A stretch of DNA of 35,890 nucleotides from Anaeromyxobacter sp. RBG_16_69_14 (GCA_001768075.1 MEMX01000033.1:131797-167686); one strand, 5' to 3'; counted from the first letter of the stretch, positions 1-35,890 are shown. Notes: generated by a model not told the origin, from the sequence alone. Translations and numbers: made by a program.

Positions 1-1
1 T

Positions 2-76
2 CGAACCGCAGCCGAGCTGGGCATCCACCGCACCACCCTGCTCCGGAAGTTGCGCAGCGTCCCGCAGACCGGATAG
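2..76 (+). CDS. C-terminal end of an NtrC-like (Fis-type HTH) transcriptional regulator, truncated at the window edge
   Basis: Frame 2 reads RTAAELGIHRTTLLRKLRSVPQTG*, a Fis-type HTH tail typical of sigma-54 activators. Confidence 0.7.
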   Translation, partial: RTAAELGIHRTTLLRKLRSVPQTG

Positions 77-89
77 TGACGGACTCCGG

Positions 90-464
90 TCAGCTGAGGA
101 GCCGTTTCACCTCTCCGAGCAGGCCGTCCGGGGTCACGGGCTTCTCGAGGTAGCCTTCGGGCGGAGGCACGCTGGACCGTGACGAGATGAACTGCTTGAA
201 GCTGTGCGAGATGCCGGTCACGACGACGACGGGAATGGCGCGCAGCGCCGCGTCTCCCTTCATCTCGCGGTAGACCATCACGCCGGACTCGTTCGGCATC
301 GTGATGTCCAGCGTGACCAGATCGGGATGCTCGCTGCGCACCTTGGCCAACGCTTCGACACCGTCGGCCGCGCTCACGGTCGCGTACCCGTTCTCCTCGA
401 GCACCGCCGTGAAGTACCGCACGACATCGGACTCATCGTCGACGACCAGGACCTTCGCGCTCAT
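90..464 (-). CDS. Receiver-domain response regulator
   Basis: MSAKVLVVDDESDVVRYFTAVLEENGY...DLVTLDITMPNESGV...VVVVTG...YLEKPV; receiver residues DD, D, T and K present. Start taken at MSAK rather than the upstream in-frame M of the ORF track. Confidence 0.9.
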   Translation of the reverse strand: MSAKVLVVDDESDVVRYFTAVLEENGYATVSAADGVEALAKVRSEHPDLVTLDITMPNESGVMVYREMKGDAALRAIPVVVVTGISHSFKQFISSRSSVPPPEGYLEKPVTPDGLLGEVKRLLS

Positions 465-613
465 GAAGCACCTCGCGTTTGGGTGTCCACCGCTCTGGCC
501 AAGACCAGTTGCACGATTCATACCTGCCTGATCACGGGACGGAACTCCATGGCACCTGCCTTCGGCGGTGGTATGATGCGTCATTACTTCTAGAGGAGAT
601 GAGGTCACCGCAA

Positions 614-988
614 ATGCCCAAGACAATCCTCGTCGTCGACGATGAGCCCGATGTCGTGCGGTACTTCAAGACGCTCTTCGAGGACAACGGCTACCGTGCG
701 ATCACGGCGATGGACGGGGTCGAAGCGATGCAGAAGATCCGGACGGAGCACCCCGATCTCGTGACCCTGGACATCACCATGCCCAACAAGACGGGCGTCA
801 GGACGTACAGGGATATCAAGGAGAACGAGGAGCTGAAGCACATCCCCGTACTCATCGTGACGGGCGTTCAGCACGAGTTCAAGAACTTCATCTCGAGCAG
901 GAGTCAGGTGCCGGCGCCCGAGGGGTACCTCGAGAAGCCGGTAGCCCTCGACGACGTCCTGGCCGAGGTCCGCCGCCTCATCGGCTGA
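614..988 (+). CDS. Receiver-domain response regulator, paralog of 90..464
   Basis: MPKTILVVDDEPDVVRYFKTLFEDNGY...DLVTLDITMPNKTGV...VLIVTG...YLEKPV; preceded by a purine-rich SD-like stretch (agaggagatgagg). Confidence 0.9.
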   Translation: MPKTILVVDDEPDVVRYFKTLFEDNGYRAITAMDGVEAMQKIRTEHPDLVTLDITMPNKTGVRTYRDIKENEELKHIPVLIVTGVQHEFKNFISSRSQVPAPEGYLEKPVALDDVLAEVRRLIG

Positions 989-1063
989 GTGGCACGTCAG
1001 GTCCGGACAGGGCGAGACCAAAACCTCCAGAGCAACGCCTCATGAACCAAGACGGAGCCCATC

Positions 1064-1417
1064 GTGACGCGAGTCGCCGTGATGTACTGTAAGCGAATCA
1101 AGGACCACTCCTGCATCGCGTGCGCGAAGTGTTTCAAGGGTATCGCCGAGAAGAATGGAGAGTACGCCCGTCACGAGGCCATCGAGCTCGTCGCGATGAC
1201 CGACTGCGGGGACTGCCCGGGGCTCGTGCTTCCGCGAGTGAAGCTCCTCACGGAGACGACCAGCGGCCTCGGGAAGCCCATCGAAGTGCTGCACCTCGGT
1301 ACGTGCATGAAGGCCGCGATGGAGACAGCCGGCTGCCCCATCGACTTCGACGAGGCCAAGCTGAAGCTCGAGAAGAAGTTCGGCGTACAGGTGGTGCTGG
1401 GAACGCACAACTACTGA
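1064..1417 (+). CDS. CGGC-domain-like small Cys-rich protein
   Basis: MTRVAVMYCKRIKDHSCIACAKCFKGI...MTDCGDCPGLVLPRVKLL...VLHLGTCMKAA resembles the CGGC-domain family. Confidence 0.75.
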   Translation: MTRVAVMYCKRIKDHSCIACAKCFKGIAEKNGEYARHEAIELVAMTDCGDCPGLVLPRVKLLTETTSGLGKPIEVLHLGTCMKAAMETAGCPIDFDEAKLKLEKKFGVQVVLGTHNY

Positions 1418-1452
1418 CGGCGCTTCGCGGCGTGCCTCCGCCGGAGGCAACG

Positions 1453-3939
1453 TCAAACAAACGCCGCATAGTCGCCCTGCAGAAAGCGGTCGACGAAGTC
1501 GCGCACCGCAGATTCGTCGCGCATCAACATGTCGAGCTGCCGGGCGCACGCCATCAGCGCGCCGAGCATGGTGAGTCCCTCCTCCGAGCGCTCGCGGGGA
1601 TAGCGCCGCAACCAGGCTGTGACGAGATCGCTCCGCCGGTCCACGCCGAAGCCAGAGCGCAGGAGGACCTCCGCCAGGAAGCGCGCCCTCAGGCTGCGCC
1701 GCTCGTGACCCGCCCCGCCGCCACGGAACCGGAAGTTGACGAAGTTGTTCTCCGGCACAGGGGAGACGAACGCGTCCACCATCGCGAAATGGTAGGCGAG
1801 CCTGGCATTGAGGTTGACGTAGTCCGGCGCGACCATGAGGTAGTTGCGACCCCCGACCTCGCGTACGGCCGCGCGCGGGTCACTCATGGAGGAGGCGACG
1901 ACGGAAAGGAATCCGCCCACGCCCATCTGCGTTCGCCCGGCCCAGCTCACCCCGGGGCGAGTCATTCCGCGCCATAGCGCCTGGAAAGGCGGCGAGGCGA
2001 TCTCCTCCGCCCGGACCGTCCGCCGCCCGTGCCCGGCCGGCGGGAGGGCCGCGCCCAGGTCGAGGACGGCGAGCTCCAGGGGAACGTCGCTCTCCAGCCG
2101 GCACACCCGGCGCGGACCCTGCCGGCCCGCATCGTCGCCGAGGTCGAACATGGCCGCCACGGCCTTCTCGTGGGTGTACCGGACGATGTCGTGCACCGAG
2201 CGGCATGCGCTGGCCCGGAACGTGCTCGCCAAGGGATTCGTGAGGTTGAGCACGAGCAGCCGCTCGTGCAGTGGGTTCTCGAGGTGGCGACCAGGGAGAT
2301 GGCGGATGCGGCTGCGAACCCGCTCGCGCACCTCCGGCCACAGCGAACCCTCGAAGACGATCCGCTGGGTCGCGTCCAGGCTCAGCGCGTGGCAACTCCC
2401 CAGACGCCCCATGGCATCCGGGACGCCGAACAGCGAAGGCACCGCGAACTCCCGGATCAGCGCTGCCGCGTGACCGGCCGGGTTGCCCTGCTCGGCCACC
2501 ACGCCCGCCACGCGGGGCAGCACGGCCGCGAGTTCGGGCCCGGCCTGAGGGACGATCAGGATCGCGCCGTCGGGCGCCCCCATGAGCTCCTCGTCGGTCC
2601 GCGCGAAGTGTGCCGGTCCCACCGCCCGCCCCGGAAACACGGTCATCCCACCCTTGGCGGCTGGCTCGCGTGCATCCGCCGGCGGTCCCCCCTGCGACTC
2701 ACGATCGACCGCGCGCAACGGCCGGCACTGCACGACCATCAACGCCCCGCCCTGGGTGACGACCCACTCCACGTCGAGCGGACGGCCGGAGGGCGCCTCC
2801 AGCCGAAGGCCCAGCTCCACCAGCTCGCGCACCTCGCCGGCGCCAAGCGGAAACCCGCTCGGCGCGGATCGCGCGCCCGCAGTCCCATCATGCTGGTCAT
2901 GACGGGCCCGGGCCTCGAACTCTCCTGGCCGGCTACGCCGAGCGAGGACACTCGAGGCCACCGCTCCGCCGCGAACCATCGCCTCGGCGAGGCCGGCGAC
3001 TGCGTCGATCAGCATCCGATCGGCCGACGCGTCGTTCGGGTCGCGCGTGTACAGGACCCCGGCAGCGCGGGCATCGAGCATGGGCATGACCAGCGCCGCC
3101 ATCGGCGTGTCGACCTCCGAGAAGCCTCCTGCCAGCCTGTAGAGCACGGCGTGGTCGTTGTAGCGACTGGCGATCACCTCGCGATACGCCGAGGCGAGCG
3201 CGTCCGTCGGCACGTTGAGGACGCTGTCGAACTGACCAGCAAAGCTCATTCGACCGTCCTCCCCGACCGCGCTCGAGCGAACCGCCCAGAGCGACGGTGG
3301 GTTCATCCCGAGAAGGCGCACCCCTGCGCCAAACGCCTCGACCACCGGGCCTGGCACCGGGCTCGCCGCGATCAGCGCGCGGATCGCCGCGGTGCGCTCC
3401 TTGAACAGGCGGCGTCCGGTGATCAGGCTCAGGTCCTTGAAGAGCTTGCGGATCGGTTCCTGGAGCCGGTTCTCGGCGAGGAAGAGTCTGTACGCCGCCG
3501 TGGTGAGGACGAACCCGGCCGGGATCACGGCCGGGATCACCGCGCGCAATCGTCCGAGGTTGGCGGCCTTGCCGCCGACCTCCCGGATCCTCTCGAGGCA
3601 AGCATCCTCCAACGGGAGCACGAACGGCAGCGCGGTCGGATCCGGAAAGGCGCGCAGTGCCGAGCGCACGGCCTGCTCGATCCCCGCGTGCGCTGCATAG
3701 AGGGCCCGGTGAGCGCCACCGGTGAGGATGTTGAGGTTCTCGGCGAGGAGCAGCGAGCCATCCAGGAGGCGCTGCACGGGCTGCCGGATGGCCCGCTCGC
3801 CGGGATCGAGGTGGGCGAGGTCGGCCTCGAGGTCGGCCATCAGCTCGAGCATCTCGCTGTTGGCCGCGAGCAGCCGCCGCAGGACGCGGTAACGGTGCCG
3901 CAGCAGATCGCCGCCTGCCGGCCTTGTGGCAGCGATCAT
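1453..3939 (-). CDS. PEP synthase/pyruvate phosphate dikinase-like protein: N-terminal ATP-grasp domain, His-containing swivel domain, unknown C-terminal domain
   Basis: VGGKAANLGRL, WAVRSSAVGEDGRMSFAGQFDSVLNV and DVEWV..GGALMVVQCRP match the PPDK/PpsA nucleotide domain; VVAEQGNPAGHAAALIREFAVPSLFG matches the swivel domain with its His. No PEP-binding TIM barrel recognised after it. Confidence 0.85.
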   Translation of the reverse strand: MIAATRPAGGDLLRHRYRVLRRLLAANSEMLELMADLEADLAHLDPGERAIRQPVQRLLDGSLLLAENLNILTGGAHRALYAAHAGIEQAVRSALRAFPDPTALPFVLPLEDACLERIREVGGKAANLGRLRAVIPAVIPAGFVLTTAAYRLFLAENRLQEPIRKLFKDLSLITGRRLFKERTAAIRALIAASPVPGPVVEAFGAGVRLLGMNPPSLWAVRSSAVGEDGRMSFAGQFDSVLNVPTDALASAYREVIASRYNDHAVLYRLAGGFSEVDTPMAALVMPMLDARAAGVLYTRDPNDASADRMLIDAVAGLAEAMVRGGAVASSVLARRSRPGEFEARARHDQHDGTAGARSAPSGFPLGAGEVRELVELGLRLEAPSGRPLDVEWVVTQGGALMVVQCRPLRAVDRESQGGPPADAREPAAKGGMTVFPGRAVGPAHFARTDEELMGAPDGAILIVPQAGPELAAVLPRVAGVVAEQGNPAGHAAALIREFAVPSLFGVPDAMGRLGSCHALSLDATQRIVFEGSLWPEVRERVRSRIRHLPGRHLENPLHERLLVLNLTNPLASTFRASACRSVHDIVRYTHEKAVAAMFDLGDDAGRQGPRRVCRLESDVPLELAVLDLGAALPPAGHGRRTVRAEEIASPPFQALWRGMTRPGVSWAGRTQMGVGGFLSVVASSMSDPRAAVREVGGRNYLMVAPDYVNLNARLAYHFAMVDAFVSPVPENNFVNFRFRGGGAGHERRSLRARFLAEVLLRSGFGVDRRSDLVTAWLRRYPRERSEEGLTMLGALMACARQLDMLMRDESAVRDFVDRFLQGDYAAFV

Positions 3940-4349
3940 TCTTCCGAGCTCCCCGAGGAAGACGGCGGCGGCATCTCGCCCAAGGAGAGCGCGGCGCGCT
4001 CCACGACACGGCGCAGGGCGTCGGTCTTGAAGGGCTTGGCGATGTACTCGAAGGCACCCTTGGCCATGGCCTCTGCCGCCACCTCTGGTGAAGGATGCCC
4101 CGTGATCAGGATGACCTTGGCGCGCGGGGCGTGGGCGCGCACCCGCTCGAGCAGGGCGATGCCGTCCATCCCTCGCATCCGGATGTCGCTCACCACGATC
4201 TCGAACCTGCCCTCGGCGAACCGCGCCAGCGCGAGGACGGGATCCTCGAACACCTCCACCTCGAACCCGAGCTTCTCGAGCACCGGCCGCAGCCTCCGGC
4301 CGACGATGGGCTCGTCGTCCACCACCATCACTCGCAGCGTCTCTGACAT
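3936..4349 (-). CDS. Receiver-domain response regulator
   Basis: MSETLRVMVVDDEPIVGRRLRPVLEKLG...IVVSDIRMRGMDGIALLERVR...VILITGHPS...EYIAKPFK; overlaps the downstream gene by an ATGA. Confidence 0.92.
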   Translation of the reverse strand: MSETLRVMVVDDEPIVGRRLRPVLEKLGFEVEVFEDPVLALARFAEGRFEIVVSDIRMRGMDGIALLERVRAHAPRAKVILITGHPSPEVAAEAMAKGAFEYIAKPFKTDALRRVVERAALSLGEMPPPSSSGSSEE

Positions 4350-4368
4350 CCGTGACTCCGCTCGCTGC

Positions 4369-5976
4369 TCAAGCGCAGCTGCGCATGAAGGCTTCCACGT
4401 CAGGCTCGACCGCCGAGCGCTCCCAGCCTGCGGTGCCCGGCCGGGCGAGCCGGGCGAAGAGGTAGCCGACGATGCGGACGCGATCCTCGGTCTCCGCCCA
4501 CGGCAAGCCGCGGAGCCAGCCGCTCGCTTGACCAGCCATGACCGAGACCGCGAACCCGAGCCGCATCAACACGCCGGCGGCCACGGCGCCGCGGGCCGCC
4601 TCGGGGTCGCCGTCGCCGCACGCCGCGAAGCGACAGTAGACGGTGTTGCTCTCCCTGCCCCCGCCCGCGGTGGCGTCGAGCATGTCGAAACCGCGCGAAA
4701 GCGTCATCACTGCGAGCGCGTGCTCGTCCGTCGCGGCAGCACGGAGCGTGCACGGCGCCAACCCAGGCATGCGCTGCTCGCCGGCCCCGTGCTTTGCCGC
4801 ATGGTGGTCTGCTCCATGGTGGCCGGCGGAGCTGGTGCCATGGTGATTCGAAAAGCCCTCGAGGAACGCGCGCAGCGGGCGGGATCGAACCTCGGATGGC
4901 ATGATCCCACCGCTCGGGTCGGAACGGTGCAGACCGTCGAGATGAACCACGCGGACCTCGCACCAGGCAGGCCCGCCCAAGCGCACGAGGGTGCCCGTAC
5001 CGCCACGCTCCGTGGACAAGAGCTCGTGGAGCGCGTCGCCGGCGAGACCGTGCGCGAGGTGCACGAGGTCGCGGACCGTGCGGCAATCCGACAGGGCAGG
5101 CTCGGTCCGGCCCGCCCCGACGGTGAGCGGAAAAGCCGCTTCTCGGACCGAGCGCAGCAGCTGGTACTCCTCCTCGTCCTCGCCTCCGGGCCGCCCTGAT
5201 CGATAATAGTCGAGGAGCTCGTTCACGCGACCCCGGTACACCACGTTCTCGTCCGCGTCCACGGTCACCTCGGTGCCGGTGGCCAGGCGCGACGTCGCAT
5301 CTCCAAGACCCAAGATGGCGGGGACGCGCAGCTCCCGCGCCAGGCGGGCTGCCGTGCCTGCGGCGCTCCCGAGATCGAGGAGGATAGCCCCCGCTCTCCC
5401 GGCGGCGAGGGCGGCCTGTTCTACCTCCACGTCCGTAGCCACCAGCACGCTGCCGGGAGGCAGGGCACCGGATTGCCGTCCGTCCGAGAGGTTGCACACG
5501 GGTCCGGCCGCCACACCCCGGCACGCCACGTGCCCCGATTGTCGGTAGAGCACCTCGGAGCGCGCCAGCGCTGCCGCCAGCGTCGAGGGGCTCACGGTCT
5601 GGAGTGGCACAGCGGTCTGGGTCCGGACCTCGCTCACAGTGTCCGACCCGCCACCCGATCCTTGCGCCAGGACAGCTCGCAGCTGGGCCCGCAAGCCGTC
5701 CGCGACCTCGTAGAACGGCAGATTGCGGTGCGATGTGATGACGTTGAGGTCGAACACGACGGCGTCGGCGAGCTCCGCCACCTGCTCGACGAGCGCGATC
5801 ACGTACTGCCTGTCGAGGATATAGCCCCCGCCCTGCTTGTCCGCGGCGTCCTCGAGCAGCGCCAGCAACGACGCGTAGCTCCCCAGCAGTTGCCGGAAGC
5901 GCGTGGTCCGCAGCCTGAGGAGCGTGATGTCCTCGCCGCTGGCCCGTCTGCGAAAGACGCGAGTCAGCCACGACAC
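4369..5976 (-). CDS. Swivel (PEP-utilising mobile)-domain protein with non-canonical active-site motif
   Basis: GHVACRGVAAGPVCNL...LPPGSVLVATDVEVEQAALAAGRAGAILLDLGSAAGTAARLARELRVPAILGLGDAT...VTVDADENVVYRG matches the swivel fold; GTG start. Confidence 0.75.
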   Translation of the reverse strand: MSWLTRVFRRRASGEDITLLRLRTTRFRQLLGSYASLLALLEDAADKQGGGYILDRQYVIALVEQVAELADAVVFDLNVITSHRNLPFYEVADGLRAQLRAVLAQGSGGGSDTVSEVRTQTAVPLQTVSPSTLAAALARSEVLYRQSGHVACRGVAAGPVCNLSDGRQSGALPPGSVLVATDVEVEQAALAAGRAGAILLDLGSAAGTAARLARELRVPAILGLGDATSRLATGTEVTVDADENVVYRGRVNELLDYYRSGRPGGEDEEEYQLLRSVREAAFPLTVGAGRTEPALSDCRTVRDLVHLAHGLAGDALHELLSTERGGTGTLVRLGGPAWCEVRVVHLDGLHRSDPSGGIMPSEVRSRPLRAFLEGFSNHHGTSSAGHHGADHHAAKHGAGEQRMPGLAPCTLRAAATDEHALAVMTLSRGFDMLDATAGGGRESNTVYCRFAACGDGDPEAARGAVAAGVLMRLGFAVSVMAGQASGWLRGLPWAETEDRVRIVGYLFARLARPGTAGWERSAVEPDVEAFMRSCA

Positions 5977-6156
5977 CAGCGGCTCCCAGGGAAATAGGAT
6001 CTGGTGGCCCCTGCGGCGATCTGCAGATTGAGGGTCAGCTCCTCATGCTCATGCTCATGCTCGATGATGCCACTTTGACAGTGCTTTCTCCGTGTGGCAA
6101 CACCGGGATGACGGGAGCGCACCGGCCTCTCGCCCACCTGCCCTCCGCGTCGCGAG

Positions 6157-7719
6157 GTGGTGAATACGATGGACGAGAAGCACTCCATGGCCAGCGTTGG
6201 CGCGCCCGACGCCGAGGCCGGCAAGCGCGGTGCCCAGCACGGCCGCCCGGATCTCGACGTCGCCGACCGGCTCCGCTCGGCGCAGGAGGCGCTCCTGGCG
6301 CGACCCCGCCGGAGCATCCGGCTGAAGCTGGTCGCCAGCCTGTTGTTGTGCTTCTTCCTCTGCTGCGCCTTCACCCTCCTCTCCCTCGATCTCCTGCACC
6401 AGACCAGGGCCAGGCTCCGCCTGCTCCAGACCATCGAGCGGCTGGACGACCGCATCCTGCGGGTCCGGACACTGGCCGACGAGGACATCCTCTCGAGCGG
6501 AGATCTCGAGAGGGTGCTGGCTGGCGCAAAGGACGCCGAGCGGGTCCTCCGGACGGAGTCGCTCACGCTGGAATCGGCGGACCGCGAGGTGCTCCCCAAG
6601 TTACTGCGCAACGCCGAGGCATGCCGGCGGTTGCTGACCGCCTCGGCGAAGGACGGCAGGGCGCGCGGGGGCGGAGTCCTCTCGCCGGATCAGACGGCCG
6701 AGCTGCGCAGTTCGGGGGCCGACGCGAACCGCGTGCTCGAGGCCATGATCGGTCGCCAGCGCGTCGCCGTGGACGGGATCCTGGGTGTCGCCGAGACCAG
6801 GTCTCTCTTCCTGCTCGGCTTCCTGCTGGTGCTCTTCGCCGTGATCACCTTCTCCTTCACCAGAGCGTTCGTCGCCCCGATCCGAAGATTCAAGGGATAC
6901 ACCAGCCGCATCGCCGGCGGCGACTTCACGTTCATCCGGCCCGCCCGCCGCTACCGCGACGAGTTCACCGATCTGGCCGTGGCGGTCAACCAGATGCTCG
7001 CGGAGCTGCGGGCGCAGCAGAACCGCGTGGTGAAGGGCGCCAAGCTGGCGGCGGTGGGGACCCTCACCTCGGGTATTGCCCACGAGCTCAACAACCCTCT
7101 CAACAACATCTCCATCACCACCGAGGCGTTGATGGAGGGCTTGACCTCCCTGAGCGAGGAGGAGAAGTGGCGCCACCTGCAGGACATCTACTTCGAGACC
7201 GAGCGGGCCAGCGAGATCGTGAAGAGCCTGCTCGACTTCACGCGCAAGGAAAAGCCCGAGATGGTCGCCCTCGACATCGCCGAGGTCGTCCAGTCGACCT
7301 TGCGCCTGGCGCAGAACGAGATGGCGATCAACGACGTCTCCTTGACGGTCGAGATCCCCCCGGGCCTTCCCAGGGTTCGAGGCGCGGCCAACCAGCTGCG
7401 GCAGGTGTTCCTCAACCTGCTCCTCAACGCCATCCAGGCGATGCCCGAAGGGGGCACGCTGTGGGTGAGCGCGAACACCCATGAGGCCAACAGGGTTTGC
7501 GTCGAGATCCGCGACTCGGGGATTGGCATCCCAGCCGAGGTCCTCCCGCACGTCTTCGATCCGTTCTTCACGACCAAGGAACCCGGCAAGGGCACCGGCC
7601 TCGGCCTGTCCGTGAGCCTGGGGATCATCAGGAAGTTCGGCGGTGACATCCAGGTGACGAGCGAGCCGGGCAAGGGCGCCACGTTCCACGTTTGCCTGCA
7701 CACTGCCGAGCCACGGTGA
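6157..7719 (+). CDS. Membrane sensor histidine kinase with HAMP, HisKA and HATPase domains
   Basis: N-terminal TM, second TM (LFLLGFLLVLFAVITFSFTRAFVAPIRRFKGY) followed by HAMP, H-box SGIAHELNNPLNNIS, N-box LNLLLNAIQAMP, GTGLGLSVS. Alternative starts at 6160 and 6169. Confidence 0.92.
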   Translation: MVNTMDEKHSMASVGAPDAEAGKRGAQHGRPDLDVADRLRSAQEALLARPRRSIRLKLVASLLLCFFLCCAFTLLSLDLLHQTRARLRLLQTIERLDDRILRVRTLADEDILSSGDLERVLAGAKDAERVLRTESLTLESADREVLPKLLRNAEACRRLLTASAKDGRARGGGVLSPDQTAELRSSGADANRVLEAMIGRQRVAVDGILGVAETRSLFLLGFLLVLFAVITFSFTRAFVAPIRRFKGYTSRIAGGDFTFIRPARRYRDEFTDLAVAVNQMLAELRAQQNRVVKGAKLAAVGTLTSGIAHELNNPLNNISITTEALMEGLTSLSEEEKWRHLQDIYFETERASEIVKSLLDFTRKEKPEMVALDIAEVVQSTLRLAQNEMAINDVSLTVEIPPGLPRVRGAANQLRQVFLNLLLNAIQAMPEGGTLWVSANTHEANRVCVEIRDSGIGIPAEVLPHVFDPFFTTKEPGKGTGLGLSVSLGIIRKFGGDIQVTSEPGKGATFHVCLHTAEPR

Positions 7720-7892
7720 TATAGATGCCACGCCAGAGCTGGTGACGAGGTCTTCGCCGCTGGTGTAGGCAGAGCCGGCGGGTGCATCATAGCTTTGGGC
7801 TCGCTCTGGTCGGTTCGCGCCGGTCCAATTTCGAGAGGCACGAGCGACTCAGGGCGCCTCGAGAGCGCGGGGCGACCCGGTAGCGATGGCTA

Positions 7893-8130
7893 TCACTTGG
7901 CCTCGGGGTCGTGGATGGGCCGCCACCACGATGCGCCAGGTGTCCGCGGCGCGGCGCAGCGTGTACGTCATCCCGAAGCGCTTCAGGTCCTCTCCCGAGG
8001 CCTTCTTCCAGACGCCCACCCCGGTGACGACGGCAGGTCGTCACCGAGGCGGCGCTCGACGAGGGGCGAGAACTCGGTCCTCGCGTAGCCCTGCGCCGGT
8101 AGCTCCGCCATGACGTGCCCATCGCCGTCG
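7893..8130 (-). pseudogene. Degenerate NTF2/SnoaL-like protein fragment with apparent frameshifts
   Basis: Spliced minus frames read ...LPAQGYARTEFSPLVERRLGDDL / VVTGVGVWKKASGEDLKRFGMTYTLRRAADTWRIVVA / IHDPEAK*, resembling the C-terminal half of an NTF2-like protein. Borders approximate. Confidence 0.4.
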
Positions 8131-8174
8131 GCGCCATCGAGGGCCGGCCCGGATGGGCGCCGGCCGCCAGGACG

Positions 8175-8786
8175 TCACCGGGCCCTGCCCTGAAGCGCTG
8201 CTCGGTACTCGCGAATGGCCTGGCTGGCCGTAGGGCGATCGATGAAGGTTGCGAGCTCGGCGAGATCGATGCCGGGCAGGACCTCGCTCCCGGCCGCTTC
8301 CTCGTAGCGCTCGCCTCGCAGGGCGAACATCGTGAAGAGCCCGCGGCGCCAGAACCAGAGCTCGCGCACGCCGAGCTCCCGGTAAATCTCTCGCTTGTCG
8401 AGCCCACCGGAGGTCCAGATGACCTCGATAGCCAGGTCCGGCCGCTGCGCGTCCTTCCTGCCGCCAAAGATATAGCACTCGTCAGGCTCGACGCCGCGGT
8501 CGGCCTCCTTGTCCTCGAGCGTCCACGATCCGAACGGGCTGAATTCGACGTTGCGCTCGAGGCACCAGACCTCGACGAGGCGGCCAATCACCGACTTGAT
8601 GGCCTCGTGATCCTGCGACGGGCTCATGAGCTGCAGCACCCCCCTCATGTACGCGAGCCGCGGAACGGGCCGATCGCCGCGCAATTCGAGCGTGCGCTGG
8701 TAGTCCGACCACGCGGCGTTGCGCAGCACCACGATGTGGTCATCGGCGGGGGCCTCTTCGTGCCTGGCGATCCGCTCTGCTAGCAT
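8175..8786 (-). CDS. Uma2 family (DUF820) putative endonuclease
   Basis: YMRGVLQLMSPSQDHEAIKSVIGRLVEVW...GVEPDECYIF...RPDLAIEVIWTSGGLDKREIYRELGVRELWFW is characteristic of Uma2. Confidence 0.88.
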   Translation of the reverse strand: MLAERIARHEEAPADDHIVVLRNAAWSDYQRTLELRGDRPVPRLAYMRGVLQLMSPSQDHEAIKSVIGRLVEVWCLERNVEFSPFGSWTLEDKEADRGVEPDECYIFGGRKDAQRPDLAIEVIWTSGGLDKREIYRELGVRELWFWRRGLFTMFALRGERYEEAAGSEVLPGIDLAELATFIDRPTASQAIREYRAALQGRAR

Positions 8787-8904
8787 GGCTCTCGAAGTAT
8801 AGGCCGAGCGATCTCGTCCTGCCAACGGCACGCCGTCGGGAAGCCCATCGCCATCGTGCAGAACCACCTCCTGCCGGAGGTGGTGCCGGGCGTTGCCTCG
8901 AGGA

Positions 8905-10803
8905 CTAGAGAGGCTCAACGAGGAAGGTACCCTGGCACTCGCCTCGTGCCTCCCCCGGATCGGCATCGGGGGATACCTGGTACGCCGATCCGCTGCCCCT
9001 CGCCCGCACCACGTACCGTCCGGGCGAAAGGGCAATCCGATCGTCATAGCGCAGCGGCTTGACGTCTTTCGAACCGATCCGCACGAGGTCGAAGCCCGAC
9101 GCGACCAACTCCTCTTGGCTGTCGCAGTTCAGCCTCACCACGTGCAGGACGTAGAGGCCCGCCGCCTCTGGCGGAACCATGAGTTCTGCGCCGCCCCTGG
9201 AAACCGTGTAGGTCGAGCGCGTCCAGCAACTCTGGGAGCTCTTGCCGGGCGCGGTGCAGTCGTCAGACTTCGTGTAGCCACCGCGCGCCACCGCGACGTT
9301 CGAGAAGGATATCTGCACCCGGCCGTCGGCCACCGTGCAAGCGGAGAGGGTCTGGGCATGGCCGGAGCCCGGGGTGTCGTGCTGGCACCAGGCCCTGCCG
9401 AGGTGCGCCTCTCCGAACCACCCGTCCGCGATCTCCCGGAACCGGTTGTGTCCACCGGGACCGAATTGCTCGCACTCCGAGAAGAGCTCCACCCGGGGCA
9501 CCTCGGAGCATTCGGCCGTGACGGTGGTCGGAACCTGGATCGGGGTCAGCACCGTGCGGCCGAGTAGAACGGTTCCGAGGGTCTCGCCGTCCCGGACGAC
9601 AATCTGAGCGGTGTGTGTACCGTTCGCGCTGCGCAAGACCGCGACGTTGAGCGTGGCGGGGATGATCTTCTGGCCATCCCACCAATACGTGAAGTCGTAC
9701 TCGCGCCGGATGCGGTCATGGGCGACGTCACCGTGCTTCGTAGTTGCCTTCGCCGAGGCGAGGTCGAGCAGCTGCGCCTTACCCGATGCCTCGATGTTCT
9801 GACTGCGGTACTTCTCATCCTTCGCCTTGGTGGAGAGCTGCGTCATGTAGGCGGTGAGCTGCGTCTTCGCGTCGTGGCCAGGAAACGAGTAGTCCGCGAG
9901 TCTCGCGATGGCCCTGTCCCACTTCTCGTGCACGAATCGCACCTCGGAGAGCAGCGCAGGCATGTACTTCTCGAGCTCCCGAAGCGACACGAGGTCCTTG
10001 CGCTCACCCGCGCGCGTCCGGCAAGCCCGGGTGATCGTGAAGCGGCCAGACCGCACGAGATCGACGAACTGGTTGCGCGTGACGTAGACCTCGTGCCCCC
10101 CCTGCGCGCCGGCCGGCCCCGAGAGGGCGTGCAGCAGGCTCGCCGTGTTGGCCACCTCGATCATGAGGGAGCAGCTGGCGGACCGGTACTGCTCGCTGTT
10201 CAGGACGTAGTGGAAGCTGACCGACGCATCGCGGGCCGCCCTCGCGAGCTTGGCCCGAGTCAGTGAACCCGGTATCCGAAAGCAAGCGGTGACCGAGGGC
10301 ACATCGCTGTTCGCCAGTTTGACCGGCGGGCTCCATGTGTACCCCGGATAGGAGGCGCCCTCCACGCGGGATGTGAGTTGCAGCACCACGTCGAGGAGCG
10401 GGAGCCGGAGCATGGCGCCGGAGAGGCCGTTCTGCGCCGCCGCCGCACGGACCGCGGCCTGATACTCGGGGGCGTCCATCACCACGTCGACACAGAGCTC
10501 CTGCCTTTCGAAGGACTCCGCGGCGTTGAACGAGGCCAGGAAGATCGGCTCGTAGATCCCCTTCACCCGGTGGGCGTCGTTGGGGTTCTTCCAGATGTAT
10601 CGGGTGACGCCCTGGTACATGACGGTCGCGGCGAGGTTCTCGGGATTGTACGCCACGTCGGCAAGCTCGGAGGGAGCGGTCGGCGACAGGAAGGGTGTGG
10701 GGGGCTGGCGCTGCGACCACGCGCGCCCCGAGCATGCAGAGGCCACGAAGAGCGACGCGAACCCCGCCCCTAGCAGAGCCGCATGGGAAGCAACGTTCTT
10801 CAA
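8905..10803 (-). CDS. Putative lipoprotein of unknown function
   Basis: Long ORF; from a TTG start (LKNVASHAALLGAGFASLFVASACSG) it gives a lipoprotein-like signal with AGGGGG just upstream. No family recognised. Confidence 0.6.
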   Translation of the reverse strand: MKNVASHAALLGAGFASLFVASACSGRAWSQRQPPTPFLSPTAPSELADVAYNPENLAATVMYQGVTRYIWKNPNDAHRVKGIYEPIFLASFNAAESFERQELCVDVVMDAPEYQAAVRAAAAQNGLSGAMLRLPLLDVVLQLTSRVEGASYPGYTWSPPVKLANSDVPSVTACFRIPGSLTRAKLARAARDASVSFHYVLNSEQYRSASCSLMIEVANTASLLHALSGPAGAQGGHEVYVTRNQFVDLVRSGRFTITRACRTRAGERKDLVSLRELEKYMPALLSEVRFVHEKWDRAIARLADYSFPGHDAKTQLTAYMTQLSTKAKDEKYRSQNIEASGKAQLLDLASAKATTKHGDVAHDRIRREYDFTYWWDGQKIIPATLNVAVLRSANGTHTAQIVVRDGETLGTVLLGRTVLTPIQVPTTVTAECSEVPRVELFSECEQFGPGGHNRFREIADGWFGEAHLGRAWCQHDTPGSGHAQTLSACTVADGRVQISFSNVAVARGGYTKSDDCTAPGKSSQSCWTRSTYTVSRGGAELMVPPEAAGLYVLHVVRLNCDSQEELVASGFDLVRIGSKDVKPLRYDDRIALSPGRYVVRARGSGSAYQVSPDADPGEARGECQGTFLVEPL

Positions 10804-10935
10804 GGCACCCCCTACAAGGTCGACAGACGGCTGGCGGCCCCCAAGGGGCTCATCCAGCGCGCGCACACATTACCGCGGTACGGCCTTGATGGAGCGGGAG
10901 GAATCCGCCTCCCCACGAGCCTTGGCCAGGCCGCG

Positions 10936-11089
10936 AGCTGATAGCGCATGCCACATGAACTGACGCTCGAGATGGGGGGCGCGGGGGGAGAGTTCTCCCC
11001 TCCGCTTGAGGCGCCGCAAGGCGCCGGACATCAGCTCACAGCGGCGGCGGTGCCGCTGGAGAATCACATCAACTGGTCGCCGCTGTGAG
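10936..11089. repeat. Copy 1 of a ~154-bp direct repeat with three potential hairpins
   Basis: agctgatagcgcatgccacatgaactgacgctcgagat...cgccgctgtgag recurs at 29188..29340 with two substitutions and one 1-nt indel. Confidence 0.95.
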
Positions 11090-11143
11090 CATCCGCGCCG
11101 GCAGCTGGCCGCGTTCGAGGTGTCGGCTCCCTCGGTCGGCCAT

Positions 11144-11809
11144 CTATCCGCAACCTCCACCGATCTTCTTCTTGCCACCGCCCGCCGCGGCGGCCTTCTT
11201 GCCCGACTTGAGCAGGCTCGGCTGGTAATTGAGCCTGGCGAGGGTCTGGAGCGCCTCGACGGTCCGGGAGCGAGCCTCGGGGCGGGGGCCCGGCCCCTCG
11301 AACCACGCCGACACGAGCTGCAGCGCGTCGGCATAACCGTCGGGTGGCGACGACTCGGCGAAGAGCGGCACCGGGAGCTCGAACGCGAGGTACCAGGCGC
11401 GCGCGCCATCGGCCAGGTAGTGGATCCGCGCCGTCGGATTGGCCTGCCGAACCTTGACGACGAGCTTCTGCGCCAGCTCGTCCCTGCTGGCGCAGACGAT
11501 CACCGGTGCGTGCGTGCGCAGGAGCGCCTTCAGCTGCTCCGGCCCGGCGCCCGGCATGAGGACGGCGCCTGGGACGTGAAAGCGCGCGTAGGCGCCCGCT
11601 GGGCGTACGTCCACGACTACCGAGCGCTCCTCCTGCACGAGCGCCGCGGCGGCCTTCATGACGCCGAGCGAGGCCTCGGCCGGGTTCGCGGACAGATCGG
11701 GTGGGATCTCGGCCATCGCAGAGCGGCTGGTGACGACGCTCGCCACCATGTAAAGCGCGCTTCCGAGGACGAGCACGGCGGCGCCGAGCCTCGCGTTGAA
11801 CCGGATCAC
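11144..11809 (-). CDS. Membrane-anchored or exported rhodanese-like protein with C-terminal GGGCG tail
   Basis: N-terminal hydrophobic segment; VVVDVRPAGAYARFHVPGAVLMPG...APVIVCASRDELAQKL; ends GKKKIGGGCG*. Confidence 0.8.
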   Translation of the reverse strand: MIRFNARLGAAVLVLGSALYMVASVVTSRSAMAEIPPDLSANPAEASLGVMKAAAALVQEERSVVVDVRPAGAYARFHVPGAVLMPGAGPEQLKALLRTHAPVIVCASRDELAQKLVVKVRQANPTARIHYLADGARAWYLAFELPVPLFAESSPPDGYADALQLVSAWFEGPGPRPEARSRTVEALQTLARLNYQPSLLKSGKKAAAAGGGKKKIGGGCG

Positions 11810-12480
11810 GGCAGGCTCCCTTCTCGGGCGAGGCCGGCCGCGCCTCGCGCCTCGGTCGCCTCCTCATCCTGGTGCTCCGAAGCGCGCGCCGAGGTGCGGG
11901 CGCGCACGAGTTGCTCGATCCTGCCCACTGCCCAGAACGCACCCACGGCGAACAGCGAGACCGCGAAGACCACGATGCCCGAGTTCACGTGGAAGAAGTC
12001 GTGCAGGAGGACGCGTCCGCGCGCACCGGCGTTGGCCAGGGGCGCGAGCGTGTCGTAGCCGAACGTGAACACCGCCGAGCCGAAGGCGATGCCGAGCATG
12101 AAGAGGACCGCGTCGATCTTCCCGCTCACCGCGGCGACGACGGACGTGCCGGGACAGTAGCCCCCGACGATGAAGCCGACCCCGAGGAGGAGCCCGCCCA
12201 CGATCTGGGGGAGGAGATAGGTGTCCAGGATCCCGATGCTGGAGAGCGGCAGGATGGCGAGGAGGTCCAGGACGTAGAGGCCGAGCATGGCGGTGACGAT
12301 GGCGGTGAACATCACGCGCAGCACGCGGAAGTCGCGCCCGTAGAAGTTCGCCGCGAGCCTGTCTGCACGGCCGAATCCGGCCCGCTCGAGGACGAAGCCA
12401 AACCCGATGCCAATCACCACCGAGATCATCATCTCGGTGGGATGGGACATCTTGAGGACGACGCTGAGAGGTCCTTCCAT
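11806..12480 (-). CDS. YeeE/YedE family sulfur-compound transporter, C-terminal-half protein
   Basis: IGIGFGFVLERAGFGRADRLAANFYGRDFRVLRVMFTAIVTAMLG...GGYCPGTSVVAAVSGKIDA. Confidence 0.9.
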   Translation of the reverse strand: MEGPLSVVLKMSHPTEMMISVVIGIGFGFVLERAGFGRADRLAANFYGRDFRVLRVMFTAIVTAMLGLYVLDLLAILPLSSIGILDTYLLPQIVGGLLLGVGFIVGGYCPGTSVVAAVSGKIDAVLFMLGIAFGSAVFTFGYDTLAPLANAGARGRVLLHDFFHVNSGIVVFAVSLFAVGAFWAVGRIEQLVRARTSARASEHQDEEATEARGAAGLAREGSLP

Positions 12481-12498
12481 GGCGATCTCCTAGAGAAC

Positions 12499-13017
12499 CT
12501 AGATCCACTGCCGGCGCACGAACCAGGCCATCCCGTACGCCCCGCCGAACACCGCGAACATGAAGACCCAGCTCCCCAGCGAGAGCTGGGCACCGCCCGT
12601 GAGCGCCTGGCCGCTCGTGCAGCCGCGGGCGAGCTGGGCCGCAAATCCGCTGATGGCGCCACCCACGACCGCCAGGATCCAGCGGTTCTCGATCCGGGCG
12701 CGGGGTCCCCGTACCGTCTCCACCTTGAAGCGCTTCCCCGTGAACACCGCCATGGCTCCACCGACGGCGGAGCCGATCGTCAGCCAGACGATCCAGTCGT
12801 TCAGCGAGCTGCGCTGCGGGTCCGAGAAGAAGGATGCGATGTTCTGGTTCTCCTCGGCCCAGGTCGGTTCCACCGCGTGGATCACCGCCGCCTCGACGTG
12901 CTTGAACGTCCCGCTCGCGCCCAGCCCACGCCCGGTGAGGACGAAGCTCGCGAGCAGCACGAGACCGAGCGCGACGCCGGCCGCGTAGGGGTTCCACAAT
13001 GGCCTGTTCTCGTTCAC
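12499..13017 (-). CDS. YeeE/YedE family sulfur-compound transporter, N-terminal-half protein
   Basis: WNPYAAGVALGLVLLASFVLTGRGLGASG...LARGCTSGQALTGGAQLSLGSWVFMFAVFGGAYG; GTG start. Confidence 0.88.
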   Translation of the reverse strand: MNENRPLWNPYAAGVALGLVLLASFVLTGRGLGASGTFKHVEAAVIHAVEPTWAEENQNIASFFSDPQRSSLNDWIVWLTIGSAVGGAMAVFTGKRFKVETVRGPRARIENRWILAVVGGAISGFAAQLARGCTSGQALTGGAQLSLGSWVFMFAVFGGAYGMAWFVRRQWI

Positions 13018-13018
13018 T

Positions 13019-14543
13019 TCACTCCTCCTTGCTCGCCGCATGGGCGTCCGAATCGTGATCTCGAGTCTGCTGCCCGAGCCGCGCCACCCACTTCGGGCTG
13101 TGATGCCGGGCGTGCTCGTGGTCGATCCGGCCCGTGACCATCGACTTCAGGGCCGGGCGCTCCTCTGCGATGACCGCGGCCATGGTGACGTGGACGGCGA
13201 TCCCCGCCAGCACGAGCGCGATGGAGAGCTTGTGGACCAGGATGGCCGCGGCCACCGCACCGGGCGGGCCGACGTGGAACGTCATCACGAGACCGCTGCC
13301 GATGATGGTGGTCGTCGCCACCAGAACGAACAGCGCGAAGATCTTTTGACCCGCGTTGTACTTGTCCTGCGGCGGGAGCGGTTGCCTGCGCAGCCCGGCC
13401 ATCGCGAGGGGCTTCACCGTCAGCCACAAGAGGTCGTCCTTCGTGATCCTGACCTCCTCGAGGACGTGCCGCGGCCCGCCCTTGAGGAGCAGGAACAAGG
13501 GCACGACGATCCCCGCCCAGACGAGTCCCCAGACCACGTGAAATCTGATGAGGGGCTCGGTGCCGCCGACGAGGCCCGCGAACCACCGCGGGAAGCGCGT
13601 CCCGAAGAGCGCGAAGCTCGCCGCGGACATGAGCGCGGTGCCGGTGGCGACGAGGAGGAGCCAGGAGAGCGCGTTGAACCAGTGGAGGAAACGGACGCCG
13701 CCGCGGTGGCGGAAGAGCTCCCCGTCGCCCGCGCCGCACGCCTTGGCCTGAAGCGGCGTCTCCAGGGCCGGCTCCGGTGTCGGAGGCTGCGTCGCGGCCG
13801 CCTCCTGGCCCTCGCGCTTCACCCGATCCGAGCGCGCCTTGAGGTTCACGAGCGCGCCGCCTGCGATCGCCATGAGGCCGAGCCCCGGAACGACGATTCG
13901 CGCGAACGGCAACGAGACTTGCCATGTCCTCGTGAGCGAGCTCCGCTCGTACCGCTTCACCACGCCCGCCGCGAGGATGCGCTCGCGGTGCGCGCGGCCG
14001 GCGTAGATCGTCTTCGGTCGGACGTCCACATCCGCCGTGACGAGCGGCTGCGCGCCCTTCGACCGGACGAACGCCGAGAGCTTGCCGCCCGAGTCGTCGA
14101 GATCGCCGAAGATGCGGCACTCGGCCAGGCACGTCTGCACGCAGGCCGGCTCCTCTCCACGCGCGACGAACGGCGCGCACAGGTTGCACTTCTCCACGAC
14201 CTTCTTCACGGGATCGAAGTGGCGCGCGCCGTAGGGACAGGTGGAAATGCAGTTGCCGCAACCGATGCAGACGTCGGCGTCGACCATCACCACGCCCGTC
14301 TTCGGGTCGGCGTAGGTGGCCCCGGTCGGACAGTCGGTGGTGCATGGGTGGTCCTGGCACTGCATGCACAGGCCGGGGTAGAAGCTCACCGCGAGGTCGT
14401 CCCTCTCGCGGGTGCCCGTCTCGAACGTGTGGACCCAGTCGCGCGCGGCGCCCGGGCCGCTGTCCCACTGCTCCTTGCAGGCCGAGACGCAGGCCTGGCA
14501 CCCGACGCAGCGGTCGAGGTCGATGCCCATGGCGTACCGCATA
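13019..14543 (-). CDS. 4Fe-4S electron-transfer subunit fused to a formate-dehydrogenase-gamma-like cytochrome b domain
   Basis: CVGCQACVSACKEQW, CMQCQDHPCTTDCPTGA, CIGCGNCISTCPYGARHF, CNLCAPFVARGEEPACVQTC, then multi-TM HRGGVRFLHWFNALSWLLLVATG...IRFHVVWGLVW...LVHKLSIALVLAGIAVHVTMA in the same frame. Confidence 0.88.
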
Positions 14544-14544
14544 T

Positions 14545-16767
14545 CTAGGCCACCCTCCCCGCAGCATCGCGCACCGAGACGAACTGCGTCCGCATGCCGG
14601 TGGTCCCGCTCATGGGGTCCACCGCGTACGTGTCGATCAGGTCCGAGTCGCTCCCGCCCTTGCCGCAGGCCCTCGAGAGCGCCTTCGAGCGGTGGCCGAA
14701 TCCGTGGACCATGTAGACGGCCCCCGCCGGCATGCGCTCCGTCACCTTGAGCGGCATGGGACCGGTCTCCTCGCCTCCGCCGTTCGCGACCATCACCGGC
14801 TGGCCCTCGGCGAGCCCGAGCTCGCGCGCGGCCATTGGGTTCATCCAGAGCGCGTTCGTACCGTCCAGATCGGAGAGGATGGGGTTGTTCTGGGTGCGGC
14901 CGAAGGTGTGGAGCGGGCTGCGGCCGTACAGGAGCCTGAACATCCCGGGCGGCTCCTCGGGCGGCGCCGCGTGGACAGGCAGGGGCGCGAACCCCGCGTC
15001 GGCCAGCTGCTTCGAGTAGAGCTCGATCTTGCCGCTCGGAGTATGGAAGCGGAACTTTTCCCCGTCGGCCAGGTAGAGCGGGGTCTTGCGCGGCACGAGC
15101 TTGATCCCGTCGAGCTTCAGCTTCGCGAGCGAGAGCCCCGCTCCGGAGAGGCGGGTGTCGAGGTACTCCTCGAAGGTCGAGAAGCCGAACCAGTCGCCCA
15201 CGCCGAGCTCGGTGGCGAGCTCCTTTGCGATGCGCCACGCGGGCCGGGTGTCGTGCGGCGAGGCGACGACGGGCTGGCGGATCCCGACGTAGGGCGCCTT
15301 GCCGCTGCCGATGGCGAGGTCGTCGTAGCGCTCGAGGTAGGTGTCCTCCGGGAGGAGGACGTCGGCCCACTGCGTGATCTCGGTGGGCTGCACGTCGCAT
15401 ACGGCGAGGAAGTCGAGGTTCCGGATGGCCTCGACCGTCTCGCGGGCGTTGGGCATCGACTGGATGAGGTTCGTGCCGTGGACGAACCAGCCTTTCACCG
15501 GATACGGGGACCCCGTGCGCGTCGCGTCGCGGATGCCGTTCGTCGTGACTTCCTGGGCAAACCGGAATCGCCTCGCTTCGCTGTCCACGTCCTTCGGAAG
15601 GTCCGGGAAGTCGGGCGCGGGGAAGGCGGGCACGCTGGCCCGCTCCCAGCGGTAGGTCCCGCCCGGTCGCCACCATGCCCCGAGGAGCGCGGTCAGAATG
15701 GCCTGCCCGCGGGCGCGGTGCGTGTCGGCCTCCCCGTACCAGGAGGTGTGCCGGCCCGGATGCACCAGCACCGCGGGCGCAGCCTTCACCATGAGGCCAT
15801 AGGCCGCGACGATCTTCTTCGCCGGGACCCCTGCCTGTGCAGCGGCCCACTCGGGCGTGCAGGGCTCGACGTGCCGGGCGAGGGCGTCGAAGCCGATGGT
15901 GCGCTCCTCGACGTAGCGCCGGTCGTACGTGCCTTCCTTCACGAGTAGACGCAGCCAGGCCAGGATGACGGCCGTGTCCGATCCGGGCTTCACCGGCAGC
16001 CAGAGGTCAGCCTTCTGGGCGACGGTGCTGAAGCGGGGGTCTAGGACGACCAGGCTGGCTCCGCGCGCCCGCGCCTTCACGAAGTCCTGCACCTGGCTGT
16101 TGTGCGCGTTCTCGCCCAGGTGCGACCCGAAGAGCACCATGCAGCGGGTCTCGTCGAAGTCGAGCGGCTCGGGCGACGGGAGCTTCTCGCCGAAGGTGAG
16201 GTAGTAGCCGACGTTGCGCGCCCCCTTACACTGCGAGTAAGCGGGGCCCGCGTAGTTCGGCGAGCCGTAGGCCACCATCATGGTGCGCAGGAGCGGGCCG
16301 CCCGTGCCGTGGTAGAAGAGCGCGAGCGCCTTCGCGCCGTGCTTCTCCTTGATCTTGCGGAAGCCGTCCGCGATGAGCTTGTACGCCTCGCCCCAGCCCG
16401 CCCGGCGGAACTTCCCCTCCCCTCGCGCACCGACCCTGATCATTGGATATTTGAGGCGGTCCTCGTCGGTGACGAAGCCCGCTCCGGCCTGTCCGCGGCC
16501 GCACAGCTTCCCGCGCGCGTTCGGGTAGTCGGGGTGGCCCTGGAGCGAGAGCACGCGGTTCTTGCGGACGCGCGCCACGACCCCGCAGTTCCAGAAGCAG
16601 AGCTCGCAGAAGGTCGGGACCTCACGCTCCGGCGGCAGGCCGTGCTGGTCCCTGGTGAGGCCGAAGGCCTGGGCCGTCGCGGGCGCCGAGACCGCGCCCG
16701 CGATGGCGCCGGTGGCCGCCACCTTGAGGAACGTCCGCCGCGCGATGCGATTCGACTCTTCCGCCAT
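14545..16767 (-). CDS. Molybdopterin oxidoreductase catalytic subunit, Tat signal (PhsA/PsrA-like)
   Basis: RRTFLKVAATG Tat-like motif; PTFCELCFWNCGVVARV...GKLCGRGQAG 4Fe-4S site; SQCKGARNVGY candidate Mo-ligand Cys; Mo-enzyme motifs throughout. Confidence 0.9.
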   Translation of the reverse strand: MAEESNRIARRTFLKVAATGAIAGAVSAPATAQAFGLTRDQHGLPPEREVPTFCELCFWNCGVVARVRKNRVLSLQGHPDYPNARGKLCGRGQAGAGFVTDEDRLKYPMIRVGARGEGKFRRAGWGEAYKLIADGFRKIKEKHGAKALALFYHGTGGPLLRTMMVAYGSPNYAGPAYSQCKGARNVGYYLTFGEKLPSPEPLDFDETRCMVLFGSHLGENAHNSQVQDFVKARARGASLVVLDPRFSTVAQKADLWLPVKPGSDTAVILAWLRLLVKEGTYDRRYVEERTIGFDALARHVEPCTPEWAAAQAGVPAKKIVAAYGLMVKAAPAVLVHPGRHTSWYGEADTHRARGQAILTALLGAWWRPGGTYRWERASVPAFPAPDFPDLPKDVDSEARRFRFAQEVTTNGIRDATRTGSPYPVKGWFVHGTNLIQSMPNARETVEAIRNLDFLAVCDVQPTEITQWADVLLPEDTYLERYDDLAIGSGKAPYVGIRQPVVASPHDTRPAWRIAKELATELGVGDWFGFSTFEEYLDTRLSGAGLSLAKLKLDGIKLVPRKTPLYLADGEKFRFHTPSGKIELYSKQLADAGFAPLPVHAAPPEEPPGMFRLLYGRSPLHTFGRTQNNPILSDLDGTNALWMNPMAARELGLAEGQPVMVANGGGEETGPMPLKVTERMPAGAVYMVHGFGHRSKALSRACGKGGSDSDLIDTYAVDPMSGTTGMRTQFVSVRDAAGRVA

Positions 16768-16818
16768 GGCCGTTTTCCTTAACGTGCGCCGCACCCGGCG
16801 GGGCACGGCCGTCGACGC

Positions 16819-17109
16819 TCACTCCACCGAGCAACGGCGCATGCAGCGCACCAGATCCCGAAGCGCCTGCTCTTCGAGACGGTAGTGCGCGAACCCCGCC
16901 TCCCGGCTCACCCCCACCAGGCCATGCATTCGGAGGATCCGCAACTGCTGCGAGGCGATCGGCTGGGTGACCCCGAGTTCCTCCGCGAGGGCGTTCACGT
17001 GCTGCTCGCCCTCGCACAGGAGCTCGATGATGCGCAGGCGCACCGGGTGGGCCACGGCTTTCAGGACCTCCGCGATCCGCTCGGCCCTGTCGTGCGTGGT
17101 GACCGTCAT
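16819..17109 (-). CDS. ArsR/SmtB family transcriptional regulator
   Basis: VLKAVAHPVRLRIIELLCEGEQHVNALAEELGVTQPIASQQLRILRMHGLVGVSREAGFAHYRLEEQALRDLVRCMRRCSVE. Confidence 0.92.
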   Translation of the reverse strand: MTVTTHDRAERIAEVLKAVAHPVRLRIIELLCEGEQHVNALAEELGVTQPIASQQLRILRMHGLVGVSREAGFAHYRLEEQALRDLVRCMRRCSVE

Positions 17110-17123
17110 CTCTCGTTCTCTAG

Positions 17124-17141
17124 ATATCGCAATGTCGCTAT
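17124..17141. promoter_or_regulatory. Candidate ArsR-family operator (imperfect dyad)
   Basis: ATATCGCAATGTCGCTAT, dyad ATAnCG-N6-CGnTAT, 14 nt upstream of the ArsR start codon. Confidence 0.45.
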
Positions 17142-17550
17142 GTGCCGCCGAAAACGTTTTGCAAACACTGTGCGCGAACTCGAGCCGCAGTGGTTCTGTT
17201 GAAGATCCGGGGGAGTCCGGGCGGATCCCCCCGGCCGGGGCTCGCAAGCCTTGCCGATCGCGTGGCCTCGGGCGCGCACTCGATGCGCGCCGCGCATCGT
17301 CATCTTCGCGATCGCAACCGCGGTGAGGGCACACGGACTGCGCGCAAACACCCCCGGCGCGCACAGACACACACACACCCGCCCTTCCCGCGTCCGTCGA
17401 CTACAGGGGTGTCACGTCGGACATCGGAAAAGATGACGCGGTGCTTCATCAGCAAGGAGAAAGCCGCCGAGATCGGCCGTAAGATGCACCCGGTCCTCGA
17501 CAGTCAGTCGTAAGTTCGGGACAGACACGGCAATCCTCGGGGGGGAGCAC

Positions 17551-17862
17551 ATGCAGCTCATGGCATACGGCTTGGCAGCGCTCGCGATTCTGGTGATGGG
17601 CCTGAACGTCGTCCTCGCCGTCCGACTCCGGCGCGCGATCGTCGGCGGCGAGATCGGCGAGAAGTGGGGCCTGCTCACCATCCTCGTCGCCTTCTTCTTC
17701 GTCGGGTATCTCTTTTCCCCGCTGGCGCTCTACTACGAGATCCCCAGGGAGTACCTCAGCATGCTGGTCTTCGCCGTCTTCCTCTTCGGCGCGATCTACG
17801 TCTGGGTCGTCATCGGCATCATCCGGGACATGCTCACCTTCCTGAAGCTCGTCAAGAAGTGA
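17551..17862 (+). CDS. Small integral membrane protein, function unknown
   Basis: 103 aa with about three hydrophobic segments; Gly-rich SD-like stretch (gggggggag) upstream. Confidence 0.7.
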   Translation: MQLMAYGLAALAILVMGLNVVLAVRLRRAIVGGEIGEKWGLLTILVAFFFVGYLFSPLALYYEIPREYLSMLVFAVFLFGAIYVWVVIGIIRDMLTFLKLVKK

Positions 17863-17900
17863 GCTCCCCGCAGCCCGGAGCAGCGGTGGCGGCGAGCTGA

Positions 17901-18836
17901 TCAGGCCTGGCCGGCCGCCACCATGATCCAGCGCAGCGCGAAGCCGCCCGCGAGCACCAGAAGCGGGGTGACCACCGTCGCGCGCAGGTGGAGGCGCGAC
18001 TCGAGCGTCTCGAGCAGGAGCGGAACCGCCAGCCCCGCGATCACGACGAGGCTCCAGAACGACGCCGTCCATGGGCCACCGAGGAGCAGGGACGCGGCGT
18101 CCTTGCTCGCGGCGCCGCTCGTCACGAGCCCCGCCAGGAAGAGCAGGAGCACGGCAACCTCCAGCCCGATGGCGAGCTTGTCCCATCGCGTGACGAAGTG
18201 ACGCTCGTCCTCGGAGAGCCGGAACAGCATGAGGAACGCGGCGCCCGTGGAGAGGCCCGAGGCGAGGAAGAGCGGACCGAACAAGGCCGAGTTCCATAGA
18301 GCGCGCGCTCCGAGCGTGCTGAGCAGGATGCCCGTGTACAAGCCCAGGGCGGCGCCCACCCCGAGGTTCACCCACCGAAGCTCCTCGAAGCGCTGCCGGC
18401 CAAAGGCGCTCAGGGCCCGCGTCGGCGCCCCGAGGCCGAAGCGGCCCATGAACGCGGCGACCCGCTCGACCTGCTCGTCCCCGAGGCCGGCGAGGGCCAG
18501 CGCGAGCGAGACCGGGTAGACGACGACCAGGATCCAGGCGCCCCAGGACATCGGCGACGTCCACCTAAAGGCGAGATAGAAGCGCCAGGCGTGGAGCTTG
18601 AAGGACAGGTCGAGGAAGAGCGCCCCCATGCCCACGGTCACCAGCACCGGCGCCGCGAAGGCGAGCCAACGCACCGCCGGCGACCGGTCGCCCTCCCTCA
18701 TCATGAGGAGCGAGGTCAGGATCATCACCCCGGCAGCCATGCCTCCGAGGAAGAGGTAAACCGGGATCTCCCACCCCCAGATGTGGAGCAGTGAGTCGAT
18801 CATCAGGCTGTGCCGAGCGACGTCGATCTCGTTCAT
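17901..18836 (-). CDS. nrfD: NrfD/PsrC-like membrane subunit
   Basis: WGWEIPVYLFLGGMAAGVMILTSLLMM...FKLHAWRFYLAFRWTSPMSWGAWILVVVYPVSL...STGAAFLML is typical of NrfD/PsrC quinol-interacting subunits. Confidence 0.9.
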   Translation of the reverse strand: MNEIDVARHSLMIDSLLHIWGWEIPVYLFLGGMAAGVMILTSLLMMREGDRSPAVRWLAFAAPVLVTVGMGALFLDLSFKLHAWRFYLAFRWTSPMSWGAWILVVVYPVSLALALAGLGDEQVERVAAFMGRFGLGAPTRALSAFGRQRFEELRWVNLGVGAALGLYTGILLSTLGARALWNSALFGPLFLASGLSTGAAFLMLFRLSEDERHFVTRWDKLAIGLEVAVLLLFLAGLVTSGAASKDAASLLLGGPWTASFWSLVVIAGLAVPLLLETLESRLHLRATVVTPLLVLAGGFALRWIMVAAGQA

Positions 18837-18872
18837 GGAGTCACCAATTTCGGGGCTTCCGGCCAAGCTTGC

Positions 18873-20072
18873 CTACCCGCTGCAGCCGCCGCCCGCCTTG
18901 CGCGGCGCGCCGGCAGGGGCCGCCACGGGCGTCGGAGGAGGAGGTGCCGCCTTCATGCCGGTCATGGCCGATCGGATACCGGAGCGCAGGCGGTAGAGCT
19001 CGACGTCGGCAGGCAGGGCGCCGGCCGCCAGCGGCGCCGGCTGGACCAGGGCGAAGGTTTCCCAGCCCTTCCATCCCCCCTGGAGCGTGAACACGCGTCC
19101 GGTGTAGGCGGCGGCCGCTGGCGGCAGCTCGAGGAGGTCGCCCTCCCCCACCAGGACGAGGTCGCGCGACGGGTTCGCGTAGGCGAGGCCGAGCGAGCCG
19201 AGCTTGTCGGCCGGGACGCACTCCGCGCCCGGGATGCGCCTGGTCGCGCACGCCTCGAGCGCGCGGAGGTCCACGATCCGCAACCTCCACGGCTCGTCGA
19301 ACACACGCCGGGCCAGGTCGAGCTGACCGATGGCCGGGGCCTCGCGGATCCGCGCCTGGGTGCTGCTCGGCAGGGCGAGGCCCGCGACGCCCACCAGCAC
19401 GACCGCAGCGAAGCCTGCGAAGACCAGCCGGCCCGGCTTTCCCGCGGGCGTCGCCATGGCGACCGGATCCGCCCGGCCGGACAGCACCTTCTCCAGCTTC
19501 TCTGCCCCGAGGAAGCAGCCCACGGCCATGGCGGTCACGGCGAGCGCCACGACCACCGGCCCGGCCTTCGCCGGCAGGTGGAACAGCTCCCACAGGTAGT
19601 AGTTGCCGAAGTTGCCCGCGTTGTGGAACCAGGCGAACCCGGGGCGCCACTCGACCTCCGACCAGGCCACCTGGCCGACGATGACCCCAAGGATCGTGTA
19701 GAGGCCGTCGAGCTTGCCGGAGGCCATGGCCACGAAGGACGTGCCCGGGCAGTACCCGGACATGATGAAGCCCGCGCCGAGCAGGAAGCCACCCGCTACC
19801 ATGGGGAGGAGGAAGGTGGCGCTCGCGGCGTGGTCGGCGACAACCTTGAAGTCGGCGAGTCCGACCGTGGACGCCAGCACGAGCCCGAGCATGGCGGTGA
19901 CGATGGCGCTGAACATGACCTTGAAGACGGTCATGTCGGTTCCGTAGAACTGCGCCGCGAGCTTGGGCGCGCGGCCGAAGCCAGCGCGCTCGAGCACGAA
20001 CCCGAACCCGAAGCCGATGAGGACGGCGACCACGAGGCCCAGCTCGTGCGCCGGAAGGACCGGGAACGTCAT
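18873..20072 (-). CDS. YeeE/YedE C-terminal-half transporter fused to a rhodanese-like domain with C-terminal GGGCSG tail
   Basis: FGFGFVLERAGFGRAPKLAAQFYGTDMTVFKVMFSAIVTAMLG...SGYCPGTSFVAMASGKLDG, then RLRIVDLRALEACATRRIPGAECVPADKL...VFTLQGGWKGWETFAL...AGGGCSG*. Confidence 0.9.
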   Translation of the reverse strand: MTFPVLPAHELGLVVAVLIGFGFGFVLERAGFGRAPKLAAQFYGTDMTVFKVMFSAIVTAMLGLVLASTVGLADFKVVADHAASATFLLPMVAGGFLLGAGFIMSGYCPGTSFVAMASGKLDGLYTILGVIVGQVAWSEVEWRPGFAWFHNAGNFGNYYLWELFHLPAKAGPVVVALAVTAMAVGCFLGAEKLEKVLSGRADPVAMATPAGKPGRLVFAGFAAVVLVGVAGLALPSSTQARIREAPAIGQLDLARRVFDEPWRLRIVDLRALEACATRRIPGAECVPADKLGSLGLAYANPSRDLVLVGEGDLLELPPAAAAYTGRVFTLQGGWKGWETFALVQPAPLAAGALPADVELYRLRSGIRSAMTGMKAAPPPPTPVAAPAGAPRKAGGGCSG

Positions 20073-20578
20073 CGCCACTCCCTCCTCATGAACCACGCGA
20101 GCGCGTAGCCGCCGCCGAACACGGAAAACATGAAGGCCCAGCTGCCGACGGAGAGCAGCGCGCCGCCGGAGAGCGCCTGGCCCGAGGTACAACCGCGGGT
20201 CATCTTGGCGGCGATCCCCATGAGCAGGCCGCCCGAGAGGGCCAGCGCCACGCGGGCTCCCGTGCCGATCCGCGGTCCCTTCAGGACCTCAATCTTGAGC
20301 CGCCCCGAGGTGTAGGCGGCCACGAAGCCACCGAGGAGCACGCCCAGGATCTCGAATACCAGCCAGGAGACGTGAGCGCTCGCCGCGGCACGGGCCAGCG
20401 GCGCGGTCTTCGCCACGTGGGCGGGCGCCAGCACATCGAGCGCGGCGATGCCGAAGCGCAGCGACGCCCCGGACGCCCCGAGGCCGTTGCCCATGACCAG
20501 GAAGGCGCTGAGCAGCACGAGGCCCAGCGCCACGCCGGCCAGGTACGGGTTCCAGAACTTGTTCGGGTTCCGTTCCAT
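20069..20578 (-). CDS. YeeE/YedE family sulfur-compound transporter, N-terminal-half protein
   Basis: FWNPYLAGVALGLVLLSAFLVMGNGLGASG...MTRGCTSGQALSGGALLSVGSWAFMFSVFGGGYALAWF; overlaps the next gene by ATGA. Confidence 0.9.
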   Translation of the reverse strand: MERNPNKFWNPYLAGVALGLVLLSAFLVMGNGLGASGASLRFGIAALDVLAPAHVAKTAPLARAAASAHVSWLVFEILGVLLGGFVAAYTSGRLKIEVLKGPRIGTGARVALALSGGLLMGIAAKMTRGCTSGQALSGGALLSVGSWAFMFSVFGGGYALAWFMRREWR

Positions 20579-20591
20579 GAGCTCTCCAGCG

Positions 20592-21131
20592 CTACGAGAG
20601 GAAGAAGACGTTCGGCTTGTTGCCGGCCTCGGGCTGCAGGACCCTGCTCCTGCGGCTGCGCAAGAGGCGCGCGACGGGGCTGTCCGGGTCCTCCAGGTCA
20701 CCGAAAGTGAGCGATCGCGTCGGGCACGTCTCGACGCACGCCGGCTGCTTCCCCTTCTGCACGCGGTGCAGGCAGAAGGTGCACTTGTCCACGAAGCCGG
20801 CCGGATGGACGTAGCGGGCGCCATAGGGACAGGCGGCGATGCAGGCCTTGCAGCCGGTACACTTGTTCCTGGCCACCGCCACCACGCCGCCCTCTGCGAC
20901 ATGCGAGGCGCCCGTGGGGCAAGCGTCCACGCAGGAGGGCTCGCTGCAGTGGTTGCAGCGCTCGGAGCGGATCTCCATCGAGAGGTCCGGGAACGCGCCC
21001 CGCACCTCCTGCACGATCCAGTCGCGGAAGCCGCCGTCCGGGAGGGCGTTCTCGGTCTTGCACGAGATGACGCAGGCGCTGCAACCGACACAGCGCACCG
21101 TGTCCACGGCCATGGCGTAGCGCTTCTTCAT
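20592..21131 (-). CDS. 4Fe-4S electron-transfer subunit (PhsB/PsrB-like)
   Basis: CVGCSACVISCKTEN, CNHCSEPSCVDACPTGA, CTGCKACIAACPYGARYV, CTFCLHRVQKGKQPACVETCPT. Confidence 0.92.
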   Translation of the reverse strand: MKKRYAMAVDTVRCVGCSACVISCKTENALPDGGFRDWIVQEVRGAFPDLSMEIRSERCNHCSEPSCVDACPTGASHVAEGGVVAVARNKCTGCKACIAACPYGARYVHPAGFVDKCTFCLHRVQKGKQPACVETCPTRSLTFGDLEDPDSPVARLLRSRRSRVLQPEAGNKPNVFFLS

Positions 21132-23362
21132 GCGAACCTCTCGGCAACCTCGATGCGCACGAAGTTCACGTTCATGCCCGTGCCGCCCATGATCGGGTCG
21201 ATCTTGTACCGGGTGACGAGCTCGGCGTCGGACGCGCCCCGCCCGTGCGCGTACCGGAGCTTCTTCGCCGTCTGCCCCCAGCCGTGGACCAGGTAGACGC
21301 AGTCGCCGCGAATGCGCTCGGTCACCTTCGCCTTCACCGGTCCGGAGCGCGCGCCGTCCTGGTTCACGAGCCAGACGCGATCGCCGCTCCTGAGTGGGTG
21401 ATCGAAGCCCGGCAGCGCGCGCGCCACACCGGCGTTCACCCACACCTCGTTCTCCGGGTAGGGCTCGGCGAGGAGCCGGTTGTTCACCGTGCGGCCAAAG
21501 GTATGGGTGGGGGCGCGGCCCGTGAGCAGTCGGAAGTGGCCCGGAGGCCCCTCCTCCTGCGGGTAGTACTGCGGGAGCGCGTCGAAACCGAGCTTCGCCA
21601 GTTGCTCGCTCTTCAGCTCGATCTTCTTCGAGTCGGTGGCGACCTGGACCGGGAGCCCCTCCTCCTCGCACGTGGGCACGGGCTTTCCCAGCACCACGCC
21701 CTTGGCCCGGACCTGCGCTACGTCATGGCCGCCGGCGCGCAGCCTCGCGTCCACGTACTCCCGAGCGTCCTTCCAGGGGAAGTACGCGGAGAGGCCCACG
21801 TGGGCCGCCATCTCCTTGGCGATCCACCAGCCCGGCTTCGAGTCGTACATCGGCGGCACAGCCTCCTGGCGCAGCGCGAGGAAGGGCTGCTTGTACGCGG
21901 GGGCGGCGACGTCGTCGTCGCGCTCGAGGTAGGTGGCCTCGGGCAGCACCACGTCGCTGTAGCCGCAGATCTCCGCCGGCAGGACGTCGATGGAGACCAC
22001 GAAGTCGAGGTTCTGGAGGGCGGTGATGGTCTGCTTTCGGCTCGGCAACGCCTGGATGAGGTTGCAGCCGTAGATGATCCAGGCCTTGAGGTCGTACAGC
22101 GCGTGCCCGGGCACGCTGGCGTCGCACAGGCCGGAGGCGATCACCTCGCCGGCGATGGGATACCCGCCGCTCTTCGGCTTGTCGGCGACGCCCTTGGGAC
22201 CGTGGGGGAAGGGCTTCGCGACGGAGAACGGCGCCAGGGCCATCTTGCCGGGGCTCACGTAACCGCCGCGCCGGCCCCAGCTCCCCAGCAGCGCTGCCAG
22301 GATCGCCATGGCGCGCGCGCGCTGCGTGTCGTCGCCGTACCAGGTGGTGTGGCGGCCCGGATGGACGAGCGAGGCGGGCCGCGCCGAGGCGATGAAGCGC
22401 GCGCTCTCGCGGATGAGCTCGGGCCGGATGCCGGTGATGGGGTAGGCCCACTCCGGCGTCTTGTCGGCGACGTGCGCCTTGAGCTCGTCGAGACCCATGG
22501 CGTGGCTCGCCAGGTACTCGGCGTCGTAGCGCTTCTCTGCGAGCATCACGTTCATCCAGGCGAGGAGCAGCGCGATGTCGGTGCCGGGCTTGATGGGGAG
22601 CCAGTAGCGCGCCTTCCCCGCCGCCACCGAGAAGCGCGGGTCGACGACGACGAGCTGGGCGCCCTTGCCCACCGCCTCCGCCAGCTCCTGCACCTGGGTG
22701 TTGTGCATGTTCTCGCCCAGGTGGCTGCCGATGAGCGTGATGACGCGCGCATTGGCGATGTCGATGGGCTCGGGCGAGCCGAGCGGCGTACCGTAGGTGA
22801 GGAGGTAGCCTGCCTCTCGCGGGCCGCGGCACTGCGCGTACGAGGGCGCGCCGACGTTGGGCGAGCCCCATGCTTTCATGAAGTGCTTGAACCAGCTGCC
22901 GCCTGAGCCATGCGTGAACAGGGCGACGGCCTCCGGGCCGTACTTGCGCTTCACGTCGAGGAGTCCGTCCCCGACGCGGTTCAGGGCCGCGTCCCAGCTC
23001 ACCTCCTCGAACACGTCCTCGCCGCGCTTCTGCCGGCGCACGAGGGGCTTCTTCAGCCGATCGGGGTCGTAGAGGAGGCCGGTCGCGCCGGCGCCGCGCG
23101 GGCACAGCATGCCCCGGGAGAGCGGGTGCTCGGGGTTGCCGACGATCTTGGTGACCCGGCCGTCCTTCACGTGCGCGAGCACGCCGCAGCCCCAGAAGCA
23201 CAGCTCGCAGAACGTGGCGACGACGTGGTCGCCGTCGGTTCCTGGGTCCTCCACGCGATTGGCATCGAGGCCCCACCACTTGCTGGTGGGACCGGAGGCG
23301 AGCACGCCCCCGCCGACTGCCGCGCCACCGATCTGGATGAACTGCCTGCGGGTGAGACTCAT
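21128..23362 (-). CDS. Molybdopterin oxidoreductase catalytic subunit, Tat signal (PhsA/PsrA-like)
   Basis: MSLTRRQFIQIGG Tat motif; ATFCELCFWGCGVLAHV...GMLCPRGAGA; AQCRGPREAGYLLTYG; same family as 14545..16767. Confidence 0.92.
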   Translation of the reverse strand: MSLTRRQFIQIGGAAVGGGVLASGPTSKWWGLDANRVEDPGTDGDHVVATFCELCFWGCGVLAHVKDGRVTKIVGNPEHPLSRGMLCPRGAGATGLLYDPDRLKKPLVRRQKRGEDVFEEVSWDAALNRVGDGLLDVKRKYGPEAVALFTHGSGGSWFKHFMKAWGSPNVGAPSYAQCRGPREAGYLLTYGTPLGSPEPIDIANARVITLIGSHLGENMHNTQVQELAEAVGKGAQLVVVDPRFSVAAGKARYWLPIKPGTDIALLLAWMNVMLAEKRYDAEYLASHAMGLDELKAHVADKTPEWAYPITGIRPELIRESARFIASARPASLVHPGRHTTWYGDDTQRARAMAILAALLGSWGRRGGYVSPGKMALAPFSVAKPFPHGPKGVADKPKSGGYPIAGEVIASGLCDASVPGHALYDLKAWIIYGCNLIQALPSRKQTITALQNLDFVVSIDVLPAEICGYSDVVLPEATYLERDDDVAAPAYKQPFLALRQEAVPPMYDSKPGWWIAKEMAAHVGLSAYFPWKDAREYVDARLRAGGHDVAQVRAKGVVLGKPVPTCEEEGLPVQVATDSKKIELKSEQLAKLGFDALPQYYPQEEGPPGHFRLLTGRAPTHTFGRTVNNRLLAEPYPENEVWVNAGVARALPGFDHPLRSGDRVWLVNQDGARSGPVKAKVTERIRGDCVYLVHGWGQTAKKLRYAHGRGASDAELVTRYKIDPIMGGTGMNVNFVRIEVAERFA

Positions 23363-23453
23363 GCTCCAGCTCCTTCATGACTTCAGGGCTCGGGCCCCCC
23401 GTCCCTCCCTGCCTTGTTGGAGCCAGGCCGCCCCCGAGCAGATTCAGCGCTGG

Positions 23454-24701
23454 CTAGAAGCGGTAGGAGAGGCCGAAGTCCACCTCGAACTGCGACATCT
23501 CGGTGGTGTACGCGGTGATGAACTGCTCCGCGGCGTTTGCGCCCTGGAGCTTGGTGTTGAGCGCGTAGATGCCGGTGAGGTTGAACGCCCACCTGTCGCC
23601 CAGCTCGTAGCCCACGCCGCCGGTGACATGGTGCTCGGTCACCGCGGGGAAGGCGAGGTTCTCGAAGGCGCGGTTCGGATCGAGCGGCATCTTTCCGTAG
23701 TTGTAGCCGGCGCGGACCTTGAGCCCGCGCATCGGCGCCACCTGCGCGCCGACCTTGAGCACCCACTGGTCGCTCCAGTTCATGTCGAAGGGCATGGCGC
23801 CGGTGGCGCTCGCGTCGCTGCTATATTTGGGAAGGCCCTTGCCCATGGTCTGCGACCAGTTGATCCACTGCACGTCGGCCGCGAGGAGCAGCATCTCGAA
23901 CGGGGTCACCGACGCGCCGAGGGTGACGCTCTGCGGCTGGTCGAAGGTGAGCTTGTCGGTGCCACCCGGGATGGTGGTACCGGGGGCCATGGGATTCGGG
24001 CGCTCGGCGACCTTGAAGGAGAAGTCCTGGAACCAGCTCTTCGTCTCGTAGGCGGCACCGAGAGTGACCATCCTCACCGGGGTGAACTTCACGCCCACGG
24101 TCGCGCCGATGCCTGCGGAGGTGGCGGTGTCGTGCAGCGCCTGCCCGAAGCCGGAGGCGACGTCGTACTTCATCTGAGCAACCATGACGTTGGCTGTGGC
24201 ACCGACGGAGAGCGTGTCGGTGAGCTTGTACGCGGCACCCGGCGTGAAACGCCCCTGGAGATACGATGTGTAGGTGGCGCCCTGGTACAGGTTCGTCGGA
24301 TAGTCGACCCCCATGCCTGCCACACCGAAGACCCCGATGCCGGCCGAGAGCCGATCGTCGATGGGGCGGACGTAGGCGAGGGCCGGGATGGGCGACCCGC
24401 CGCGGGTCGAGTCGAGGGTCGCGCCATCTTGCGCGACGATCTGCCCCGGCGCGGCACCCGTGGCGCTGTACTTCACTGTTGGCTTGAAGTACGCGCCGCC
24501 GACGTCGAGCCGCTGGCCGAGGTCGGCGATGCCGGCCGGATTGGAGAGCAGCGAGCAGGCATCGAGGGTGGTGCCGACACCGACGCCGCCCATCGAATCC
24601 TGCACCGGGCCGAAGCCGATCATGCGCATGCCGTTCGTGGCATAGGCCGGGGACGCCGCGACGACGCACGTCGCGGCGAGGAGCAACGCGATCTTTCTCA
24701 T
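23454..24701 (-). CDS. OmpP1/FadL family outer-membrane transporter
   Basis: Signal peptide, then TNGMRMIGFGPVQDSMGGVGVGTTLDACSLLSNPAGIADLGQRLDVGGAYFKP and a beta-rich body ending in FGLSYRF*. Confidence 0.92.
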   Translation of the reverse strand: MRKIALLLAATCVVAASPAYATNGMRMIGFGPVQDSMGGVGVGTTLDACSLLSNPAGIADLGQRLDVGGAYFKPTVKYSATGAAPGQIVAQDGATLDSTRGGSPIPALAYVRPIDDRLSAGIGVFGVAGMGVDYPTNLYQGATYTSYLQGRFTPGAAYKLTDTLSVGATANVMVAQMKYDVASGFGQALHDTATSAGIGATVGVKFTPVRMVTLGAAYETKSWFQDFSFKVAERPNPMAPGTTIPGGTDKLTFDQPQSVTLGASVTPFEMLLLAADVQWINWSQTMGKGLPKYSSDASATGAMPFDMNWSDQWVLKVGAQVAPMRGLKVRAGYNYGKMPLDPNRAFENLAFPAVTEHHVTGGVGYELGDRWAFNLTGIYALNTKLQGANAAEQFITAYTTEMSQFEVDFGLSYRF

Positions 24702-24787
24702 GAACGTCTCCAGAGCAGTCGGGAACTGCGGCCACACCGAACACGCGCTGCGGCAGCCGTCGCCTCGTTTCACGGATGGGGTACTCC

Positions 24788-24804
24788 TGCGGGGATCGCG
24801 CCAA
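24788..24804 (-). promoter_or_regulatory. Candidate sigma-54 (-24/-12) promoter upstream of the FadL-led operon
   Basis: Minus strand TTGGCGCGATCCCCGCA: GG-N10-GC spacing; partial match to TGGCACG-N4-TTGCW. Confidence 0.45.
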
Positions 24805-24857
24805 CCATGTAAGATATTGAAATAACTAGACTTGCCATCCGACCAGCGTTTACCAGT

Positions 24858-24917
24858 GCGACGAAACGTTTCAGTCGATGCGACGGCTCGTTTCAGCCCG
24901 CGACAGAAACGTGTCAC
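24858..24917. promoter_or_regulatory. Three phased palindrome-like sites, candidate activator binding sites
   Basis: GCGACGAAACGTTTCAG, GCGACGGCTCGTTTCAG, GCGACAGAAACGTGTCAC; cores at 24863, 24885 and 24906 (22- and 21-nt spacing). Confidence 0.55.
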
Positions 24918-24967
24918 TCTTTCGACAGGGGATTGGCACGAAGCTCCCCCGCGAAAAGAGGCGCCCC

Positions 24968-26392
24968 ATGGATCAGGGCTCGGAGCTCATTACGGCGCGC
25001 GAGGTCGCCTTTGCCGCGGTGAACGCGGCCTTCGGCTCGCTGGGCCGCATCTGCATGGCCCTGGACTCGAGCTTCTGCGTCCGCCACGTCTCGGAGAAGT
25101 TCGACGCGCTGGCCGGTCCCGGAGCGGCGGCGCGCCTCATGGGCCAGCCGATCGCGTCCTTGCTCGGCCCCGAGCTCTTCGGTCCCGACGGACCACTCCG
25201 ACTGGCCCTGCTCGCTGGCGAAAAGCGCGAGGGCTGGCGCGCGCTCCTCCGCTTCGGGGGAGGGGGCTCACGGCTCCTCTCGGTGACGGCCGCGCGGCTC
25301 CAGCACGATCCCCACGGGGTCTGCGATCCCCAGGCGCTCTACCTGCTCGTGTTGCGACCGGCCGAGGAGGAACCGGTGGAGGCCCACGGGCCGATCGCCG
25401 GGTTCGGCGTCCTCTTTCGCTCGCAGGCGATGGCGCGGGTGTTCCGGCTCATCGAGTCGCTGCAGAACGGCGAGTCCACCGTCCTCATCACGGGCGACAG
25501 CGGGACGGGCAAGGAGGTGATGGCGGGGATCATCCACGCGCACTCGCCCCGCCGCAACGGACCGTTCGTCGCCGTCAACGCGGCAGCGCTGCCCGGCGAG
25601 CTTCTCGAGAGCGAGCTCTTCGGCCACGTCCGCGGCGCCTTCACAGGCGCCACGCGCGATCGCGTCGGCCGGTTCGAATCCGCGAACGACGGGACGTTGT
25701 TCCTCGACGAGGTGGGCGACCTGCCGCTGCTCCTTCAGGTGAAGCTCTTGCGAGTCCTGCAGGAGCACACCTACGAGCGCGTCGGCGACAGCCAGCCGCG
25801 GAAGACGAACGCGCGCATCATCGCCGCCACGCACCGGGACCTCCGCCGCGCCGTGGAGGCGGGCACCTTCCGCGAGGACCTCTACTACCGGCTGCGCGTG
25901 ATCCCGATCGAGCTCCCGCCCTTGCGGGCGCGGCGGGAGGACATCGAGCCGATTGCGCGCCTGCTCCTGTCACGCGTCGGCACGCGCACCGGCCGCGCCC
26001 TCCGCTTCTCGCCGGACGCGCTTCGAGCGCTGCTCTCCCACGATTGGCCGGGCAACGTGCGGGAGCTCGAGAACGCCCTCGAGTACGCGGCGACCGTCTG
26101 CGACGGGCAAACGCTCCAGCCCGAGGACCTGCCCACGGAGGTGCTCGGGAGCGCGAGCCGACGGCAGGAGAAGGCCGGGGCGGACCCCACGCCCTCACCC
26201 CCGCCGAGCGAGGTCCCGGCGCTGCGTGGTGTGTCGGGGGCCTCGCAGAATGAGGCCGCCTCGCTCAGGGCGGCGCTCGAAGCGCATCGGTGGAACCGCG
26301 CCGAGACCGCCCAGGCGCTCGGGCTGAGCCGCAGCACGCTCTGGCGCAAGATGCGCGCGCTCGGGCTGGCGCGAGCCGTGGGCTCAGGGTGA
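24968..26392 (+). CDS. Sigma-54-dependent transcriptional activator (PAS-like N-terminus, AAA+, Fis HTH)
   Basis: GDSGTGKEVMAGIIHAHSPR, ELFGHVRGAFTGAT, GTLFLDEVGDLPLLLQVKLLRVLQE, HDWPGNVRELENALEYA, RAETAQALGLSRSTLWRKMRALGL. Confidence 0.95.
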   Translation: MDQGSELITAREVAFAAVNAAFGSLGRICMALDSSFCVRHVSEKFDALAGPGAAARLMGQPIASLLGPELFGPDGPLRLALLAGEKREGWRALLRFGGGGSRLLSVTAARLQHDPHGVCDPQALYLLVLRPAEEEPVEAHGPIAGFGVLFRSQAMARVFRLIESLQNGESTVLITGDSGTGKEVMAGIIHAHSPRRNGPFVAVNAAALPGELLESELFGHVRGAFTGATRDRVGRFESANDGTLFLDEVGDLPLLLQVKLLRVLQEHTYERVGDSQPRKTNARIIAATHRDLRRAVEAGTFREDLYYRLRVIPIELPPLRARREDIEPIARLLLSRVGTRTGRALRFSPDALRALLSHDWPGNVRELENALEYAATVCDGQTLQPEDLPTEVLGSASRRQEKAGADPTPSPPPSEVPALRGVSGASQNEAASLRAALEAHRWNRAETAQALGLSRSTLWRKMRALGLARAVGSG

Positions 26393-26465
26393 TTGGCCGG
26401 AGCGGGTAAGGGTGCGGGCGAGCGTGGGACCATCACGCCGACGCACTCCCCTCCGGCGCCCAGGC

Positions 26466-27524
26466 TCACCGCCGGGCGCTGGCCGGCTTCGCCCCAGCCA
26501 CAGCCGCGCCGTATCCCTCGCCCGGCCGTGCCTTTCCCTTGAACACCACGTACACGAAGATCGTGTAGCCGAGCATGATCGGCACCCCGATGAGGGCGAT
26601 GACGAGCATGGTGTAGAGGGTGAGCGGGGTGGACGAGGCGTTGTAGATGGTGAGGCTGTTCGCGAGCGAAGTGCTGGACGGCACGAGCGCCGGATAGGCC
26701 GACAGCGCCGCCACCAGGATCATGAAGACGATCACGGCCGACGAGGCCACGAACGCCAGGGCCTTCCGCCCGGTCTTCGTGAAGACAGGCGTCGCCACGA
26801 GAGACGCCACGAGCAGCGCCGCCAGGATCCAGAAGAGCGGGTTCGAGGTCTTCTGGAACAGGAAAGGTGACACCACGACGGTGGCTGCGGTCGCCGCGGC
26901 GTAGAGCGCCAGGAAAGCCGCGAACGCCCCGAGCGCGATCCTCCCCATCCGGTCGGCCAGCTCCCCGTCCGTCTTCATCCTCAAATATATCGCTCCGTGC
27001 ATGACGAAGAAGGCGCACGAGACGAGGCCTACCAGCACGGCGTACGGGTTGAGCAGCCCGAGGAAGCTCCCCTGCCACGGGAACTCGGGTGCCGGGCCGA
27101 TGGGCACGCCGCGCAGGACGTTGCCGACCGCCACGCCGAAGAGGATGGCAGGGAGCAGGCTGCCCAGGCCGAAGGCCCAGTCCCAGACCTTCGTCCAGCC
27201 CGGCGACGGCACCAGCGCGCGAAACTCGATGGACACCGCGCGCGCGATGAGCGCGACGAGGAGCAACATGAAGGCGAGGTAGAAACCGCTGAAGACGGTC
27301 GCGTAGACGATGGGGAAGGCCGCGAAGAGGGCGCCACCACCGGTGAGCAGCCACACCTCGTTGCCATCCCATACCGGGGCGATCGACGCGACGTACACGT
27401 CGCGCTCCTCGCTGGAGCGGGCGAAGAGCGAGAGCGCACCCACCCCCAGATCGAAACCGTCGAGGACGGCGTAGCCGGCGACCAGCACGCCGACGAGGAG
27501 GAACCAGATCGTGTTGAGGTCCAT
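26466..27524 (-). CDS. cydB: Cytochrome bd ubiquinol oxidase subunit II
   Basis: MDLNTIWFLLVGVLVAGYAVLDGFDLGVGAL...APVWDGNEVWLLTGGGALFAAFPIVYATVFSGFYLA. Confidence 0.95.
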   Translation of the reverse strand: MDLNTIWFLLVGVLVAGYAVLDGFDLGVGALSLFARSSEERDVYVASIAPVWDGNEVWLLTGGGALFAAFPIVYATVFSGFYLAFMLLLVALIARAVSIEFRALVPSPGWTKVWDWAFGLGSLLPAILFGVAVGNVLRGVPIGPAPEFPWQGSFLGLLNPYAVLVGLVSCAFFVMHGAIYLRMKTDGELADRMGRIALGAFAAFLALYAAATAATVVVSPFLFQKTSNPLFWILAALLVASLVATPVFTKTGRKALAFVASSAVIVFMILVAALSAYPALVPSSTSLANSLTIYNASSTPLTLYTMLVIALIGVPIMLGYTIFVYVVFKGKARPGEGYGAAVAGAKPASARR

Positions 27525-27539
27525 GTCGTGCCCTCCCCT

Positions 27540-28859
27540 TTACGCGTGCGCCGGCGCCGGCGTGGCCTTCGCCTTCTTGATCATGAGGAAGAGCCAGAGC
27601 GCCCCCAGCATGAGGTAGATGAGGCCGAAGAGCACCAGCGAGAAGCCCACCTCGGCCGCGGTGACCGTCGGCGAGTGCGCCTCGCTCGTGCGCAGGAGCT
27701 TGTAGACGATCCAGGGCTGTCGGCCGACCTCCGCGGCCATCCACCCGAGCTGACAGGCGGCGACCGGCAACGGGATGGACCACATGAGCGCCTTCAGCAC
27801 CAGCCGGTCCTCCCAGAGCTTGCCCGAGAACAGCCTGAAGGCCGCCCACCCCATGAGCGCGATGAACCACAGCCCGAGCACGACCATGTTGTGGAAGGAG
27901 ACGAACGTGAGCCAGAGCGGCGGCCGGTCCTCCAGCGGGAACTCGTCGATGCCCCGCACCCGCTCGCCCACGCTGCCGAAGGCCATGTACGAGAGCAGCC
28001 CAGGGACCTCCACCTTGGCCTTGATGAGGGGCGGCGGCGAGAAGGGGATCCCGAAGAGGACGAGCGGCGCGGCGGTCTGGCTCGTGTAGAGCCCCTCGAT
28101 GGCGGCGAACTTCTCTGGCTGCGTGCGCGCCACCTGCTGCGCGTGGAAGTGGCCAAAGGGCATGACCTCGAGGACGGCGAAGACGAGGCCCCAGGCCACG
28201 CCCAGGCGGAGCGCCTTTCGGCCGAACACCGAGTCCTTGTCCTTGAGGAGGTGGTACGCGGCGACGCCCGCGACGACGAAGGCGCCCGTCACGAGCGAGG
28301 CCGTCACGACGTGCAGGTAGCGCGGCATCGTGGAGGGGTTGAAGATCGCGTCGTAGAAGCTCGTCAGCTCGGCGCGGCCGTTGCGCACCACGGAGCCCGC
28401 GGGCGTCTGCTGCCAGGAGTTGGCGGCCACGATCCAGAAGGCGCTCATCGTCGCGCCCACCGCCACCATGAGCGAGCTGAACCAGTGCACGCCCTTCGAG
28501 ACGCGATCCCGGCCGAAGATGTAGAGGCCCATGAACGTCGACTCGAGGAAGAAGGCGAAGACGCCCTCGGCCGCGAGGGGTGCGCCGAAGATGTCGCCCA
28601 CGAACTTCGAGTAGACGGCCCAGTTCGTCCCGAACTGGAACTCCATCACGATGCCGGTCGCGACGCCGACAGCGAAGGTGATGGCGAAGAGCTTCGCGAA
28701 GAACCGGCCCACCTGCACGTAGACGGGGTCGCGCTTCCGCCAGCCGAGCCACTCGGCGATGCAGAGCATCCAGGCGAGGCCGATCGATATCGGCGGGAAG
28801 ATGAAGTGAAAACCGACCGTGACCGCGAACTGCAAGCGCGCGAGGAAGAGTGCGTCCAT
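27540..28859 (-). CDS. cydA: Cytochrome bd ubiquinol oxidase subunit I
   Basis: MDALFLARLQFAVTVGFHFIFPPISIGLAWMLCIAEW...FGTNWAVYSKFVGDIFGAPLAAEG...GWMAAEVGRQPWIVY. Confidence 0.96.
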   Translation of the reverse strand: MDALFLARLQFAVTVGFHFIFPPISIGLAWMLCIAEWLGWRKRDPVYVQVGRFFAKLFAITFAVGVATGIVMEFQFGTNWAVYSKFVGDIFGAPLAAEGVFAFFLESTFMGLYIFGRDRVSKGVHWFSSLMVAVGATMSAFWIVAANSWQQTPAGSVVRNGRAELTSFYDAIFNPSTMPRYLHVVTASLVTGAFVVAGVAAYHLLKDKDSVFGRKALRLGVAWGLVFAVLEVMPFGHFHAQQVARTQPEKFAAIEGLYTSQTAAPLVLFGIPFSPPPLIKAKVEVPGLLSYMAFGSVGERVRGIDEFPLEDRPPLWLTFVSFHNMVVLGLWFIALMGWAAFRLFSGKLWEDRLVLKALMWSIPLPVAACQLGWMAAEVGRQPWIVYKLLRTSEAHSPTVTAAEVGFSLVLFGLIYLMLGALWLFLMIKKAKATPAPAHA

Positions 28860-29018
28860 GGGTGCCCTCCAGAGTGCGGTCGGGATCAGGAAATGAGCGG
28901 AATCATGCGCTGATGCGATCCCTTCGCATTCGAATTGTGCTGGCTCGATCGGGGCCCGACGCGCTGTTCAATCCTGCACGGGCTCCGGGGTGCTTCCGCG
29001 TGTCGTCCGAACGAAAAA

Positions 29019-29034
29019 AGCAAGTCCGGTGCCA
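29019..29034 (-). promoter_or_regulatory. Candidate sigma-54 (-24/-12) promoter upstream of cydAB
   Basis: Minus strand TGGCACCGGACTTGCT: TGGCAC-N5-TTGCT, close to the TGGCACG-N4-TTGCW consensus. Confidence 0.6.
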
Positions 29035-29051
29035 GGGGGTAAACACCCCCT
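29034..29051. promoter_or_regulatory. Perfect inverted repeat abutting the -24 element upstream of cydA
   Basis: AGGGGGT-AAAC-ACCCCCT: 7-bp arms with a 4-nt spacer. Confidence 0.55.
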
Positions 29052-29187
29052 GTTCGGCGTATACAGCCTTTGCACACCGTTCCGATGTGGGGGATGGGGC
29101 GATCTTGCGCAACGGAGAGCTGGGATCGGTTTGCGCGTGCGACGGCCCGCCGCACCCGTCTACGCCGGACGGTCACCCCCGCGCGTC

Positions 29188-29340
29188 AGCTGATAGCGCA
29201 TGCCACATGAACTGACGCTCGAGATCGGGGGCGCGGGGGGAGAGTTCTCCCCTCCGCTTGAGGCGCCGCAAGGCGCCGGACATCAGCTCACAGCGGCGGC
29301 GGTGACGCTGGAGAATCACATCAACGGTCGCCGCTGTGAG
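29188..29340. repeat. Copy 2 of the ~154-bp direct repeat with three potential hairpins
   Basis: Same sequence and orientation as 10936..11089, 3 differences. Confidence 0.95.
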
Positions 29341-29396
29341 AGAGGGCCAGGGTGGCGGTACTTCCCGGGCAAAGAGGTCCGGGCGGTGCACCTGCT

Positions 29397-29723
29397 TCAT
29401 CGCGCGAGCTGATCGCACTTCGCCGCGAAGACGAAGTCGCTCTCGGTGAGACCGTCGATCTTGTGCGTCCAAATCTCCACCGCGACCTTGCCCCAGGCGA
29501 GGTGCAGATCCGGGTGGTGGCCCTGCTCCTCGGCCATCGCACCCACACGATCGACGAACGCGAGCGCCGTCTTGAAGTCGGAAAACTTGAACGTCTTGGT
29601 CAGGTGGTGATCCCGCGGCGCCTCCCAGCCCTCGACCTTCGCGAGCAGGCCGGCAACCTCCGCACGCCCCAGGGCCGGCACCCCTCCGCGGCACGGAACA
29701 CAGGTCTTTTCGTGAAGCTCCAT
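29397..29723 (-). CDS. phhB: 4a-hydroxytetrahydrobiopterin dehydratase (pterin carbinolamine dehydratase)
   Basis: LTKTFKFSDFKTALAFVDRVGAMAEEQGHHPDLHLAWGKVAVEIWTHKIDGLTESDFVFAAKCDQL. Confidence 0.92.
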   Translation of the reverse strand: MELHEKTCVPCRGGVPALGRAEVAGLLAKVEGWEAPRDHHLTKTFKFSDFKTALAFVDRVGAMAEEQGHHPDLHLAWGKVAVEIWTHKIDGLTESDFVFAAKCDQLAR

Positions 29724-29818
29724 CGTCCCCTCACCTCGGGTGATCCGCTCGACCGGCCCGTCCGGCGAGCTCTTGGTACGATCTGGTCCGGAGCCGGGCC
29801 TCGCGCAAGGAGAAGGTC

Positions 29819-31192
29819 ATGACCGCACGCACGCCGCATCCACGACCGCCGCGATCAGGCCCCCGTCTCCTCGACCGCCTCGGCCTCGGGACCCCCGAGG
29901 TCCGCGCGTGGGCCCTCTACGACGTCGGAAACTCCGCCGCCGTCACGTCGATCGTCACCGCCATCTTTCCGATCTACTTCGCGCGGGTCGCCGCTGCGGA
30001 TCTTCCGCCCACGCTGGCGACACAGCGCTATGCGCTCGCGACCACGCTCGGCCTCGCCATCGTGGCAGGGCTCGCGCCCCTGCTGGGGTCGCTCGCCGAC
30101 GTGCGGCCAGTGAAGAAGCTCCTCCTCGGCGCCTTCGCGGCGGCAGGGGCAACTGCGGTGGGAGCGCTCTTCTTCGTGGGGCGCGGCGACTGGCTCCTCG
30201 CGGCAGCGCTCCTCGTCCTGCTCAATGTCGGTCTCAACGGGAGCTTCGTCTTCTACGACGCGCTCCTGCCCCACGTCGCCCGGGGCGAGGACCTGCACCG
30301 GGTCTCCTCCGCCGGCTACGCCCTGGGGTATCTGGGCGGCGGAGTCCTCCTCGCGGCTCAGCTCGCCTGGATCGCCAACCCGGCGCTCATCGGGATCCCG
30401 GCGGGTGAGGCCGCCACCCCTGCGCAGGCGACGCTCCCGACCCGGATCGCCTTCGCTTCCGTGGCGCTCTGGTGGGTCCTCTTCACGCTGCCGCTCCTGG
30501 CGCGCACCCGCGAGCCACCGGTCGAGGCCACCAGGGAACCCGCCGTCGGCACGTTCCGGCGGCTCTCCCTCACCTTGGTGAGCCTGCGCCGCCACCGGCA
30601 GGCGGCGCTCCTCCTCGCCGCCTTCCTCCTCTACAACGACGGGATCGGGACCATCATCCGCATGGCCGTCATCTACGGGAGCGAGATCGGGCTCTCCCAG
30701 GGCGCGCTCATCGGTGCCATCCTGCTCGTCCAGTTCGTCGGCGTTCCGTTCTCCTTTCTCTTCGGCAGCATGGGCGCGCGCGTCGGCGCGAAGCGCGCCA
30801 TCCTGGGCGGCCTCGTCGTCTACACCGGGATCGCGATCCTGGGCTACTTCATGCGGACGGCCGCGCACTTCTTCGCACTCGCGCTCCTCGTCGGCGTGGT
30901 GCAGGGCGGGACCCAGGCCCTCTCGCGGTCGCTGCTGGCGAGCCTCATCCCCCGCCACCTCTCGGGCGAGTTCTTCGGCTTCTTCGCCATCTCGGAGAAG
31001 GTCGCCGGCATCTTCGGGCCGGCCGTCTTCGCGGCGGCGAACGCGCTCACCGGTTCGAGCCGAACCGCGATCCTGTCGGTCATCGGCTTCTTCGCGGCCG
31101 GCGCGGCGCTCCTCTCGGCCGTCGACGTGGACGCGGGCAAGCGCGAGGCGCGCGAGGCGGAGGCGGCACGGCCCACCTTGGGCGACGCCTGA
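29819..31192 (+). CDS. MFS transporter, UMF1 (Atg22-like) family
   Basis: VRAWALYDVGNSAAVTSIVTAIFPIYFAR...PLLGSLADVRPVKKLLL...NDGIGTIIRMAVIYGSEIGLSQGALIGAILLVQFVGVPFSFLFG...QGGTQALSRSLLASLIP. Confidence 0.9.
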   Translation: MTARTPHPRPPRSGPRLLDRLGLGTPEVRAWALYDVGNSAAVTSIVTAIFPIYFARVAAADLPPTLATQRYALATTLGLAIVAGLAPLLGSLADVRPVKKLLLGAFAAAGATAVGALFFVGRGDWLLAAALLVLLNVGLNGSFVFYDALLPHVARGEDLHRVSSAGYALGYLGGGVLLAAQLAWIANPALIGIPAGEAATPAQATLPTRIAFASVALWWVLFTLPLLARTREPPVEATREPAVGTFRRLSLTLVSLRRHRQAALLLAAFLLYNDGIGTIIRMAVIYGSEIGLSQGALIGAILLVQFVGVPFSFLFGSMGARVGAKRAILGGLVVYTGIAILGYFMRTAAHFFALALLVGVVQGGTQALSRSLLASLIPRHLSGEFFGFFAISEKVAGIFGPAVFAAANALTGSSRTAILSVIGFFAAGAALLSAVDVDAGKREAREAEAARPTLGDA

Positions 31193-31317
31193 CCAGCACG
31201 AGCCCATCTCGCCACCCCGTCTCGGAGGGAATCTCGACCGTCGTCGCGAAACATGTTCTCCTGTGGCGGCGACGCCATGCCTGCCGCGCTCTCGCATCCA
31301 GCGGTCTCCGGACCAAC

Positions 31318-31602
31318 ATGAAGGCTCTCGGCGTCAAACGGCGCCGTGCGAGCTGGTGCGTCTACGTGCTCCGCTGCCGCGACGGGTCTCTCTACACCGG
31401 TATCACGAACGATCTCGACCGACGCCTGGAGCAGCACGCGGCCGGCACGGGTGCGCGCTACACCCGCTCGCGACTTCCAGTGAGGCTCGTCCATCGGGAG
31501 CGCGCCAGCGACCTGGGGCAGGCGCTGCGCCGCGAGGCCGCCCTGAAGCGTCTCACGCGAACCGAGAAGCTGGCGCTCGTCGCGGCCGGGCAGCCTTCCT
31601 AG
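31318..31602 (+). CDS. GIY-YIG nuclease family protein
   Basis: WCVYVLRCRDGSLYTGITNDLDRRLEQHAAGTGARYTRSRLPVRLVHRERASDLGQALRREAALKRLTRTEKLALV. Confidence 0.93.
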   Translation: MKALGVKRRRASWCVYVLRCRDGSLYTGITNDLDRRLEQHAAGTGARYTRSRLPVRLVHRERASDLGQALRREAALKRLTRTEKLALVAAGQPS

Positions 31603-32909
31603 ATCTCCGTCAAGCGCCCCTTACCCTCCTTCGTCGCGCCGCGCTTCATCGCATGGAGGAACCGCGAGCGGAGCGCGTCGCTCATCAGCGCTTGCTTCAC
31701 TGGCGGCAGCCTCAGGAACCCGCCCAGGAGAGCGCGCAAGAACGCCTGGGGCTTGCTGCCGGGATCGTCGAGGAGCTGGTTCTGGAGCGTGCCACGCTCC
31801 AGACACTGGAGGATCACCCTCTCGAAGGTCGTCTCGGGATGCAGGACCCGCTGCTTCCTCCCGTGCAGCTTCATCGCCCCCGAGTTGCAGCGGATCGCGC
31901 ACACGCCGCAGCCGATGCAGCGCGCCTCGTCCACCTCTGGACGGCCGTGCTTGCGAAAGCGCGGATCGGGATCGCCGACTCGAGGGATCGCGGCGATGGG
32001 GCACCGCCTCGAGCACGTGCCGCACCCCTTGCAGATGTCGCGGTCCGAGGCCGCTATGAAGCTCGAGGTGACGACGGCGTTCGGGTACCCGTGCTTCGTG
32101 ATTCCGAGGAGCATATTGCAGCAGCAGCCACAGCAATGGCACATGAAAGCGACATTGCGCTGCACGTTGTCGGCGTTGAGCACGAGGCCCAGCTCGCGAG
32201 AGCGGGCGAGGTTCTCGAGCATCTCGCTCTTGGTGACCTCGCGGGCGAACCCGTGGCGCACGACGTAGGCAGCCGCCAGGCCGAACGAGGAGCAGTTGTC
32301 GAGCGGCGAATCGCACTTCTTCTCGCCCAGGTGGTGCTTCTCGTGCCGGCACGAGCACAGCCCCATCGCGAACCGATCCGACCCTTCGACGATGGCGGTG
32401 GCCTTCTCGTAGTCGAGGACCTCGACGTACTCCTCGGGTTGGACAGCGCCGTCGTGGGGAACCGTGCGCATCAACGAGACCTTCTGGCTCGCATCGAGGT
32501 TCCGCGCGTACAGCGATCCCTCGCCCAGATAGTCGGCGAAGAGCCTGGCCCACTTCTTCCGATCGAGGCCGGGGTCGGTGCGCATCATCGTGAACTCGAA
32601 GATGCCGACCATCATGGGCGACGGAGCGTAGTAGTACTTGCGGTCGACACACAGGTCCAGGACCAGGCCGCGCGCACAGAGGCCGTCGAGCCGCCCCTGC
32701 AGCTTCGCCCGAGGAACACCGGTGACCTTCTCGACGCGTTCCAACGGCGAGAGGCCATAGGGCATCTTGACGATCAGCTCGGCGTCCTCCTCCGAGTAGA
32801 GCTCCTTCAGGATCGCGTGCAGCGCCGCATTCCACGGTGCACGAATCGTGAGCCCGTCGATCTTGTGGCCCAGCGACCGATACACGTCCTTGCCGACCAG
32901 GTGTCCCAT
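31599..32909 (-). CDS. 4Fe-4S binding protein with additional Cys-rich motifs
   Basis: CKGCGTCSRRCPIAAI and CIGCGVCAIRCNSGAM ferredoxin motifs; GLCSCRHEKHHLGEKKC and FMCHCCGCCCNMLLG upstream. Start taken at MGHLVG. Confidence 0.8.
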   Translation of the reverse strand: MGHLVGKDVYRSLGHKIDGLTIRAPWNAALHAILKELYSEEDAELIVKMPYGLSPLERVEKVTGVPRAKLQGRLDGLCARGLVLDLCVDRKYYYAPSPMMVGIFEFTMMRTDPGLDRKKWARLFADYLGEGSLYARNLDASQKVSLMRTVPHDGAVQPEEYVEVLDYEKATAIVEGSDRFAMGLCSCRHEKHHLGEKKCDSPLDNCSSFGLAAAYVVRHGFAREVTKSEMLENLARSRELGLVLNADNVQRNVAFMCHCCGCCCNMLLGITKHGYPNAVVTSSFIAASDRDICKGCGTCSRRCPIAAIPRVGDPDPRFRKHGRPEVDEARCIGCGVCAIRCNSGAMKLHGRKQRVLHPETTFERVILQCLERGTLQNQLLDDPGSKPQAFLRALLGGFLRLPPVKQALMSDALRSRFLHAMKRGATKEGKGRLTEI

Positions 32910-33053
32910 GGCGCCCACCCCCCGAGCCCGCGTGACCGATACCGCATCCACGCCGGGAGACGATTTCACAGTGCGCCAGCCTCGGCAAGGACAACTGGGC
33001 GGCGGGTTTAGGTTCTACCGCCCCTCGCTGACCCAGTTTCGGCAACGGCGTTC

Positions 33054-33668
33054 CTATCCCTTTTCACCAACAGCGAGGAACACGGGGAAGGATCTCGTGC
33101 CGGCGCCTGCCGGCTTCGCGATCTCGCAGACGGTCGAGAAGCGCACGTTGCGCAACCCGGCGCGCTCCATACTCGCCGCGAGGTCCGCGCGGTCGAAGCC
33201 CTTGTGAACGTCGCTTCGCCCTCCGTGGAAGGAGCCGTCCTCCGCGTCCAGGTCGGAGATGCAGAGGGAGCCCGTCGGCCGGAGCAGCGCGGACAGGTCC
33301 CTCAGGATCCCGTCCGTGTCCGGGATGTGGTGCAACGTCATCAGCGTGCAGACGAGGTCGTACCTCGACTCGGGCAACGGGTCGCTCGAGAGGTCGAGGC
33401 GGACGGGCGTCATGCTCCGGACGCCGCTCGCCTCGATCTTCTGCCGGAGGACGGCCAGCATCGCCTGCGAGCTGTCGGCGAGCGTGACGTGGGCCACGTG
33501 CGGCTTCAGCGCGAAGCCGAGCAGGCCGGTGCCACACCCGTACTCGAAGACGTGCATGCGCCCCGTCGCGCACACCTGGCCCAGGATGGCCTCGACCACG
33601 CGGCGCGCGCGATCGACCTTCTGGGGGTCGGAATCCCAGTCCTTCGCCTTCTCGTCGAACTCGCTCAT
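33054..33668 (-). CDS. Class I SAM-dependent methyltransferase
   Basis: VFEYGCGTGLLGFALKPHVAHVTLADSSQAML...YDLVCTLMTLHHIPDTDGILRDLSALLRPTGSLCISDLD. Confidence 0.92.
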   Translation of the reverse strand: MSEFDEKAKDWDSDPQKVDRARRVVEAILGQVCATGRMHVFEYGCGTGLLGFALKPHVAHVTLADSSQAMLAVLRQKIEASGVRSMTPVRLDLSSDPLPESRYDLVCTLMTLHHIPDTDGILRDLSALLRPTGSLCISDLDAEDGSFHGGRSDVHKGFDRADLAASMERAGLRNVRFSTVCEIAKPAGAGTRSFPVFLAVGEKG

Positions 33669-33705
33669 GCGATCCTCCAGCAGGGCTGGCACACGCCTTC
33701 GCCGG

Positions 33706-34098
33706 CTACTTGCAGGGGCCTTGCTGAGCCGCACCGTGACCGCCGTGCTCCTGGCACGCGAGCTCGGGCGTGACCACCCGCAGCGTGCCGGCCCGGAGAG
33801 CGTCGACCGTCGCGCCGACGGTCGAGTGCCGGGAGAGGAAGACCTGGATCCTGCTCTGCTGCAGCTTGCTCAGGGCGCCCATCCCGATGCCGCCCACGAC
33901 GAACCCATCGATGCGCTCTCCCGCGAGCGCCTTGAGCGGCTGGCACATGCCGTGCGCGTGCCCCATGTCGCGGTTCGGGATGGCCCGACACTCCTTGCTG
34001 TCGGTGTCCACGATCATGAAGGACGGCGTCGAGCCGAAGTGGGCACTCACCGGGCTCTCGAGCCCCTTGTCTTCCGTGACTGGAATGCAGACGAACAT
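33706..34098 (-). CDS. NifB/NifX-like dinitrogenase iron-molybdenum cofactor biosynthesis domain protein
   Basis: MFVCIPVTEDKGLESPVSAHFGSTPSFMIVDTDSKE...LAGERIDGFVVGGIGMGALSKLQQSRIQVF. Confidence 0.9.
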   Translation of the reverse strand: MFVCIPVTEDKGLESPVSAHFGSTPSFMIVDTDSKECRAIPNRDMGHAHGMCQPLKALAGERIDGFVVGGIGMGALSKLQQSRIQVFLSRHSTVGATVDALRAGTLRVVTPELACQEHGGHGAAQQGPCK

Positions 34099-34154
34099 GA
34101 TTCCTCCCTCGCGTTGTCGTGAACTCCGCTTCACGTCTCCTCGCAGCCCATCAT

Positions 34155-34574
34155 TCATTCGCCGGTGCGCCAGCGGCGCCGCCCGCGGCAGGGAGCGGCC
34201 GGGGCACCCTGCTTCCTCCGCTCGCCCTCTTCCATGGGACCACGGGAACCGCGGGAGTCCATGGCGGCGCCTCGATGGCAACTCGCCTCGGCGACGGATC
34301 CCCCCGCGATCCTCAACAGTTTTCCGTGAATCAGCGCGTCGGCTATCTTGCGGCGCGCAGCCTCGACGATCCGTCCGAAGGTAGGGCGGGATACGCCCAT
34401 CAGCTCTGCAGCCCGCTCCTGATAGAGCCCTTCGAAGTCGGCCAACCTGACGGACTCGAGCTCGTCCAGCGTGATGACGACCTCGTCCAGCATGCGCGCG
34501 GGTATGCCCGCGGGCTTGAACACCGAGCTGGCCGGCGCTCCGGAGATGCGGCGGCAGCAAGGAGGGCGACCCAC
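34155..34574 (-). CDS. DUF134 family protein (HTH)
   Basis: From a GTG start: VGRPPCCRRISGAPASSVFKPAGIPARMLDEVVITLDELESVRLADFEGLYQERAAELMGVSRPTFGRIVEAARRKIADALIHGKLLRI. Confidence 0.87.
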   Translation of the reverse strand: MGRPPCCRRISGAPASSVFKPAGIPARMLDEVVITLDELESVRLADFEGLYQERAAELMGVSRPTFGRIVEAARRKIADALIHGKLLRIAGGSVAEASCHRGAAMDSRGSRGPMEEGERRKQGAPAAPCRGRRRWRTGE

Positions 34575-34580
34575 GTGACC

Positions 34581-34604
34581 GATTATGAGCGCATGCTCAT
34601 AATC
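34581..34604. promoter_or_regulatory. Perfect inverted repeat upstream of the DUF134 gene, candidate operator
   Basis: GATTATGAGC-GCAT-GCTCATAATC, 10-bp arms with a 4-nt spacer, 7 nt upstream of the proposed GTG start. Confidence 0.6.
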
Positions 34605-34632
34605 GTGCAAGCGGATTTCGCCGGAGTCTTGA

Positions 34633-34660
34633 CGATCCGTTCACGGCGATCCGTTGACGG
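34633..34660. repeat. Two tandem 14-bp direct repeats
   Basis: CGATCCGTTCACGG immediately followed by CGATCCGTTGACGG (13/14 identical). Confidence 0.75.
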
Positions 34661-34871
34661 ACAACCACGTCGCCGCGCCAATAACCCATGATGGGCCACC
34701 CCGCTGAGGACGTTCTCGAAGAAAATGTCCCTCGGCGCCATCCGGCCTCTCGGCGCAAGAACTTCCTTAGAGCATGCGGCTACGCGAAGGGTTCGGCCGA
34801 GCGCCCCCCCGTGTGGGCGCTCAGCTTCCGCGAATCGCGACCGCCACTTGTGGCTCCGACCAGCCGTGGAC

Positions 34872-35890
34872 ATGAAAAACACCAAGACATCGCAGCCGTG
34901 CCCCCTCCGCCTCGCCTCCCGGGCGACCACCTGGTCCGTCACCGTCTCCGTCGCGCTCGTCCTCGTCCCCGCGCTGGCCGCGGCGGAGGGACTCCCCGTC
35001 GACGACGCGATCCGGGCGGCCTGGCAAAACAACGCCGGCCTGGCCGCGAGCGCGGAGCAGGTCGAGGCTGCTCGAGCCGACGCCGATGCCGCCAGGGACG
35101 CCCGGTTGCCAACGCTCGCCTTCACGGCTCGTGGCATCGCCACCGACGAACCGGTGGGGGCCTTCGGGCTCAGGCTCGACGAGCAGCGCATCACCCAGGC
35201 CGACTTCGCCCCTGCGCGCCTCAATGCGCCCGACCTCATCGGCGGCGTGGGCCTCGGCGCGACCGTGGCGCTCCCCGTCTACGCAGGCGGCCGCATCTCG
35301 GCGGGCCGCCGTGCGGCGACCGCACAGGCCGAGGCCGAGGCGAGCACGCACGAGCGCGAACGCCAGCAGGTCGCGCTGGCCGTCGTCCAGGCCTACTTCT
35401 CGGCGCAGGTCACCGCGCAGGGCGTGCGTTTTGCCGAGGACCAGCTCGAGCACGCTCGCGAGACCGAGCGCTTCGTCCAGGCTCGAAACAAGCAAGGGCT
35501 CGCGCTCGACGCCGACGTGGCGCGCGCCACCGCGTTCCGCGCGCAAGCCGAGGCAGAGCGCGCCACCGCGCTCCAGGCCCTGGCCTCCGCCCGCTCCGGC
35601 CTGGCGCTCCTGGCCGGCGACGAGGCAGGCCGGGCAGAGCTCTCGACGCCCTTCGACACCGCGGCCATGGCCGCGCCCGGCAACGCGAGCCCGACTGACA
35701 TGGGGGAGCGGTCCGATCTGCGGGCTGCCCGCCATCGCGTGGACGCGGCCCAGGATGCTGCCACGGCTGCGCGCGGCAACCTGCTGCCTCAGGTGTCCGC
35801 CCAGGCGAGCGTCGAGACCATGCGCTCGGCCGTCGATCAGGGAGCCACCTGGACGACGCTGGCCCTGGTCGCGCGCTGGCAGCTCGGGCT
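34872..35890 (+). CDS. TolC-family outer-membrane efflux protein, truncated by the window end
   Basis: MKNTKTSQP... signal peptide, then GLPVDDAIRAAWQNNAGLAASAEQVEAARADADAARDARLPTLAF...GVGLGATVALPVYAGGRISAGRRAATAQAEAEAS; open frame to the last base. Confidence 0.9.
   Translation, partial: MKNTKTSQPCPLRLASRATTWSVTVSVALVLVPALAAAEGLPVDDAIRAAWQNNAGLAASAEQVEAARADADAARDARLPTLAFTARGIATDEPVGAFGLRLDEQRITQADFAPARLNAPDLIGGVGLGATVALPVYAGGRISAGRRAATAQAEAEASTHERERQQVALAVVQAYFSAQVTAQGVRFAEDQLEHARETERFVQARNKQGLALDADVARATAFRAQAEAERATALQALASARSGLALLAGDEAGRAELSTPFDTAAMAAPGNASPTDMGERSDLRAARHRVDAAQDAATAARGNLLPQVSAQASVETMRSAVDQGATWTTLALVARWQLG

Follow-up and report, generated by a model that had tools for sequence, protein, structure and literature searches.

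Little is understood of how sulfane sulfur crosses the inner membrane once enzymes of the periplasm have handled it. PsrA of Thermus is a quinol-linked polysulfide reductase, and the carrier Sud performs its transfer with a Cys residue that sits in the rhodanese loop. Other sulfur carriers place the working Cys on a C-terminal arm, which reads GGCGG in SoxY and has a penultimate Cys in DsrC. In Wolinella, the rhodanese-type Sud hands polysulfide sulfur to Psr, according to work cited in PMC2754497. On the transport side, the split transporter YedE1E2 imports zero-valent sulfur and yields glutathione persulfide (PMC10812762), and Cys91 and Cys293 of TsuA are the reference transporter residues (PMC11582611). 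Desulfurivibrio dismutans carries a psr operon with a secreted rhodanese that was modelled together with a YeeE importer (PMC12142623). In Candidatus Thermonerobacter thiotrophicus, two PF04143 genes and one for a rhodanese lie downstream of psrABC, a neighbourhood that was read in 2019 as belonging to sulfur metabolism, and the psr genes are related to MROS_1774-1776 and IALB_1661-1663 (PMC6338057); we found no tail, cross-phylum survey or mechanism described in that paper.

We analysed a 35,890-nucleotide stretch of DNA from Anaeromyxobacter sp. RBG_16_69_14 (MEMX01000033.1:131797-167686; this whole stretch is referred to as the window), in which gene calls and family scans revealed two gene sets on the minus strand, within positions 11144-24701. 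Set A codes, in order, for a FadL-type protein, a molybdenum catalytic subunit (Mo), a 4Fe-4S subunit (FeS), the half transporter PmpA, a fusion of the half transporter PmpB with a rhodanese-like domain (Rho), and an NrfD-type subunit. Set B codes for an ArsR regulator, Mo, a fusion of FeS with a cytochrome b, PmpA, PmpB and Rho. The original prediction of two sulfur modules was right about the genes present, the strand and the interval; the gene order and the labels of the transporter halves needed correction. It had given both sets one exact order, whereas only the core Mo-FeS-PmpA-PmpB-Rho is common to them, and it had placed the N-half of YeeE before the C-half. The PF04143 profile revealed the opposite in both sets, since the first half-gene (pmpA) matches the C-terminal half (profile positions 162-309 in set A and 176-309 in set B) and the second (pmpB) matches the N-terminal half (4-199 and 9-157), which is the reverse of the order in full-length YeeE and agrees with the published definition of the two halves (PMC11582611). 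Neighbouring genes within each core overlap or almost abut in an operon-like manner, and these overlaps, together with the gene fusions, suggest that the products work together and are not simply co-regulated. A sigma-54 promoter under the control of a divergent sigma-54 activator was looked for 5′ of the set A fadL-type gene, and none was found.

The catalytic subunits MoA (21128-23362, 744 aa; PF00384, PF04879 and PF01568), which is PsrA-like, and MoB (14545-16767, 740 aa; PF00384, 127.5 bits), which is PsrA/PhsA-like, have an N-terminal 4Fe-4S site and the Mo ligands Cys178 and Cys179, respectively, as expected of Mo-bisPGD catalytic subunits. Both begin with a twin-Arg motif (RRQFIQ in MoA and RRTFLK in MoB), a periplasmic signal whose RRxF core is invariant in the Mo subunits of group A1, and the 4Fe-4S and Mo-ligand Cys residues are kept in all 21 Mo subunits compared. 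The best solved relative of MoA is PsrA of Thermus thermophilus (PDB 2vpw), with 704 bits against 199 bits for the runner-up. PhsA is the top NCBIfam model for both proteins, although their scores (441.5 bits for MoA and 487.5 for MoB) lie below the cut-off of the PhsA equivalog NF012032 (694 bits). In the trees, MoA groups with PsrA and widespread relatives (ultrafast bootstrap 100), MoB has a well-supported clade to itself next to that group (support for the exact sister relationship, 53), and E. coli PhsA and a third paralogue of the same genome fall outside both; MoA and MoB are thus placed with PsrA and away from FdnG. On site, signal, ligand, cluster and tree tests, the two proteins are assigned to the Psr/Phs family of complex iron-sulfur molybdoenzymes, Fdn having been compared by tree and ArrA and TtrA by score only. 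The phylogeny that had been proposed as a check on the sulfur assignment therefore came out in its favour. A recent duplication of one module into two is ruled out by the separate clades and by the 44% identity between MoA and MoB, from which we conclude that sets A and B are two old, separate versions. Most members of the family have version A, others have version B, and genomes G022 and G044 have both, side by side and in reverse order in G022.

The PsrB/NrfC-like four-cluster FeS subunit of set A (20592-21131, 179 aa; NrfC 174 bits, DsrO 170 bits) has its counterpart in the N-terminal part of the set B fusion (13019-14542; NrfC 132 bits over 4-165), which continues into an FdnI/PhsC-type cytochrome b (formate dehydrogenase gamma, 80 bits over 280-489). 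The 16 cluster Cys residues are invariant in 99 of 99 proteins. Set A also codes for an NrfD/PsrC-type quinone-site membrane subunit (17901-18836, 311 aa; PF03916, 139 bits), the component that marks PsrABC proper; set B lacks it and has the FdnI-type cytochrome b instead.

Both sets code for a split YeeE/YedE transporter, that is, two half-size PF04143 proteins with both TsuA-equivalent Cys residues. PmpA, the YedE1-type half (set A, 20069-20578, 80.5 bits; set B, 12499-13017, 65.5 bits, with a GTG start codon after AAGGAGG), carries the equivalent of TsuA Cys293 in the motif RGCTSG, which is kept in 88 of 88 sequences. PmpB, the YedE2-type half (set A, 18873-20072, 50.5 bits; set B, 11806-12480, 53.2 bits), carries the equivalent of Cys91 in GYCPGTS, kept in 85 of 85. 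The TsuA thiosulfate transporter equivalog was not reached (40 and 39 bits against NCBIfam cut-offs of 400 and 645), and a tree placed the PmpAB pairs of the module on a branch separate from that of the classical pairs.

The fifth core component is a rhodanese-fold protein, which the original prediction had recognised in both sets. The Pfam model matches only the membrane-anchored periplasmic protein of set B (11144-11809, 221 aa; PF00581, 32.6 bits, cut-off 22.2); the set A domain, a periplasmic pseudo-rhodanese fused to PmpB via a transmembrane helix, was recognised through its relatives and an AlphaFold model. The AF2 model of the set B carrier (pLDDT 83) consists of a transmembrane helix (3-24), a rhodanese domain and a disordered tail, and that of the set A fusion, of modest confidence (pLDDT 70), has a transmembrane segment at 213-233 followed by a rhodanese-like domain and a disordered tail. 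The top Foldseek matches were rhodanese domains, such as that of YgaP, with a best E value of about 1e-3. The column of the catalytic loop in which a Cys would be expected holds one in only 4 of 79 Rho proteins; set B has a Cys beside that column (IVCASRD), and set A has none in the loop. Every one of the 79 complete Rho proteins, a count that excludes five incomplete cases (four contig ends and one frameshift), has a Cys in its C-terminal tail, and in 59 it is the sole Cys of the protein. Such tails read, for example, KKKEGC, GGGCSG or SGGCG, and the Cys tails that had been noted in the window are present in both sets (RKAGGGCSG in A and KKKIGGGCG in B). The positive side of the transmembrane helix faces inwards in 39 of 54 unfused Rho proteins and outwards in 8. 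The carrier seems to work through its C-terminal Cys arm, not through a rhodanese active site. A SoxY domain found no match among the Pfam hits, and the likeness of the carrier to SoxY is confined to the C-terminal Cys arm.

A co-occurrence search, suggested along with the original prediction, revealed the linkage of the Mo enzyme, split YeeE and Cys-tailed rhodanese to be conserved across phyla. Eighty named loci from public genomes, which are the best matches of a sequence search with one genome per species and not an unbiased sample, all follow the order Mo-FeS-NrfD-PmpA-PmpB-Rho unless a contig ends. They span at least eight phylum-level names and include Ignavibacteria and Chlorobi, Bacteroidetes, Verrucomicrobia (Opitutaceae), Acidobacteria, Gemmatimonadetes, Planctomycetota, Gammaproteobacteria, Eisenbacteria and Myxococcales. 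Compared to this common form, set A has NrfD last and Rho fused to PmpB, and in set B cytochrome b replaces NrfD. Where contigs are long enough, close relatives of the Mo gene adjoin FeS in 89/89 cases, PmpA in 72/75, PmpB in 71/74 and Rho in 65/68. As an unselected check, we scanned 179 Myxococcota genomes. Of the 27 Mo matches that scored above 1000 bits, 25 lie no more than 5 kb from a pmpA gene of the same contig, and one of the remaining two is cut off by a contig end. Chance falls far short of accounting for the arrangement. The FadL/OmpP1-type outer-membrane protein of set A (23454-24701, 415 aa; PF03349, 77.8 bits, cut-off 29.7) has counterparts at most a few kb away from the Mo gene in 16 of the 53 loci whose flanks are long enough; as FadL-type genes are rare, with only two in genome G000 (5.6 Mb), their presence near the module would fit the entry of hydrophobic sulfur species. 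TusA, a likely acceptor in the cytosol, gave no match at all in four of seven non-myxobacterial module genomes, some of which are perhaps incomplete MAGs; this weighs against the import of sulfur proposed below. TusA/YeeD is thereby ruled out as an obligatory partner as a general rule, and the missing TusA partner is no defect of this locus.

The Cys tail was found to accompany the transporter. A Cys-tailed protein is fused to PmpB or encoded just after it in 90 of 92 assessable PmpAB loci and in all seven of a further group of loci devoid of Mo genes, or 97 of 99 altogether. The first of these counts comes from a scan of 97 PmpB loci, in which a tail was fused or encoded at most 1.3 kb downstream in 88, two more were missed by the pattern, five were cut by contig ends and two had none. 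The same pattern occurred at only 19 of 485 random positions, which rules out a chance origin of the tails. The two loci without a tail protein in the expected place are L139 and L142; in L139, a metallo-beta-lactamase/rhodanese protein encoded just upstream ends in KKRNAGC. In Mo-less PmpA-PmpB-Rho loci, the rhodanese resembles that of the module weakly (about 30-100 bits), and the tails read KGGCG, LGGC, AGSCG, GGCGI or VVGGC. Three loci (L036, L132 and L134) have no rhodanese at all, and the gene directly 3′ of pmpB codes for a small, unrelated Sec-exported protein ending in FFKKPGGC or FFKKAGGC, whose Sec-type signal peptide is independent evidence that the tail is periplasmic. The classical PmpAB pairs of Pseudomonadota (L151-L154) have no Cys-tailed partner, and the distant Mo-cytochrome b loci L160-L162 (825-851 bits) have neither PmpAB nor a Cys tail. 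The tail therefore tracks PmpAB and neither the Mo enzyme nor the rhodanese fold; that it marks the Mo enzyme is ruled out, given that PmpAB loci keep it when they have no Mo genes and that L160-L162 do not have it.

On balance, we favour the reading that each set is probably a module for handling sulfane sulfur, made of a Psr-type complex, a split YeeE channel and a Cys-armed carrier. The Tat-exported Mo subunit would form the complex with the FeS and NrfD (or cytochrome b) subunits and exchange electrons between the quinone pool and a periplasmic sulfur compound, most likely reducing polysulfide-type sulfur to sulfide. PmpA and PmpB together would constitute a channel for zero-valent sulfur. 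The carrier is predicted to lie at the outer face of the inner membrane, and its C-terminal arm, long and flexible, to hold the working thiol, a Cys that would be loaded with a sulfur atom as a persulfide; the loaded arm could then swing to the periplasmic mouth of PmpAB, dock there and deliver the sulfur for import, and where a Mo complex is present it may also exchange sulfur with the Mo active site. The best reading of the tail is accordingly that of a putative SoxY/DsrC-like arm that would supply PmpAB with sulfane sulfur, which the Psr-like complex would reduce. We advance more tentatively the possibility that the periplasmic Cys arm is a dedicated loader of the whole split-YeeE branch. 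Unrelated carrier domains (rhodanese, the small exported protein and perhaps the metallo-beta-lactamase/rhodanese protein) would then share the arm and deliver persulfide sulfur into the channel, with varied redox enzymes (Psr-like, octahaem cytochrome or cytochrome b) in front.

The opposite direction of electron flow, in which the Mo complex would act as an oxidase that passes electrons from sulfide or the carrier persulfide to the quinone pool while PmpAB imports the product for cytoplasmic oxidation, seems unlikely to us. The genome of the window itself would provide for it, as genes for DsrAB, AprA, a DsrL-like protein and DsrMKJOP lie about 20-40 kb upstream on the same contig and their products could oxidise or disproportionate imported sulfur. 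However, DsrA is absent from 11 of 11 other module genomes tested, a full SoxB match was found in only one of them, and the nearest solved relative, Thermus PsrA, works as a reductase.

Somewhat less probable still, in our judgement, is that the Mo complex serves to reduce arsenate (or thioarsenate) in respiration, with the sulfur genes devoted to thiol or thioarsenate chemistry. This alternative comes from Melioribacter roseus, whose psrABC genes (MROS_1774-1776, with a MerR gene 5′) correspond to the module of locus L125, which is from an M. roseus MAG. Elemental sulfur, thiosulfate and sulfite did not stimulate growth of the organism (PMC3534657), and the transcript of psrA (psr/phsA, MROS_1774) increased with arsenate and no added sulfide, from which the authors of that transcript-level study proposed an arsenate reductase (PMC5492636). 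Both results count against the sulfur reading, and we therefore keep arsenate as a live rival. The only expression data on an orthologue are these, and they concern arsenate (PMC5492636). An ArsR-family regulator encoded in set B (16819-17109, 96 aa, with Cys32, Cys89 and Cys93; PF01022, 48 bits) would also suit an arsenate function, but its best match among solved structures is the sulfur-responsive repressor BigR (56 bits). Among ArsRs linked to the module, the α2 Cys is present in 11 of 16 and a C-terminal Cys in 14 of 16. Moreover, the arsenate study makes no mention of the rhodanese or DUF395 genes (PMC5492636), and the catalytic subunits are far from ArrA, whose structure 6cz7 scored 125 bits against 704 for PsrA and whose model gave 118 bits against a cut-off of 1600.

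The tail Cys could also have a structural role, or attach a metal or lipid, instead of carrying sulfur on its thiol. Several tails, of which KKKEGC is one, are strongly basic and might do no more than bind the membrane surface; nevertheless, the lone invariance of the Cys, its free C-terminal position, where no lipobox is involved, and its linkage to a sulfur transporter favour thiol chemistry and make this explanation improbable. We consider it very unlikely that PmpAB and the carrier form mainly a sensing or sulfur-assimilation branch sharing only regulation with the Mo complex, as might be suggested by SoxT1B, a signal unit for the ArsR repressor SoxR (PMC11582611), by the ArsR genes near the module in 11 of 53 loci and by the PmpAB-Rho loci devoid of Mo genes, because an ArsR gene is lacking near most module loci, a MerR-like gene takes its place in several Ignavibacteria, and the overlaps and fusions described above point beyond co-regulation.

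The reductive sulfur module thus remains our preferred reading. The original prediction, in which each module links a redox enzyme for periplasmic sulfur compounds to transport by way of a rhodanese-like carrier, is on phylogeny and linkage the best-supported reading, yet its support is partial, since substrate and direction are inferred, the carrier function appears to reside in the Cys arm, and the expression data on the orthologue concern arsenate.

The gene neighbourhood was already known (PMC6338057), and it was all that searches of the open-licence literature for sulfur respiration in Anaeromyxobacter and for the module itself brought up; no description was found there of the Cys tail and its association with PmpAB, of the exchange of one carrier domain for another, or of how widely the module occurs, and these points appear to be new. 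Occurring in cultured and uncultured bacteria of many phyla, the module points to a mechanism centred on a single residue, the tail Cys. It also provides a rule for annotating those Psr-like enzymes to which sequence alone assigns no substrate, and calls into question that one of them has been assigned to arsenate.

Compared with PhsABC, as encoded on an E. coli SE11 plasmid (L126), the module resembles it through the PhsC/FdnI-like cytochrome b of set B, but phsA codes for a protein only 31% identical to MoA and the phs operon contains neither pmpAB nor a carrier gene. PmpA/PmpB of Serratia and YedE1E2 of Cupriavidus share with the pairs of the module the division into two half-size COG2391 proteins and the Cys residues of RGCTSG and GYCPGTS; the classical pairs L151-L154 differ in having no Cys-tailed partner, and those of the module form their own branch. 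With PsrABC and Sud of Wolinella, and with PsrABC of Thermus, the module has in common a Mo-bisPGD subunit, an Fe-S subunit, NrfD and a periplasmic rhodanese-fold carrier, to which it adds a membrane sulfur transporter, while a cytochrome b stands in for NrfD in set B; in Sud a single Cys carries out the transfer, whereas most carriers of the module have no Cys at that position of the loop and bear the thiol on the C-terminal arm. This is where the carrier resembles SoxYZ and DsrC, whose working Cys is likewise borne by a flexible C-terminal arm, although in the module the arm extends from a rhodanese or small domain rather than from a SoxY or DsrC fold, and the carrier is tethered to or fused with the importer.

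The contig that carries the window also encodes a Dsr/Apr island about 20-40 kb before it (G000:C33:92001-131800; locus L147, 4418-19832, and locus L148, 3-1776), which codes for AprA (851 bits), DsrA (576 bits), DsrB (503 bits), DsrMKJOP and a GltD/DsrL-like oxidoreductase, and also contains HdrA/Qmo-like genes. The host may reduce sulfate or disproportionate sulfur. DsrA was absent from all four other genomes of the host's family that were tested. A third Psr/Phs-like catalytic subunit of the same genome (G000:C63:3505-5532, locus L043) clusters with E. coli PhsA; neither PmpAB nor a carrier was found on its contig, which is short.

Between sets A and B, on the strand opposite to both, lies a small hydrophobic ORF (window 17551-17862, plus strand) without a Pfam match, which probably codes for a membrane protein. 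Genes coding for a sigma-54 activator, divergent from FadL, and for a cytochrome bd oxidase pair occupy window positions 24878-28859; the region upstream of FadL showed no site resembling a sigma-54 promoter.

The transporter branch also occurs with other partners. At two loci (L132, 6302-9330; L134, 8250-11110), PmpA-PmpB and a small exported Cys-tailed protein adjoin an ArsR gene and an octahaem-type cytochrome c (PF11783), which is a second redox enzyme coupled with the same PmpAB branch. Directly upstream of PmpA at locus L139, a metallo-beta-lactamase protein with three rhodanese domains (5952-7994) ends in the tail KKRNAGC. The PmpB-rhodanese reading frame of locus L066 (12832-14500) is interrupted midway through the rhodanese domain by a frameshift or an assembly error.

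Most module-linked ArsR proteins, the family of the set B regulator (window 16819-17109, minus strand), retain an alpha2 Cys and a Cys near the C-terminus. The alpha2 Cys of the sulfur-responsive repressor BigR is offset from theirs by one helical turn, and their sensor chemistry may therefore differ from that of BigR.
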